A program made the translations under genes and the position numbers. Below the pieces are notes generated by a model. That model searched no databases. It was not told the DNA's origin and saw only the letters and a list, made by a program, of their open reading frames with translations. From NCBI RefSeq assembly GCF_000741535.1, contig NZ_JGYQ01000007.1, positions 310,001 through 374,000 on the forward strand: a stretch of DNA of 64,000 nucleotides, written 5' to 3'. Positions within the stretch are counted from its first letter, which is position 1. Each line of letters starts with the position of its first letter. Shown in pieces: positions 1 through 64,000 of the stretch. This DNA comes from Bifidobacterium boum (GTDB taxonomy: Bacteria; Actinomycetota; Actinomycetes; Actinomycetales; Bifidobacteriaceae).

Positions 1-389
1 TTCTTCGCGTTCGCGGTGTAGCTCCAGGCCTTGGTGAAGGATTCAGCGGTCACCGGGGTGCCGTCCGTGAACTTCCAGCCCTTCTTAAGGGTGATGGTGT
101 ATTCGCTGGAGTCGGAGTTCGGCTTGATGGACTGGGCGACTTCGTTCTTCGCGTTGCCCTTGTTGTCGAAGCTCACCAGGCGGGCGAACAGCAGTTCGAC
201 CGGACGGCCGCCGCCGGTTTCGTTGGTGTTGCCCGGGACGAGCGGGTTCTGCGGTTCGGAACCGAAGGCGGTGACGATGACCTTGCCGCCATTGGAAGAG
301 CCGGATGTCGAGGACGACGAGCCGCAGCCGCCGAGCGCCATCGCGAGCGAGCAGGCCGCCGCGACCAGCGCAATAGCTTTCTTCTTCAT
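1..389 (-). CDS. Peptide/oligosaccharide ABC transporter substrate-binding lipoprotein, 5' part only
   Basis: Only the N-terminal ~129 residues are inside the window; the gene runs off the left edge. It opens with a lipoprotein signal (MKKKAIALV, hydrophobic core, lipobox ALGGC with Cys22), then a Ser/Gly linker. The segment after it (VIVTAFGSEPQNPLVPGNTN, later ELLFARLV and a GWKFTDGTPVTAESF-like stretch) is typical of family 5 solute-binding proteins such as OppA/DppA. Such proteins are anchored outside the membrane and deliver peptides to an ABC permease. A good Shine-Dalgarno (AGGAG) precedes the ATG at 389. The permease genes would lie beyond the window. Substrate cannot be told from this fragment. 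Confidence 0.85.
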   Translation of the reverse strand, partial: MKKKAIALVAAACSLAMALGGCGSSSSTSGSSNGGKVIVTAFGSEPQNPLVPGNTNETGGGRPVELLFARLVSFDNKGNAKNEVAQSIKPNSDSSEYTITLKKGWKFTDGTPVTAESFTKAWSYTANAK

Positions 390-439
390 TGTGTTTTTCT
401 CCTGTGTGTGTTGTCGGTCCGGGGAACAACCCCAACAAA

Positions 440-472
440 CAACGAGGCCGGGCTTTCGCCCCAACCTCGTTG
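440..472 (-). promoter_or_regulatory. Hairpin in the 5' leader of the binding-protein gene
   Basis: An 8-bp perfect stem (CAACGAGG / CCTCGTTG, 440-447 with 465-472) and an inner GGC/GCC pairing lie in the transcribed leader between the proposed promoter and the lipoprotein start. No U-tract follows, so an mRNA-stabilising or processing role is as likely as attenuation. This is structure seen in sequence only. Confidence 0.4.
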
Positions 473-485
473 CTGAACGCATTCA

Positions 486-514
486 TTCTTACCCCTTGAA
501 CGGACAAGATGCAA
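486..514 (-). promoter_or_regulatory. Probable sigma-70 promoter for the binding-protein gene
   Basis: On the minus strand TTGCAT (-35, 509-514) and TAAGAA (-10, 486-491) are separated by exactly 17 nt, about 100 nt upstream of the lipoprotein start codon at 389. The spacing and hexamers fit a housekeeping promoter. The region 515-736 up to the xerC stop holds no convincing gene. Confidence 0.55.
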
Positions 515-736
515 TAACTGTTCGCCGCCACCGTGATATCTGCGGTTCGGCGTTCCGCATGCCGGTCGAGCGGGAGGCTTGATATTGCAAGGAAATCCAC
601 GATACCTGCATCGTGTTCGTCTTGACGACAGGTATTCACACGCCGATGTTTTCGTTACCATCATTACGATTGCCTAACTGTTCCCCACCCGCAAGTCTGC
701 GCATCAGTATCACCTGTCACGCATGGGTCCGGGATG

Positions 737-1759
737 TCACGCGCGCGGGAACGCCTGCCGGTAGCGTTCCTTGAGTTGCTCCATGGAAACGTGAGTATAC
801 CGTTGGGTCGTGCGCAGTGACGCGTGCCCCAGCATTTCCTGGACCTCACGCAAATCCGCTCCCCCATCAAGCATATGGGTGGCGGCGCTGTGCCGCAGGG
901 CATGCGGGCTGATATCCGGCACTCCGGCGGCACGTGCTTTTGCATGCACCACTTGTCGCACAATCCGCTGATCAATCCTGCCTCCCCTGCGGCCGAGGAA
1001 GGTCGCGTCCCCGGATGCCGCGGTCGCCAGCAGCGGACGCCCGTCACGCAACCAGGCTTGTACGGCACGGCTGGCGGGAGCGCCGAAAGGAATCACCCGC
1101 TGCTTGTCGCCTTTGCCGGTGACGCGGACGGTACGCTGGGCGAAATCGATGTCGGGGGTATCGATCCCCACCAGCTCCCCCACGCGCATGCCGGTCGCGT
1201 ACAACAGTTCCAGTATCGCCGCGTCACGGAGGGCGACCGCCAAATCGGCCGGGCGTCCGGTATGGTCGTCCCGTTGAGTGTCGGCATCATGCTGCGGTTG
1301 CTGATGATCCTGCCGCCTCGCTTGTGCGTCAGTGTCGTCCATCAGCGTGGTCGCTTGCGTTTGGGTGAGCACCGCGGGCAGGGCAGATGGGATTTTGGGT
1401 GCCATAAGCATCGCCGCCGGATCACTGTCAATAAGCGCTTGGTCATGCGCCCAGTGGAAAAATCCACGGACGGCGACGGTTCTTCTGGCCATACTGGACC
1501 GGGCGTAATGCCGTTCGCCGTCACTCGCCAACCATGCCCGCAAATCGTCGACACTGACATCATCAAGTGCCGTGCGACCATCAACACCCATAGTGGCCAA
1601 ACAGTCGAGCACATCGATACGATATGCTTTCAGCGTATTTTCGCTGGCGGCGCGATTCGTACGCAGCGCATGGAGGAATTGATCGATAACCGCGACGATG
1701 GGAGCGCCTACCACGCGTTCCAGCTCCTGAGATGATTCACGTTTGCCGTTTTGCCTCAT
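737..1759 (-). CDS. xerC: Tyrosine recombinase XerC
   Basis: A site-specific recombinase of the lambda-integrase family, ~340 residues, expected to act with XerD at dif to resolve chromosome dimers. The N-terminal SAM-like core-binding domain begins near VIDQFLHALRTNRAASENT. The catalytic domain shows ATGMRVGELVGI (Arg I), HALRHSAATH (His-x-x-Arg), LGHASLRTTQRYTH (His/Trp position and the nucleophile Tyr). An unusual Asp/Gln/His-rich insertion (QARRQDHQQPQHDADTQRDD region) sits just before the first catalytic Arg. The start is uncertain: ATG at 1759 has no clear Shine-Dalgarno, while a GTG at 1714 follows CAGGAG. A second family member (XerD) lies at 8380-9342, so this one is called XerC by exclusion and by similarity. 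Confidence 0.85.
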   Translation of the reverse strand: MRQNGKRESSQELERVVGAPIVAVIDQFLHALRTNRAASENTLKAYRIDVLDCLATMGVDGRTALDDVSVDDLRAWLASDGERHYARSSMARRTVAVRGFFHWAHDQALIDSDPAAMLMAPKIPSALPAVLTQTQATTLMDDTDAQARRQDHQQPQHDADTQRDDHTGRPADLAVALRDAAILELLYATGMRVGELVGIDTPDIDFAQRTVRVTGKGDKQRVIPFGAPASRAVQAWLRDGRPLLATAASGDATFLGRRGGRIDQRIVRQVVHAKARAAGVPDISPHALRHSAATHMLDGGADLREVQEMLGHASLRTTQRYTHVSMEQLKERYRQAFPRA

Positions 1760-1992
1760 TCGATCGGGGCGGTCAGCGCACCGGCGTGATCCCATATCGT
1801 ACCTCCATAAGGACTATCGTATCCGCAGTGATCGTCGGACCAGACCGACCCAGCGCACTTGGCCCTAAGATAAACACAACGGATTCGTTCAACAAACGAG
1901 GCTTCATGTTCATCGTTCCTCAACCGACACCACGACACCACGAGCAGCGCAACGATACACCGCGGCAAACGTCACGCCGTGAGCAGACCGGC

Positions 1993-2274
1993 ATGTCGGA
2001 TAAGTCACCGGTTCTTCCCCGAGTCATCCCGCAAGGCGCACGCATCGTGGTGCGAAGAACCGCCGGCATCGACCCGGACACCGGTCGGATGACCTACCGT
2101 GATGTCGTCGGCCACGTCCGGCACTGGGACGGAAAAACATTGGAGATGACGCGTGACGCGGCGGCCAACGGGTCACGACCGGCGCAACGGGTCAGCATTG
2201 CCGCAGACAGCATCGTACGGCTGAAACCGGTTCCCGAACGCCCGAACAATGGTACGCGTGGCATCACACGCTGA
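1993..2274 (+). CDS. Small conserved hypothetical protein (93 aa)
   Basis: The reading frame from ATG 1993 gives 93 residues with a compact basic fold pattern: MSDKSPVLPRVIPQGARI, then IDPDTGRMTYRDVVGHVRHW and a VSIAADSIVRLKP end. I recall similar short proteins in bifidobacteria but assign no function. An in-frame ATG exists far upstream at 1732, but that part reads like non-coding sequence overlapping xerC. The 3' end overlaps the convergent tyrA stop by 11 bp. No signal peptide or membrane segment is visible. Confidence 0.6.
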   Translation: MSDKSPVLPRVIPQGARIVVRRTAGIDPDTGRMTYRDVVGHVRHWDGKTLEMTRDAAANGSRPAQRVSIAADSIVRLKPVPERPNNGTRGITR

Positions 2275-3271
2275 CTGCGGGGTGCCGTTCAATCACGGCA
2301 CGCATATCCCCACGCAACGCGACCAGTTGTTCACCTTGTCGGGCGGATTGAAGCAACTGGCTGCGCCATGATGCCGGCTCCAATGGCATGGTGATGCGCG
2401 TGGCGGCGGTATCGTGCACACACGCGGCTTTGTAATCGCGGAACGGCTGGCCGTGGGAGAAGAACGTACCGATGGCTTGCGTATCTCCGTGTTGCAACGC
2501 GTCAGCGACCCGGGTGAGCCGGTCGGCCATATGCCGCAGCAGCGTTTGCACGTTCTCGGCGTCCTCATCAACCATCGCCCGCGTACGTTGCGGGTCGGTC
2601 AACGCCACGCGCGTCATGTCCCGCCACGATCCGGCGGCGAGTGCGGCGGCGATATTGCGGTCAGGATTATCGGTCAGCTCGTTGATCAGCGCGGTCGCCA
2701 CAACGTGCGGCATATGGGAGATCAGTGCTGCGGCGCGGTCATGGGTAGTGTCGTCGATGACGATGCACCGGTTGGCGCATCCTTCGGTGATCATCCGGGC
2801 TACGGTGAGAAATCGCTGGTAGTCCGTGGACTCGTCAACGGTGATCGCCCACAGCGCGTGGTCGAACAGACCAGGGTCGGACGCTTCGAAGCCGGAATGC
2901 TCGGTTCCGGTCATCGGGTGAGCGCCCACATAGCAGTCGCCCAAGCCCGCGGACACCACTTGCTGGCGAACCAATCCTTTCACACTGCCGACATCAGTGA
3001 GCGTAGTCGTCCCGCGGTCAATCAGCGGGGCGAGCCGGGACAGCATGTCCGGCATGGCTTTCAGCGGATTGCACAGCACGATGAGTTGGGGGCGGGCGGA
3101 GGCAAGCTCGTCAAGCGTGTCCACGCATGTGATACCGTCGCGTCTCGCCTGCTCATACGGGTGGGAACGATGATTCCACGCGATGACATGGGAGCCGTTC
3201 GCTGCCAAATGCCGGGCGAGCGAACCGCCGATAAGCCCCAATCCGACAATACCGACCGTCACGCCTGTCAT
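2264..3271 (-). CDS. tyrA: Prephenate dehydrogenase
   Basis: Converts prephenate to 4-hydroxyphenylpyruvate with NAD(P)+ in tyrosine synthesis. The chosen start (MTGVTVGIVGLGLIGGSLA) puts the Rossmann glycine motif GLGLIGGS at residues ~10-17, and upstream in-frame codons look non-coding. Further family landmarks are LIVLCNPLKAMPDML, VGAHPMTGTEHSGFEASDPGLF (catalytic His and substrate loop) and the helical dimerisation half with AALISHMPHVVATALI. Length 335 aa is usual for a monofunctional enzyme. It follows pheA on the same strand with a ~100 bp gap, forming an aromatic amino acid pair. Confidence 0.92.
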   Translation of the reverse strand: MTGVTVGIVGLGLIGGSLARHLAANGSHVIAWNHRSHPYEQARRDGITCVDTLDELASARPQLIVLCNPLKAMPDMLSRLAPLIDRGTTTLTDVGSVKGLVRQQVVSAGLGDCYVGAHPMTGTEHSGFEASDPGLFDHALWAITVDESTDYQRFLTVARMITEGCANRCIVIDDTTHDRAAALISHMPHVVATALINELTDNPDRNIAAALAAGSWRDMTRVALTDPQRTRAMVDEDAENVQTLLRHMADRLTRVADALQHGDTQAIGTFFSHGQPFRDYKAACVHDTAATRITMPLEPASWRSQLLQSARQGEQLVALRGDMRAVIERHPAVSV

Positions 3272-3369
3272 GGTGTGTGTTCCTTCTTCTCGTGTCTGGT
3301 TCGTAATACCGTCATAGTTGATGGATTGTGCTGTTCGCCGTTCCCCGGGATGTGCCGTCTTGCCGCCGC

Positions 3370-4362
3370 TCACCACAGCAGCTCCCTCGCGGCTTCGGGT
3401 GTGCCATCCCACGCCGGGGGTATGGTTTCCGCGGTGAAACACACGCCGCCCTGCGGCAGCATCCATTCGTTGACCGGCGGATTCGGCCGTTCCCGGCGCG
3501 GGTACACCGCCAAGGTTTTCACCCAATCACCATGTTCAACCACTTCGGTGAGCACGTGGCGGAAATGCGGTTGCCATGGCGCGGCATCCACGGCGGCGAC
3601 AAAACTGTATGTTCCCGCATGCCCTTTGATCGGGCGGGAAATGAAACTGGTCATGTTGATTCCCGCATCCCGCAGAACATCCAACAGGTTGGCGAGCACG
3701 CCTGGGCCGGTGCTCAACGGGATGAACGAAATAATGGTCTCGAATTCAGTGCGACCGTCCGCTTTGGCTTTGGCGATAAGATCCGGCGCGTCATCACGGC
3801 GGGCGAGGACGAGGAACTCGGTTCGTGCGCCATGATAATCCTGCACGTCATGTCCCAGCGTGTCCAAATGGTAGAGTTCCCCGCAAATCGAAGGGCCGAG
3901 CGCCACCTGACCGTCGCGGACGTCCCGGCATGCGGCGGCGTTCGACGTGGCAGGCATAAGCGAGAGGTGACGCTGCGCGATGAACCGCTGACATTGCGCC
4001 AAACCATGCGGATGGGCGGTCGCCTCATGTGGGACGACACCGCGTTCGAGGCTCCCGTTGGGCACAAACGCATCGAATGCGACATCAACACCGACATGCG
4101 CGAACCCGACAACATCATCAGCGTCAATCATCATGTCCAGGTTGGGAACAACATAGCCTTCCACGTTGTTTTCCCAAGCGATAACACCCCAGCCATCACC
4201 GTCGCGAACATGCGCCATGATCTGGGGAATCGTGGTTTGCGTCACCGGAATAATCTCATTCGACAGACCGGCCAACGCGCGACTGGCCGCCACCGCCGCC
4301 TGATGGGTGAAAGAGCCTTGCGGACCGAGATAATACAGGTTGCGCTTGCTCACCTGCGACAT
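3370..4362 (-). CDS. pheA: Prephenate dehydratase
   Basis: Makes phenylpyruvate from prephenate. The N-terminal catalytic region starts YYLGPQGSFTHQAA and contains GWGVIAWENNVEGYV and the ATSNAAACRDV stretch. The C-terminal ACT regulatory domain begins TTIISFIPLSTGPGVL and carries GINMTSFISRPIKG, the phenylalanine-binding motif region. No chorismate mutase domain is fused. The start at 4362 has GAGAGG six bases upstream. An in-frame ATG at 4428 would overlap the stop of the upstream membrane protein as ATGA but lacks a clear Shine-Dalgarno. Gene order membrane protein - pheA - tyrA on the minus strand suggests one transcript. Confidence 0.92.
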   Translation of the reverse strand: MSQVSKRNLYYLGPQGSFTHQAAVAASRALAGLSNEIIPVTQTTIPQIMAHVRDGDGWGVIAWENNVEGYVVPNLDMMIDADDVVGFAHVGVDVAFDAFVPNGSLERGVVPHEATAHPHGLAQCQRFIAQRHLSLMPATSNAAACRDVRDGQVALGPSICGELYHLDTLGHDVQDYHGARTEFLVLARRDDAPDLIAKAKADGRTEFETIISFIPLSTGPGVLANLLDVLRDAGINMTSFISRPIKGHAGTYSFVAAVDAAPWQPHFRHVLTEVVEHGDWVKTLAVYPRRERPNPPVNEWMLPQGGVCFTAETIPPAWDGTPEAARELLW

Positions 4363-4424
4363 CGAAGATCCTCTCGTATCATCGTGTGGCAGCAAGGATG
4401 GCTCGCGTTGCGTGGTATCGTCCA

Positions 4425-4955
4425 TCATGCGTCAGCGCCGCCTTTCCTGTGTTTGCCGGCAGCCGGAATGTCAGCGGATTGCCGATCCCGATGCGTTGCC
4501 GCCGGCTCGGCATCGTCGTCCACAGTAATCAGGAACATGCGACGCGGCAAGAACAGCATGACGACCTGCACCACAATCATGCCATACAACCAAACCAAAC
4601 CCACGTGTTCGCTCCAGAACGGGATCGTCGACGGGTCGCCAAAGCCGACCGGCGTCAACGCACCGGAACCGCGAGGCGCAACCGCAAGCCCCCATGCGAC
4701 CATGGAAGACGCCGCGACATGCACACCCAAGCCAAGCGCCCCTGCCCGCGATCGCGCACACCAGGCGGACAGCACGATTATCAGCAATGCGACAACCAAC
4801 CCATACGGCATGTTGTGGGATGCGCCCAACCGATGCGCGAGCGTGCCGATGACACCGACCGCCGCCCCTGCGAGCAGGGAAAGCGTCATCCGTATCGGAT
4901 ACGACTGGCGGTGCGACCATGGCAGGTCACGCCCGGAAGCTGGTGAAGAGGTCAT
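4425..4955 (-). CDS. Hypothetical integral membrane protein
   Basis: About 176 residues with four predicted membrane spans: MTLSLLAGAAVGVIGTLAH, YGLVVALLIIVLSAWCA, the GLGVHVAASSMVAWGLAVA segment, and LVWLYGMIVVQVVMLFLP, followed by a polar cytoplasmic tail. The pattern resembles small actinobacterial four-span proteins of unknown role. The ATG at 4955 is preferred; a GTG at 4994 in the same frame is possible. Its stop overlaps a possible pheA start, which suggests translational coupling. No function assigned. Confidence 0.65.
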   Translation of the reverse strand: MTSSPASGRDLPWSHRQSYPIRMTLSLLAGAAVGVIGTLAHRLGASHNMPYGLVVALLIIVLSAWCARSRAGALGLGVHVAASSMVAWGLAVAPRGSGALTPVGFGDPSTIPFWSEHVGLVWLYGMIVVQVVMLFLPRRMFLITVDDDAEPAATHRDRQSADIPAAGKHRKGGADA

Positions 4956-5017
4956 ATATCCAGTATGCTCCCCCGCCGCGAAAAAATCCCGCACATTCCA
5001 TACCGCACCACCGCCAC

Positions 5018-5107
5018 TTCTACCGACGCTTACCGGCCCCTCAGTGTCGACAGAAACAGAACCACTGCTTTTACCGACGCTTACAGCTCGCTCAGCGTCG
5101 GTAAAAG
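5018..5107. repeat. Two tandem related hairpins
   Basis: A perfect 14-bp stem (5068-5081 with 5094-5107, arms CTTTTACCGACGCT and its complement, 12-nt loop) is preceded by a weaker copy (5018-5030 with 5043-5055, three mismatches) sharing the TACCGACGCT arm. The outer A/T ends make the main hairpin terminator-like on both strands. They lie between the end of typA and the start of the membrane protein gene. Confidence 0.6.
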
Positions 5108-5223
5108 GTTGAGAACGGACTCTTACGGCAGCGGACGGCGGATTGCGCGTGACGGATTGCGCAGTCAGTCAACCGTGCAAAGTCAGCACGCTGCCAAACC
5201 GCGTAACTACTCCACAAAACGAC

Positions 5224-5264
5224 GACGCCGTCTGCACCAGACCAGACTGTGTGCAGACGGCGTC
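5224..5264 (-). terminator. Hairpin downstream of typA (second of two)
   Basis: Perfect 14-bp stem, arms GACGCCGTCTGCAC (5224-5237) and its complement (5251-5264), 13-nt loop. Reading the minus strand it is followed by GTCGTTTTG, a short T-run. With the hairpin at 5274-5308 it would stop typA transcription. Confidence 0.6.
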
Positions 5265-5273
5265 GCATTGTTA

Positions 5274-5308
5274 CATCGTCGTCGCACACCACGTGTGCGA
5301 CGACGATG
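5274..5308 (-). terminator. Hairpin directly after typA
   Basis: Perfect 16-bp stem with a 3-nt loop (5274-5289 with 5293-5308), 7 bp beyond the typA stop codon. There is no U-tract directly after it, so it may protect the mRNA 3' end or act together with the next hairpin. Confidence 0.55.
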
Positions 5309-5315
5309 CCATGCC

Positions 5316-7244
<1,929 letters not shown>

Positions 7245-7457
7245 CAATTACCTCTCTTAATTGCATGATTTGTCTACGTACATTCTCGGATGCGGGACTC
7301 ACCCACCTACCGCTTACACATAAACCGTCACAAGATTACCGGCGTGCCACGACAGGTCAATAGCCGTGGCATGCCGCCCATGACGGGGACGCCGGCACCA
7401 TCAGTCGCGTCATCTTCCCCCGGTATGCGGCACTTGCCGCATCGTCGCGTTCGACGC

Positions 7458-8327
7458 TCAGGCGACCACTCCCCGGACAACCATCTCACGCGCAACCTCA
7501 CGATACTCTTGTGCGGTTTTATGGTTCGGCGCGTATATGGTGATCGGAGCAGCTGCGACCGTCGCATCAGGCAGTTTGATGGACCGGGAAATCACCGTGT
7601 GGAACACCTTGTCCCCGAACGCCTCGTAGATGCGTTGCAACACTTCTTCGGAATGCAGGGTGCGCGTGTACATGGTGACCAGCACGCCATCGACTTCCAG
7701 ATTCGGGTTGATACGTGACTGGACTTTCTCAATGGACTGCATAAGCAAAGCCACACCGCGTAAGGCGAAGAATTCGGCGGCGACCGGGATCATCACGCCG
7801 TCAGCCGCGGTCAGCGCGTTGACGGTCAGCAAGCCGAGGGATGGCTGGCAGTCGATAATGATCAGGTCATACTCGTTGCGGACTTTGCGCAGCACGCTGG
7901 CGAGAATCTGCTCGCGACCGACTTCGGTGACCAGCTGGACTTCTGCCGCGGACAAGTCGATATTCGCGGGCATCACGTCAAGATTGTCGAAATCCGTATG
8001 CTGGATGATGTCGTGCGGGTCGATGGAAGGATCGAACAACGCCGTATAAATCGTATTCTCCACCGCGTTGGCGTTGATGCCAAGTCCGACCGTTGCCGCA
8101 CCTTGCGGGTCGAAATCGACGATCAGTACACGCCGACCATACTGGCTGAGCGCTCCGGCGATATTGATGGAGCTGGTGGTTTTGCCGACGCCACCCTTTT
8201 GGTTGCACATCGCGATGACCCTCGCCGGTCCGTGCTCTTGGCGCGGTTGTGGCGCAGGGAACGTCTCATACTCTCGTCCCAGTAAATCCGTAGGCATACC
8301 GTTCACTGTACCAAGCGGCGTATCCAC
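7458..8327 (-). CDS. ParA/Soj-family ATPase
   Basis: A Walker-type ATPase of the ParA/MinD superfamily. The deviant Walker A is CNQKGGVGKTTSSINIA, the switch I/A' region is DFDPQGAATVGLG and Walker B is DLIIIDCQPSLGLLTVNAL. Near residue 250 the sequence ISRSIKLPDA and an end KTAQEYREVA match the chromosomal ParA paralogue usually found between xerD and scpA in Actinobacteria. Here scpA and scpB do not follow; typA does. The first codon is GTG at 8327, with an ATG at 8297 as alternative. It probably takes part in chromosome organisation or segregation; whether it is the oriC-linked ParA is unknown. Confidence 0.85.
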   Translation of the reverse strand: MDTPLGTVNGMPTDLLGREYETFPAPQPRQEHGPARVIAMCNQKGGVGKTTSSINIAGALSQYGRRVLIVDFDPQGAATVGLGINANAVENTIYTALFDPSIDPHDIIQHTDFDNLDVMPANIDLSAAEVQLVTEVGREQILASVLRKVRNEYDLIIIDCQPSLGLLTVNALTAADGVMIPVAAEFFALRGVALLMQSIEKVQSRINPNLEVDGVLVTMYTRTLHSEEVLQRIYEAFGDKVFHTVISRSIKLPDATVAAAPITIYAPNHKTAQEYREVAREMVVRGVVA

Positions 8328-8379
8328 CCTGTCGGGGGACGGCCAAAATCGTTGTGGCGAAGCGGCTGCATTCGCCCTG

Positions 8380-9342
8380 TCAGCGTGCTCGTGGATGCGC
8401 GGTCAGATAGGTTTCGATCAGTGTTTCCGGCGCGATATGCGTGTAAATCTGCGTGGTCGTGACCGAAGCGTGTCCAAGCAGCTCCTGCACGGTTCGCACG
8501 TCGGCGCCGCCTTGAATCAGGTGGGTCGCGAAGGAGTGTCTCAACGTATGCGGGTGCAACGGTGTAGCCAGATGCGCCCGCTCCCCCGCGATACGCACCG
8601 CTTCCCAAGCGCTTTGCCGCGACAGACGCTTGCCGCGACGGTTGAGGAACACCGCACGCAGTTCAGGCTGTTTGGCTTTGCTCGCCAACACCGGACGACC
8701 GACTGTCTGATAGCGTTCCAGCGCTTCGCACGCATAACTGCCAATCGGGACGAGACGCTGTTTCGAACCTTTGCCGGTAAGCTTGACCAAGTGGTCGTTG
8801 ACGTCAATATCGGCGAAATCCACCCCCACCGCCTCCGAAATGCGGGCTCCGGTGGCGTACAGGAATTCGAGCAGCGCTTTGTCACGCAGGACGACCGGAT
8901 CGTCGCTGCCACCCATCGCCGCGACATCCAGCAGGGTGGCGACTTCGTCGATGGTCAACACGTCTGGCAGATGCGACGCGTTTTTTGGCGCGCGGATATT
9001 GGCGGAAACGTCGTCACTGACCGCTCCACGGGAAAGCGCGAACCGATGGAATTCGTGGATGCTGGCGAGATGCCTTCTGCGGCTGGCGACGCTCTGGCCT
9101 TGTTCGGCAAGCGATTCGGCGTACGCTTGGACATCCTGCGGACGGACTTGGTTCAGTGAGCGGATGCCATGCTGTTCCAGCCACGTGAGGTAGCGTTCCA
9201 AATCAGAACGGTACGCTTCGACGGTAGCGTCGGCAAGGCCACGTTCCACGGCGATGTGCCCCATGAACGCCGACAGCTGTTCGCGTGTCGATGACTCTGC
9301 CGGTGTTCCTGGCGCTGTTCGCGTGTGCAATTGTTCGTTCAT
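8380..9342 (-). CDS. xerD: Tyrosine recombinase XerD
   Basis: A 320-residue integrase-family recombinase, partner of XerC at dif. The N-terminal part FMGHIAVERGLADATVEAYRS is the core-binding domain. The catalytic domain carries ATGARISEAVGVDF (Arg I), TLRHSFATHL (His-x-x-Arg) and LGHASVTTTQIYTHI (His and Tyr nucleophile). ATG 9342 is chosen because GGGAG lies just upstream; the longer in-frame extension reads as non-coding. It lies 52 bp upstream of the ParA-like gene on the same strand, the usual actinobacterial order. Confidence 0.93.
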   Translation of the reverse strand: MNEQLHTRTAPGTPAESSTREQLSAFMGHIAVERGLADATVEAYRSDLERYLTWLEQHGIRSLNQVRPQDVQAYAESLAEQGQSVASRRRHLASIHEFHRFALSRGAVSDDVSANIRAPKNASHLPDVLTIDEVATLLDVAAMGGSDDPVVLRDKALLEFLYATGARISEAVGVDFADIDVNDHLVKLTGKGSKQRLVPIGSYACEALERYQTVGRPVLASKAKQPELRAVFLNRRGKRLSRQSAWEAVRIAGERAHLATPLHPHTLRHSFATHLIQGGADVRTVQELLGHASVTTTQIYTHIAPETLIETYLTAHPRAR

Positions 9343-9443
9343 GCTCCCATCATCACCTTTGCCTGTGTCATATGCGACAGGTCCCGCGTTCTGCAGTACT
9401 CGCCATCGTGCCGTCATGGAATCCCCATACGTTCGGGTACAGT

Positions 9444-9476
9444 AATGCCCCGGCTTCAAACGGAAGTCGGGGCATT
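9444..9476 (-). terminator. Terminator of the infC-rpmI-rplT operon
   Basis: A 14-bp stem (AATGCCCCGGCTTC with its near-perfect complement, one G-T) and 5-nt loop about 50 bp after the rplT stop. No long U-run follows; position and strength support termination. Confidence 0.65.
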
Positions 9477-9525
9477 GCAACATGGTTCATGACGTGTACG
9501 CCATAGAACCGAAATGCTGATTGGC

Positions 9526-9909
9526 TCAGGCGGCGACCGGAGCGTTCACGTCAGCCGGCAGTGCAGCCTTGGCGGCGTCAACGATGGTCTTGAAGGTCTC
9601 CGGATCGGAGACAGCGAGCTCGGCGAGAGCACGACGGTCAAGTTCGATGCCGGCGAGCTTCAGGCCCTGGATGAAGCGATTGTAGGTGATGCCCTCAGCA
9701 CGGACAGCAGCGTTGATGCGCTGGATCCACAGCTTGCGGAAGTCACCCTTGCGTGCCTTGCGGTCACGGTAGTTGTAGGTAAAGGAGTGAAGCAGCTGCT
9801 CCTTGGCCTTACGGTACAGACGGGAGCGCTGGCCGCGATAGCCGGAAGCCCTCTCGAGAACGACGCGACGCTTCTTGTGGGCGTTGACTGCGCGCTTGAC
9901 ACGTGCCAT
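9526..9909 (-). CDS. rplT: 50S ribosomal protein bL20
   Basis: 127 residues, full length for bL20. It starts [15 protein letters not shown], has [19 protein letters not shown] and the [13 protein letters not shown] core, and ends in the [14 protein letters not shown] region. It is the last gene of infC-rpmI-rplT. bL20 binds 23S rRNA early in 50S assembly and in many bacteria represses this operon. Confidence 0.97.
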
Positions 9910-9958
9910 AGTTATTTCCTCAGCTTTCTATTCGTCTAATAACTCAACGGGCTACGGT

Positions 9959-10153
9959 TCAGCGACCGAGCAGACCGCGCATCTTCTTTGCCTGCGACGT
10001 GGCCAGCACCTCGTCAGCGGACAGGTGACGGCGCGTCTTGGCCGACTTGTGCTCGAGGTTGTGGCGCATACCGGTGCCGGCGTGCATGAGCTTGCCCGAG
10101 CCAGTGACACGGACGCGCTTGGAAGCGGCGGAATTGGTTTTCATCTTCGGCAT
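9959..10153 (-). CDS. rpmI: 50S ribosomal protein bL35
   Basis: 64 residues beginning [20 protein letters not shown], with [17 protein letters not shown] and the C-terminal [12 protein letters not shown] typical of bL35. Placed between infC and rplT, as in most bacteria. The ATG 10153 is preceded by AAGGAGGG. Confidence 0.97.
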
Positions 10154-10228
10154 TGCTGCCCTCCTTGTGATTATCTATCACATCGTGTTGGATAGCGTGG
10201 GCGAATGGGCTCGGCCCATCCGACACAT

Positions 10229-10939
10229 TCATTTGGCCGACTTGGACGGCTTGTCTTCCTTCTGTTCGACGGAGGCGACAGCCTCTTTGGCAGCTTGCGC
10301 CGCCTTGGCCTTCGACTCCTGCTTGGCCGCGAGACGCGCCGCCTGACGCGCCTGACGCTCCGCACGCGATTCGGCACCGCGACGGCGCTGCTCGGACTGC
10401 GTGTGCACCTTCTTGCCCTTGGGCGCAATCGTCATGATGATGTTGCGGCCCTCCTGCTTCGGCGCGGATTCCACCGTACCGTAGTCCTGCACTTCATCGG
10501 CAAGCTTTTCAAGAAGCTCGACACCGCCGATCGGACGGGACTGTTCGCGGCCACGCAGCATGATGGTGACCTTGACCTTGTCGCCGCCCTCAAGGAAGCG
10601 GATGACATGGCCTTTCTTCACCTCGAAGTCGTGGGCGTCAATCTTGAGACGGAAACGGATCTCCTTGATTTCGGCAGTGCTCTGATTGCGGCGCGCTTCA
10701 CGAGCCTTGATCTTCTCGTTGTACTTGTACTTGCCGTAATCGATGAGCTTGGCTACCGGAGGCTTCGCGTTCGGTGCCACCTCGACGAGATCGAGGTTCG
10801 CTTCCTTCGCCAAGTTCAACGCGACCGTCGTCGCGATAACGCCGACCTGCTCGCCGTTCGGGCCGATCAGACGCACTTGGGAGACGCGAATCTCGTCGTT
10901 AATGCGTGGTTCGTCGCTAATGATGACTCCAATCCTCAT
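10229..10939 (-). CDS. infC: Translation initiation factor IF-3
   Basis: Binds the 30S subunit and checks initiator tRNA and start codon. The N-domain has [20 protein letters not shown], and the C-domain has [20 protein letters not shown] and a [11 protein letters not shown]-like stretch. About 236 residues from ATG 10939. The C-terminal ~60 residues are an Ala/Lys/Glu-rich tail ([20 protein letters not shown]...), a known actinobacterial extension. First gene of the operon, with a ~170-nt leader upstream. Confidence 0.94.
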
Positions 10940-11135
10940 ATTTCCTTCAGCGGATCGCCCCGAAACCGTTCGCAGTGAGTTCATGGAAGACTTCAAGGAC
11001 ATAACACGGCGCGCGGCCGCCAGTCCATCAATCAGCGTGTCTCAAGCACGCTCAGGTCTTGCCTTGAACCCGAAACCACGACAGGTCTCCAGGTGGGGTT
11101 GTTACCCGCTTTCTTGATTTCTCAAGCCGGTGCAA
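10940..11135 (-). promoter_or_regulatory. Long infC leader with probable extended -10 promoter
   Basis: On the minus strand an extended -10 (TGC then TAAACT) lies around 11143-11153, some 200 nt before the infC start. The leader contains complementary CAGGTCT/AGACCTG segments (~11070-11100). Long leaders before infC often carry autoregulation by bL20 or IF-3; no defined family is recognisable by eye here. Confidence 0.35.
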
Positions 11136-11277
11136 AAGTTTAGCACACGGCCGGACCAAATCGCGCAGCGTGTCGTATTCAGCGCCGGCTGGCGAGTGCC
11201 GTCACCGCATGGCGAGCCATCACGCGCAACGGATACCTCACTATACTGGTGGCCAAACATGCGGAAGGGAGCCGGAC

Positions 11278-12051
11278 ATGGAATCCAAGCAGCAACCGGA
11301 TACTGCGAGGCGTGTGGGTACGACATGCGTCGTATTCGCGGCGGGAACCTACTTCGACACGCCTCTTTCGATTCCCGGAGACGCTTTCGTCGTCGCCGCG
11401 GACGGCGGGCTCGACCATGCGCGCGAACTCGGCATCCATGCCGACGCGGTCATCGGCGACTTCGACTCAATCGCCGGCCCCATCCCCGAACAATCCGGGA
11501 CCATCCGTCTGCCGGAAGAAAAAGACGACCCCGACCTGCTCTCCGCACTCAAAGTCGGATGGTCACAAGGTGCGAGGACGTTCTACATCTATGGTGCACT
11601 CGGCGGTCGGGTCGACCATTCCATCGCCAATATCCAGATTCTCGCCCGGCTCGCGGCGCACGGCGGCATCGGCTACCTGTTCGGCGACGGCACGGTCGTC
11701 ACTGCGATAGCCGACGGGTCGCTCAGCTTCCCCGCGGACGCCGCCACACGCGGGGCGGGCCGCATGGTGTCGGTGTTCTCACACAGCGACCGCTCCACGA
11801 ATGTCACCGAGCAGGGACTCAAATACCAGCTCGACCATGCGACCATGCTCAACACCACGATTCAGGGCGTGAGCAACGAATTCCTCACCGCCACGCCGGC
11901 GTTCATCAGCGTCGGCTCCGGCACACTCGTCGTCACGTTCCCGATTGAAGCCGGATTGCCGCGTGTCGAACGTCACCACGCGTTCACCGGAGACTTGGGC
12001 ACCTTAAGCACCGCCGTATCCGCCGCGCTTGCGACACCGCGGCAACACTAG
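11278..12051 (+). CDS. Thiamine diphosphokinase
   Basis: Transfers pyrophosphate from ATP to thiamine to give the cofactor TPP. 257 residues. The catalytic N-domain has VVAADGGLDHARELGIHAD and VIGDFDSI, the Asp-rich substrate/metal motif. PEEKDDPDLLSALKVGWSQG and GALGGRVDHSIANIQILA follow, and the C-terminal beta domain carries GLKYQLDHATM. ATG 11278 is preceded by GGAAGGGAG. Divergent from infC. Confidence 0.9.
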   Translation: MESKQQPDTARRVGTTCVVFAAGTYFDTPLSIPGDAFVVAADGGLDHARELGIHADAVIGDFDSIAGPIPEQSGTIRLPEEKDDPDLLSALKVGWSQGARTFYIYGALGGRVDHSIANIQILARLAAHGGIGYLFGDGTVVTAIADGSLSFPADAATRGAGRMVSVFSHSDRSTNVTEQGLKYQLDHATMLNTTIQGVSNEFLTATPAFISVGSGTLVVTFPIEAGLPRVERHHAFTGDLGTLSTAVSAALATPRQH

Positions 12052-12160
12052 CGTTCGTACACCGCGAGCATTACAGTGGATATCGTTGGTAAACAATGGC
12101 CGAGGCGTACGCCCGCTTATGCCCGCGCGCGCCAAAGCCTGATCCCTAAGGGAGATATAC

Positions 12161-13216
12161 ATGACAGTTAAGATTGGTATCAACGGCTTCGGCCGTATCG
12201 GTCGTCTTGCGTTCCGCCGCATCTTCGAGCTGCAGGCTCGTGGTGGTCAGGCCGGTGACATCGAGGTCGCAGCCATCAACGATCTGACGACCCCGTCCAT
12301 GCTGGCTTACCTGCTGAAGTACGACAGCACCCACGGCACCTTCCGTCATGACGATGGCACCCCGGTCGAGGTCACCTCCACCGATCACTCCATCATCGTG
12401 GACGGCAAGGAATACACCGTGTACGCCGAGAAGGACGCCAACAACATCCCGTGGGTCAAGAACGACGGTGTTGAGTACGTGCTCGAGTGCACCGGCTTCT
12501 ACACTTCCGCTGAGAAGTCCCAGGCACACATCAACGCTGGCGCCAAGAAGGTCCTGATCTCCGCTCCGGCCAAGGACGAGACCACCCCGACCGTCGTGTT
12601 CGGCGTGAACCATGAGATCCTGAAGCCGACCGACACCATCGTGTCCGCCGGTTCCTGCACCACCAACTCCATGGCCGCCATGGTCAAGCTGCTGAACGAC
12701 AAGTTCGGCATCAAGGCCGGCTTCATGACCACCATCCATGCCTACACCGGCACCCAGATGCTGCTCGACGGCCCGCGCTTCCCGAAGGCCCGCAACAACC
12801 GCGCCGCTGCGATCAACACGATTCCGCATTCCACCGGTGCCGCGAAGGCCATCGGCAAGGTCGTCCCGGAGGTCAACGGCAAGCTCCAGGGCCACGCCCA
12901 GCGCATCCAAGTCCCGGACGGCTCCGTCACCGAGCTGACCACCGTCCTCGAGAAGGCCGCCACCGTTGACGAGATCAACGAAGCCTTCAAGGAAGCCTTC
13001 TCCAACACCGATTACTACGGCTACAACGCTGACGGCATCGTGTCCTCCGATATCATCGGCGACACCCACGGTGGCGTGTTCGACCCGACGCAGACCGACG
13101 TCAACACCGTTGACGGTCTGACGCTGGCTCGTACCGTCTCTTGGTACGACAACGAGTACGGCTTCACCTCCAACATGATCCGTACCCTGCTGTACTTCGC
13201 TGAGCTCAACAAGTGA
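12161..13216 (+). CDS. gap: Glyceraldehyde-3-phosphate dehydrogenase
   Basis: Glycolytic enzyme, also used in the lower part of the bifid shunt. The N-terminal NAD fold is [16 protein letters not shown], the catalytic Cys is in [11 protein letters not shown], and the phosphate-binding and His regions are [16 protein letters not shown] and [13 protein letters not shown]. The end is [17 protein letters not shown]. 351 aa, full length. It has strong GGGAG Shine-Dalgarno, biased codon use of a highly expressed gene and a classic terminator right after. Confidence 0.98.
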
Positions 13217-13240
13217 GCCTAGCCTAGCGTTCCAGCGCTG

Positions 13241-13272
13241 AAAACCCCTCGGAAGCGATTCCGAGGGGTTTT
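13241..13272 (+). terminator. Rho-independent terminator of gap
   Basis: Perfect 13-bp stem (AAAACCCCTCGGA with complement, 13241-13253 and 13260-13272), 6-nt loop, ending in TTTT. Because of the A/T ends it can work on both strands. Confidence 0.9.
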
Positions 13273-13303
13273 CTTATGCCGCCCGTCAACCGGTGGTGCA
13301 AGC

Positions 13304-13822
13304 ATGTGGGGCATGGGCAAGAAGAAACACAACGACAAGGGTATGGGCTCGACCCCGGCGACCCTGCAGCTCGAACGCGCCGGCGTGGAGTTCAAACTGT
13401 ACGAATACGATCATTCCAACGACCACATGGACGAGGGCTACGGCGTAGAAGCAGCCGAAAAACTCGGGCTCAACCCCAAGCAGGTGTTCAAAACGCTCAT
13501 GGCCGACACCGGCAAGGAGCGTGTGATCGGCGTCGTCCCGGTCAGCGGCCATATGGATTTGAAAGCCCTGGCGGCAGCGGTCGGCGCGAAGAAAGCGACG
13601 ATGGCTGACCCGAAAGTCGCGATGCGTGAAAGCGGGTATGTGGTCGGCGGCATCTCCCCGCTCGGCCAACGTACGCGACACAAAACCGTTCTGGATGACA
13701 GTGCTCTCCAGTTCGACGAAATCCTCGTCTCCGGCGGCAAACGCGGCCTGAGCGTCGGTGTCAATCCACGCGATCTGGTCGCCGTATTGGATGCGACGAC
13801 CGCACCAATCGGCACATGGTGA
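13304..13822 (+). CDS. ybaK: YbaK/EbsC-family Cys-tRNA(Pro) deacylase
   Basis: Proof-reads mischarged tRNA, typically Cys-tRNA(Pro). About 170 residues. Family signs are YGVEAAEKLGLNPKQVFKTLMA, the invariant-Lys stretch VPVSGHMDLKALAAAVGAKK, GYVVGGISPLGQRT and the end GKRGLSVGVNPRDLVAVL. Starts at 13304 or 13313 are both possible; the latter has GGGG just before it. Single-gene unit after the gap terminator. Confidence 0.88.
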   Translation: MWGMGKKKHNDKGMGSTPATLQLERAGVEFKLYEYDHSNDHMDEGYGVEAAEKLGLNPKQVFKTLMADTGKERVIGVVPVSGHMDLKALAAAVGAKKATMADPKVAMRESGYVVGGISPLGQRTRHKTVLDDSALQFDEILVSGGKRGLSVGVNPRDLVAVLDATTAPIGTW

Positions 13823-13871
13823 GCGGTTTCAAACCGCGAGCCGTTTCAAACCGCATAGGCGTCCACGCGTC

Positions 13872-14876
13872 TCAGTCAGCGGCTTTTCCCGCTTCTCCAC
13901 GTTTGCGTAGCGTCGCGGGAAGCACGAAATGCATGTTTTCCTTGATGGTTTCGACGTACGAGACATCGGTGAACCCGAGCGGACGCAATGCTTCCACAAC
14001 ACCATCGACCAGCGTGTCTGGCACTGAAGCGCCGGAGGAAATGCCGACGGTCTGCACGCCATCGAACCATGCCGGATCCAACTCCGCAGCATCATCCACC
14101 CGGTGGGCGCGGCCGCACTCCCCCAACGCTTCCTGGGCAACTTCCATAAGCCGCACCGAATTCGATGAATTCGCCGATCCGACAATCACCACACATTGCG
14201 CCCGCTGTGCAACCGTCTTGACTGCGGTCTGCCGGTTCTGCGTCGCATAGCAGATATCGGAGCTCGGCGGCTCCTCAATCCAGTCGAACCGCTGCTTGAG
14301 CGCCGCCACCACGCCCGCGGTCTCATCGACACTCAACGTGGTCTGTGTGAGCAGCACCAACTTCTGCCCAGGCTGGAAATCAAGATCCGCGACATCACGT
14401 TCATGTTCAATCAGATGAACATGCTCCGGCGACTCCCCCACCACGCCGACCGCCTCATCATGCCCACGATGACCGATATAGATGATTTCGTACCCCTCGC
14501 GGACAAAACGCGACACTTCACGATGGACTTTGCTCACCAGCGGGCAGGTCGCATCGACGATGAACATGCCGCGCCGTTTGGCTTCCGCCTGCACCTGCGG
14601 CGATACGCCATGCGCTGAAAACACCACCGGGACGCCGGCAGCGACCGCATCGTCCGGAATTTCGGAAAGCTCCTCGACGAACACCGCGCCCTGGGCGGCA
14701 AGATCATCGACCACATGCCGGTTGTGCACAATCTGACGGCGCACATACACCGGCGGCAAGCCGTTCTGAGGTCTTGCGGATTTCAGGATGGTCTGCACGG
14801 TGGCGATCGCACGGTCGACCCCAGCGCAGAATCCCCTCGGATCAGCCAGAATAATGTGCTTGCCGTCGCCGTCCAT
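13872..14876 (-). CDS. ispH: 4-hydroxy-3-methylbut-2-enyl diphosphate reductase
   Basis: Last step of the MEP isoprenoid pathway, a [4Fe-4S] enzyme giving IPP and DMAPP. The three cluster cysteines appear in DPRGFCAGVDRAI, VDATCPLVSKVHRE and SDICYATQNRQ. Other family motifs are PVYVRRQIVHNRHVV, HGVSPQV, IGHRGHDEAVGVVGE and the SANSSNSVRL substrate motif. 334 aa from ATG 14876, preceded by AGGAG. Confidence 0.96.
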   Translation of the reverse strand: MDGDGKHIILADPRGFCAGVDRAIATVQTILKSARPQNGLPPVYVRRQIVHNRHVVDDLAAQGAVFVEELSEIPDDAVAAGVPVVFSAHGVSPQVQAEAKRRGMFIVDATCPLVSKVHREVSRFVREGYEIIYIGHRGHDEAVGVVGESPEHVHLIEHERDVADLDFQPGQKLVLLTQTTLSVDETAGVVAALKQRFDWIEEPPSSDICYATQNRQTAVKTVAQRAQCVVIVGSANSSNSVRLMEVAQEALGECGRAHRVDDAAELDPAWFDGVQTVGISSGASVPDTLVDGVVEALRPLGFTDVSYVETIKENMHFVLPATLRKRGEAGKAAD

Positions 14877-15132
14877 ACCGCTCCTGTCTGTCAATGTGTT
14901 GTACGCCTTCTCCGGGCACCATTCATCGTAATGCCGGCTGCCATGCCGCAAGCGGTTTCGGCGAGCCCCACGCAGTTCGTGCACAACACGCCGCCCGTGA
15001 CCATATTGCGTGCCGTGCGACGTGTGGCATACAGCACTATGCGCCCATCGCGATAGCATGGAATCAACAAACCGCGCTGGTGCGGGCGCGAAGCCGCATC
15101 AGCGCCCACTTTCAGCGGACAGGAGTCAGGGC

Positions 15133-16074
15133 ATGTTCCCACCAAGGACAGGACAGCAATATCATCTCGTATTCGGCAGGTACGCCGCCACCGTAACCGA
15201 GCAAGGCGCAGCGTTGCGCAACCTCACCCTCGACGGCAAGAACATCATCGTGCCGTTCGAGGAAGACGATATTCCCAATTGTTGCCGCGGACAGCTGCTC
15301 ATCCCCTTCCCCAACCGCATCGAAGACGGCGAATACGAATTCGAAGGCGCCAAGTATGTGCTGCCGATCGATGAGCATGAGCGGCATAACGCGATTCACG
15401 GATACGGCTACCGCGCGTATTGGACGCGGCTCGCGTGCACGGACAACAGCGTCAGTTTGCAATGGCGCGCCCCCGCATTGGAGGGGTATCCGTTCGACGT
15501 GATCGTCACAGCGGATTACCGGCTGGACGAGCATGGCATGGCTTTGACGCTCAGCGCGCTGAACAATGGTTCAACCGACGCTCCCTGGGCGGCAGCCATG
15601 CATCCGTGGCTCGCCAACGGGCAGCACAGCACCGGCGACGCGATTGAGCACGACAATGCCGCATGCCGTTTGCGCGTGCCGGCGGACACCCACGTCATCG
15701 CCGACGATAGGCTGCTGCCGCGCGGAACGGAACCTGTGGACGGCACCATCTACGATTTGCGCGACAATCCGACGCTGGAGGAACGGCCCTTCGACGACGC
15801 GTGGACGGGACTGCGACATGATGCCGACGGCAACGCATCCGCGGTCTTCACTCGTCCGGATGGCATGGTGATCACCGTCACCGGCGGACCGACCATCACC
15901 TCGTTCCAGGTGTGCACGGGAACCGGTTTCCCCGAAGCGATCCGCCCGCAAGGCGTCGCCGTGGAACCGCAGACCGCGTACGCGAATGCGTTCCGCAGCG
16001 GGAAGGATCTCATCGTCATCAAGCCGGGTGAGACGAGCGTGACGAGCATCCGTATCTCGGCGGAGCAACGCTGA
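15133..16074 (+). CDS. Aldose 1-epimerase family protein
   Basis: Mutarotase-like beta-sandwich protein (313 aa) that would interconvert sugar anomers. Seen: GQLLIPFPNRIEDGEYEFEG, the His-containing HNAIHGYGYRAYW, the second catalytic His in AAMHPWLANG and the Glu region GFPEAIRPQGVAVEPQT. ATG 15133 has AGGAG upstream. Close relatives in bifidobacteria are annotated as galactose mutarotase-like; the exact sugar is not evident. Confidence 0.85.
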   Translation: MFPPRTGQQYHLVFGRYAATVTEQGAALRNLTLDGKNIIVPFEEDDIPNCCRGQLLIPFPNRIEDGEYEFEGAKYVLPIDEHERHNAIHGYGYRAYWTRLACTDNSVSLQWRAPALEGYPFDVIVTADYRLDEHGMALTLSALNNGSTDAPWAAAMHPWLANGQHSTGDAIEHDNAACRLRVPADTHVIADDRLLPRGTEPVDGTIYDLRDNPTLEERPFDDAWTGLRHDADGNASAVFTRPDGMVITVTGGPTITSFQVCTGTGFPEAIRPQGVAVEPQTAYANAFRSGKDLIVIKPGETSVTSIRISAEQR

Positions 16075-16089
16075 CCGGGGACTATCGAT

Positions 16090-16118
16090 TTGTAAACGTC
16101 TCGCCGATGTGCGATAAT
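16090..16118 (+). promoter_or_regulatory. Promoter of the bL37 gene
   Basis: TTGTAA (16090-16095), 17-nt spacer, GATAAT (16113-16118), about 30 nt before the bL37 Shine-Dalgarno. Good match to a housekeeping promoter. Confidence 0.65.
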
Positions 16119-16155
16119 CCCGTAGGCTTACCAATCTTTAGCAAAGGAGTCCATT

Positions 16156-16230
16156 ATGGGTATGCGTGGACGCAAGCGCAAGGCACGTCGCAAAAAAGCC
16201 GCTAATCACGGCAAAAGGCCAAATGCCTGA
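16156..16230 (+). CDS. Ribosomal protein bL37 (24 aa)
   Basis: A 24-codon gene: starts MGMRGRKRKARRKK and ends AANHGKRPNA. The very basic body and the ANHGKRPN end match bL37, the tiny actinobacterial 50S protein first seen in mycobacterial ribosome structures. It has its own promoter, a strong AAAGGAG Shine-Dalgarno and a terminator, so it is a stand-alone highly expressed gene. It is shorter than normal gene-calling cut-offs. Confidence 0.88.
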   Translation: MGMRGRKRKARRKKAANHGKRPNA

Positions 16231-16309
16231 GTTGCGCTGACGAATGTCGCGACACGCCGGTTTCACGGTGACGGCATTCGCAACATCGCGTTGCAGCGAC
16301 AGCTGTACG

Positions 16310-16348
16310 AAACCCCGCGGACGATGACAATCATCGCACGCGGGGTTT
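16310..16348 (+). terminator. Terminator of the bL37 gene
   Basis: 10-bp outer stem AAACCCCGCG with its complement plus an inner GATGA/TCATC pairing, followed by TTTTCTTTACC. Confidence 0.85.
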
Positions 16349-16487
16349 TCTTTACCTTCAAACCGATACAGGAACAACAACACCGCCAGCCCTCTCACCG
16401 CCGGCGGGTATCCGCTCGGGAACACGTACCGGCGGACACCGGTACATCGATGCCGGCTGCCTGACCGGCTGTTTTCCGGTACGCCGG

Positions 16488-16961
16488 TCAGCGCACGTCA
16501 GGATATGCGGGGAACGTCCAACCGCTGGGAAATGACAGGTCCGCAACCGTCACGACTTCCGTACCTGGCACGCGGACACGACGCACCACTACGGCGCCGC
16601 CCGTCTGGTGCGCGGCATCCGGACGCTGAGCACTGTCACCAGCCGGAATATCAGTATGCGTCTCCCCGTGCTCGCATTCCTCTTCACGGCAGCAAGCGTC
16701 GAGCGTGCGATGCAACCGCTCAAACAGGCATTCGGGGGCCGTCTGTGGACGCAGGTATGCACGCATCATGGCGATCAGTGCACGCTCCTGGGCGTCGCAG
16801 CAGGAATCCGGGTTAAAACATTCATGGTCATCATGCGGCATGGAATGGTGATGCTGCCCGTCAGGCGCCTCCATACTCGTGATATGCACGTCGGTGCGGG
16901 TTACGCCTTCACGCGTATGCCGGGTGATGGAGATATGGCTATGATGCTCGTACGTGTCCAT
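16488..16961 (-). CDS. Cys/His-rich partner of the sigma factor, probable zinc-binding anti-sigma factor
   Basis: 157 residues from ATG 16961 (AAGGAG upstream), directly downstream of the SigH-type sigma gene, the position of RsrA/RshA in other Actinobacteria. It is rich in Cys and His (HHHSMPHDDHECFNPDSCC, DACCREEECEHGETH). The segment ERALIAMMRAYLRPQTAPECLFERLHRTLDACC resembles the helix that follows the HxxxCxxC zinc motif of RsrA, but the classic spacing is not obvious. If it is an anti-sigma factor it is a divergent redox or zinc sensor. The C-terminal ~50 residues (VVVRRVRVPGTEVVTVADLS) are unlike RsrA. Confidence 0.55.
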   Translation of the reverse strand: MDTYEHHSHISITRHTREGVTRTDVHITSMEAPDGQHHHSMPHDDHECFNPDSCCDAQERALIAMMRAYLRPQTAPECLFERLHRTLDACCREEECEHGETHTDIPAGDSAQRPDAAHQTGGAVVVRRVRVPGTEVVTVADLSFPSGWTFPAYPDVR

Positions 16962-17049
16962 GCCGACTCCTTCCGCGCAACACCGACGGCCGCTTCTTCT
17001 CACAGATGACGTTTCTCATTATGACCCGTTCTCACGGATTGCGATGCCC

Positions 17050-17697
17050 TCAATGAGAAGAATTCGCAACCGGCGAAGACGAGGCGCCTCGCGTGTCGGC
17101 CCGTTTATCCCCGCTGACATACCCACGCTCTTTCGCATACGAGGCCAATTCCTGTTTGAGTTGGGTGCGCGCACGGTTGAGCCGGCTCATCACCGTACCG
17201 ATTTTCACACCCTGCTCGTCAGCCACCTGCTGGTAGGATTTGCCGTCAATCGCAGCGTCAATGAACACTTGCCGACGTTCAGGACTGAGCTTGTCCAGCG
17301 CCGCCATGATTTCTTCGGGAGCGTACGCGTCAAGATACTGCTGTTCGGCTGACTCCAACCCTTGCGAAGCATGTTCGGAGGCGGAGTAAATATCCCAGTC
17401 GTCATATTCCCCGGTGGCGTCGTTCGCACGCTGTGGACGACGTTTCGCTTTCGCATACTGGTTGAAATACGAGTTACGTTCGATGGTGGTCATCCACGCT
17501 TCGAAATTGCTGCCGGGTTTGAAACTGTCAAACGCTTTGAACCCCCGTTCAAAGGTGTCTTGGACCAGATCCTGCGCGTCATCGGGATTATTGGTCAGTT
17601 TCATTGCCTGACGGTAGAGCACGTTCACCGCGGGCATGGCGAGCTTTTCGAAGCGCTTGCGCTTCTCTTCCGTTGTTTCGTTCAGCTCGTTGCTCAC
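17050..17697 (-). CDS. sigH: ECF-type RNA polymerase sigma factor, SigH/SigR group
   Basis: 215 residues. Region 2 is FEKLAMPAVNVLYRQAMKLTNNPDDAQDLVQDTFERGFKAF-like with NSYFNQYAKAKR, and region 4 is LDKLSPERRQVFIDAAIDGKSYQQVADEQGVKIGTVMSRLNRAR. The DAQDLVQDTF and GTVMSRLNRAR motifs match SigH/SigR, the thiol and heat stress sigma factor of Actinobacteria. Start is GTG 17697. The gene downstream on the same strand is a likely regulator partner. Confidence 0.9.
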   Translation of the reverse strand: MSNELNETTEEKRKRFEKLAMPAVNVLYRQAMKLTNNPDDAQDLVQDTFERGFKAFDSFKPGSNFEAWMTTIERNSYFNQYAKAKRRPQRANDATGEYDDWDIYSASEHASQGLESAEQQYLDAYAPEEIMAALDKLSPERRQVFIDAAIDGKSYQQVADEQGVKIGTVMSRLNRARTQLKQELASYAKERGYVSGDKRADTRGASSSPVANSSH

Positions 17698-17805
17698 CCC
17701 ACTATTCTATGACGTGTCATACACGGCGTTTCGTATCCGGCGATGACGGCGAGCCGCGACGTCCGGCGGGAGGCATTGTCGGTTTCACAGCGCACAATAC
17801 TCCTT

Positions 17806-18573
17806 ATGACCATGACTTTTGACGCACTGATCGCGGCATTGGAACAAGCGCCGCATCAATCCGAGGACACGCAGCTCGGTTCATCGTGGCTGCTCGGTTT
17901 CGACACCGAAACCACTGGGGTTGCGGCTGGGCGGGACGCCATCGTGTCCGCAACGCTGGTGTTGCGCGACCCGCAACGCGGCCATGACGGCGATGCGGAA
18001 GCCGAGTGGGTAATCAACCCGCACAGGCGGATGAATCCGAGGGCGAGCGCGGTCAACGGCTTCACTGATGAGTACCTTGCCGAACACGGTATGGAGCCGA
18101 CGGACGCCATCGACCAGATTGCACGGGCAATTGCCGCGGCCCAGGACAAGCATATCCCGCTGCTGGCGTATAACGCTCCCTTCGATGTTCATATGCTCGC
18201 CGGCGATTTGGAGCGTTGGCAGCTTCCCCAAGTCAGTGAACGGATGGAGGCGGCATCATCATCCGGTTTGCTAGTCGTCGACCCGCTCGTCATCGATCGC
18301 GCGGTATCCAAACGTCATGGCAAGCGCACACTGACCTTGACCACAGAATATTACGGCGTTGTTCCCACCGGCGATTTCCACAACGCTACAGCCGATACCG
18401 TCGCGGCGGTAGATCTGATCAAGCCGATGAGCACCCTGTACCCTCAAGTGGGGCATCTGACCATGGGCGAGCTCATGGAGTGGCAGCGTCAGGCGCATGA
18501 CACGTGGCAGACATCGTTCAACCAGTGGCTGGAAAGCCGCGGCCGCGCGCCGTTGCACGACCGATGGCTGTAA
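17806..18573 (+). CDS. DnaQ-like 3'-5' exonuclease domain protein
   Basis: 255 residues with the DEDDh exonuclease signature: ExoI LLGFDTETTGV (Asp/Glu), ExoII LLAYNAPFDVHML (Asp), ExoIII FHNATADTVAAVDLI (His and Asp). Stand-alone proteins of this type are annotated as epsilon-subunit-like exonucleases in bifidobacteria. The start at 17806 is weakly supported (no strong Shine-Dalgarno). It likely trims DNA or RNA 3' ends; substrate unknown. Confidence 0.85.
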   Translation: MTMTFDALIAALEQAPHQSEDTQLGSSWLLGFDTETTGVAAGRDAIVSATLVLRDPQRGHDGDAEAEWVINPHRRMNPRASAVNGFTDEYLAEHGMEPTDAIDQIARAIAAAQDKHIPLLAYNAPFDVHMLAGDLERWQLPQVSERMEAASSSGLLVVDPLVIDRAVSKRHGKRTLTLTTEYYGVVPTGDFHNATADTVAAVDLIKPMSTLYPQVGHLTMGELMEWQRQAHDTWQTSFNQWLESRGRAPLHDRWL

Positions 18574-18587
18574 ATCCACGCCCGTAT

Positions 18588-18633
18588 GCAGGCGTGTGCC
18601 GGCGGCATGGCAGAACATCCGGCACACGCCTGC
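18588..18633 (+). terminator. Hairpin after the exonuclease gene
   Basis: Perfect 15-bp stem (GCAGGCGTGTGCCGG with complement), 16-nt loop, 15 bp beyond the exonuclease stop. No U-tract; probably a 3'-end hairpin or factor-assisted terminator. Confidence 0.55.
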
Positions 18634-18702
18634 ACGGAACCGACACAGCCCAGCGTCTACAATGAGGGCGGGCAGACGGGGAACGACAAGAAAGGTTCGC
18701 TC

Positions 18703-20250
18703 ATGGCTTTGACTCTGGCTTCGGCCGCACACCTGCTGCAGGAGCATCATCTGCTGCACGAGATCATCCGCGGTGACCGCTGGACGTTGAACGCCGGCGA
18801 ATTCAAGGGGGCGAACACTGCATTCTCTGCGGTCACCTATGACACGCGCAAGGTCGACCAGGGCACGCTGCTGTTCTGCAAAGGCGCATTCCGCCCGGAA
18901 TTCCTTGACGGGATTGATGCGCGCGGACTGGCGGCTTACGTGTCCGAAACCGAATTCCACGACCGCACCGCCGCCCCCGGACTCATCGTTTCCGATGTAC
19001 GCAAGGCCATGAGCCTGCTGTCCGCGGCATTCTACGGCCGTCCGCAGGAGCAGCTGACCGTCATCGGCATCACCGGCACCAAAGGAAAAACCACGACCGC
19101 GTACTTCACTCACGCCGTGCTCAACGCCATCAGCGGTGGCAAGGCAGCGCTGTTCTCATCCGTCGACAACTGCGTGGACGGTCACACGTATGTCGAATCC
19201 GATTTGACTACGCCGGAATCGCTCGATGCGTTCCGCATGATGAGCGAAGCCGTGGAACATGGCATGCGCTACCTGGTCATGGAGGTTTCTTCGCAGGCTT
19301 ATAAAGTGAATCGCGTATACGGCCTGACCTTCGATGTGGGAGCGTTCCTGAACATCTCCCCCGACCATATCAGCCCCATCGAGCACCCGACATTCGAAGA
19401 TTACCTGTGGTGCAAGCGGCAGATCGTCGACAACTGCCGAACCCTCGTGCTCGGCGTGGACGCGGACCACGCCGACCTGATCAGACAGCAGGCAGAACGC
19501 GATAACCGGAAGGTGATCACCTTCGCGCTGCATGACACGGCTGCACACGCCACACCGGCGGATGTGACGGCAAGTCCCGTCGATGCCGGACATACGCGCT
19601 ACCGGATTGAGACGGATGGTGCCGACTTGGGTACGTTCTCACTGGCGCTCGACGGTGATTTCAACTATGCGAACGCCGCCGCGGCTGTCGCAATCATCCA
19701 CGCTTTGGGGCTTAACGCATCACCGCAAGCACTGCACGCGATGGAGCGCGTGACAATCGCCGGGCGCATGGAACGTTTCGAAAACCCGTCAACGAATACC
19801 ATCGCCATCGTCGACTACGCGCATAACGGGATTTCCGTGACGGCGTTGCTTGATTACGTCAATGAGCGTTTCGGCGAGCGCCACCCGAATATCACCCTGA
19901 TCACCGGTTCCGCGGGCAACAAGGCATACGATCGACGTAAGGAAATCGTCGAAGCCGCCCAGCACCGCATCAGCAGGTTCATCTTCACCGAGGATGACAC
20001 CAATACGGAACCCACGGAGGATATCTGCAAGCAGATGGCGGGCTACGTTACCAATCCGCAGGTCGAGTCCGACATCATCCTTGACCGCGCGCAGGCCATC
20101 GAAGATGCTGCGACAGCCGCGAAAAGCCATCCGGAGCGTCTCGACGTCATCCTCGCCATCGGCAAGGGCAATGAACGCTGGATCAAGCGACTGAACCGGC
20201 ATACCCCGTATGAGGGCGATAACGCGATACTCGCCCGCATGCTGGGATGA
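18703..20250 (+). CDS. murE: UDP-N-acetylmuramyl-tripeptide synthetase (MurE-type ligase)
   Basis: Adds the third amino acid (L-Lys or L-Orn in bifidobacteria) to UDP-MurNAc-L-Ala-D-Glu. 515 aa. The ATP P-loop is VIGITGTKGKTTTAYFTH. Mur-ligase motifs include DLTTPESLDAF, MEVSSQAYKVNRVYGL, GAFLNISPDHIS and the C-terminal VDYAHNGISVTALLDYV. The meso-DAP motif DNPR is not present at the usual place (TEDDTNTEP instead), which fits a Lys/Orn enzyme. It precedes a FemX-type gene by ~60 bp. Confidence 0.9.
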   Translation: MALTLASAAHLLQEHHLLHEIIRGDRWTLNAGEFKGANTAFSAVTYDTRKVDQGTLLFCKGAFRPEFLDGIDARGLAAYVSETEFHDRTAAPGLIVSDVRKAMSLLSAAFYGRPQEQLTVIGITGTKGKTTTAYFTHAVLNAISGGKAALFSSVDNCVDGHTYVESDLTTPESLDAFRMMSEAVEHGMRYLVMEVSSQAYKVNRVYGLTFDVGAFLNISPDHISPIEHPTFEDYLWCKRQIVDNCRTLVLGVDADHADLIRQQAERDNRKVITFALHDTAAHATPADVTASPVDAGHTRYRIETDGADLGTFSLALDGDFNYANAAAAVAIIHALGLNASPQALHAMERVTIAGRMERFENPSTNTIAIVDYAHNGISVTALLDYVNERFGERHPNITLITGSAGNKAYDRRKEIVEAAQHRISRFIFTEDDTNTEPTEDICKQMAGYVTNPQVESDIILDRAQAIEDAATAAKSHPERLDVILAIGKGNERWIKRLNRHTPYEGDNAILARMLG

Positions 20251-20313
20251 TTACGTCTCAACTGGAATGAGTGGATGCCGTATGCTGCGGCGCTGATACG
20301 AACTGAGGAGAAT

Positions 20314-21300
20314 ATGTTCACCATTGAAGCTATGGATCACACTGCCATGGAGCACGCTGCGCAGAAGCTCGGCGTGACCTTGCCAATCGAACAGACCAAG
20401 GTCTGGGCGGACTACCAGAAAGATATTGATGGACGCACCCCATGGGGCTGCTTGGCTATCCGCAAGGATGACACGGTCGTCGCCGTACTGAGTTTCATCG
20501 ACTATCTCACTCACGGATACCACTACCTGCGCTCCATGCACGGCCCGGTCTGGGCGGCCAAACCGTCCGAGGACGACGAGCGCGCCGCCGTCAAGGCGAT
20601 TGCCGACTACGTGCATGCGCATGATCGCAAGGTCGTGTTCCTGCGCATGGATTTGTGGTATACCGCAGGTACACGTCCTGTGCTGTCCACCGTACCGTAT
20701 GACCAGACCGTCGTCATCGATCTTGCCGGTGGGGATGAAGAAATCCTTAAGCGGATGAAGCGCCGCGGACGTAGGGATGTCCGCAAGGCACTGCGTGAAT
20801 GCCCGGCTGAATGTGAGGATGAAACCAGTCAGGCGCTCGAATCGTTCGAGGAATATTACGACATCATGGTCGAAACCGGCAAGCGCGATGGGTTCAATCC
20901 CGCCCCAATTACCGACTATTCAGATATGCTTGCCGCCCTCGGTGCAGATCATTGCCGCGTGTTCGCCGCCCGTATCGATGGTCGAGTCGTGGCATGGTCC
21001 ATCGTCACCGTCAATGGTGATCGTGCCGTACGGTATTATGCGGCGATGCGTTCAGATGTCATGCGGTTGCATGTCACCGATAAGCTGCTGTACAGCGAAT
21101 GCTGCATCTTGGGTTCGCAAGGCATTGCCGCTTATGACTTGATGGGTATCGGCAGCGACTTCTCCCCCACGTTGAAGGGACTGAACGAATTCAAGACCAA
21201 GTTCACTGAAGAGGTCACGCCCGTAGCGCCCGGACGGGATGTGCCTGTGCGCAAGGCGTTCTACGGCGCATTGCGCATGGTCAAGCGGATTCGAGGCTAG
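20314..21300 (+). CDS. FemABX-family peptidoglycan interpeptide-bridge aminoacyltransferase
   Basis: 328 residues, start supported by GAGGAG. It has the GNAT-like double domain of FemX/MurM: VWADYQKDIDGRTPWG, HYLRSMHGPVWA, a LKRMKRRGRRDVRKALR basic patch, VFAARIDGRVVAWSIVTVNG and the C-terminal YDLMGIGSDFSPTLKGLNEFKTKF, a hallmark of the family. Such enzymes move an amino acid from tRNA to the side chain of lipid II residue 3. Its place behind murE supports a wall role. Confidence 0.88.
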   Translation: MFTIEAMDHTAMEHAAQKLGVTLPIEQTKVWADYQKDIDGRTPWGCLAIRKDDTVVAVLSFIDYLTHGYHYLRSMHGPVWAAKPSEDDERAAVKAIADYVHAHDRKVVFLRMDLWYTAGTRPVLSTVPYDQTVVIDLAGGDEEILKRMKRRGRRDVRKALRECPAECEDETSQALESFEEYYDIMVETGKRDGFNPAPITDYSDMLAALGADHCRVFAARIDGRVVAWSIVTVNGDRAVRYYAAMRSDVMRLHVTDKLLYSECCILGSQGIAAYDLMGIGSDFSPTLKGLNEFKTKFTEEVTPVAPGRDVPVRKAFYGALRMVKRIRG

Positions 21301-21333
21301 TGCCTTTTCGAGTGAGAGCCTTACGAAATGCGA

Positions 21334-21370
21334 GGGTGAGAGTCTGAAAGTATGGAATAGGCTCTCACCC
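21334..21370. terminator. Bidirectional hairpin between convergent genes
   Basis: 9-bp stem GGGTGAGAG/CTCTCACCC with 19-nt loop in the 83-bp gap between the FemX-type gene and the convergent DegT-type gene. Confidence 0.55.
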
Positions 21371-21383
21371 GATGAATCACAGG

Positions 21384-22628
21384 TTATGCGTTGACAGCGC
21401 CTGCCGTATGCGACACGGTTTGAATAATTGCGTTACATACATGCTGTGCCGTTTCGATACCAAGCTCAGTGGGCAGACATAGGCAGCGGCGAACGACATC
21501 TTCGTGGATGGGAACTTGGGATCGGTCTAAATCAGACAAGCCATAGGCTTTCTCATCAGTTACACCGGGGAACAGTTCCGGACGATACCAACGTTCCGCG
21601 TATCCGCCGGCAGAACGGACAACGGCGATGAGACGCTCCGATTGTGCAGTGTCACGGGCGAGCAGCGGGAAACGCAGCAATGGTTGCGTCGCTCCAGCAA
21701 GCGCTGCGTGCGGGATATCAATGCCATCGAGATTCGACAGCTGCTCCTTGTATAGGTCAATGATGTTCTGACGCCCTGATTCGTTGGCATCGAGTCGTTC
21801 AATGGCGCGTGTGGCACGTTCATTCATCCATGCGGCAGGTGCATACGACGGATAGTCAAGCGATCCGGCTCGTTCGCTGTCTGCGATCGGCGGCTCATAC
21901 CATCCGTGCCGGGTGCATGAGGAGCGTAGCGCGTTCCCCAATGATCCTAATCGTGAAAAGACGCGATTCTGATTGATGTACATGCGGGTCACCCGGTCGA
22001 GCGCGCTCGGCAGGGCCGGCAATGCCGACAATGCGCTCCGCAGAGTGCGATTGAATTCATCGTCGTGTTCGGCGAGCTTCGGATTGATCCAGACTGCCCC
22101 GCCAAAGCGTGTGGGAAGCATCTTCTCCACGCCGAAGGAGTGGAGGGAGATGTCAGCGAGCGGAAGACCGTTGTCACTGCGTGCCATGCGCGTGACGCAG
22201 TGGGCGCTGTCTTCAATGAGCAGTGCGCCGGCTTGCTTGGTATGGTTGGCAATCTGAAGATCGGCGTCCGGTGAAATCATGCCGAACGTATGCTGCAACA
22301 TGACGGCTGCAACATGACCGTCCTTCAAACGATCATGCAAAGCATGTACGTCTATGGATAGGGTATCGGCGTTGATATCAGCATATCTGACATGCATGCC
22401 GGCATCGACGATCGGCACCACCGCCGTACAGCATGTGAACAGCTGGGTGATCACTGTATCGTCACCGGTGGTGGTTGCCCTGTCGGCGAGCAGACGCATC
22501 ACTTCGCTCAACCCGTAGCGGGCCTTGAACACCGGGAACCAGTCAGCGGCATCAGTGTGCGAACGCCGTGCAAGTGCTTCGCGAAGTGCACGCACATTCG
22601 TCTGGTCGTGATCGTTGCCAATGCCCAT
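21384..22628 (-). CDS. DegT/DnrJ/EryC1-type PLP-dependent enzyme
   Basis: 414 residues from ATG 22628 (GAGG upstream; upstream ATGs lack one). Fold type I features are LFTCCTAVVPIVDAGMHVRYADI, MLQHTFGMISPDADLQIANH, LLIEDSAHC and a candidate PLP Lys in DISLHSFGVEKMLPTRFGG. Members act as sugar aminotransferases or dehydratases. Here it lies between two wall-synthesis genes, on the opposite strand. The substrate is unknown; sugar or amino-acid chemistry for the cell envelope is an inference from context. Confidence 0.75.
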   Translation of the reverse strand: MGIGNDHDQTNVRALREALARRSHTDAADWFPVFKARYGLSEVMRLLADRATTTGDDTVITQLFTCCTAVVPIVDAGMHVRYADINADTLSIDVHALHDRLKDGHVAAVMLQHTFGMISPDADLQIANHTKQAGALLIEDSAHCVTRMARSDNGLPLADISLHSFGVEKMLPTRFGGAVWINPKLAEHDDEFNRTLRSALSALPALPSALDRVTRMYINQNRVFSRLGSLGNALRSSCTRHGWYEPPIADSERAGSLDYPSYAPAAWMNERATRAIERLDANESGRQNIIDLYKEQLSNLDGIDIPHAALAGATQPLLRFPLLARDTAQSERLIAVVRSAGGYAERWYRPELFPGVTDEKAYGLSDLDRSQVPIHEDVVRRCLCLPTELGIETAQHVCNAIIQTVSHTAGAVNA

Positions 22629-22724
22629 CTCATCCTCGATTCGTTTGCGAGCCGGAAACAATATCATCACAGTATCGCGTGGGATAGCCGTATGAGAAAC
22701 TGCCCCGCACTCGGCGGATATCAT

Positions 22725-22749
22725 GTGACGCGTATAATATGCGTGTCAC
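22725..22749 (+). promoter_or_regulatory. TATAAT box inside an imperfect palindrome before the ATP-grasp gene
   Basis: A TATAAT at 22733-22738 lies in the centre of GTGACGCGTA...GCGTGTCAC, an imperfect 25-bp dyad. A repressor bound there would cover the -10. The start codon of the ligase gene is 24 bp downstream of the dyad, so the leader is short. Confidence 0.5.
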
Positions 22750-22772
22750 GTACGTCAACAGAGAGGACAACC

Positions 22773-24023
22773 ATGCTGTCTTTCCAGCCTGTCATTATCG
22801 GCGGGGATTTGGGTGCTTACGCCATCGCCCGTGAATTCAATGACGCGTACGGGGTCAAGCCCATCATGGTCACGGCGTACAATCCGAACGCCATTCGCGA
22901 TTCGGCGATTTTGACCCGCCGATATTGTGCGAACGCTTCGGATGAACAAGCCCTTGTTGACGATCTGCTTGATTTGGGTGCACAGTTGCGCAGGCAGAAT
23001 CCGCATATGCCAGTGGTGCTCATGGCGAACACCGATTGGCGTATCCGCGTGATGGCCAAGCATCGTGAACAGCTCGAAGCGTATTACCAGCTGCCGATTC
23101 CGCCGCTCGAGGTCATTGAGCAAGTGATGGACAAGCAGGGTTTCGAACGACTCGCCACCGCTCAAGGCATGCCAGTTCCCCGTTCGTTTTACGAGGATTT
23201 TTCTCAGGCAGACGATTCGAATTGGACACCTCAACCCGTGCCAGATGATTTGCCGTTCCCGGTCGTGGCCAAGCCGGCAGACAGCTCACAGTATGAGAAC
23301 CTGCTGTTTGAAGGCCGTAAGAAGGTATACCGCATCGACAGCCGTGAAGAGCTTGACGTTTTGTGGCATACGCTTGCCGACGCTGGTTTCCGCGGTACGT
23401 TCGTCGCGCAGGAGCTTGTCCGCGGCGACGACACCGGCATGTATTCGGTGACCGCATATGTGGATTCCCATGGGAAGGTGACCATGCGTTGCTCTGCACA
23501 TGTGCTGCTTGAGGAGCATCACCCCGCGACACTCGGCAATCCGTGCGCAATGATCACCGAACCGATACCTCAGATTCTCGATCATGCCCAGCGTTTCCTC
23601 GAATCCATGCCTTATCACGGATTCGCTAATTTCGATGTGAAACGTGATTCAGTCAGCGGTAAATTCTACTTCTTGGAAATCAATCCACGTATCGGTCGGA
23701 ACAATTTCTATGTGAAAGCTGCGGGGATCAACCCGATGGAAATCATGATTCGCGACATCATCGGTGGCGAGAATCTTCCTGAGCAGACAGCCGATAAGGA
23801 AGTCCTGTACTCCATTATCCCTGACCGTCTGTTGCGCCGATATATCGTCAATCCGCAGCTCATGGTGCAGGTGCGTCGCCTGCAACGCGCCGGCAGGGTC
23901 AATCCGCAACGCAATCCCAAGGACGCCAGCCTTAAACGTCGGTTGTATGTACTGGAATCCGAACTTAACGAGTATCGTAAATTCAACCGGTATTATCCCA
24001 AGCCCACGTCAACCGGATTCTGA
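22773..24023 (+). CDS. ATP-grasp carboxylate-amine ligase, candidate D-aspartate ligase
   Basis: 416 residues, start with GAGAGG. N-terminal fold FQPVIIGGDLGAYAIAREF, ATP-binding segments LPFPVVAKPADSSQYENL and TFVAQELVRGDD, metal/ATP site FANFDVKRD and FYFLEINPRIGRNNFYV. Size and organisation match the D-Asp ligases (AslFM type) that join D-aspartate to the third residue of the stem peptide in lactic bacteria. Several bifidobacteria have an L-Lys/L-Orn - D-Asp bridge. Neighbouring murE and FemX-type genes support this role, but other ATP-grasp ligases look alike. Confidence 0.7.
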   Translation: MLSFQPVIIGGDLGAYAIAREFNDAYGVKPIMVTAYNPNAIRDSAILTRRYCANASDEQALVDDLLDLGAQLRRQNPHMPVVLMANTDWRIRVMAKHREQLEAYYQLPIPPLEVIEQVMDKQGFERLATAQGMPVPRSFYEDFSQADDSNWTPQPVPDDLPFPVVAKPADSSQYENLLFEGRKKVYRIDSREELDVLWHTLADAGFRGTFVAQELVRGDDTGMYSVTAYVDSHGKVTMRCSAHVLLEEHHPATLGNPCAMITEPIPQILDHAQRFLESMPYHGFANFDVKRDSVSGKFYFLEINPRIGRNNFYVKAAGINPMEIMIRDIIGGENLPEQTADKEVLYSIIPDRLLRRYIVNPQLMVQVRRLQRAGRVNPQRNPKDASLKRRLYVLESELNEYRKFNRYYPKPTSTGF

Positions 24024-24050
24024 GCGTCGTGATGACGCCGTCATCAGCCG

Positions 24051-26078
24051 TCAGCCGCGACGTTCCAGCCGCTGGCTGATGGCGGCGCTCACACCGTCGG
24101 CGCGCATAGTGATGCCGTACAGTGCGTCGGCGATCGCCATCGTGCGCTGCTGGTGTGTGATGATGATCAGCTGGGCGTGCTCGCGCAAGTCATCCAGCGC
24201 GTCCATGTACCGCAATTGACGGCGTCGAGTGCTTCGCTGCGGGTCTCCTTCACCACGGTGTCGGCAAGCAGCGCGCGTACTGCGGCGACGACTCGCCGGG
24301 CGGCGGCAGGGTTGTGTGCATGCGGCAGTATCGGCGGTATCAGCAGCGTCCGCGCTGGCATCACCGGCGTCGTTCCGCCGATCCAGCGGGTGCAGAAGCA
24401 CCGCCTTGCCGAGCGCATGGTCCTGCGCGCGTTCGAGTGCTGCGAGCATCTGCTGTGTGCCGGGAACGACGATGGCGCTCGCATAGTCCGCCGAGGGCGT
24501 GTGCGACGGCTTCTTCCCACCCGTCCTCGATGCGGATGAAGTCCGTGAGCCGTCCTATGACGACGATGTCCGCATCGGCTTCAAGCGCCCCGGAAGCGTT
24601 GCAGTTATCCAGCGTGTCGGCGAGCACATCCGTCTTGGCTTGCAGTGAGATGTTCCTGCCGTTGATGTCGCGTGCCGGTCGAGGGCCTCGTCGAGGGACT
24701 CCTGACTGTGCTGGAGTGCCGCTCTGGCGGCATCGAGGGCCGCTCCCCCGTCATCGTCGGCGTCTTGGCGTTCCTGTTCTAGTTCAGCGACGCGCGTCCG
24801 CGCCATTCAGCCCGCGTCCGCATATCGGACAGTTACATGGACAGGCCGGCGATTCCAGTGTCCGTCGCATGGGCCGATGATTCCTCGCGTACGACCAGTT
24901 CTCTCAAGTTGGCGATATGCGCGTCACGCTGCTGCGCGGTCTTGCGTAATTCGGTCAGTGTCTGGCGGATTGAGGCGAACCGCCGTTCATGGTCGGCACG
25001 CGCCTCGGTCGCTTGGTCGTAGGCGAGCCATGCGTCATCGACCATGCCCCGCTGCTTGGAGGCCTGCTGCTCAAGCTCGTCGGCGCGTTTGGTGAGCATG
25101 CCAGGATTCTCGCCGGTATCGGTAACGATCTGCGAGCGGATTGAGACGGCGCGTTCAGCGGCAACGGAAGCAAGAGAGCCGAATCGTTCCTCAAGACGCG
25201 ACAGGTCGTGCCAAATCTGGTTCGCCTAGGCAAGTTGCGAGTTGGATCCCGAGGTGATGGCTTCCACCTGTTCGATGCGCACTTTGGCTTTCGCCAGGTC
25301 CTGTTGCAGTGCCGCGAGCCGGCGGCGGGTATCGGCCGGATCGCTGCGCAGGTTGTCGCGCTTGTCTTGCAACTGGCACGCGTCATCGGTGAACAGCCGG
25401 GCTTGGGCGTCCCTGATGGTCATCTGGATGGTATCGGCACGCCGGGAAACACGCGCCTGACGTCCCAGAGGGCCCAGTTGGCGGTGGATTTCGCGCAACA
25501 GATCGTCGAGACGCGCGAGATTGTCCTCGGTGTTCGCCAGCTTGCGCAACGCCCATTCCTTGCGTTTGCGGTGCTTGAGAGTGCCGGTGGCCCCTCGATG
25601 AACGCGCGGTGTCCGCTCGGGTCAGCACGCAGAATGGCATCAAGCCTGCCCTGCCCGACGATCACATGCATCTGCTGGCCGAGGCCAGAATCCGACAGGA
25701 GTTCCTGGATGTCCAGCAGCCGGCACGCCGACCCGTTGATAGCGTATTCCGAGCCGCCGTTACGGTACAGAGTACGGCTGATGGTCACTTCCGTGTAGTC
25801 GATGTCGAGCGCGGGATCAAGGGAGACGACGGTCAAGGAGACCTGCGCACGTCCTGCCGGATGCTTGGTGAAGGTGCTGCGAAAATCACGTCCTCCATCG
25901 ACGTGCCGCGAAGGTTTTTCGCGCTCTGTTCGCCCATCACCCAAGTCAGGGCGTCAACTATGTTGGATTTGCCTGACCCATTCGGGCCGACGACGGCTGT
26001 GACGCCCGGCTCGAAGCGCAGCGTCGTCGGGTTCGCGGAGGATCTGAATCCGCGAAGGGTGAGTTCCTTGAGATACAT
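24051..26078 (-). pseudogene. smc: Decayed chromosome segregation gene smc
   Basis: Pieces of one SMC protein are scattered over all three minus frames. The first, at 25833-26078, is the head ([20 protein letters not shown], Walker [20 protein letters not shown]). It continues in another frame at 25420-25944 (RTLYRNGGSEYAINGSACRL, LLSDSGLGQQMHVIVGQG). Coiled coil follows at 25226-25549, ended by a TAG, and again at 24833-25099 and 24555-24806. A hinge-like piece (ADIVVIGRLTDFIRIEDGWEEAV) lies at 24361-24627. The end (24051-24240) has LREHAQLIIITHQQRTMAIADALYG. The remnant spans 2.0 kb against about 3.6 kb for a normal gene. The Walker B/signature head and the C-terminal coil are missing. Confidence 0.88.
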
Positions 26079-26101
26079 GGGCGTGGCGGGGTTCTGCGCG
26101 G

Positions 26102-27736
26102 TCAGGCGTTACTGGTTCCGGAAGCGTTGCCGGCGGACTCGTCCGTATTGCCCGACGTGCGTGCATCGATGGTGAACTTCAGTCCTTCCTCACCGGCGTT
26201 GAGGATTTCGTTGATCACATCGTCGGTTTCCGGTTTGCCGTCGGTGTCGCCGCTCTCGTCGGCAGTGCCAGTAGTATCGGCAGTGTCGCCGGCGGTATCA
26301 GGCGAGACGACAGGCGGGTTGACGCGTTCGGCTTTCGGCTTGGCCAGATCGGCGGCCATATGTTCGGTCAGCAACGTTCTCGCGTCGCCCGCGGTGACGA
26401 AACTGCCGCAAATCAGCACGCCGTGCCCGTAACCGACACCCAGGTCATCTTCGGCGTCGACCTTGTCGACGGCAGCTTGGATAGCGTCCGGAAGATCCTT
26501 GATGACGGTCACACGGTCCGGGCCGAACACGCGCACCGCGATCTTCTCGAGGTCTTCGGCGGGCATCACACGGTCGCGCCACGAATTCTCGGTGACGATA
26601 ATCTCACTCAGGATCGGCTCAAGCACGCCAAGATACTCCTCGACCTGCTTGTCACCCATCATGGCGACCACGCCGACCAGTTGCTGGAAGCTGTAATTCT
26701 CCTCAATCGCGGCACGCAACGATTGTGCTGCGTTCACGTTATGCCCGCCATCGACGATGATTGTCGGCGACGTGCGGACCTGTTCGATACGTCCCGGCAC
26801 CTTCACGCCGCCGAGCGCTTCATCAACCAAATCCTGGTCAAGCTGGCCGTTGACCGGAATCACGGTTTCCGCGGCTGCCAGTGCAGCCAGCGCGTTATGC
26901 GCCTGATGTTCGCCGAATTTCGCGATCGGCACGTCGCGGTATTCGCCTTCCGGCGTGCGCAGTGTCGCCATCTGCCCGCCGACTGCGGGAACACGCGAAA
27001 CGACTTCCATCTCCTCGCCGTCACGGATAAGCGTGGCGTTATTGCGCTTCGCCGCGGCCTCGAGAATCGGCATGACTTGCTCGGCATGCGGCTGGCGCCC
27101 GATAATCGCCGCACAACCGGGCTTGATGATCCCCGCCTTCTCCGTGGCGATCTGCTCGACCGTATCGCCCAGCCACTGCATGTGGTCCATATCCACCGGG
27201 CCGATGATCGCGGCGTCCGCGTCCATGACGTTCGTCGCATCCCAGGCGCCACCCATGCCGACCTCGAAAATCGCGACATCGACCGGAGCATCCGCGAATT
27301 TCCAAATCGCCATCGAGGTGAGCACTTCGAAGAAGCTCATCGGCGGCTTGTTCTCCTGCTCCATCTTACGGTCCACCAGCGCGACCAGATCCTTGATCTG
27401 ATCCCACGAGTCAATGAAATCATCGTCGGACAGCTGCTGGCCGTCAATGGCGATCCGCTCGTTGATCTTTTCCAAATGCGGGGACGTGTACAAGCCGGTG
27501 CGCATACCATAGGCGCGGCAAATCGCCTCCGCCATGCGGGCAGTGGACCCCTTGCCGTTCGTACCGGTAACATGAATGACGCGGAAACTGTCCTGCGGAT
27601 TACCCAGCAGGTCAACCATCATCTTCATACGGTCAAGATCAAGGTTCGTTTTATTATGCTCCGGTGGGCGCTTCATGATTTCACGCTCAACGTCACGGAT
27701 GTTCTCGCCATTGCGATTCGGATGTTCAAACGACAT
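26102..27736 (-). CDS. folC: Dihydrofolate synthase / folylpolyglutamate synthase
   Basis: Mur-ligase-like enzyme that glutamylates dihydropteroate or folates. 544 residues from ATG 27736. It has [18 protein letters not shown]-loop [58 protein letters not shown] and [16 protein letters not shown]. The last ~80 residues are a low-complexity Asp/Thr/Gly tail ([20 protein letters not shown] region), an unusual extension for the family. It sits just upstream of the wrecked smc on the same strand. Confidence 0.92.
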
Positions 27737-27871
27737 ACCCGCTGGTCTCTTTCCTATGCCTTGATGGTCGTACGCCCGCCAGCTGACGGAACGTGGATGC
27801 GTTCGAACCGGCAACACACCGATGCAAACGTGCTGCTTTTATTCTATGCGAATACCGGGCAACACCCGTGT

Positions 27872-28384
27872 TCAGCGCCCGCCGCGAAATACCGCAGCCC
27901 GATCGCCCTGCTCGCGACGCTTGAGATAGTCACGGAAGACGGCCATACGCTCAACAGTGCTTTCAGCAAGCGGGCTGGGCAGATCATCCGGATCGAACCA
28001 GCCGACCTGGAGACTCTCCTCATCACCCACAAACGGTTGCGCGTTGCCGCCCGGGCGCAAGGAACACAGGAAGGAGTGATCCATATACTGAGCCTGATCG
28101 CCATTGGCGTAGGTGATTACGCGATCGCTGCTGGTGACCGACACCAGATCAGTGACCATCGCGTCCACGCCGGTTTCCTCCTTGATTTCGCGCACCGCGG
28201 TATCCGCGGGCTCCTCCCCCGGCTCGACAATCCCATACACCAGCGCCCACTGCCCGGTATCCGAACGTCTGCCAAGCAGTACGCGGCCCGACGCGTCGCG
28301 CACATACGCGGTGACGCCGGCCAGCCATAGAAGACTGTGCCCGATGGATTTGCGCAATTCGATAATGAAATCAGGTGTCGGCAT
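27872..28384 (-). CDS. Nudix hydrolase
   Basis: 170 residues with a full Nudix box: GIVEPGEEPADTAVREIKEETGV (Gly, then REIKEE metal-binding helix). The N-terminal SIGHSLLWLAGVTAYVRDASG and WALVYG are usual for MutT-like enzymes that hydrolyse nucleoside diphosphate derivatives. ATG 28384 with GGAG upstream. Substrate not predictable. Confidence 0.88.
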   Translation of the reverse strand: MPTPDFIIELRKSIGHSLLWLAGVTAYVRDASGRVLLGRRSDTGQWALVYGIVEPGEEPADTAVREIKEETGVDAMVTDLVSVTSSDRVITYANGDQAQYMDHSFLCSLRPGGNAQPFVGDEESLQVGWFDPDDLPSPLAESTVERMAVFRDYLKRREQGDRAAVFRGGR

Positions 28385-28424
28385 TGATGCTCCACACTTC
28401 TTGTCAGGCGTACGATACACATCC

Positions 28425-28467
28425 GTTGCACGGGCCACCAGTGCGATCGAGTGATGGCCCGCGCAAC
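28425..28467 (-). terminator. Hairpin between pepP and the Nudix gene
   Basis: Stem GTTGCACGGGCCA with near-perfect complement TGGCCCGCGCAAC (28425-28437, 28455-28467). Lies 47 bp past the pepP stop on the minus strand. Confidence 0.5.
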
Positions 28468-28513
28468 GGGTTGACGACAGGGGTGAACCTTTACCCTAGT
28501 GATTCAGCAGAGT

Positions 28514-30112
28514 TCAGTCCTCACGTGCGGCCGCACGCTCAGCAAGCCACGCCTCGACCTCGTCAATCTGCTTGGGGATGCCGGCGGAAATCCATTCCGG
28601 ACCATGCTCGGTCATGAGCACATCATCCTCAATACGGATGCCGATACCACGCAATTCAGGCGGCAGCAGCAAATCGTTCGCAGCGAAATACAGACCGGGC
28701 TCAATCGTGAAAATCATGCCCGGCGTAATCTTCGCGCCCTGATACGACTCGTAGCGGGCCTGTGCGCAATCATGCACGTCAAGGCCCAGATGGTGCGCGA
28801 CACCGCAAGCAAGCCAACGACGATGCTGCTGACCCTGCGGGGACAGGGACTCCTCGACGGGGACCTTCAGAATGCCCCACTCGTGCAGACGCTCCGCGAT
28901 CACGCGCATGCACGCATGATGAATATCCGAATACGTGGCGCCCGGCTGCGCGGCTTCGAAACCGGCCTGCTGGGAGTCCAACACCGCCTGGTACAGCTTG
29001 CGCTGCAACGGTGTGAACTTGCCGTTGACCGGGAAGGTACGGGTGATGTCGGCCGTGTACAGGCTATCGACCTCGACGCCCGCATCCACAAGCAGCAGCT
29101 CACCGTCGCCGACCACGCCGGTGTTGCGCATCCAGTGCAAGATCGGCGCATGCTTGCCCGAGGCGATAATCGTGTCGTAGCCGACAGCATTGCCTTCCTC
29201 ACGGGCCACAGAATTGAACGCGCCCTCCAGCATACGTTCGGAACGCGGGCAGCCGATCACGCGCGGCAAATGGGTGAGCATACGGTCAAAACCGTGCTTC
29301 GTGGCCTCGACCGCCTTGCGGATTTCGCCAATCTCATACTGGTCCTTGACCATGCGCTGCTCGGAACCGAACTCCGCCAACGCTTCATCTGCCTTCGTGT
29401 TGGCATCCGGGTCGCCGAAACCGTTCGCTTCGCGAACCCGTTCGACCATCTGCGTGATCGACGGGTCGGTGGTGCGCACCACGCGCAGCTGCACGGCGCC
29501 CGCCTCGGCACCGACATCCTTGCTGATCGCGTCCTCGAGCGTGGCGATGTCATGGGTCTCGATACCCGTCATCGCCTTGAGCTCGCGCAGACCGGCGCGC
29601 GGGCCGACCCAATACTCGCCGTAATGGGTGTCACGGTAGTAATCAGCCGTGCTGTTATCGGCGCGCGGAGCCACGAATAGCTCAGGCGTATGCGTCTTGC
29701 CGGCCTTCGCCTCCTCGCTGTCCGGATCGAGCGGGTTGAGCACGAGCACGGCGCCCGCCTCGTAATCACAGCCCAGACCGGTATAGTACGCGAACGCGGT
29801 ATCCGGGCGGAACGCGTAATCGCAATCATTGTTGCGCACTTTCGGCTGGCCGGCGGGAATGACAATACGTTCACCCGGGAACCGCTTGCCCAGCGCCTCG
29901 AGACGCTTGCCGATGTACTTGCTGGATTCCAACGGCTCGACCACCGGTTCAGCGTTATCCCAACCGGTGGTCATGAACTGGCGGAACGTCTCGCTGTTCG
30001 GGCGCAGCGAACGGTTGTTCACCCGGTCCGCCATCGGCTGGTCCGGGCCGGGCGCGTTCTTGCTTTCCTCTGCCTCGTATGCCTTATCTGCTTCGGTCAC
30101 TACCGAACTCAT
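28514..30112 (-). CDS. pepP: Xaa-Pro aminopeptidase (aminopeptidase P)
   Basis: Cytoplasmic metallopeptidase removing N-terminal residues before proline. 532 residues. The N-domain carries YAFRPDTAFAYYTGLGCDYEAG. The pita-bread catalytic domain shows the metal ligands in LLLVDAGVEVDSLYTADITRTFPVNG (two Asp), CGVAHHLGLDVHD (His), TPGMIFTIEPGLYF (Glu) and GIGIRIEDDVLMTEHG (Glu). ATG 30112 with GGAGGAG. Confidence 0.94.
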   Translation of the reverse strand: MSSVVTEADKAYEAEESKNAPGPDQPMADRVNNRSLRPNSETFRQFMTTGWDNAEPVVEPLESSKYIGKRLEALGKRFPGERIVIPAGQPKVRNNDCDYAFRPDTAFAYYTGLGCDYEAGAVLVLNPLDPDSEEAKAGKTHTPELFVAPRADNSTADYYRDTHYGEYWVGPRAGLRELKAMTGIETHDIATLEDAISKDVGAEAGAVQLRVVRTTDPSITQMVERVREANGFGDPDANTKADEALAEFGSEQRMVKDQYEIGEIRKAVEATKHGFDRMLTHLPRVIGCPRSERMLEGAFNSVAREEGNAVGYDTIIASGKHAPILHWMRNTGVVGDGELLLVDAGVEVDSLYTADITRTFPVNGKFTPLQRKLYQAVLDSQQAGFEAAQPGATYSDIHHACMRVIAERLHEWGILKVPVEESLSPQGQQHRRWLACGVAHHLGLDVHDCAQARYESYQGAKITPGMIFTIEPGLYFAANDLLLPPELRGIGIRIEDDVLMTEHGPEWISAGIPKQIDEVEAWLAERAAARED

Positions 30113-30251
30113 GTCACTCCTCCAACACAAGAATCGTTGTTGCTGCCACTCTAGTCATACCCGCCAGTCACGATTGCCGCAAACGCCAACAGTGAACACC
30201 GCGTTGTGGGACTGTGGCTGGGTGGTGGCGTAATGACGCGATGACGCGACG

Positions 30252-30433
30252 GCGCCTGACCTTCAGTGTGTGAGCCAATCCTCGCACACCGGCGGTCGCG
30301 ACCGTCCCGTGGTGGCGATTCAGCTGGCCTGGCCGTCACTGTGTGAGAATCCGCTCACACACTGAGGGTCAGGCGGCGGCACGAATGTCGGTCGGGCCCG
30401 ACCGACCGCCACCGTGTGAGGATTGGCTCACAC
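30252..30433. repeat. Three palindromic repeats of the TGTGAG-N6-CTCACA family upstream of the sugar locus
   Basis: Copies at 30268-30289, 30341-30360 and 30414-30433 share arms GTGTGAG/CTCACAC around a CCAATC or GATTGG core, in both orientations. The first two also form a larger inverted repeat: 30253-30274 and 30354-30375 are complementary over about 22 bp with one mismatch. The ~470-bp gap between pepP and the ROK gene holds no gene. Further copies are at 34342-34634. Confidence 0.8.
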
Positions 30434-30514
30434 ACCGGCGGCCCCGCACACGCCCCAACCTGCGTGAGTCCAGAATCCTGTGCGACACGCCGACAGACCC
30501 GCTTGCCGATTTAT

Positions 30515-30530
30515 GTTAACTGAGTTAAAC
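30515..30530 (+). promoter_or_regulatory. Probable operator of the ROK repressor
   Basis: GTTAACTGAGTTAAAC contains the perfect 13-bp dyad TTAACTGAGTTAA, 72 bp before the ROK start codon in a locally AT-rich stretch. ROK-family repressors bind A/T-rich TTTAA-type dyads, so autoregulation is plausible. Confidence 0.5.
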
Positions 30531-30601
30531 TTTTAATCAAGTTCAGATTCGATGACGAACACCTCGCCGCAAGGCAAGGTCAAGGAGCGCAAGGAGGTGC
30601 C

Positions 30602-31813
30602 ATGAACAGCCAGAACGCCAGCCAAAGCTTGCAGTCCACACTATCGGAAGCCAACCGCTCGCACGTGTTGCATTACCTGTACGCTCATGGCATCAGCTCA
30701 CGCGCCAGCATCGCCCAGACACTCGGCCTGTCCGCAGCGGCGATTACGAAAATCACCGCCCGGCTGATCGACGCCGGCATCATCCACGAAGTGGGCGGCA
30801 TCGAGGGGCGCAAGAACCGCCGGTCCATCGGCTTGGAACTCAATCCCCAGCAGTTCCACATCATCGGCGTCAAGTTCGCACGCAGCCTCGTCGAAATCGG
30901 CATGTTCGACCTCAAAGGCTCCATGCTCGCGCTCACCGACCTGCCGACCGTCAAAAACGACACGATTCCCGACACCATCCGCACCATCCACGCAACCATC
31001 AACACCCTGCTCGCCGACGACCCCTCAATCGTCGCCATCGGCATGGCAGTCCCCGGACCATACCTGCGCCACGAAGGCAGAACCGCCGTCGTCTCCTCCA
31101 TGCAAGGGTGGCGTACCTTCAACTTCCTTGACGAGTTCTCCAACGCGTTCCGCGTACCGGTGTTCGTCGAGCAGGATGCCCGCGCCGGCGTGCTCGCCCA
31201 ACACCTGTTCGACCCGGCAAGCAGCAGCTGCCGCAACCTCGCCTACTATCTGCTGGGCGAAGGCATCGGTCTCGGCGTCATCGACGACGGTCGGCTCATC
31301 AACGGAGCGCAAGGCGCCGCCACCGAAATCGGCCACGTGAGCATCGACGTCAACGGACTGCCATGCGATTGCGGCAACCGCGGATGCCTCGAACGCTACT
31401 GCTCGGCGGTCGCCATCCACGACAAGCTCATCGAAACCGGCATCATTGCCAGAGCTGACCAGATGACCCACAAGCAGGCATGTCACGCGCTCTTCGAGCA
31501 GGCATCACAAGGAGATACGGCCGCCCAAACACTCGTACGCGAAATCGGACGGTACGTCGGCTACGGTTGCGTCACGATTTTCAATGCGTTCAACCCCGAA
31601 CGCATTGTTCTCGGCGATATCGTCGCCGAAGGCGGACAGCCCCTGTTGGACGCCGCACGCGAAGTCGTCGACGAACGGGTTATCCCCGAACTCAACCAGG
31701 CGACCGACATCAGCCTGACCAAACTTTCCGCGGATGCCGCCGTATCCGGTGCAGCCGCGGTCGCGGTGACGCAGTTCCTTGACCATCCCTCAAGATTCTT
31801 CGCCATCACATGA
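30602..31813 (+). CDS. ROK-family transcriptional repressor
   Basis: 403 residues. The N-terminal winged helix (RSHVLHYLYAHGISSRASIAQTLGLSAAAITKIT) is followed by the ROK sugar-kinase-like fold with the ATP-like loop region VAIGMAVPGP, FVEQDARAG, GEGIGLGVI and the ROK zinc motif GLPCDCGNRGCLERYCS. Such proteins (NagC/XylR type) sense sugars or sugar phosphates. AGGAGG lies just before the ATG. The fructokinase gene follows by ~95 bp, so fructose or a related sugar is the likely effector (inference). Confidence 0.9.
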   Translation: MNSQNASQSLQSTLSEANRSHVLHYLYAHGISSRASIAQTLGLSAAAITKITARLIDAGIIHEVGGIEGRKNRRSIGLELNPQQFHIIGVKFARSLVEIGMFDLKGSMLALTDLPTVKNDTIPDTIRTIHATINTLLADDPSIVAIGMAVPGPYLRHEGRTAVVSSMQGWRTFNFLDEFSNAFRVPVFVEQDARAGVLAQHLFDPASSSCRNLAYYLLGEGIGLGVIDDGRLINGAQGAATEIGHVSIDVNGLPCDCGNRGCLERYCSAVAIHDKLIETGIIARADQMTHKQACHALFEQASQGDTAAQTLVREIGRYVGYGCVTIFNAFNPERIVLGDIVAEGGQPLLDAAREVVDERVIPELNQATDISLTKLSADAAVSGAAAVAVTQFLDHPSRFFAIT

Positions 31814-31908
31814 CCCAACCACAGTCCGACCATAACCATCACCTGTCCAGATTTCCCAAACGGAAAACAGAACAACAACCCACCAACCATCTATTGAAAG
31901 GAACCATC

Positions 31909-32805
31909 ATGGCAAAGCCAATCGTCCTCTCCCTCGGCGAACTCCTGTGGGATATGCTCCCCAGCGGCAAGCGCGCAGGCGGCGCCCCGGTCAACTTCAT
32001 CTACCACGCCATGCACAATGGCGCGGACGGCTACGCCATCAGCGCTGTCGGCGAGGATGAGCTCGGCGATGAGCTGGCCAAGGTCACCAAGGACGCCGGC
32101 ATCAACGCGATCATCCAGCGCAACGCCTGGCCGACCGGCACCGTTGATGTCGCGCTGAAGAACGGCATCCCTGAGTACACGATCGTCCGCGGCGTGGCAT
32201 GGGACCATATCCTGTACACCCGTGAACTGATCGAACAGGTGGAGAAGGCCGACTGCGTGTGCTTCGGCACGCTCGGCCTGCGCTCCCCCGAATCGCATGA
32301 CACAATCGTCGAACTGCTCAAGCACACGAAGCCTGGTGCCATGAAGTTCTTCGACATCAACATCCGCGGCGACCACTACTCCAAGGAACTGATCGAGGAG
32401 CTGCTCGGCTATGCGACCGTGTTCAAGCTCAACGATGCGGAGCTCCTGCTGCTGCGTGACATGTTTGGCATTCGCGGCACTTCCGATGATGAGGCCTGCC
32501 GTTGGTTCCTTACCCAGTACGGTTTGGATTACATCATCCTGACCGGCGGATCGACCTTCAGCACGATCATTTCCAAGACCGGCGACAGCTCCACGCTGTC
32601 CACCCCGCATGTCGAGGTCGCGGACACCGTCGGCGCTGGCGACTCCTTCTCCGGCACGTTCGCGGCGAAGATCCTCACCGGCGCAAGCCTCGAGGAAGCC
32701 CATCGTGCGGCCGTGAACACCGCCGCCTTCGTATGCACCAACGATGGCGCTTGGCCTGAGTATCCGGCGCAGATTCCGGATTATCTCGCCGAAGCAGGCA
32801 TGTGA
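31909..32805 (+). CDS. PfkB-family sugar kinase, probable fructokinase
   Basis: 298 residues from ATG 31909 (GAAAGGAA). Ribokinase-fold motifs: SLGELLWDMLPSGKRAGGAPVN (substrate site with GGAPVNF), AISAVGEDELGD, FDINIRGDHYS and the catalytic DTVGAGDSFSGTF anion hole/base. The N-terminal GELLWD...GGAP pattern is typical of fructokinases. Feeds fructose-6-phosphate into the phosphoketolase pathway. The ROK gene precedes and an MFS permease follows. Confidence 0.85.
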   Translation: MAKPIVLSLGELLWDMLPSGKRAGGAPVNFIYHAMHNGADGYAISAVGEDELGDELAKVTKDAGINAIIQRNAWPTGTVDVALKNGIPEYTIVRGVAWDHILYTRELIEQVEKADCVCFGTLGLRSPESHDTIVELLKHTKPGAMKFFDINIRGDHYSKELIEELLGYATVFKLNDAELLLLRDMFGIRGTSDDEACRWFLTQYGLDYIILTGGSTFSTIISKTGDSSTLSTPHVEVADTVGAGDSFSGTFAAKILTGASLEEAHRAAVNTAAFVCTNDGAWPEYPAQIPDYLAEAGM

Positions 32806-33008
32806 CCCGCCAGACCTCTGACGACATGCTCCTCTTCACGACCGCATAACAGCCACGCGTAGCAACTATGCATGACAACCATGCGGCCCCGCACCCCAGC
32901 CCATATCCGTTCATCACTGGTATCGACTGGGGTGCATGCATTCCATATCTTCCATCACTCCAAACCACATAACCGTTACCGGTCGCGTTGCATCAAAAAG
33001 GGGAAATC

Positions 33009-34229
33009 ATGAGCAACACAACAGCAACGGCGAAGAGCACCAATGTCAGGGCACTTATCCCTGTGATGGCCGCATTCTTCGTCATGGGCTTCGTCGACCT
33101 TGTCGGCACCGCCACGAATTATGTCAAGCCGGAATTCAACCTGTCCGACTCCCAAGCGAACCTGTTCACCTCCATGGTGTTTTTCTGGTTCCTGATCTTC
33201 TCCGTCCCCACCGGCGTGCTGATGAACAAAATCGGCCGCCGCAAGACGGTGCTCATTTCACTGGTCGTCACCGCCGTGGCCATGCTGCTGCCGGTTATCG
33301 CCTACACGGGCGCCGCCGGCACGCCACGACTGGTGCTCATGATCATCTCGTTCTCACTACTGGGCATCGGCAACACACTCATGCAGGTGTCGCTCAACCC
33401 GCTGCTCACCGTGTTCGTCAACGGCGACAAACTCGCCTCCACCCTCACCACCGGGCAGTTCGTCAAAGCGTTCGCCTCGTTCTTCGCACCGCTCATCGCC
33501 GGCTGGGGCGCATCCAAACTCGGCGCATGGTGGGCGCTGTACGTCATCTACCTGGTCATCGGCGTGATCGTCGGCATCGCCCTGGCGCTGGACAAGATCG
33601 ACGAACCCGCACCCGACGCGGGGCAAACCAGTGTCGCCAGCTGCTTCAAACTGCTCGGCAACCCGATTGTGTTGCTGTGCTTCCTCGGAATCATCGCGCA
33701 CGTGGGTATCGATGTCGGCATCAACGCGCAGGCGCCGCGCATCCTGATGGAACACACCGCCGTACCACTCGCCACCGCGGCGGGAGCGACCTCCGTATAC
33801 TTCGCGTTCCGTACCATCGGCACGGGATTGGGCGGCATCGTGCTGCAGAAGATGGACAACAAGACCGCGTTGCGCATCTGCGGTACGATCATGGTGCTGG
33901 CTGTCGTATGCTTCGCCGTGTTCACCACGATTTCATCGAACCCGCCGCAGTGGCTGTTCTATCTGGCGGTCGCGCTGATTGGTTTCGGCAACGCGAACGT
34001 GTTCTCGCTGTGCCTGTCGCATGCGCTCAACACCCTGCCGTCCCGCCAGAACGAGGTGTCCGGCCTGATGATGATGGGCCTGATCGGCGGCGCGATCTTC
34101 CCGCCGATCATGGGTGCCGCCGCTGACGCAATCGGACAGGTCGGCTCGATTATCGTCGTGGCGGTTGGCGCCGTGTATGTGCTTGCGATTGCGCTGGCGT
34201 ATGACAAGGCGCTGGAACCGGCGAAGTAG
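33009..34229 (+). CDS. Sugar MFS permease (FucP-like)
   Basis: 406 residues with 12 hydrophobic spans. It begins ALIPVMAAFFVMGFVDLVGT, has the MFS loop VLMNKIGRRKTVLIS, and contains SFSLLGIGNTLMQVSLNPLL, TGQFVKAFASFFAPLIAGW and later GFGNANVFSLCLSHAL, in line with the FucP/GluP proton-sugar symporter family. GGGGAAATC precedes the ATG. Its neighbours (ROK repressor, fructokinase) suggest fructose or another hexose as substrate; not proven by sequence. Confidence 0.85.
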   Translation: MSNTTATAKSTNVRALIPVMAAFFVMGFVDLVGTATNYVKPEFNLSDSQANLFTSMVFFWFLIFSVPTGVLMNKIGRRKTVLISLVVTAVAMLLPVIAYTGAAGTPRLVLMIISFSLLGIGNTLMQVSLNPLLTVFVNGDKLASTLTTGQFVKAFASFFAPLIAGWGASKLGAWWALYVIYLVIGVIVGIALALDKIDEPAPDAGQTSVASCFKLLGNPIVLLCFLGIIAHVGIDVGINAQAPRILMEHTAVPLATAAGATSVYFAFRTIGTGLGGIVLQKMDNKTALRICGTIMVLAVVCFAVFTTISSNPPQWLFYLAVALIGFGNANVFSLCLSHALNTLPSRQNEVSGLMMMGLIGGAIFPPIMGAAADAIGQVGSIIVVAVGAVYVLAIALAYDKALEPAK

Positions 34230-34327
34230 CGGTTGCGGTCACTGCTGTGGCAGCGGCCGTGTGAACGGACGGACCGCACGGCAAGGCGGGATGATTCGTT
34301 CCGATAGCTCCCGCCCGGTTGTCCAAT

Positions 34328-34375
34328 CCGAGAGGCCTGTTGCGTGAGGATTGACTCATGCAACAGGCCCCTCGG
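34328..34375 (+). terminator. Long hairpin after the permease gene
   Basis: A 21-bp stem with two mismatches (34328-34348 with 34355-34375) and a GATTGA loop. The top of the hairpin is a member of the palindromic family (GCGTGAGGATTGACTCATGC). No U-tract. It lies about 100 bp past the permease stop and likely ends the sugar transcript. Confidence 0.6.
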
Positions 34376-34465
34376 CATTAGAGCGGGGTGGTCAGGCTTG
34401 GAGCTTGGGACGACGAGCGTGAGCGTGGCAACGTGACGGCATGACGACGTGACGGTGCGACGGCG

Positions 34466-34634
34466 TTGTGTGAGCCAATCCTCACACAATGGCACCCGGA
34501 CACACCGAAACCAGCGTCCCGAGCAGACTCAACCCCCGTTGTGTGAGCCAATCCTCACACGATGACCGTCGGACAGGACGACACGCCGATTCCAGACTGT
34601 CACGACCGCCGGTTTGTGAGCCAATCCTCACAAA
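34466..34634. repeat. Three more palindromic repeats of the TGTGAGCCAATCCTCACA family
   Basis: Copies at 34466-34489 (stem TTGTGTGAG), 34541-34560 (GTGTGAG) and 34613-34634 (TTTGTGAG) share the CCAATC loop in the same orientation. Outer stem bases differ but stay complementary, so the hairpin is conserved rather than the flanks. Spacing is about 72-75 bp. Confidence 0.85.
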
Positions 34635-34639
34635 TCCTG

Positions 34640-35420
34640 TCGCCGGGAGACGCTGCGGTTTGCATGAAACCGGCGCACGCGACGACATACGCACCCTGGC
34701 ATGCCACCGCATATGTAACGAGACATGACGCGATAACGTATCAGGAACAATGAGCAATACAGGCAAGCCGGGCGACCATCGATCTGCCACCAGAACGGTC
34801 AACATGTCCATCCTGAACCACCACTTGCCGAACGGCAGACAACGCCACTGAGCAAGCGAGAAAACTCAAGCGCATCCTCGGCACGTCGAAAGATGAAACA
34901 AAGTGGTTTCCCATAGCGTAGCGTGTCGGTGCACAACCAATGCCATGCACGATGAAAAACCAGAACACACTGCAAGCGCAACCCCCGACACACGGCGTAC
35001 ACGCCGGTAATCCCCAAGGATCAGGCGCGGAAACCGCCAGCGAACTGAACACCGCCAAACCACAGCATGATGGAAACCACGCCAAGACGCGACAGACACG
35101 GCACGCAATGAAACGTCGCATTGCGATATTGGGATGTTGCACGCTGATTTGCGAGCATCGGCGATATCCGTAGTACCTGCCGGAGCCTATCTCGTTTTAT
35201 CAGGGTTCGCCGACCGGCGATACCGCGAGTATGACCGTTGATATTCTGCGAGCCATACTCACGGGATAGGGCATACATGAACACAGATAGTGGAGATGCG
35301 TTTCGCGAGGTACTACAGATAGGCGAGATACCGTCATCACCCGGCACGGACAGACCAGAATGACGGCCAACGACCTTGGCCTCTACGCCGGCGCAACCAG
35401 CATGGGGGAACATCATCCGA
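34640..35420. other. Region without a supportable gene
   Basis: Open frames here (for example 34741-35142 minus) have no coding-like composition or family features. The stretch separates the sugar locus from the defence region and may be eroded sequence. Confidence 0.5.
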
Positions 35421-35651
35421 TCAGATGCTGCCGGCATTGTGGAGCCGATCATATTCAGCTGCGATATCGGCTCCGTTGAAATCCTCGCCGGCTTTATACC
35501 GGCGAATTTTCTCGTCACTCACCCATTTCTGCTTTGCGTCACTCCATGGGACATACCCGGTACGACGATTCACCTCCGCTTCCTTCTCGGGTGACAGCCG
35601 GACCAAATCCCCAGGCATGAAACAGAATTTATCTGAAGGATTCATATCCAT
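35421..35651 (-). CDS. Small hypothetical protein (76 aa)
   Basis: A frame with protein-like composition: MDMNPSDKFCFMPGDLVRLS, then EVNRRTGYVPWSDAKQKW and KIRRYKAGEDFNGADIAAEY. Charged, soluble, no known motif. Shine-Dalgarno is poor. Local GC is lower than in the core. It may be a real accessory gene; function unknown. Confidence 0.4.
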   Translation of the reverse strand: MDMNPSDKFCFMPGDLVRLSPEKEAEVNRRTGYVPWSDAKQKWVSDEKIRRYKAGEDFNGADIAAEYDRLHNAGSI

Positions 35652-35852
35652 GATGCTAGTAACAATTCGAGATGTTTCGCGGGATTGGCACGTTTTTGCC
35701 GGGTCTTACGCCATTGTGGATTCTTGCCCTTCCCGTCATATTCATGTCACCGACTGACATACCAGCATGCGGTGGTGCGGCTGTAAGAACGCACGACCGG
35801 CATCGTGTTACTATCTGCTAAGAGTCCGCAAGAAGAAAGAAGGGCCTGCGGC

Positions 35853-37193
35853 ATGGATGGCGCAATACGGCTTCTGCAATCAGCGGAACCCTGCTTCGTA
35901 TCCGCGGAAGATATTGCGAATCAATTCCATGGCTCGGTTCCGGACACCATCCATTTCGTCTGCCCATACTGCTCAAGGCCCGTAGATGCTTTTGCCATGC
36001 GCAACATCGTCGCCCGCCGTTCATACCAACGTGACATCCGCAACATGAAGCCTCATTCCCGTCATCATAAGAATGACGAGCGCGCCCGTCACTGCCCGTT
36101 CTACGATGGCGTTGACGCAATTACAGACTTTCATGCCGACCGGATTTCCCCGCTTCCGCTGTTCCTACGGAAATCCGCGAGCAGTTTCGTCATTGAGATC
36201 GGTATCAGATATGACCCGTCCCGTTTGGCGAGAACCTCGAACGAGCATATCGAAATCGAGGGTAAGCCTTACCCGCTCAGTGATTTTTCCCGACACAGAT
36301 CGTTCAAGGTCCGTCTCGAGAATCCTTCGCTCTCATTCACGACACTGGTCAGTCTCTCAAACGATGATGTTGCCAGTGTCGGCAATATCGACGATGCGAA
36401 GCTCCTAATATTCGACGATTCGTTCGGAACGGACGGCGGCCATCGGCTCGCCCCAGGCAGCAGTCTGCATCCCGAACGCGCGTATTTCGTAGTCACACCG
36501 ACGACCTACCCGCTGAATCCTCCGACAGGAGTGGACACCGGTTACGCCGGGACCATTCCCTCATCACATGGCGCACTCACCGTGTACCGCATCGCTTTCA
36601 CCGCCCACGGACGCGAATGGGCGACCGTCTCGGATTGGCTGGACTCCTTCGGCTACGAGCTTGCAGCATACGAACGCAAAGCGCAATGCCTTTGGCCGCC
36701 GATTCTACAATCGTCCGGGGCGGATGAGCCGCTCTTCCGGTATTCAATCCCCATGTATTCGTCTCCCTATCAAGTCTCGGCAACCCCTGATGCCAGCCAT
36801 GCCAACGTGTTACGTATCGGTCAGGATTTCCGCGATATCACGCTGATCGGATTCGACTCCCAAGCTGACAATACCGTATCGTTCGAGCATGAGACGGTCG
36901 GTCATTGTGTGTTCTTCCGTCCCGGCCCTTTGCACCACTGGTGCTCCGTCATTGACGATTTCGCCCCCGCATTAGGTCTCCGGCTCGCACAATCCCCCTA
37001 TACGTCAGAGGATATCGAGCATGACCAGACTCAGGAACCTTCAACAGGCACAGACGACGAAATCCCGCCGGTACCGAAGAATTCCCGAGGCAAGATCATC
37101 GCCATCTGCCGAGTCACCAACAATCGACACGAACTGATAGCACAACAGTACACAAGCGCCGCGGCATACCTGAGAGGAGCACAGCATCGATGA
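35853..37193 (+). CDS. Unrecognised protein with CoiA-like zinc knuckle (first gene of accessory cluster)
   Basis: 446 residues from ATG 35853. Near the N-terminus is HFVCPYCSRPVDAF, then about 25 residues later KPHSRHHKNDERARHCPFYD. This Cys-x2-Cys ... His-x-x-His ... His-Cys layout recalls the zinc finger at the start of CoiA-like and nuclease-associated proteins. The remainder (FVIEIGIRYDPSRLART, LIFDDSFGTDGGHRL, VGHCVFFRPGPLHHW) looks like a beta-rich ligand or ATP-independent domain I do not recognise. Its stop overlaps the next start as ATGA (37190-37193), so the two are translationally coupled. It lies next to a cas operon, hence a defence role is inferred. Confidence 0.75.
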   Translation: MDGAIRLLQSAEPCFVSAEDIANQFHGSVPDTIHFVCPYCSRPVDAFAMRNIVARRSYQRDIRNMKPHSRHHKNDERARHCPFYDGVDAITDFHADRISPLPLFLRKSASSFVIEIGIRYDPSRLARTSNEHIEIEGKPYPLSDFSRHRSFKVRLENPSLSFTTLVSLSNDDVASVGNIDDAKLLIFDDSFGTDGGHRLAPGSSLHPERAYFVVTPTTYPLNPPTGVDTGYAGTIPSSHGALTVYRIAFTAHGREWATVSDWLDSFGYELAAYERKAQCLWPPILQSSGADEPLFRYSIPMYSSPYQVSATPDASHANVLRIGQDFRDITLIGFDSQADNTVSFEHETVGHCVFFRPGPLHHWCSVIDDFAPALGLRLAQSPYTSEDIEHDQTQEPSTGTDDEIPPVPKNSRGKIIAICRVTNNRHELIAQQYTSAAAYLRGAQHR

Positions 37194-38914
37194 GCAGACA
37201 CTATGAAACCGGAGGAGATATTCATGGCTCCATCTGTATGGTTTCCCGGAAACATGCTGAAGCTCCAGAGCAGGTTACACGGCTTTTCGACTACCACAAT
37301 GACCACGGCAACCGCTCTCTGCAATGGGTATATCGCCCTTCCGACCGTCACTCATCACACCGGGCAGCCGATGATCCTGACACGTTGTACAGTCCAAAAC
37401 TGTTCAAATATCTGGCCGAACATCATGACATCGATTTCATATATCTGACGTGGCGTGAGAATCTCGACGAACCCAACCGACCGCGTATCGACGACACCTT
37501 CTCCACCCCAGGTGGCGATGCCCCACAGATCATCGAGATCATCGACTATGTTCACGACAATGGTCCGGAACAGCTCCGCAACGACTTGTCGCACCGAGGA
37601 ATACCACACGTGGGAAATCTCGCTCCAAGAACGCTCATCGCATTCCATCATCGTGATGCCGATTCGGTGGACGCGGCGTTGTTCCTCAAATCGCAGCTAC
37701 AACAGGTCGGCTCGACGCTTCGCATATGCGACAACACTCCGCTCACGGCACCGATATACACCGTCTACTATCACGATATCCAACAGATACCAAACGATGA
37801 CGAGTATTCACTGCGAGGCAGGCGCTATCTGGTCGGACTGGCATCACTGCCGAAATCACACGACAAGGTGGCGGTCCGCACGCTTGAGGATTACGCGTCG
37901 AGATATATCTCGTGGTATTTCGAACGTGAGCAATCGCGCGGAACCGGGCTGCTCAACGATGCGGAGTCATTGGTGTCCGCAGCTTTCCACGCGCCGGAGC
38001 CGTTGGCAGAGTTCCTCGGCACCGAACCGGATGCCGCAGAACTTGACACGTTCAAGCGACAACTCGCGCGGATCATCGACGCTGACGATGTTCCACAGCA
38101 CCTCATCGGGGAAATTCTTAAGAACGACCCCTCGTTCGCAAGCGCTTGCCGGAAATACATTTACACGGAGCTCGACGAGAGGTACGCCAAATACGAGCAA
38201 GGCAAGAAAGACCACATCGCTTTGACGCTCGCAGAGCAAGAACAGCGGCTGCATGATGTGAAATCAGCAATCGCAAACAAGGAAGCGGCGCTCGCATCCC
38301 TCGAACAGCGGCAAGCACAATACCGTCAGCAAGTGAATCATGCGAGAGAACAACTCCAGTCCATCCAACAGGAAACACAGCAGCTGAAGGAACAATCCGA
38401 GCAGACACTGGAACGTCTGTCGCAGGATGCGGCGCTGCGACTTGGATTGAAAACGGTGGTCAGCGCCGTCGCACAACCCCAGTCGCAGCCAACGAATCTT
38501 CAGTCGACCCCCGCGATGCAAGTTATTGAAACGACTGACATCCAGCGCCCTCTCCCCGATGCGCTCGCTTACAATCTGGAGATGCTCGGCGTGAGATCCA
38601 TGCAGAAGGAGGTCTCGTTGCAACCGTTCGCAACATTGCTCGCACGCTGCCGCGCTGTGACCTCGTTGTTCGCCGTGGATTCAAATATCGCCATGCAAGT
38701 CGCAAATGCTTGGTCGTTCGCAATCAGCGGCATGCCTGCATACCGGATCGATGCGAGTCAGGAGCATGTCGATTCGACTTCAGTACTTGTGCTGCGATCA
38801 AGCAGTGTCCTTCCTCGATTATTGTGCTTGATGGGGTCTTGGATACCGTGGGCGAGGCGCTACTGTTTTCGCTGGCAAGACAAGATATCAAGAAGACCCT
38901 TATCTTCCCCGTAG
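37190..38914 (+). CDS. Unrecognised coiled-coil protein, 5' part of a frameshifted gene
   Basis: Coding-like to about 38800, then it drifts into an arginine-rich stretch and stops at 38914. The N-terminal third (FDYHNDHGNRSLQW, FIYLTWRENLDEPN, TLIAFHHRDADSVDAALFLK) matches no family I know. Residues ~320-430 form a long coiled coil (LTLAEQEQRLHDVKSAIANK, QQVNHAREQLQSIQQETQQL). The C-terminal part (MLGVRSMQKEVSLQPF, FAVDSNIAMQVANAW) appears to continue in the -1 frame from ~38800 (see next entry). An intact product would be ~710 aa. It overlaps the zinc-knuckle gene by 4 bp. Confidence 0.7.
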   Translation: MSRHYETGGDIHGSICMVSRKHAEAPEQVTRLFDYHNDHGNRSLQWVYRPSDRHSSHRAADDPDTLYSPKLFKYLAEHHDIDFIYLTWRENLDEPNRPRIDDTFSTPGGDAPQIIEIIDYVHDNGPEQLRNDLSHRGIPHVGNLAPRTLIAFHHRDADSVDAALFLKSQLQQVGSTLRICDNTPLTAPIYTVYYHDIQQIPNDDEYSLRGRRYLVGLASLPKSHDKVAVRTLEDYASRYISWYFEREQSRGTGLLNDAESLVSAAFHAPEPLAEFLGTEPDAAELDTFKRQLARIIDADDVPQHLIGEILKNDPSFASACRKYIYTELDERYAKYEQGKKDHIALTLAEQEQRLHDVKSAIANKEAALASLEQRQAQYRQQVNHAREQLQSIQQETQQLKEQSEQTLERLSQDAALRLGLKTVVSAVAQPQSQPTNLQSTPAMQVIETTDIQRPLPDALAYNLEMLGVRSMQKEVSLQPFATLLARCRAVTSLFAVDSNIAMQVANAWSFAISGMPAYRIDASQEHVDSTSVLVLRSSSVLPRLLCLMGSWIPWARRYCFRWQDKISRRPLSSP

Positions 38915-39324
38915 GCGCATATGCAAATCTCTCGTTAATCGCCCCGGAAGTGTGGGAGAGCATGTTGCTTGTTCCTTCAGAACATCTGGTTGTGCTGCCT
39001 GCAGAGCCTCATCCCTTGCAACATTGTACAGAAGTCTCACCTGTCAAGCCGCCAAATTCCGCGCAAGTCATCAGTGAACTGGACAATCTTGTCGACATGC
39101 TTGCTGATGCCGTTCCTTTGAAATCGCTCGCGCATCTCGCTTCATTGCGTGCCACGACCAAAGGGCTTGGCGGCGCACACGATTGGTTGCAGTATCAATT
39201 GGCCGTTCGGACGAATGCGGCACAGGATGCTCAGCACGCACAGGCGCTTTGCGGAAGGCTCGGATCTGTCGATACGGTTCAAGCTTTGCTAGTGTCGCTG
39301 GATGGTCATCACCATGTCCGTTGA
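38796..39324 (+). pseudogene. 3' part of the frameshifted coiled-coil gene
   Basis: The frame open from 38710 becomes coding-like near 38800: CPSSIIVLDGVLDTVGEALL, TLIFPVGAYANLSLIAPEVW, LVVLPAEPHPLQ and a helical end. Where it starts, the upstream frame turns into non-coding-like residues, so the two are probably one gene separated by a -1 shift between about 38790 and 38820. The SSIIVLDGVLD strand-acidic pattern is Walker-B-like but no P-loop is visible upstream. It overlaps the next start at 39302. Confidence 0.6.
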
Positions 39325-39988
39325 TGTCATGTCCGTTGATGTATTGAGGGCTATCGCCGATGATCTGGGGATTGTTCCGCTCCCCCATGAGGATGAGCAA
39401 TCGCGTTGGATGAGAACGCTGCAATCCAGCCTTCGGTTCCAAATCCAAGCGGCGTGCATCGATGATGGATACGGCGGAACGTATGGGGTGACACCGAGCC
39501 ATGCCCGAGAGCGCACCGAACATTGGCTGGCAGGTGTCGAGCGGTATATGCATGGAACGACAACAATCATGCATAGAACCTCTGTCACGGATGCCATGAA
39601 CGTATTGCTGTGGTCTGGAGACCTTGTGGAAGAGAACGGACTGTACCGTTGCACACGTGCCGGATGGCGTGTATTCAATCCGAGACTGCGTGCGGTCACG
39701 GGTTTCGTTGACGTCACAGATCTGCCAGCCGGCATGGTGGTCAGCGGCATGGGGATTCTTCCGGCTCATGCCGCCGGCTCTGGTTCTGCTGGTACTGAAT
39801 CCGCTGATGGGCTTAATCGGGCTGACAGCAGCATAGAACCGCCTTGGGAGAATGCACAGCCGCTCGGCGATGGACAGCATATGTTGGTGCCGGATGATGT
39901 GGTTGCGGGGCTATCTCGGCAGGAGCGGGCAATCTTGGACTACTGCAGTTGGAGGGTTGAAGCGGGGTGTGTGGTGCGGTGGAAGTGA
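39302..39988 (+). CDS. Unrecognised 228-aa protein, last gene of the accessory cluster
   Basis: Begins with an in-frame duplication of 15 bases (the peptide MSVDV occurs twice). The middle part has helical DEQSRWMRTLQSSLRF, ERTEHWLAGVERYMHG and a winged-helix-like SVTDAMNVLLWSGDLVEENGLYRCTRAG. After residue ~160 composition turns low complexity. The end (RQERAILDYCSWRVEAG) may be truncated. Overlaps the preceding gene by 23 bp, so probably the same transcript. No family recognised. Confidence 0.6.
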   Translation: MVITMSVDVMSVDVLRAIADDLGIVPLPHEDEQSRWMRTLQSSLRFQIQAACIDDGYGGTYGVTPSHARERTEHWLAGVERYMHGTTTIMHRTSVTDAMNVLLWSGDLVEENGLYRCTRAGWRVFNPRLRAVTGFVDVTDLPAGMVVSGMGILPAHAAGSGSAGTESADGLNRADSSIEPPWENAQPLGDGQHMLVPDDVVAGLSRQERAILDYCSWRVEAGCVVRWK

Positions 39989-40082
39989 GTCTGCCCGTGT
40001 GCTGAGTTATCGAGGATATCGGAGCCAGACAATAACGGTGTCATGCACAAGCAACAAGCCGGAAATAAGAAGAAACACGATT

Positions 40083-40526
40083 CTATTGGCCACCTGCCCG
40101 CCGTCTTTTCATCATGCTTTTTGCTTTGCGATATTTACTGGCATTGCTCCAGCCATGAGGCATACTCGCATGTTCACTCGTCTGATGTCCATCACCTTCG
40201 TTTTTCTGAGATGCATCTCTCATGCCTGTCGAATCTACGGTTTCCGTATTGCTACGAGCTGGCCTAACCATCAGTTCGAGTCCCTCGCAGTCTTTGGGAA
40301 TCCACTCTGCATTATGCACTCGGAACGCTAGATGCTGCTCGTTTCTTGCCGAATACACCATGATTGCTTTTCCCGTGCGCATCTGCCCTTCAATCCGCGC
40401 CCAAAGCTTTTCTCGTACCCTCGCCGAAACATGCCCGACAAACACGTCAGGAGCGATTTCCAACAGCCATCGTGTCAAATCACCACGCAGTCCGACCGGA
40501 CAGGCAGTAAGCACAACCACTATCAT
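40083..40526 (-). CDS. cas2: CRISPR-associated endoribonuclease-fold protein Cas2e
   Basis: Forms the Cas1-Cas2 integrase with Cas1. It starts MIVVVLTACPVGLRGDLTRW and has VGHVSARVREKLW, classic for the Cas2 of type I-E. About 147 residues, longer than the usual ~100 through a basic C-terminal tail (SKYRKAKSMMKRRRAGG). ATG 40526 with GGGAG upstream; a GTG one codon earlier is possible. Last gene of the cas operon, following cas1 by ~40 bp. Confidence 0.93.
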   Translation of the reverse strand: MIVVVLTACPVGLRGDLTRWLLEIAPDVFVGHVSARVREKLWARIEGQMRTGKAIMVYSARNEQHLAFRVHNAEWIPKDCEGLELMVRPARSNTETVDSTGMRDASQKNEGDGHQTSEHASMPHGWSNASKYRKAKSMMKRRRAGGQ

Positions 40527-40569
40527 CACGATCTCCCGTTGTCTTCATATCGGTGCGACTAGCAGAAAC

Positions 40570-41724
40570 TTAAATATTTGGTGCACCGAACTCATCGTCG
40601 ATTTCATCTGCATCATCGACTTCTTTACCATACGAAAAGCCAGCTCGCACTTCACCGAGTTTGTCATCCCAAAGTCCGACATGATCTTGCGTTTCAGCAT
40701 CAGCATCTGAGGAGTCTGTTAGCCTATCTCCCAGTAGATATTTGATGTCATGAACAATTCGTGGCAATAATGAACCATCGTATAATGCGTCTCGCATATT
40801 CCGCCGAGTATCCGCGCCGATATCCTCACTACCTTCTGCAACAGTGCGGAATGCGACCGGTATCGATATTTCAGCTTTATACAAGTCAGCAATATCGTAA
40901 ACGAATGATCGTTCATGACCGACATGGACAAATCCAAGACCAGGCGAACAACCCAAAGCAACAATGACCGCATGCGCGACACCGTACAGACAAGTATTGG
41001 CTGCCGACAATGCTTTATTTATGTCATTGCCTGCATCAAAATCGTTATGGTCGTATGTTCGTTGATCCCACTTGACTCCTGTCTCGTGAGACAACGTACG
41101 ATAGACTTTTCTGATTCTGGCGCCCTCACGGCCTCGCAGTTGTTGCATGGTAAGTGCAGAAACATCTTCCCCTGGGAATCGCATCTGGTACATCATTCGT
41201 GCGACCCTGAGTCTGCTCCTCGTATTCGAGACGAGCGCCGCTTGTTTCTGCAGTAGCGCAGACGAATGTGTCAGTGGACGTCCACATGCATACATGCGAA
41301 TTCCACGTTCCCCGACCCAGAGCACAGTCACACCGTTGGAGCTCAGCACCGTCATTGCCTGGTGAGTGACACGTGAACCCGGTCCGAGCATCAAGACGCT
41401 GAGAGTCGCAGCTGGAATATGGATGACACCGTTCTCATCTGTCATCGTCACAGCATTGTCTTTGCGCCCTACTGTGCAATGCTCGAAATATGCGAATGAC
41501 AGACGATCTTCAGCTCGCGCAAGTTCATCGACATCTGGTGGCGGACTACCAGGAATACCATTCTTCTTGTCTTTTCGTTGTTTCGGCAACGAAGCATCAG
41601 AAGGAGAAACAGCGGAACTTGTCGTGGAAGAGCTCAAGGATGTCATCCGAGAAGTCTCCATATTCCCCGATAATTGCTTTCCCACATGTTCCTGCTCCTC
41701 TGATGTCGGCTTCTCCTCAACCAT
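40570..41724 (-). CDS. cas1: CRISPR integrase Cas1e
   Basis: Spacer integrase. The core starts DRLSFAYFEHCTVGRKDNAV, has LGPGSRVTHQAMTVLSSNGV, the metal-site Glu in LRGREGARIRK, and His/Asp in GFVHVGHERSFVYDIADLYK. 384 residues; the first ~65 (Ser/Thr/Lys-rich, SSSTTSSAVSPSDASLPKQ) are an extension not seen in typical Cas1e of about 300 aa. The C-terminal ~50 residues are acidic. ATG 41724 is preceded by AAGGAG. Confidence 0.95.
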   Translation of the reverse strand: MVEEKPTSEEQEHVGKQLSGNMETSRMTSLSSSTTSSAVSPSDASLPKQRKDKKNGIPGSPPPDVDELARAEDRLSFAYFEHCTVGRKDNAVTMTDENGVIHIPAATLSVLMLGPGSRVTHQAMTVLSSNGVTVLWVGERGIRMYACGRPLTHSSALLQKQAALVSNTRSRLRVARMMYQMRFPGEDVSALTMQQLRGREGARIRKVYRTLSHETGVKWDQRTYDHNDFDAGNDINKALSAANTCLYGVAHAVIVALGCSPGLGFVHVGHERSFVYDIADLYKAEISIPVAFRTVAEGSEDIGADTRRNMRDALYDGSLLPRIVHDIKYLLGDRLTDSSDADAETQDHVGLWDDKLGEVRAGFSYGKEVDDADEIDDEFGAPNI

Positions 41725-41796
41725 TGCAACTCCTTCGAGAGATACGATGCCGAGCTACACGATAAGCAGCTCGGCATCATTACACGCAATCAGCCA

Positions 41797-42507
41797 TCAT
41801 TCCGATGTGCCCTTCGCGGCTGACCCGACGTGAATCGGAGCGACCGTTAAAAGACCACACCCGAATCCCTTGGCTCTGCCAATTCCGTGAGTGAGTGCTT
41901 TCCGGAACAAATCCGCATTTGTGACGGTCAAGTTGCCGTCGAACTGTGCCGTGCTCAACGTCACAGTGCCATTGCCATGACGGAAACGTTCCTTCCGGCG
42001 GTTCTTGACCTGGCATTGCAAATCATCCCCGGACCCATCGATGGAGAAGCCGTACTGCTCCGCGCGGTCCGACAACCATTTCAGTTGTTGGGCAGCAGTC
42101 ACCTCCCCCATGATTTTCCCAATCACAGCGGGATTTTCACTCCTGCCCAAATCATTCTTCACCTTGCGCACGGGATTCGCACGAAGTCTAAACGCCCAAT
42201 GCTGGCCTAAGGCGATTCGCCCCAGCAACGGCTGGTAATCGCGCGTCTCCCATTCTGGGTGGAGCGGCCAGCCAGCCTGCTCGACCACATGAGAGAAATC
42301 GGGTTTGTCAGGGCTGACCACGTACAGCCAGATCTGATGGGACTCCTTCAGTATGTCGACACGCCACAGAATCCTTCCCTCAGAATCGTTCCTCGGCGAG
42401 CTGGGAGGGAACGCATGCTCAACGGCCGAGTGCATGCAAGCCGGGGAAGCAAGGAGCTTCTTGGCCTCCAAACGCGCGGGATTGAGCGCAATCCTTGAAA
42501 TATACAT
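41797..42507 (-). CDS. cas6e: Pre-crRNA endoribonuclease Cas6e
   Basis: 236 residues. Cleaves below the repeat hairpin and stays in Cascade. MYISRIALNPARLEAKKLL start, RILWRVDILKESHQIWLYVV, and the glycine-rich RAMP motif LTHGIGRAKGFGCGLLTV near the end. A candidate catalytic His lies in ACMHSAVEHAF. Ten bp after cas5e. Confidence 0.95.
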   Translation of the reverse strand: MYISRIALNPARLEAKKLLASPACMHSAVEHAFPPSSPRNDSEGRILWRVDILKESHQIWLYVVSPDKPDFSHVVEQAGWPLHPEWETRDYQPLLGRIALGQHWAFRLRANPVRKVKNDLGRSENPAVIGKIMGEVTAAQQLKWLSDRAEQYGFSIDGSGDDLQCQVKNRRKERFRHGNGTVTLSTAQFDGNLTVTNADLFRKALTHGIGRAKGFGCGLLTVAPIHVGSAAKGTSE

Positions 42508-42517
42508 ACCTATACTC

Positions 42518-43300
42518 CTAGAAACTCATAGGGTCGTACCCATCCGGCGAGGAGAACAATGGCACCGAATCCTCATTATTCGAGATCGGCGTTGTCTCGT
42601 CGTATGGCACGGTGACTAGGCTGTGCACGACCCCTCGCACCGAATAGCGGCGGTGGACGGGATTGAAAGTGATCGGAACATCCTGTTGGAAGTACTGCGC
42701 TTCCTCGCCTTCGGCATCCCTGACCATTTCAAGTTGGATGCCTTTGGACTTCTCGAGATGGTTGCGCCGGCACATGCGGCTCTTGTACCAAGGCTGAGCA
42801 TGCCAAGGCTCACGGGTCAAGGCATCCTTCACATTGTCATAGTCATTCCGAATGCCTATGACAACACGCCCGGCCGGAGGACAGGAACGCCGTCCGAGGA
42901 ACAACGGCCATACAGGATTGTCGAGCGCATGCTCAAGGATCTCGAGCACTCCCCGGTCTTGTGCCGACAGAGCCACGACGAACAACGCATCAGAGATGTA
43001 ATAACGGTAGGTGACAGGCATCTCCGGCAACTCACCCTTGCTTCGCGTATTCTGCTGGTACATAGTTGCATGCTCTGTCTGGTAGTCACAAACGAGGCTT
43101 CCGCGCTGATCAGCTCGCACGCCGAATTCAAGCTTCAGCAGATCGGTAATGTCATCGTCCCGCTTTCTTCCCTGAGCACATGCAAGCATCCCGATGACAC
43201 CGCTTTTCGTAGGCTCCTGCCTCGTGTATCTGGAGTTGAATCGTGACGATTCCCCCCAGGCCTGGAGCGGCCCAGCCAATTGCAACAACAGAACGCTCAT
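42518..43300 (-). CDS. cas5e: Cascade subunit Cas5e
   Basis: 260 residues beginning MSVLLLQLAGPLQAWGESSR, the typical Cas5 opening, with KSGVIGMLACAQGRKRDDD and LFLGRRSCPPAGRVV. Caps the crRNA 5' handle in Cascade. Starts 3 bp after the cas7e stop with AGGAG inside the end of cas7e. Confidence 0.95.
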   Translation of the reverse strand: MSVLLLQLAGPLQAWGESSRFNSRYTRQEPTKSGVIGMLACAQGRKRDDDITDLLKLEFGVRADQRGSLVCDYQTEHATMYQQNTRSKGELPEMPVTYRYYISDALFVVALSAQDRGVLEILEHALDNPVWPLFLGRRSCPPAGRVVIGIRNDYDNVKDALTREPWHAQPWYKSRMCRRNHLEKSKGIQLEMVRDAEGEEAQYFQQDVPITFNPVHRRYSVRGVVHSLVTVPYDETTPISNNEDSVPLFSSPDGYDPMSF

Positions 43301-43303
43301 GGC

Positions 43304-44464
43304 TCACTCCTGGCTTAGTGCCTGTGGAACATCCGTCTTGAGGGCGTCCTGAAGTCCCTGCAGAGTCACGGTCTGCATATCGTCGGTGTCTTTCAGGCCG
43401 TCTTCGATGGTCATGAGATACATGTGGAGCGGCTGGTCACCATAGACGCTGTTGAACTTACCGTTCTCGTCGAGGAGCTTCTGTGCAGCGATGTGAGCGA
43501 CGGATTCTGTCCCATCACTCCTCACGGGTAGTTGGAAGGCGGTGACAAGGTTGACTGGTCGGGTGCTGCGGACGGTGACGAGCACAGTGCTGGGCAATGT
43601 CTGGTTCGCGTAGGAATTGATCTTTCCCGTCGGCATCGACTCGAGAAAAGCCTTGGCGAAAGCTGCAATGGCGACCGCCGTGGACTCAGCCGCATCGGTC
43701 CCCTCAGCAGTCAGCTGCTGCTCGAGTGCTGACGCATTGACCGTTGCAAAGCGGTAGAAGGTGCTGGAGTTGAAAGCATTCGTTTCAATCATGGCAGCAC
43801 CTGCATTATCTTCTGCCGCCTTGTCGTCCATCGCGGTGAAGTAATCGTATTCCGGCGTCAATTCATCCACCGAAATGGCATGTGCTACTTGGCATGATGC
43901 GTCTTGGTTGAGAGAAGGTGCGTCAGCGAGCATTCGCCCGAACAATGCGACATCAACCGCTTGTTTACCTTGGAAGGCCTTTTGAACATCCTTCTTGACG
44001 CTCTTTTTCATGTCTGCAATGCTTTGCCCATTCCTTAATGCGGCCACAGCCAAATCAGCAAGATCACTTATCGTGGTACCGCTAATGAAAAATAGTGACT
44101 TCGTGAGATACTCACCACTATCTGTATCCAGTTTCGTCACAGGTTGCGTTTTCTTGTTTTTATTTTCATTGATGGTTTCAAGAATCTCCCGAGCATATTC
44201 GGAGGATTCCTCACGATATTCCGGGGCTCTTTCGATAATTGCTTCGGAAATCAGCCGAACAACATGCATGGTGCGCACGCCTAAATCAAGCGCGGGAAGC
44301 TCACGAGTGAACTCATCGCGAATGGCATGCTTCCACGCCTGGCTCGAGACCCTAGCACGCTGCACACCGCCGAAATTGGCGGTTTTCGGGTTACCGGTAT
44401 CGTCACGGTTGATGCAGCTTGGCGGAACGGGCTGGAGGGCGTGGAAATCGACATAAACAGACAT
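43304..44464 (-). CDS. cas7e: Cascade backbone Cas7e (Cse4/CasC)
   Basis: 386 residues from ATG 44464 (AAAGGAG). Starts YVDFHALQPVPPSCINRDDTGNPK and ANFGGVQRARVSSQAWKHAIR, the signature of CasC. It later has QTLPSTVLVTVRSTRPVNLV. Six copies form the Cascade backbone along the crRNA and impose the flipped-out base at every sixth guide position, relevant to the crRNA-like element at 50399. Confidence 0.96.
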   Translation of the reverse strand: MSVYVDFHALQPVPPSCINRDDTGNPKTANFGGVQRARVSSQAWKHAIRDEFTRELPALDLGVRTMHVVRLISEAIIERAPEYREESSEYAREILETINENKNKKTQPVTKLDTDSGEYLTKSLFFISGTTISDLADLAVAALRNGQSIADMKKSVKKDVQKAFQGKQAVDVALFGRMLADAPSLNQDASCQVAHAISVDELTPEYDYFTAMDDKAAEDNAGAAMIETNAFNSSTFYRFATVNASALEQQLTAEGTDAAESTAVAIAAFAKAFLESMPTGKINSYANQTLPSTVLVTVRSTRPVNLVTAFQLPVRSDGTESVAHIAAQKLLDENGKFNSVYGDQPLHMYLMTIEDGLKDTDDMQTVTLQGLQDALKTDVPQALSQE

Positions 44465-44539
44465 GATGTACTCCTTTATGAGGTAGATGTATGAAATTGA
44501 TAAGGCATTCTGTCGGTTCAACCGACTGGATTAAGCAGA

Positions 44540-45256
44540 CTAGGCCGGTTGATTTTTCTTGGTCTTGGCCTGCTTGCGGGCAACTTCATCACTGCGTCTG
44601 GCGTGGTAGTAATCTCCGGCCCAGCGTTGCATCACCCTAGGCTTGGACTCCGGGAACTGCATCAGATAGAGATCGGATGCCAGCGAACCGTAATCCAGCA
44701 CGATAGTTCGATCCGCACCGCGCATCATAGTGATAAGCGATCTGATTCCGCGAACCATTCCGGGAAAATCGGAGACCGAATCCACAACAGCCATGCGACG
44801 CGTCACGGCATTGTCGGTATCGACCCTGCGAGCGCGTTTGTTGAACTCCGCCAACTCATAGCAGGCGGCGCCGAAACGATTACCTTTCCCCTCGGCATCA
44901 TCGGTTCCGCGCCAGGATGCGTGGACTCCCTCGCCTTTGGAACGCTGATGGATGGCATACAACTGCAGCGCTGTCTGGAAGGCGGTGACCGCCTGCTGCG
45001 GACCTCTGCCCAACTCACCGAGCTGGGTCTCGTCCCACCCATCGAAAAGTGCGGCAAGGAACATGTTGCCCACCTGCATCCAAGGGGATAGTATCTCGTC
45101 CTTCCGTAGTGTTGATAGAGCTGCAAGAGCGTCATGGTATGCGGCTCCTGCTCGGCTCAGGTACAGGCTCTGCAATTCCCCGACCTTCGCATCCGTGTAG
45201 CGGGCGACGGCACGGGCAACAGTATCGGAGCCATAGGTTCCAGTGGTATGAACCAT
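44540..45256 (-). CDS. cse2: Cascade small subunit Cse2 (Cas11e/CasB)
   Basis: 238 residues, helical. Features: SLYLSRAGAAYHDALAALSTL, ASWRGTDDAEGKGNRFGAAC and RRMAVVDSVSDFPGMVRGIRSLI. The length and Arg/Lys-rich end fit actinobacterial CasB. Adjacent to cas8e with a 1-bp gap and upstream of cas7e. Confidence 0.93.
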   Translation of the reverse strand: MVHTTGTYGSDTVARAVARYTDAKVGELQSLYLSRAGAAYHDALAALSTLRKDEILSPWMQVGNMFLAALFDGWDETQLGELGRGPQQAVTAFQTALQLYAIHQRSKGEGVHASWRGTDDAEGKGNRFGAACYELAEFNKRARRVDTDNAVTRRMAVVDSVSDFPGMVRGIRSLITMMRGADRTIVLDYGSLASDLYLMQFPESKPRVMQRWAGDYYHARRSDEVARKQAKTKKNQPA

Positions 45257-45257
45257 A

Positions 45258-46982
45258 TCAGTCCTCCTTTGTCGCGTCTGTTGATTGGAAATCCGTCAGC
45301 TTGCCAAGACCAAATTCCTCGTTGGCGAAATACCCGAGAAGCTTGACGTATAGGTCGCCGACAGCGATTTCGGAGCCTCCAACCTTACGCTTGGCAATCC
45401 AAGATCCTCCCGTGCCCTGGAAGTAGTGCTCCGCCAGCCTGATAAGCAGCCGATGGGCCTCGTCGCGCCATTGGGTTTCCAATGCCTCGGCATTGTCGTC
45501 CGCGATGGTGCGAAGATAGTTCCGGCACAGGGCATCGAGCGCGTAGTAGGCTTCCGCGCGAATGCTCGCAGAGAAAGCCTCGTAACGATTGAGCGTAGTC
45601 TTGTTGCGAGCAAGTCCATGTACCCGAGTGACGCTATTAGCCAATTCATTCACGCAGTTCTCGATGCGTTTTAAAACGTCCAACACCACGGATAGTGCGG
45701 ACACATCGTCTCTGCGTACCAACGCCTTGTTAAGGTCGAGCTGTTCGTCAACGCTGTCTTCATACACACTGTTCTGGGTGCCGTAGGTCATGCCCTGGGC
45801 ATGGATTGCGACGATTTGCGGAAGGAAGGAATCCGAAAAGTCATCGTCCTCCTCATCGTCATCATTCATCATGAGTTCGTTCACCCACGTCAGAACACCT
45901 GCTCGGGCTTGGCCTGAGGCCTCGGAATTCGGAAACGGAAGGACGGATGCCAGGCCTCGCCACAGCGCTTTCTTCGGATCATGCGTCTTCGGAACACGCG
46001 TTCCTTCGGGAATTCCCAAGGACTCGCCTTGTTTCTTGCTTGCGAGCCTCCACAAGGTCATGGTCTCGAACCTTGCCATGTCATTGGGATCCGGCTGCGC
46101 CCCGTATCCGATGACGACGCCGGTCACGGCATTCCCATCATCGGAAGGAATCAAGCGCACTCGACGCGATGTGAAGGTGAACAGATCCGCAGGGCCAGTC
46201 AGTCGCCTTCTGTCCATAGAAGAGATCGCTTCCCTCTCCCAAACCGGCGCATCGCCGACAAGAGCAAGGAACGGTACCTCGCCACTCTCAACATACATGA
46301 CCCAATTCATCATGAGTGTCTCGAAGAGATTGGCTCGTTCCAGATATATGCCTCCGCAGAGTCCCAGCGCCCCAGTCGAAATCTGGCCCTTGGGAGCATA
46401 TTCCCTGCCGCTCCTCGCTGTCGTGCTTCCAGCAAGCGGAGTTTTGATACCTGCACAGTCGTATGCCTGAATAGCGAGCAGCCATACCGCCGCCTCGGGG
46501 CAAGAGAGGGATTCCACGGAGCCTTTGGAACGGAGAGAGAAAAGAAACTTGTTGTCATTATCAGGCAAATCAATAACTATCCTCCCGATGTCATCGACAT
46601 CATCACTGTTTTTGCCTTGATAAGAAAGACCCGCCTCCTGCATGAATGGTTTGTCACCGCCAATCAGGTAGAAACGGTCATGAACACGTTGCAGGTATGA
46701 ACCAATGACAGATACATCGAAGTGACCCGTCTTCCAAATCTTCCCCCAGACATGTTTCGTTTCCCCATGCTTGATACCTTCACGCTGATAGCAACGGTAC
46801 AACACCGCAAGCATGAATCTTAGAATCAAGATAATACCTTGCGAAAACTCGGGGACGATGCGTCGGATATCCGACGCATCCTCGAATGCCTTCTGTAAGG
46901 AAACCTTTCTCTTGGTGCCGTCGGAATATTCCACGTCGATCCAATCTTCGTCGATGAGATTGAATTGTGGTTGAGGAACCAT
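45258..46982 (-). CDS. cas8e: Cascade large subunit Cas8e (Cse1/CasA)
   Basis: 574 residues. NLIDEDWIDVEYSDGTKRKVSLQKAF is the typical Cse1 start. FYLIGGDKPFMQEAGL, KTPLAGSTTARSGREYAPKG, VMYVESGEVPFLALVGDAPVWE and the C-terminal four-helix bundle follow. It reads the PAM. GAAAGGAGG precedes ATG 46982. A 72-bp AT-rich gap separates it from cas3 and carries the match to the 50428-50447 guide. Confidence 0.95.
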   Translation of the reverse strand: MVPQPQFNLIDEDWIDVEYSDGTKRKVSLQKAFEDASDIRRIVPEFSQGIILILRFMLAVLYRCYQREGIKHGETKHVWGKIWKTGHFDVSVIGSYLQRVHDRFYLIGGDKPFMQEAGLSYQGKNSDDVDDIGRIVIDLPDNDNKFLFSLRSKGSVESLSCPEAAVWLLAIQAYDCAGIKTPLAGSTTARSGREYAPKGQISTGALGLCGGIYLERANLFETLMMNWVMYVESGEVPFLALVGDAPVWEREAISSMDRRRLTGPADLFTFTSRRVRLIPSDDGNAVTGVVIGYGAQPDPNDMARFETMTLWRLASKKQGESLGIPEGTRVPKTHDPKKALWRGLASVLPFPNSEASGQARAGVLTWVNELMMNDDDEEDDDFSDSFLPQIVAIHAQGMTYGTQNSVYEDSVDEQLDLNKALVRRDDVSALSVVLDVLKRIENCVNELANSVTRVHGLARNKTTLNRYEAFSASIRAEAYYALDALCRNYLRTIADDNAEALETQWRDEAHRLLIRLAEHYFQGTGGSWIAKRKVGGSEIAVGDLYVKLLGYFANEEFGLGKLTDFQSTDATKED

Positions 46983-47044
46983 CTGTACCTCCTTTCGATG
47001 GCAATAACAATATCACATTATCAATACGACACAGATATTTATTT

Positions 47045-47058
47045 TATTAACTTATCAT
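47045..47058 (-). promoter_or_regulatory. Probable Cascade target site for the crRNA-like guide, upstream of cas8e
   Basis: On the minus strand ATGATAAGTTAATA (47058 down to 47045) matches the first 14 guide bases ATGATCAGTTACTA except at 6 and 12, exactly the positions not read by Cascade. The three bases on the PAM side are AAC. The site lies 63-76 bp before the cas8e start codon, overlapping the cas3 stop, in the only AT-rich gap of the operon. Promoter hexamers here are not clear. Confidence 0.75.
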
Positions 47059-50000
47059 GTTCTCTTTGTTTCACCGTTTTCAACGCTAAGCCCCGTTTCT
47101 CGGGAATACCACACATGCTTACCTGTCAATGTGCTGCCGAATGCATCATCGCCCTCTTGATCCATCACCAACAGCAATCTTCCTCCGAGCCACGCAGAGT
47201 CTTGCCAGTTTCTTACATACTCCTCACAGCGATTCTCAAGCTCGCCGATGAGCGTATCCACATCGGAACAGACGGAAAGCGGAAGTCTAACGGCACATTG
47301 AATGAGTTTGACGGACACATCGTCAGGAGGCACCTCTCCTGTCGGAAGTTCCCGTCCTTCCATAACCCACGGCAGCAAGGCAAGATGATCACCACACCGG
47401 CGAACAAGCAGGACCTCCACGGTATCGTGAGTGTCACGCACCGTCATCTGCCCTTTCTCCTCCTCGTTATTCGCAGCGTCGCCTTTCTGGACAGCGTCCC
47501 CATCTTCCCACGGCTCACCGCTGGAATTCTGTATCACAGGGTCGTGCAGAAGATACCCCTGCGCCTTAGCCTCTTTGCTCCCAATCGTCCTACGCCGTTC
47601 GTTACAATCCTTCAGATACTCCTCGCGCCATGATTGAGGAACATGTAATTCCTCGATGCGAGTCGTATCATCATCTTCGTAGGCACTCCTTACCAACGGA
47701 GCAATGTCATCTGGCAGATGCACCGTCGAATGCGCTGAAACCCCGTAATACCCCAATGTTTCCAGCGCTTCCTTGAGACTTGCCTGTTCATACACCATCG
47801 TGAGCACCTTAGGAAAAACGGGACCCGTCTCACCCCATCGATCGATTCCACGGATATAGCATCGGGCGATACGCAATCGCTCCGGCCTGTCACATTCCCC
47901 ATCCCCGCGATGATGGCGATGAACCCTACCCAGACGCTGCATCACCAAATCGATAGGAGCGATGTCGGTGACAAGAACGTCGAAATCAATGTCAAGCGAT
48001 TGCTCAAGCACCTGGGTTCCGACGACGATATACTTCCCCGGGCGCTCACCGTTTGCCCTCGTTGCCTTCGGCCCAAGCTTCTGCCTTAAACCGGCCTCAT
48101 TATTCATCCTGTCACAATCGACAAAGCGAGAGTGCGACAGCGTCACGCATTCCTTGCCAAACACCCCTTTTAGAGCTTCATACATGTTCTGTGCCCTGCC
48201 GACAGTATCACAGATGACTCCGGCGCAGCCGCCATCCGCCAAACGTTCCCGCAAAGTCCGAACAGTTGCGGAAACATCATCATCGATGACAGCGCATTCA
48301 ACCGCCGTCTTCCTGCCCGATGGGTCGGCTGTACACGATTGCACCGTCAACCCATCCGTATACGTAATAACGGGGTATGCGTTCTTGTCCAATACCGGCA
48401 GATTATCCATCTGGCTGTCGGAACACGCTGCTCCCCGGAGATATGCCGACGCTAAAGTATTTCTCAACTTGTCGGACAGCGTAGCAGACAACAAAATGAC
48501 CGGCGCATGACAACCGCCCAGCCATTCCAACGCACGCTGGAGATACTGCTGCATGTAAGCATCATAGGCATGGCATTCGTCAATAATCACAACCTTGTTC
48601 GCCAGCCCCAATTGCCGCAACATGACATGTTTCATGCGCAAAGCCGCCATGAGCACCTGATCGACAGTACAGACGAGGAAGTTCGCAAGTACGCCCCTCT
48701 TCCTCCCCGAAAACCAATCGTTGACAACCGCCTGCTGCGTAGCATTTATCGCTGCGCCTCCTGTACCGACTGCATTATTATCCAAGTCCATACCGATGTC
48801 TTGGAAACGATTGGCTCGCATCATTTCTGCGTAGGTTTTGTTCAGCCAAGCCTTTCCGTGGGCCAGGAACATGGTGCGTTCGTTCGCTGACGATTCCGTG
48901 TCTTGTCCGAGTCTGTTGACCCAAGCATTGACTCGTTCGAACATAGCGTCAGTGGTCGCCATGGTCGGCAGTGCCACGCAGACGCCTCCGCGCTCCGCCT
49001 TATGAGCAAAAATCTCGGCAACCGCGAGCGCCGCCTCCGTTTTCCCTTCGCCCATGGGAGCCTCGATGATCATGATACCAGGATCTTTCACATTGCGCGC
49101 TATGTCTGTTGCAATTCTTTGGACAGGTCGCGGCTGGGCATGCGCCGGGAAACTGAAACGCTCCGCGAACAGTTCCTCGTCGGTCTGTGGCATCGCGTTC
49201 TCTTTCCACGATGGCGGCAAGTCGAGTTTCCTCCACGCCCTGTCCGCACGCTTCCGCAATCCTTCTGAAGTTTCAATGAACGAACATTCGTACAACAGTG
49301 CGGCCCCTCTGTCCGAATCTTCGTCGCAGTCATATGGCCGCGCGGGAATGAGCGGGAAATACAATGTGTTGCTCGCAATCCAATCCGACATGATCACGAT
49401 GCCGGTAATCAGGGACTGGCTCTCCGTGCTGAGAAGTGTAGTCGGCTCGTCATGGATATGAAGGTCACGCAAGTAATTCAGGTCATCATCGTCAAGATGT
49501 GCTAGGGTCCGCACGTAATCAATCAGCTCAAATTGGACAGACTGCCACGCCTTATTCTTGGCGTTGTCTTTGTTGAACTTCCCGGCTTTACCGGGATTAC
49601 TGTTGTAGAAGCCACAACGGATATCCCATCTCTTGACTTGCTTGAGCGATCCATCAGTCTGCGCCCTCGGCGTATGGGGAATCGGGATCTTCCCATGATG
49701 GGCTGCAAGGATTCCTCCTAAGAAACGTGCCTTTTTTAGCTTCCAACCGTATTTCGACAGGTAATCGACCAGCAATCTATCTCCGATGACAGGATGCCCC
49801 AGCCACTGCTCGCCCTTGGATTGAACCCGTGAATCACCAATGAAGGGAAGTCCCGTATCCCGCAACTTCCACATCAGGTTCTCCTCTTCGCCACTTCCCC
49901 ATGTCTGGGACTGGAACTCCGGTGACGCTTTACCGAGGTCATGGATTCCTGCGAGGAACGTCACCAGACTTCGAGCAAGGCGTGCATCGCCATTGCAGTC

Positions 50001-50180
50001 CGCGATGATGATGTCTTTCGTTCCCTGGGGCATCCACCCATCCCAAAGATGTTCGCAGGTATACAGAGAATCTGTCATATGCACATACAGCGGGAGCCAC
50101 AGAGGCCCGGCGATTCCGTCGGATTGTCCTCGATCGCTTTTTGCCCACAACGATGCGGCTACAGCACTCACACCTTGCAT
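47055..50180 (-). CDS. cas3: CRISPR nuclease-helicase Cas3
   Basis: 1041 residues. N-terminal HD nuclease: FLAGIHDLGKASPEFQSQ, ILAAHHGKIP. The helicase has Walker A EAPMGEGKTEAALAVAE, DEAH-like VIIDECHAYDAYM, SAT motif VILLSATLSDKLR, motif V/VI VVGTQVLEQSLDIDFDVLV and QRLGRVHRHH. ATG 50180 follows GGGGGGCGTG. First gene on the cas strand; cas8e follows after 72 bp. Divergent from the crRNA-like RNA at 50399. Confidence 0.96.
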   Translation of the reverse strand: MQGVSAVAASLWAKSDRGQSDGIAGPLWLPLYVHMTDSLYTCEHLWDGWMPQGTKDIIIADCNGDARLARSLVTFLAGIHDLGKASPEFQSQTWGSGEEENLMWKLRDTGLPFIGDSRVQSKGEQWLGHPVIGDRLLVDYLSKYGWKLKKARFLGGILAAHHGKIPIPHTPRAQTDGSLKQVKRWDIRCGFYNSNPGKAGKFNKDNAKNKAWQSVQFELIDYVRTLAHLDDDDLNYLRDLHIHDEPTTLLSTESQSLITGIVIMSDWIASNTLYFPLIPARPYDCDEDSDRGAALLYECSFIETSEGLRKRADRAWRKLDLPPSWKENAMPQTDEELFAERFSFPAHAQPRPVQRIATDIARNVKDPGIMIIEAPMGEGKTEAALAVAEIFAHKAERGGVCVALPTMATTDAMFERVNAWVNRLGQDTESSANERTMFLAHGKAWLNKTYAEMMRANRFQDIGMDLDNNAVGTGGAAINATQQAVVNDWFSGRKRGVLANFLVCTVDQVLMAALRMKHVMLRQLGLANKVVIIDECHAYDAYMQQYLQRALEWLGGCHAPVILLSATLSDKLRNTLASAYLRGAACSDSQMDNLPVLDKNAYPVITYTDGLTVQSCTADPSGRKTAVECAVIDDDVSATVRTLRERLADGGCAGVICDTVGRAQNMYEALKGVFGKECVTLSHSRFVDCDRMNNEAGLRQKLGPKATRANGERPGKYIVVGTQVLEQSLDIDFDVLVTDIAPIDLVMQRLGRVHRHHRGDGECDRPERLRIARCYIRGIDRWGETGPVFPKVLTMVYEQASLKEALETLGYYGVSAHSTVHLPDDIAPLVRSAYEDDDTTRIEELHVPQSWREEYLKDCNERRRTIGSKEAKAQGYLLHDPVIQNSSGEPWEDGDAVQKGDAANNEEEKGQMTVRDTHDTVEVLLVRRCGDHLALLPWVMEGRELPTGEVPPDDVSVKLIQCAVRLPLSVCSDVDTLIGELENRCEEYVRNWQDSAWLGGRLLLVMDQEGDDAFGSTLTGKHVWYSRETGLSVENGETKRT

Positions 50181-50359
50181 ATTCACGCCCCCCAATCAAC
50201 CGTGATCGGTAATTTTCAAGCTTCTGCGCTACATCAAAGAATGATAGCCATGCGCATAGACTGTCGGAAACGACCAGTGACACGCGACACCATCAACACT
50301 CTCGGCACCAATTGATTTCCTGGCATACCCTTCATCGACCACATTTCGAGGTATGGCGA

Positions 50360-50388
50360 CAAGACCATGACGAATGAGGCCATATAAT
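50360..50388 (+). promoter_or_regulatory. Promoter of the crRNA-like RNA
   Basis: Perfect TATAAT at 50383-50388 with AAGACC at 50361-50366 (16-nt spacer) as a weak -35. Predicted start near 50395, just before the first degenerate repeat. Confidence 0.65.
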
Positions 50389-50398
50389 AGATGGGTCA

Positions 50399-50476
50399 CT
50401 GTTCCCGATATTCATCGGGATGATCCCATGATCAGTTACTATGAGCAATGTTCCCCGCACTTGGCGGGGTGTATTT
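50399..50476 (+). ncRNA. Stand-alone crRNA-like RNA (CreR/CreA type)
   Basis: Two 29-nt degenerate CRISPR repeats (50399-50427 and 50448-50476) flank a 20-nt spacer, ATGATCAGTTACTATGAGCA. Repeat 1 differs from the array repeat in the stem, yet still pairs (CCCGAT/ATCGGG with ATTC loop, against CCCCGC/GCGGGG in the array) and keeps the full handle ATGATCCC. Repeat 2 keeps CCCCGC/GCGGGG and loses the handle, ending TGTATTTT like a terminator. The orientation is opposite to the array. Cas6e cutting would give a short guide RNA with a normal 5' handle. The guide matches the cas8e upstream gap (47045-47058). I infer Cascade autorepression; a toxin partner was not found. Confidence 0.85.
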
Positions 50477-50812
50477 TGCCTCGCCAACAATAAGATTTCC
50501 ACAGACAGCTCCAATATTTCGGACGCATTCAAATCGGAATATCACTAAGACGTTCTTCAAACGTCGAAGATGGCACTCGCATCGATTCATTAACCGAAGG
50601 CTAACACACTATGCCCATGATGTCTTAACTTCGCAAACTATGACATACATGAAAACACGCGACAACGTCAGACATTCCACGTATTTCACCGGTCTCCCAG
50701 CCAAGATCTTGTCGTGATGCATCTGCCGCGGTAGGCCCTCTCCATAAGTTCTGCCCCTTCCCACAGGAAAAGGAAACTTACCGGAATCTTCAGCGCCATG
50801 CGGCGCGACGGT

Positions 50813-50898
50813 GGTGGCTGATGGATTCGAACCAGCAAGCAAGGCATCATGTATCCGGCTTAAAACCGAACGTCCTCAACCACTCAGACAAACTTATC
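50813..50898 (-). pseudogene. Degenerate tRNA-Ser-like sequence with UUA anticodon
   Basis: The minus strand has TGTCTGAGTGGTTGAGGA (D-arm of tRNA-Ser type), an anticodon arm TTCGG-TTTTAAG-CCGGA (anticodon UUA), a long variable region, T-arm GCTGG-TTCGAAT-CCATC with one mismatch, and AGCCACC plus A at the 3' end. The 5' acceptor strand (ATAAGTT) no longer pairs with AGCCACC in the outer four positions and CCA is not encoded. Probably a dead tRNA, perhaps from a phage or mobile element. Confidence 0.6.
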
Positions 50899-51237
50899 GA
50901 AGTGGGCACGGGAGTCGGCTCGCTTGCACGCGTTGCAGACCATTGCCTGACCAATCGGCCAACTTGCTGGAAATGGCGATACCGTCACCAGTAGCCCGCC
51001 GATGACGTACGCCACTACACGTTTGAAAGCCGACAATCTGCGGAGATACCCTATTAATTCATCATCCGGCATGCCAGTGTTGGAGGAATTATCGGATACG
51101 ACGCGAACCGCATCCCGTTTCTTCAACGTGTTCTTTATGTAGCCGTCCGCCGCGTCCTTGCTTGAACGCTCTTGAAGCGATTTCAGCTCGATATCATTCT
51201 CCAGATTCTTAAGGCCTTTGCCAACCAGTCAGACCAT
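50884..51237 (-). pseudogene. Small membrane protein gene with early stop codon
   Basis: An ATG at 51237 with AAAGGACG upstream is followed by GTC then an in-frame TGA at codon 3. After it the frame stays open with protein-like sequence: LVGKGLKNLENDIELKSLQE, VSDNSSNTGMPDDELIGYLR and a membrane span VVAYVIGGLLVTVSPF. The C-terminal end runs into the tRNA-like sequences, so it is also altered there. Not recognised. Confidence 0.45.
50901..50969 (-). pseudogene. Degenerate tRNA-Cys-like sequence (GCA anticodon)
   Basis: The minus strand reads TGGCCGATTGGTCAGGCA (D-arm), loop CTGCAAC with anticodon GCA, T-loop GCCGACT, a CCCGT half stem and GCCCACT followed by U, the discriminator of tRNA-Cys. 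Acceptor pairs 3-5, the 5' side of the T-stem and the 3' side of the anticodon stem are broken. Directly abuts the Ser-like copy. Confidence 0.5.
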
Positions 51238-51287
51238 TGTCGTCCTTTCTTCCACATGACCAATCCGGAAAACGCAACGTCGGAAGC

Positions 51288-51321
51288 AAAAAGTTCCCGT
51301 CGCACCTACCGGCGGGAACTT
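51288..51321 (-). terminator. Terminator behind the CRISPR array
   Basis: Perfect 9-bp stem AAGTTCCCG/CGGGAACTT (51291-51299, 51313-51321) followed on the minus strand by TTTTT. It lies about 180 bp beyond the last (oldest) repeat in the direction of array transcription. Confidence 0.8.
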
Positions 51322-51504
51322 CCCTCAATCCTAACCAATTTTGGACATCATCAGCAAGATGAAAACATGCATCTTAACTCGTGAACACCGTGTCCGCCGA
51401 TGCCAGCACCAGCATGCCCGTCGGACTGACGCCGACGCCCATCACGTAATCATTCCCGTATACATGGAGAATACGGTTTCCGGGCACCCACTCGCATTGT
51501 TATT

Positions 51505-54500
51505 GAAATCATCCCCGCATGCGCGGGGAACACATCTCCACGAAGTACCCCACGATCGACAACCCGGGATCATCCCCGCATGCGCGGGGAACACCCAGCG
51601 CCGACGGGCTGACCAAGACCGTGTACACGGGATCATCCCCGCATGCGCGGGGAACACCATACGCTCGACCGGAACGCCGACCGCAACCAGGGATCATCCC
51701 CGCATGCGCGGGGAACACAGGACGGAATCGCGTCGCGCTATATCACGTCCGGGATCATCCCCGCATGCGCGGGGAACACGTCCGCGTAGACCTTGCCGTA
51801 CACGCCCCAAAGGGATCATCCCCGCATGCGCGGGGAACACTGGTTGGTGCTGACGGACGGTGCTTGCGTTGGGGGATCATCCCCGCATGCGCGGGAAACA
51901 CGCGTTCCTCGTTAGGCCATGACCAGTGATTGAGGGATCATCCCCGCATGCGCGGGGAACACTTGGTCGCGGTCGATTTCCTCGGAGTATGACCCGGGAT
52001 CATCCCCGCATGCGCGGGGAACACTCAATGGCAGTGAGAGGGGTAACAATGGCTATGGGATCATCCCCGCATGCGCGGGGAACACACCTGAGTCGCTGAA
52101 GCTCACTCACGTTGATCAGGATCATCCCCGCATGCGCGGGGAACACGACGTGAAGCATATTCGCCCCGCCGATTCGTAGGGATCATCCCCGCATGCGCGG
52201 GGAACACACGGCACACCATACGCGCACGTCGGACGAGACGGGATCATCCCCGCATGCGCGGGGAACACCTTCACCGACTCGTTCCCGCAGTCCTGCGCCT
52301 GGGATCATCCCCGCATGCGCGGGGAACACGATTGATGTCATGGTTCAACAGCCTCTCAGATGGGATCATCCCCGCATGCGCGGGGAACACAGTTACTCAA
52401 TGTACATATAGATACTCTTTTGGGGATCATCCCCGCATGCGCGGGGAACACGGTGCGGGTCTGGCGTGACCCCACCCAGGCGGGGGATCATCCCCGCATG
52501 CGCGGGGAACACTTTTTGGACTGCGGTCGAGTATGCGCTCACACAGGATCATCCCCGCATGCGCGGGGAACACCGTCCGGTAGATGTGGTCGATGTCGAG
52601 TCGCGCGGATCATCCCCGCATGCGCGGGGAACACGGTGGCGCGCAGGAGGTAGCGTGCGGCCTTCTGGGATCATCCCCGCACGCGCGGGGAACACACAAC
52701 AAACTGATACACAATCCGATACTAAAAGGGATCATCCCCGCATGCGCGGGGAACACCGGGCAGTTGGATGCGGGCGAGCGTGTGGAGTGGGATCATCCCC
52801 GCATGCGCGGGGAACACGAATCGGCGCGGATGCCGGTCGCATCGGTCGTGGGATCATCCCCGCATGCGCGGGGAACACGCAAATGCCGGTGGGATGTTGC
52901 TGTGCATGTCGGGATCATCCCCGCATGCGCGGGGAACACAATTAGCTTTGTCACAGCGTCGGATACCTTGCGGGATCATCCCCGCATGCGCGGGGAACAC
53001 GCGATCTACGGCAAGGTGTTGAAGGGCGGGGAGGGATCATCCCCGCATGCGCGGGGAACACAGTGACCGAACGTCGACGATTTTAAATCTCTCGGGATCA
53101 TCCCCGCATGCGCGGGGAACACAACGTGACCGTCATGCTGTTCCTTGTAGAGTCGGGATCATCCCCGCATGCGCGGGGAACACGGCAAGGCGATACTGTG
53201 CGACGTCCTGCACTGGGGATCATCCCCGCATGCGCGGGGAACACAGGAACTGTTTTATGCGCGACGCGATGTGCAGGGGATCATCCCCGCATGCGCGGGG
53301 AACACTGGCAATCAAACGACGTAATTGAACCGGAAAAGGGATCATCCCCGCATGCGCGGGGAACACTCCGAAACCACGATAGTATCCCGGAAGTCGATGG
53401 GATCATCCCCGCATGCGCGGGGAACACGCATTTATTGGGGCGTGCAGCGTAATCTGCCGGGGATCATCCCCGCATGCGCGGGGAACACGTGTTCGGTTCC
53501 GCGATGGGCGGGTCCATGCCGGGATCATCCCCGCATGCGCGGGGAACACTTGGAGGTAATGGGTGATGGATGATAATAGGGGGGATCATCCCCGCATGCG
53601 CGGGGAACACTAATGTGTATGGTTTTTTTGACGCTCTGTGGAGGGATCATCCCCGCATGCGCGGGGAACACCCGGCCACGTCTCGCGTACCCTGCACTGT
53701 ATTGGGATCATCCCCGCATGCGCGGGGAACACTGGATGGTATTCATTGTTGCAATAGCAATATGGGGATCATCCCCGCATGCGCGGGGAACACCCACGCA
53801 GTTTATAGTATCACGACTCACTCTCGGGATCATCCCCGCATGCGCGGGGAACACCCGCCGCCGCGCCGGTCGCATTTATCCGCACCGGGATCATCCCCGC
53901 ATGCGCGGGGAACACCCCTCTGACGGTGGAATCAACACTAAAGTTGCGGGATCATCCCCGCATGCGCGGGGAACACATCGTGTTCATGTTCTCCGCTTGG
54001 CGCATCTCGGGATCATCCCCGCATGCGCGGGGAACACTCGGAACTCAATCCGACACCGACCATGAGCATGGGATCATCCCCGCATGCGCGGGGAACACTT
54101 TTTACAATTTTAAATATGAAGTGCACAGAAGGGATCATCCCCGCATGCGCGGGGAACACGTTCTCCTTCCACACTTTCGCCCGCTCCCCGTGGGATCATC
54201 CCCGCATGCGCGGGGAACACCCTATGAGTGTGTGCAAGGGTTCCGGCTTGGAGGGATCATCCCCGCATGCGCGGGGAACACTTCGACGCGCTGACCGACA
54301 AGGGTGAGAAGGCGGGATCATCCCCGCATGCGCGGGGAACACAGACGCAACGCGGTGAACGTGTGGCCGTCCAGGGGATCATCCCCGCATGCGCGGGGAA
54401 CACGAGTGCCGCTGGTATTCGTCCGACGGCAAGACGGGATCATCCCCGCATGCGCGGGGAACACACAGGCGGCCGACCGCCCAACGCTCCGTATCCGGGA

Positions 54501-57500
54501 TCATCCCCGCATGCGCGGGGAACACCAGGTCAACCGCAAGACCTGCACGACATGGTTGGGATCATCCCCGCATGCGCGGGGAACACGCCGCCCCGCAGAG
54601 CATCAACGGCGTCGACCCGGGATCATCCCCGCATGCGCGGGGAACACAGCCATTGGACGTGACTGGGGCGGAGCCGCCGGGGATCATCCCCGCATGCGCG
54701 GGGAACACGAATTCAATGGCTTGCTAAGGCGTTCGACAGCGGGATCATCCCCGCATGCGCGGGGAACACTGGTATGAAGCCGGATACGAGAACACCAACC
54801 CGGGATCATCCCCGCATGCGCGGGGAACACTTTCGAGAGCTATCTCACCGACGAACTGAACAAGGATCATCCCCGCATGCGCGGGGAACACACGGTATGC
54901 AGGTTGTCAGATTTCAACGAATTGGGATCATCCCCGCATGCGCGGGGAACACTATGACACGGCGGTCGAAGGATTCTACGAATCGGGATCATCCCCGCAT
55001 GCGCGGGGAACACAAAACCCAACCGCGCTTAGCATCGGTGCCACTGGGATCATCCCCGCATGCGCGGGGAACACGAAAATTCGACTTCAAGAAGTATGTT
55101 GATGCGGGGATCATCCCCGCATGCGCGGGGAACACTCAGCGTTCTCGAGCTGGACCGTGGCGTATTCGGGATCATCCCCGCATGCGCGGGGAACACATCG
55201 GTCTATCGCGTCCTTCCTATCCTTCCCGGGGATCATCCCCGCATGCGCGGGGAACACCCGCCCGCGTGCCCCGCAACACACGACGCATCGCGGGATCATC
55301 CCCGCATGCGCGGGGAACACCCGACGCAAACCAACATTGCCATCCATCAGCCGGGATCATCCCCGCATGCGCGGGGAACACCCACGACACCGTGTAACCC
55401 GTCATCGGATCATGGGATCATCCCCGCATGCGCGGGGAACACTCTTGCCACCACCATTCAGACTATTCTTCGGCGGGATCATCCCCGCATGCGCGGGGAA
55501 CACTGCACAGGTAATGCCATCAAGTACTTGTGGCGGGGATCATCCCCGCATGCGCGGGGAACACTAAGAGCCGACCACGTGCGCAACGTTGTCGTTGGGA
55601 TCATCCCCGCATGCGCGGGGAACACGGGCGCAAATACTGGATGCACGTCATGCTGACAGGATCATCCCCGCATGCGCGGGGAACACCCTATGGTGGCGCG
55701 AAGTCTTTCGGCAAGGCGGGGATCATCCCCGCATGCGCGGGGAACACCCGAAAATCATGTGGATGTAGTCCGCGTGAGCGGGATCATCCCCGCATGCGCG
55801 GGGAACACTGATAAAAAGACGTGAGATTATCATTCAGCCGGGGATCATCCCCGCATGCGCGGGGAACACCACGCTTGCAGACTATCGTCGGCGGCAAGCG
55901 TGGGATCATCCCCGCATGCGCGGGGAACACGCAGGTGAAATTGAACCAACTTACCTACGAGAGGGATCATCCCCGCATGCGCGGGGAACACCATGATGTC
56001 GGTCTCCATCTGAGAGACCGCCCGGGATCATCCCCGCATGCGCGGGGAACACCCAATCAGAAGGTAGCGGGATTGCCGCGTTAGGGGATCATCCCCGCAT
56101 GCGCGGGGAACACAAAGAATTGCCAACCAAGGAAGGAATAGAACTGGGATCATCCCCGCATGCGCGGGGAACACTAATGACCGGCTGCACTCCTGGGTGT
56201 TCGGGCGGGATCATCCCCGCATGCGCGGGGAACACTCGTCGAAGCTGTCATAATCGAGGGCGAGGGCGGGATCATCCCCGCATGCGCGGGGAACACTTGA
56301 TGCTTGCCGCCGGCGCGTTGAGCGTCATGGGATCATCCCCGCATGCGCGGGGAACACGTGAACAAGGCGCTCGACTCGCAGCTTGGCACGGGATCATCCC
56401 CGCATGCGCGGGGAACACCGACAAGACCAGACCGCGACCGGCGCACGGCGGGGATCATCCCCGCATGCGCGGGGAACACTACGGCGACATCCCCGTCACC
56501 CTCAAGCCGGTGGGATCATCCCCGCATGCGCGGGGAACACTGATTTACCATTTTCTTTTCTCTCTTTCATATGGGATCATCCCCGCATGCGCGGGGAACA
56601 CACTCATAAAGATACTCGTACTGGACTCAAAAAGGGATCATCCCCGCATGCGCGGGGAACACCATCTTGCGCTGGAAACCGCGCTTGGTGGTCTGGGATC
56701 ATCCCCGCATGCGCGGGGAACACATCTCGCTGCATCTCATATCGAATAGACGTTAGGGATCATCCCCGCATGCGCGGGGAACACACCTTGAGGACTGCGC
56801 GGAGGATGTCATCGCGGGGATCATCCCCGCATGCGCGGGGAACACCCCACTCACTGCCGCATCATACGTGGACGCGAGGGATCATCCCCGCATGCGCGGG
56901 GAACACACCTCGTCGCAGCGCACAACCTGGATTTTATGGGGATCATCCCCGCATGCGCGGGGAACACAGCATCACGACGGACAAGGTCGCCGCCGGGCAA
57001 GGATCATCCCCGCATGCGCGGGGAACACTATGAGTCATTTAGTGCTTTTATTGCAACGCAGGGATCATCCCCGCATGCGCGGGGAACACATTTCACTCAT
57101 TTCAGAGTCCTTTCAGATTTGGGGATCATCCCCGCATGCGCGGGGAACACCTCTTGACTGACGCGACGACACTATTCCACACGGGATCATCCCCGCATGC
57201 GCGGGGAACACATCTCTGTCGTCGGCTGCCAGCCCGTGAAGCCGGGATCATCCCCGCATGCGCGGGGAACACTCCCAATAGGTGAGATGGAGGACGTCCT
57301 TGCCGGGATCATCCCCGCATGCGCGGGGAACACTGTGTCGTTTTGCGAAATGCCCTATACTTAGAGGGATCATCCCCGCATGCGCGGGGAACACTTTGTC
57401 CAACAGAGCCGACGTGATAGTGATATGGGATCATCCCCGCATGCGCGGGGAACACATGTCATGCTCCGATACCATGATGCCCATTCTGGGATCATCCCCG

Positions 57501-60500
57501 CATGCGCGGGGAACACCGGTAGCATGTTGGCTCGTTGTTGCTGCTGAGGGGATCATCCCCGCATGCGCGGGGAACACGATTATACAGCGGCAATCAGACT
57601 TGCAGGTGAGGGATCATCCCCGCATGCGCGGGGAACACCGACCTGTACTGCGATCGCATCGGCGTGTCACGGGATCATCCCCGCATGCGCGGGGAACACT
57701 CCAGTCATGCTCCTTGCAATGCTCGAGCATGGGGATCATCCCCGCATGCGCGGGGAACACCTTACGGAGTGTGGGAAGTCGTGTCCTGAGTCGGGATCAT
57801 CCCCGCATGCGCGGGGAACACCCTGTCGCGTTGAACATGTCGCCGAGCTGACTGGGATCATCCCCGCATGCGCGGGGAACACGTGGTGGAGCGCGTATCC
57901 GCTGCCATCACCCGGGGATCATCCCCGCATGCGCGGGGAACACTCGGCGGCCGCGCGCGGCATACCGGTGCCGACGGGATCATCCCCGCATGCGCGGGGA
58001 ACACACCGGCCACAACTGGCGTCCCGCGTTCAACCTGGGATCATCCCCGCATGCGCGGGGAACACGCCTTGATGTTGTTGATTCCCGTGCTGATGGCGGG
58101 ATCATCCCCGCATGCGCGGGGAACACTTCTGTCATCATGTTCGGTGCGCGTGAGAAGGGGGATCATCCCCGCATGCGCGGGGAACACGTGCCTTCGCCTT
58201 TGCCAAGCCCGATAAGATGGGGATCATCCCCGCATGCGCGGGGAACACCCAGTGTCAATGCCGGAAACAAGCCTCGGCGTGGGATCATCCCCGCATGCGC
58301 GGGGAACACTGCGCGAATGACATCGGCAGGGCCACCGGCCGGGGATCATCCCCGCATGCGCGGGGAACACGTCCGGGCTCGCATCCAAAGTCGGCGGGGC
58401 ACGGGATCATCCCCGCATGCGCGGGGAACACTTTCTGGGTTATTGGTTGACTTGTCGTGTGCAGGGATCATCCCCGCATGCGCGGGGAACACCTTGACTG
58501 TCGCCTGACCGGCAGCCCCGCATGGGGATCATCCCCGCATGCGCGGGGAACACGTCGTGGCACCGCTGTTCTCGATCAGCCTACCGGGATCATCCCCGCA
58601 TGCGCGGGGAACACATTCGAACCCCCAGACACTCCACCACAAAAACGGGATCATCCCCGCATGCGCGGGGAACACCGTATCCTCGAACGCCTCGCTGACG
58701 TACACGTGGGATCATCCCCGCATGCGCGGGGAACACGTCACCGCCGGCCATGTGAGTCCCGCACACTCGGGATCATCCCCGCATGCGCGGGGAACACTCG
58801 GACAGTCTCGACATGCCGTTCGACATGCCGGGATCATCCCCGCATGCGCGGGGAACACTTGCGCGACATACTGGCGACCGTCAACGACAAGGGATCATCC
58901 CCGCATGCGCGGGGAACACGCCGCTGAGAAAAGCGCGGAAAGCACGGCGCAAGGATCATCCCCGCATGCGCGGGGAACACGGCCGTTATCGGAATGGGCG
59001 AAGGGTCAGGCAGGGATCATCCCCGCATGCGCGGGGAACACATCGCGATGGGTGAACCGCCGTTCGACGGCGAGGGATCATCCCCGCATGCGCGGGGAAC
59101 ACTATCAATACTTGCACGTTTACCGGGCGTTTGGGGGATCATCCCCGCATGCGCGGGGAACACTCCCGTGTGCTGGGACGGTTACGGCTACCGGCGGGAT
59201 CATCCCCGCATGCGCGGGGAACACGCGGACCCGGACACTGGCAGGAACACGTACCTGGGATCATCCCCGCATGCGCGGGGAACACTGGCGGCATGTCACA
59301 TCACCAGCCACATGAGCGGGATCATCCCCGCATGCGCGGGGAACACAATATCAGCGATTACGCTGAGCCGGTCGCTCCGGGATCATCCCCGCATGCGCGG
59401 GGAACACTACTCGGCGAACGCCGGGGCGTGGATCCGCACGGGATCATCCCCGCATGCGCGGGGAACACTGTGGGGCAATTGGTCTTGATCCTGCTGTGAC
59501 GGGATCATCCCCGCATGCGCGGGGAACACAACACGCGCGGCCGGCGTCGTGGCTGCGCGATGGGATCATCCCCGCATGCGCGGGGAACACGAGTCCATTG
59601 CGGCCCACCCTGATATGAGCGCGGGATCATCCCCGCATGCGCGGGGAACACTCACCGGCGGACGCAATCGCCTCAGTGCCCTGGGGATCATCCCCGCATG
59701 CGCGGGGAACACGCCGGGCCGGTCTACGGTGGCGGGTATCCATGGGGATCATCCCCGCATGCGCGGGGAACACCTTGTCTGGCGCGGGCAGTGTGACGCT
59801 GCCCGGGGATCATCCCCGCATGCGCGGGGAACACCGATAATGACGGTGTGGCTTTCGTCGCACTGAGGGATCATCCCCGCATGCGCGGGGAACACCACGT
59901 ATCACGATCTGCGGCATACTGCGGCGAGGGATCATCCCCGCATGCGCGGGGAACACTCAGGCGTGCACGACACGCCCATCGCCAACGCGGGATCATCCCC
60001 GCATGCGCGGGGAACACTCAGTCAGAGTCATTGCATTGTTATTGTTGTTGGGATCATCCCCGCATGCGCGGGGAACACGCCTGCCCGATCTAACGTACAA
60101 TGATGTCGTCGGGATCATCCCCGCATGCGCGGGGAACACAGCGGCGTGAAAATGCACACCGACTACCGTGCGGGATCATCCCCGCATGCGCGGGGAACAC
60201 CGAATGAGCCACGATGACATGCGGCAGGTGACGGGATCATCCCCGCATGCGCGGGGAACACGTCTGGATGGTGCCGCCGGTGATGGTGACGCCGGGATCA
60301 TCCCCGCATGCGCGGGGAACACGAAGGCGACAAGAAGTCAGCGTCCGACGCGACGGGATCATCCCCGCATGCGCGGGGAACACGACGCCTGCCCAGGCAT
60401 GAGTGACTTGGATTGGGGATCATCCCCGCATGCGCGGGGAACACGTCGGCTGTCTGTTTGGCGGCCTGGTCGAGTTGGGATCATCCCCGCATGCGCGGGG

Positions 60501-60993
60501 AACACTGGTGGACGAGACGATGGACAAGGCGCAGGATGGGATCATCCCCGCATGCGCGGGGAACACGGACAAGCGCAAGACGGCCGCGGTGCTCGTCCGG
60601 GATCATCCCCGCATGCGCGGGGAACACTCAGCGACGCCCAATCGAGATGCGGGTCAGATAGGATCATCCCCGCATGCGCGGGGAACACGCTCTCGCCCCT
60701 GATGTGCGGCGTGTCCTTTGGGGATCATCCCCGCATGCGCGGGGAACACGCACGTATGCGGAAGGCGAGCCGGACAATTCGGGGATCATCCCCGCATGCG
60801 CGGGGAACACGGACACGCTGGTCAGCAACGCGAACCGTGACCGGGATCATCCCCGCATGCGCGGGGAACACACATTTCTTGGTGGTTCCAGCCCGCAAGC
60901 GCCGGGATCATCCCCGCATGCGCGGGGAACACGTTAGGGTGGCTGGCTTGGTGCCTTGTCTTGCGGGATCATCCCCGCATGCGCGGGGAACAC
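51505..60993 (-). CRISPR. Type I-E CRISPR array, about 156 repeats and 155 spacers
   Basis: A 29-bp repeat (plus-strand form begins GGGATCATCCCC and ends CGCGGGGAACAC) recurs every 61 bp for 9.5 kb. Spacers are mostly 32 bp, with a 34-bp one at 51595-51628 and a few of 33. The count is from the period (155 intervals over 9460 bp). In crRNA sense (minus strand) the repeat ends GGGGATGATCCC, giving the handle ATGATCCC. The repeat at 51505-51533 is degenerate (GAAATC instead of GGGATC), so the left end is the trailer. Single-base variants occur in repeats ending at 51901 (GGGAAACAC) and 52695 (GCACGCGC), both near the old end. Spacers do not look alike and none is an obvious duplicate. Confidence 0.98.
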
Positions 60994-61110
60994 ACTATGA
61001 AAAGTGCAGATTCCCGCCGATCATTATATCATCATTCATCTTTTTTATTTACTTTCCTTTTTCTAGAGGCAAGCATGGCATCTCAATTACGGTTGTGGTC
61101 AGAACAAGAA
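60994..61110 (-). promoter_or_regulatory. CRISPR leader
   Basis: AT-rich tract directly beyond the newest repeat. Minus strand runs AAAAAGGAAAGTAAATAAAAAAG and then GATGATATAATGATC, with a TATAAT -10 around 61024-61029, about 30 bp before the first repeat. The -35 is not clear. Low GC and location fit a leader that drives array transcription and spacer entry. Confidence 0.75.
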
Positions 61111-61930
61111 TTGCAAGCACAGATAGGATATAAACAACAAGCCTTTACAAGCGCAGGGAATCCACCAGATTGTGGTCGCAGTCGACTACAATCCCGTCCG
61201 TTGCCAATCGTATATTTACACGCTGTCTGGGCAGTTCAACAAGAACAAGTCAAAATCACACACCCGTACCGTATGACGGATGCGAAAGCCAGCAACGGGC
61301 AGGCGTAGAAGATTGTTATTAACCACGCGCGTCTGCTGCCAAGCAGCACGTGCCATTCACGTACAAGTGGTACGTGTCGCGCGAACAATAAAGCACTGGC
61401 AGCACTGACATAGTTCCGGCAATATAAACCTTTATATCCATCTGCCATGCGATGGAATCAAACAACATACGTGCAAAGATTACATGAACTGCAGATTCCC
61501 ATTCCGAAGCGCATGACAATTTACAGGCTACCCGCAGCAGGTGAAATTGCGCCGCGAGCCCGAACGCCTAGAACAGGATGCTGCGATCAGCAGCTAGTCA
61601 CATTCAAGTGTACTGACACGTAGTTTAAGTGCAACACCTACAAACTAAGCCACTAATTGACAGGTCCAGGGAAACAATCACCACCATCATCGGCAAGAAT
61701 GAGCGGCGCATAGGACATTGGCAATGAATCTGCACATATCCGACCGACGAGTCGACGGACACGCTCACATATGATTTTACAATGTCACACATGAAAACTG
61801 AAAATATGTCCTTACGCTGGTGCTAGCGAAAGCTGCTTTCTTTATAATGCGGGACACCAAATAATCCCCTCGATATTAATTCCGCCTGTTTTGAAAATAA
61901 CTGACCATCGCGGATATTGGCGAACAACCC
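61111..61930. other. Gap without a supportable gene
   Basis: Open frames here (for example 61236-61448 minus) lack Shine-Dalgarno sites and coding composition. GC is lower than the core. The CACGTAC/GTACGTG words around 61350-61375 form a weak dyad. I see no RNA gene. Confidence 0.5.
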
Positions 61931-62413
61931 CTACTCCCCCAGCACCTCCGCCGTGTCCACCACCAGCGTTACCGGCCCGTCATTGACCAACGACACTCGC
62001 ATGTGTGCGCCGAATCGGCCTTCTTTTACGGTGAGTCCTTGCGCCCGCAACGCATCATTGAAGGCGAGCCACACACGTTTGGCGTGTTCAGGTTCGCCGG
62101 CTGCGATGAAGCTCGGCCTGTTGCCTTTGCGGATGTTGCCGTACAACGTGAACTGCGAAATGGAGAGGATGTCGCCGTTATGCTGCGTAATCGACTCGTT
62201 CATGCGCCCGTCGGCATCCTCGAACACCCGCAGTCTGGCGATTTTGCCTGCCAGCCAGTCGATTTCCCTCTGCCCGTCCGTATCCGCGACCCCGACAAGC
62301 AGCACATAGCCTGTGCCGATGGTTTGCTTCTCAAACGTTGGGTCGACGCTGTTTGTAGCAGGGTCGATCACGTCAACGCTGGCTTCGCTTACACGCTGTA
62401 ACACGATTCTCAT
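61931..62413 (-). CDS. dtd: D-aminoacyl-tRNA deacylase
   Basis: 160 residues starting MRIVLQRVSEASVDV. Removes D-amino acids wrongly attached to tRNA. The family motifs ISQFTLYGNIRKGNRPSF (SQFTL with catalytic Thr) and the GP cis-proline loop (VSLVNDGPVTLVVDT) are present. An insertion of ~12 residues (PATNSVDPTFEKQ) lies after strand 1. Full length. Confidence 0.95.
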   Translation of the reverse strand: MRIVLQRVSEASVDVIDPATNSVDPTFEKQTIGTGYVLLVGVADTDGQREIDWLAGKIARLRVFEDADGRMNESITQHNGDILSISQFTLYGNIRKGNRPSFIAAGEPEHAKRVWLAFNDALRAQGLTVKEGRFGAHMRVSLVNDGPVTLVVDTAEVLGE

Positions 62414-62679
62414 ACCGTCACTCTATCGCAGGATTATGGCGGGAGATTGCACAGGCACTTCCCGGGCATCCGTCGCAGGATTCCAGACACTTCCCTGGCA
62501 TCCGCCGCTCGGTTTCACGGATTCCATCGTGCGCTGCCACACGGTTGCAAATTGCATAATCATGGCGGGAGATCGCACGGGTGCCGTCCTATATGATGTT
62601 CCGTCTTCGATTCCGAGTTCACACACAATCAGCCGCCATCATCCTCGTGTATCACCGACGCCTTCGGCTCACAGCCGAT
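62414..62679. other. Gap between dtd and ssrA with short repeats
   Basis: No gene. ATGGCGGGAGATYGCAC occurs twice (62436-62452 and 62562-62578) and an ACTTCCC(G/T)GGCATCCG word twice in between. Meaning unknown. Confidence 0.5.
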
Positions 62680-62708
62680 TTGAGCCGAACGACGAAATGT
62701 CGTATACT
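62680..62708 (+). promoter_or_regulatory. Promoter of ssrA
   Basis: TTGAGC (62680-62685), 17-nt spacer, TATACT (62703-62708). Start expected near 62715, giving a short 5' precursor before the mature end at 62748. Confidence 0.75.
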
Positions 62709-62747
62709 AAAAAATCCGGTCTATTCCGGGGTTTGATAATTCAAAAA

Positions 62748-63140
62748 GGGGCTGATCGGTTTCGACGGTGACCTGTTCGTCGCAGGGAAGCGTGCCGAGA
62801 ATGCGGAGTCCACTCGTGATGCCCTCCGCGAAACAATAAGTGCTAAATCTAACCGCACTGAGTTTGCTCTCGCTGCCTGAGCTTCGCGCCAGGATTAACC
62901 AGTGAGCAGCCGCTCCGTTCACTCCCCCTCGTCTTCGGGGAGATGTTGAGCGTCGTTTAGGAGACTTGCTCCGGCTACTGCACCGCAGGGTGGCTGGGGG
63001 ACTTTTTCTGCGGATATGCTCGCCATCAGTTGTCTGCGACATCGATGGGGGCAGAAAAACTGCCGCACGGCCAGCAGACTACGCACGTAGAAGACTGAGG
63101 GTACGGTCACCGGACCGGGGTTCAATTCCCCGCAGCTCCA
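62748..63140 (+). ncRNA. ssrA: Transfer-messenger RNA
   Basis: Rescues stalled ribosomes with SmpB. The 5' end GGGGCTGATCGGTTTCGACG and the 3' end GGTTCAATTCCCCGCAGCTCC with A form the tRNA-like domain. The tag frame GCTAAATCTAACCGC... encodes AKSNRTEFALAA and then TGA, at about 62841-62879. CCA is not encoded after the discriminator A at 63140. 393 nt. ssrA 3' ends are common integration sites; the next genes look foreign. Confidence 0.97.
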
Positions 63141-63148
63141 CTTTTCAT

Positions 63149-63170
63149 GAGCCGCAAGAGATTGCGGCTC
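63149..63170 (+). terminator. Terminator of ssrA
   Basis: Perfect 9-bp stem GAGCCGCAA/TTGCGGCTC, GAGA loop, followed by TTCTTGTATTTTC. Confidence 0.85.
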
Positions 63171-63269
63171 TTCTTGTATTTTCAACGGTTCCGGCCCATC
63201 TTGCGCGCTTACGTGGATTACGTCGTTTTGCGAAAAATGTTGCCAAAATGTGGGTTATAGGCCAAGAAG

Positions 63270-63542
63270 ATGGGCTTTCCCTACGAGAAAGTCTTCGTAA
63301 AGACGCAGAAGACTCGGTGGGGTTCCTGCTCAAGTAAAGGGAACATCAACCTGAACTGCCTTCTGATGAAGGTGCCTCCTCATGTCAGGAAGTACGTCAT
63401 CGTGCACGAATTAGCTCACAAGAAAGAAATGAACCACTCTGAACGATTTTGGAAAGTCGTCGCTGGAGAAATTCCCGAACACCAAAAGGTGACCAGGTGG
63501 CTTAAGGAGAATGGGAACTCGCTTATTGGAAAGCTGCCGTAA
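63270..63542 (+). CDS. YgjP-type M48-like metallopeptidase, short
   Basis: 90 residues that cover only the catalytic C-terminal part of a YgjP/DUF45 protein: KTQKTRWGSCSSKGNINLN, then VIVHELAHKKEMNHSERFWKVV with the HExxH zinc motif and downstream His. Full proteins have ~230 residues, so this one is truncated at the 5' end or starts late. YgjP genes often sit in restriction-modification loci, fitting the next gene. Lies just behind ssrA. Confidence 0.75.
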   Translation: MGFPYEKVFVKTQKTRWGSCSSKGNINLNCLLMKVPPHVRKYVIVHELAHKKEMNHSERFWKVVAGEIPEHQKVTRWLKENGNSLIGKLP

Positions 63543-63649
63543 AGGAGGCACTACGGCATGGAGAAGACATCTGAACCCGGGAGAGAAGTCTGTATGAAAG
63601 TGTAGCATGAAATACACATAGAGGTGCAGCATGTACATGGAGGTGCAGC

Positions 63650-64000
63650 ATGGCTATCCCAAAAATTAGCAAACAAAACATTGACGACGCGCTGAAGTTT
63701 ATCGATGAAAAGGGCGTGCCCTCCCACAACCAGAGCACGAAGTATGAGCTTGTTACCAAGGACGGAAAGAAATACCCGCCGGAATACGTTATAGCCGTTG
63801 CTGCGCACATGGCAAACGGAGCCGAAATCAGCACGAAAGGCTTCGATGCTATCGAGGCAAAGTCATACCTTCAGGAACAAGGTTTCAATATCGAGATCAA
63901 GCAATTTACGCTGAAGATTACCGCCGATGGCGTGACATCTAATGACAAGCGATTCACGATGGATAATCTGGGGCTTGGCTATTACTGCAAGCCGAAGGAA
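63650..64000 (+). CDS. Start of a restriction-type protein (ScoMcrA/McrB-like N-terminal domain), runs off the window
   Basis: 117 codons are inside the window. ATG 63650 has GGAGG upstream. The protein starts MAIPKISKQNIDDALKFIDE, then GVPSHNQSTKYELVTKDGKK and YPPEYVIAVAAHMANG. This head domain, with a Y-L-V-x-x-G-K-x-YPPKYV pattern, is found at the N-terminus of McrA/McrB-like restriction proteins and HNH or GTPase fusions. Lower GC than the chromosome. The catalytic part lies outside. Confidence 0.65.
   Translation, partial: MAIPKISKQNIDDALKFIDEKGVPSHNQSTKYELVTKDGKKYPPEYVIAVAAHMANGAEISTKGFDAIEAKSYLQEQGFNIEIKQFTLKITADGVTSNDKRFTMDNLGLGYYCKPKE

Follow-up and report, generated by a model that had tools for sequence, protein, structure and literature searches.

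A mini-CRISPR with a 20-nt guide and its predicted target ahead of cas8e in the type I-E locus of Bifidobacterium boum, with counterparts in related Actinomycetales

The window, a 64,000-nt stretch of the Bifidobacterium boum genome, holds a type I-E gene set that is complete on the − strand according to family models (cas3, cse1, cse2, cas7e, cas5e, cas6e, cas1e, and cas2e). The models for casA, casB, casC, casD, casE, cas1e, and cas2e scored above their cut-offs; for cas3 (47055..50195, −), the core-helicase and HD models passed and the cut-off of the full-length model PRK09694 was not reached. An AT-rich gap of 72 bp separates cas3 from cas8e (cse1; 45258..46982, −), and cse2, cas7e, cas5e, cas6e, cas1e, and cas2e occupy 40083..45256 (−). 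The main array lies upstream of cas3 (51505..60993, crRNA sense on the − strand) and is very long: a single pattern recovered 154 repeats, and two 93-nt intervals that look like single spacers probably each conceal one divergent repeat, suggesting that the true number is higher. Among its 153 handles, 145 read ATGATCCC, seven ATGATCCT, and one ATGATCCG.

Adjoining the cas genes, on the strand opposite to the main array, is an orphan mini-CRISPR of two degenerate repeats (50399-50477, +). The first repeat, psiR1 (50399..50427, +), forms a hairpin (CCCGAT/ATCGGG) with a stem that differs from the usual one, and carries a perfect 8-nt handle, ATGATCCC, at 50420-50427. The second, psiR2 (50448..50477, +), keeps the usual stem (CCCCGC/GCGGGG) intact and has lost the handle. 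Between them sits a guide of 20 nt, ATGATCAGTTACTATGAGCA (50428..50447, +), 12 nt shorter than the array spacers. Folding the unit recovers both hairpins at −26.5 kcal/mol (z −2.0; 6 of 200 shuffles were as stable). A TATAAT at 50383..50388 (+) may serve as its −10 element and has no good −35; a promoter scan at the mini-CRISPR found no full promoter. Behind psiR2, TGTATTTT resembles a terminator (one such element, compared with 0.4 on average in shuffles). Rfam gave no matches in 46900-51600. By eye, we also noticed a tRNA-like remnant at 50810-50890 (−) with a T-arm-like GGTTCGAATCC, where ARAGORN calls no tRNA.

The original prediction held that this guide matches a site in front of cas8e, with mismatches only where Cas7 flips bases out of the duplex. 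The site at 47045-47058 reads TATTAACTTATCAT on the + strand; its reverse complement, ATGATAAGTTAATA, pairs with the start of the guide, ATGATCAGTTACTA (50428-50441, +), at positions 1-5, 7-11, 13, and 14. Within guide positions 1-14, every one of the 12 that are not flipped thus pairs at 47058-47045 (−), the mismatches within this stretch are confined to positions 6 and 12, and the pairing ends after 14, as had been claimed (over all 20 guide positions, the mismatches fall at 6, 12, 15, 16, 18, and 19). This target (protospacer; 47058 to 47045, −) shares bases with both the stop codon of cas3 and the gap that separates cas3 from cas8e, and so lies between these two genes, ahead of those for Cascade, Cas1, and Cas2.

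The PAM-side AAC named in the same prediction is present at 47059..47061 (−). AAC is among the Bifidobacterium I-E PAMs in the tabulated portion of PMC8482600, and the targets of relatives described below carry AAN. The array spacers gave no PAM, so the assignment rests on those relatives and on that table. Comparing 51490-59480 (about 8.0 kb of the 9.5-kb array, repeats included) with phage records returned 29 records, mostly repeat-like matches over many array positions; one 32-nt match at 90.6% involved seven Ruegeria/Silicibacter phage records (E 0.7). When 30 of the 153 spacers were compared with 112 genomes of the genus, they matched their own array, and 48 other genomes gave partial hits of some 19-30 nt.

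The guide-target match was confirmed as real and well above chance. In the cas3-cas8e stretch (46983-47075, 93 bp), 12 of 12 pairs were reached by 4 of 200,000 shuffled guides and by one of 20,000 dinucleotide-shuffled stretches. The longest run reached there by any of the 153 array spacers was 7, and their best score in the 10.4-kb cas locus, both strands included, was 10. Throughout the draft genome (2.17 Mb, 18 contigs), the pattern ATGATNAGTTANTA fits perfectly at the guide itself and at the cas8e target, and nowhere else. A single fit with one mismatch, at a non-flip position, lies at 51065-51052 (−), about 0.6 kb from the guide. With the PAM included (AANATGATNAGTTA), the cas8e target is the sole perfect fit, and three further places show one mismatch; no better match with a PAM was found in this draft.

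A cas8e match was present in 33 of the 112 Bifidobacterium genomes (the window's own included), the nearest being 42% identical. We fetched 36 longer I-E loci of the genus, several truncated by contig ends, and recognised a mini-CRISPR in 27 (L038 and L056 are doubtful) and none in the other nine, some of which are cut by contig ends. As many as 24 of these 27 match a site ahead of their own cas8e, cas3, or an extra gene just before cas3, with AAC, AAG, AAT, or AAA as PAM; L038, L056, and L058 have no accepted target. Guides and targets vary between species, each guide still fitting its own target. Such co-change between relatives, which we had set as an expectation for a CreR (a crRNA-like regulatory RNA), speaks for the original prediction, which had proposed a check of co-variation in related strains. 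When guides were swapped among promoter regions, none of 28 foreign guides scored as well on the window's target, and in 19 of 29 loci no foreign guide equalled the resident one; weaker pairs were L034 and L039 (one of 28 foreign guides as good in each) and L064 (two of 28). The promoter-limited score failed for L040, L057, L060, L061, and L065, whose targets were found by a locus-wide search of AAN sites; L057 and L060 are weak, at 10 of 14 matches.

Several arrangements were seen among these loci. In L049, as in the window, the mini-CRISPR sits on the opposite strand and upstream of cas3, and its target, mismatched at 6, 9, and 12, lies ahead of cas3. In L060, L061, and L065, an extra reading frame, about 410-450 aa long, stands between the target and cas3. 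Comparison by eye indicated that the cas3-cas8e gap of L043 (G006) lacks the segment that holds guide, target, and −35 box in its relative L041, while a −10-like TATTGT remains.

Beyond the genus, a mini-CRISPR and target are also present in an Olsenella record (L034), and 64 of the order's 396 genomes gave a Cse1 match. Of 20 longer loci chosen from these, 12 combine a mini-CRISPR with an AAN site that its guide matches, either close by or on the far side of cas3. The joint detector gave no hits in 755,288 bases of reversed sequence; two of its forward hits, L058 at 6947 and L121 at 5687, look chance-like. It also gave no hits in 30 order loci with 1.5-kb flanks, perhaps because most of them stop short of the stretch upstream of cas3. 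In L112, guide and target are just 28 nt apart, and this pair may be spurious. In L113 and L115, the target is present twice for a single guide, at distances of 22 and 27 nt, and this duplication might make repression stronger.

Every sixth crRNA base is flipped out of the duplex (PMC5904413), and the mismatches between guides and targets follow this period. Across 23 pairs (the window, Bifidobacterium, and Olsenella), positions 1-12 contain 44 mismatches, of which 33 are at 6 or 12, against a permutation mean of 7.3, and none of 100,000 permutations reached 33, in a test that treats related species as independent although they are not fully so. With sites selected irrespective of where their mismatches fall, position 6 is mismatched in 17 of the 23 pairs and position 12 in 16. 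This set excludes near copies and L038, which passed the numerical rule with a site that is 772 nt away and lies outside any cas promoter; L042 and L047, which share one guide, were both kept. Of these pairs, at least L034, L035, L036, L039, L049, L050, L052, and L054 were first spotted by eye together with their targets. The position-neutral test took for each guide the AAN site within 4.2 kb that had the highest plain match count over positions 1-14; L066, L069, and L071 were omitted because they nearly duplicate L067/L070 (in L071, another site ranks first by this count, and the cas8e target was seen only in the promoter-limited search). The rule was passed by 36 of 38 guides, with 0, 2, 1, 0, 1, 27, 0, 1, 8, 3, 2, 27, 8, and 9 mismatches at positions 1 to 14; the detector that supplied 12 order-level guides to this test takes no account of positions 6 and 12, and we therefore prefer the 23-pair figure as less biased. 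The concentration at 6 and 12 is what flipping of every sixth base predicts (PMC5904413).

Guide length is similarly structured. Among 39 mini-CRISPRs (27 including the window and Olsenella, 12 from the order, related ones included), 31 guides measure 20-21 nt and eight measure 32-33 nt, with none between, although 9-39 nt were allowed. The 12-nt step between the classes equals two Cas7 footprints. In a type I-F1 system, spacers obey the rule L = 6N − 4, and the nuclease is not engaged by R-loops of up to 26 bp (PMC7296934). According to the same source, type I-E is less restricted, so carrying the I-F1 rule over to I-E is an extrapolation; on that rule, a 20-nt guide would go with four Cas7 subunits.

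The unit, its match, the PAM, the uniqueness of the site, and the co-change in relatives are all read directly from the sequences, and they suggest that the CRISPR complex very probably represses its own production through the orphan guide. Our main reading, to which we assign a probability of roughly 85%, is that the orphan unit gives rise to a CreR-type regulatory RNA, resembling a crRNA, that autorepresses the cas8e operon. Its predicted steps are transcription, processing, loading, binding, repression, and competition. The mini-CRISPR would be transcribed from the + strand and cut by Cas6e after the first hairpin, leaving the handle ATGATCCC and an RNA predicted to start AUGAUCCC-AUGAUCAG, which would be loaded into Cascade. 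The complex would recognise AAC and the seed at 47061-47045, with about 14 nt paired, too few to license Cas3. In Escherichia coli, I-E Cascade binds with five seed pairs plus a PAM, whereas interference needs 18-25 bp (PMC5904413). Cascade held at the start of the cas8e operon would block initiation or elongation and, since this operon encodes Cascade itself, would close a negative feedback loop that leaves the upstream cas3 unaffected. Negative feedback on cas8e-cse2-cas7e-cas5e-cas6e-cas1-cas2 had been predicted originally, and the match, PAM, uniqueness, and co-change across the genus argue for it. Array crRNAs would compete with this RNA for Cascade, and a larger crRNA load should therefore lift the brake.

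How binding would repress depends on what the target covers. The window's target overlaps the −10 of a weak cas8e promoter candidate (TTGAAA-18-CATGAT; 47054..47083, −), which is not above chance (one found, against a shuffle mean of 0.6). Against the CreR reading, this candidate promoter scored 9.3 on one scan, whereas promoters scoring at least 10 lie at 8 of the 13 antisense targets found in Bifidobacterium and Olsenella; the window's target also lies on the operon-sense strand, 3.4 kb from the guide, where most relatives differ. The loci of the genus in which no mini-CRISPR was recognised, or no target for one, count against it as well. At 9 of these 13 antisense targets, the complement of the PAM (GTT, or ATT in L047) begins one base ahead of a −35 hexamer whose promoter has a 17-nt spacer. 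In L041 it lies four bases further off, and in L034, L067, and L070 the scan picked another promoter. In the sense targets of L052, L057, L059, and L064, the kind to which the window belongs, the target covers the −10. A variant of the CreR reading, with odds that overlap those of the main one, is that Cascade mainly acts as a roadblock to read-through from cas3 into cas8e. The overlap with the cas3 stop codon and the weakness of the gap promoter speak for it; the AT-rich 72-bp gap and the relatives' targets, which overlap or adjoin promoter-like sequences, speak for a promoter there, and we consider the variant unlikely, at about one chance in four.

Three further explanations fare much worse. 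The anatomy is identical to that of a CreA-type antitoxin guarding a toxin gene (CreTA or CrePA), and the one-mismatch site at 51065-51052 is close by. That site, however, has CGG in place of AAN and lies within an 80-aa reading frame, the perfect match sits at the cas operon, and no toxin gene with a promoter matching guide and PAM was found in the draft genome, which makes this reading very improbable. Slightly less probable still is that a leftover spacer resembles a site near cas8e by chance: the AT-rich gap does raise random matches somewhat, as the single successful shuffled stretch illustrates, but the rarity of the match, its PAM, its uniqueness in the genome, and its recurrence in most mini-CRISPRs of the genus weigh against coincidence. 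About as improbable is that the unit is a functionless decayed end of the main array. Its degenerate repeats and its distance of about 1 kb from the leader-distal array end would fit this, but the unit runs opposite to the array, decay has spared precisely the repeat 1 handle and the hairpins, its guide is 20 rather than 32 nt long, and its target is kept.

The best reading of the orphan unit is that it is this system's CreR, autorepression of this kind being already known for type I-E. CreRs have been reported for types I-B, I-E, and V-A (PMC13131331), and are described as sensors both of crRNA load and of Acr proteins (PMC12737573, PMC12948488). Like the CreRs outlined in the review texts, the unit is a degenerate-repeat mini-CRISPR beside cas genes, with limited complementarity and a PAM ahead of its own cas operon, and with predicted autorepression. 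In the CreA of haloarchaeal I-B CreTA, psiR1 likewise keeps the handle and psiR2 loses it, and Cascade is guided to repress (PMC9458426); CreA, however, targets a toxin gene, and haloarchaeal repeats lack the conserved hairpin that the orphan unit keeps. The parallel extends in principle to type II. There, the long-form tracrRNA takes Cas9 by a short RNA match to its own promoter without cutting. That system is tracrRNA-based, and its parts are unrelated to the orphan unit. Auto-repression of SpyCas9 is mentioned in PMC13131331.

Among the matches listed in a literature search for CreR, type I-E, and Bifidobacterium, no paper combined CreR with the genus, and a 2026 review of Bifidobacterium CRISPR systems contains neither 'CreR' nor 'autoregul' in its text. 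We did not meet the flipped-base signature, the 20-21/32-33-nt lengths, or the Actinomycetales spread in the excerpted CreR literature, which came from searches aimed at other subjects. It is thus only probable that a CreR in Bifidobacterium is unpublished.

The interesting part is the evolutionary signature across Bifidobacterium and other Actinomycetales. It offers a natural, multi-species record of the guide positions on which Cascade binding in cells depends: in the pairs found, positions 6 and 12 vary freely, and 1-5, 7, and 8 are nearly constant. More tentatively, and at somewhat less than even odds, Actinomycetales I-E systems may keep a dedicated short-guide repressor, in which a guide of 20-21 nt, two 6-nt Cas7 steps short, would form a smaller Cascade that binds promoters without licensing Cas3. 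In many Bifidobacterium cas promoters, the PAM would lie within the −35 box, so that the target could not easily be lost without losing the promoter. The predicted loop implies that Bifidobacterium cas expression would follow crRNA load, here about 150 array spacers against one brake RNA. For native I-E editing in bifidobacteria, removing the orphan unit could be tried as a way to raise Cascade levels.
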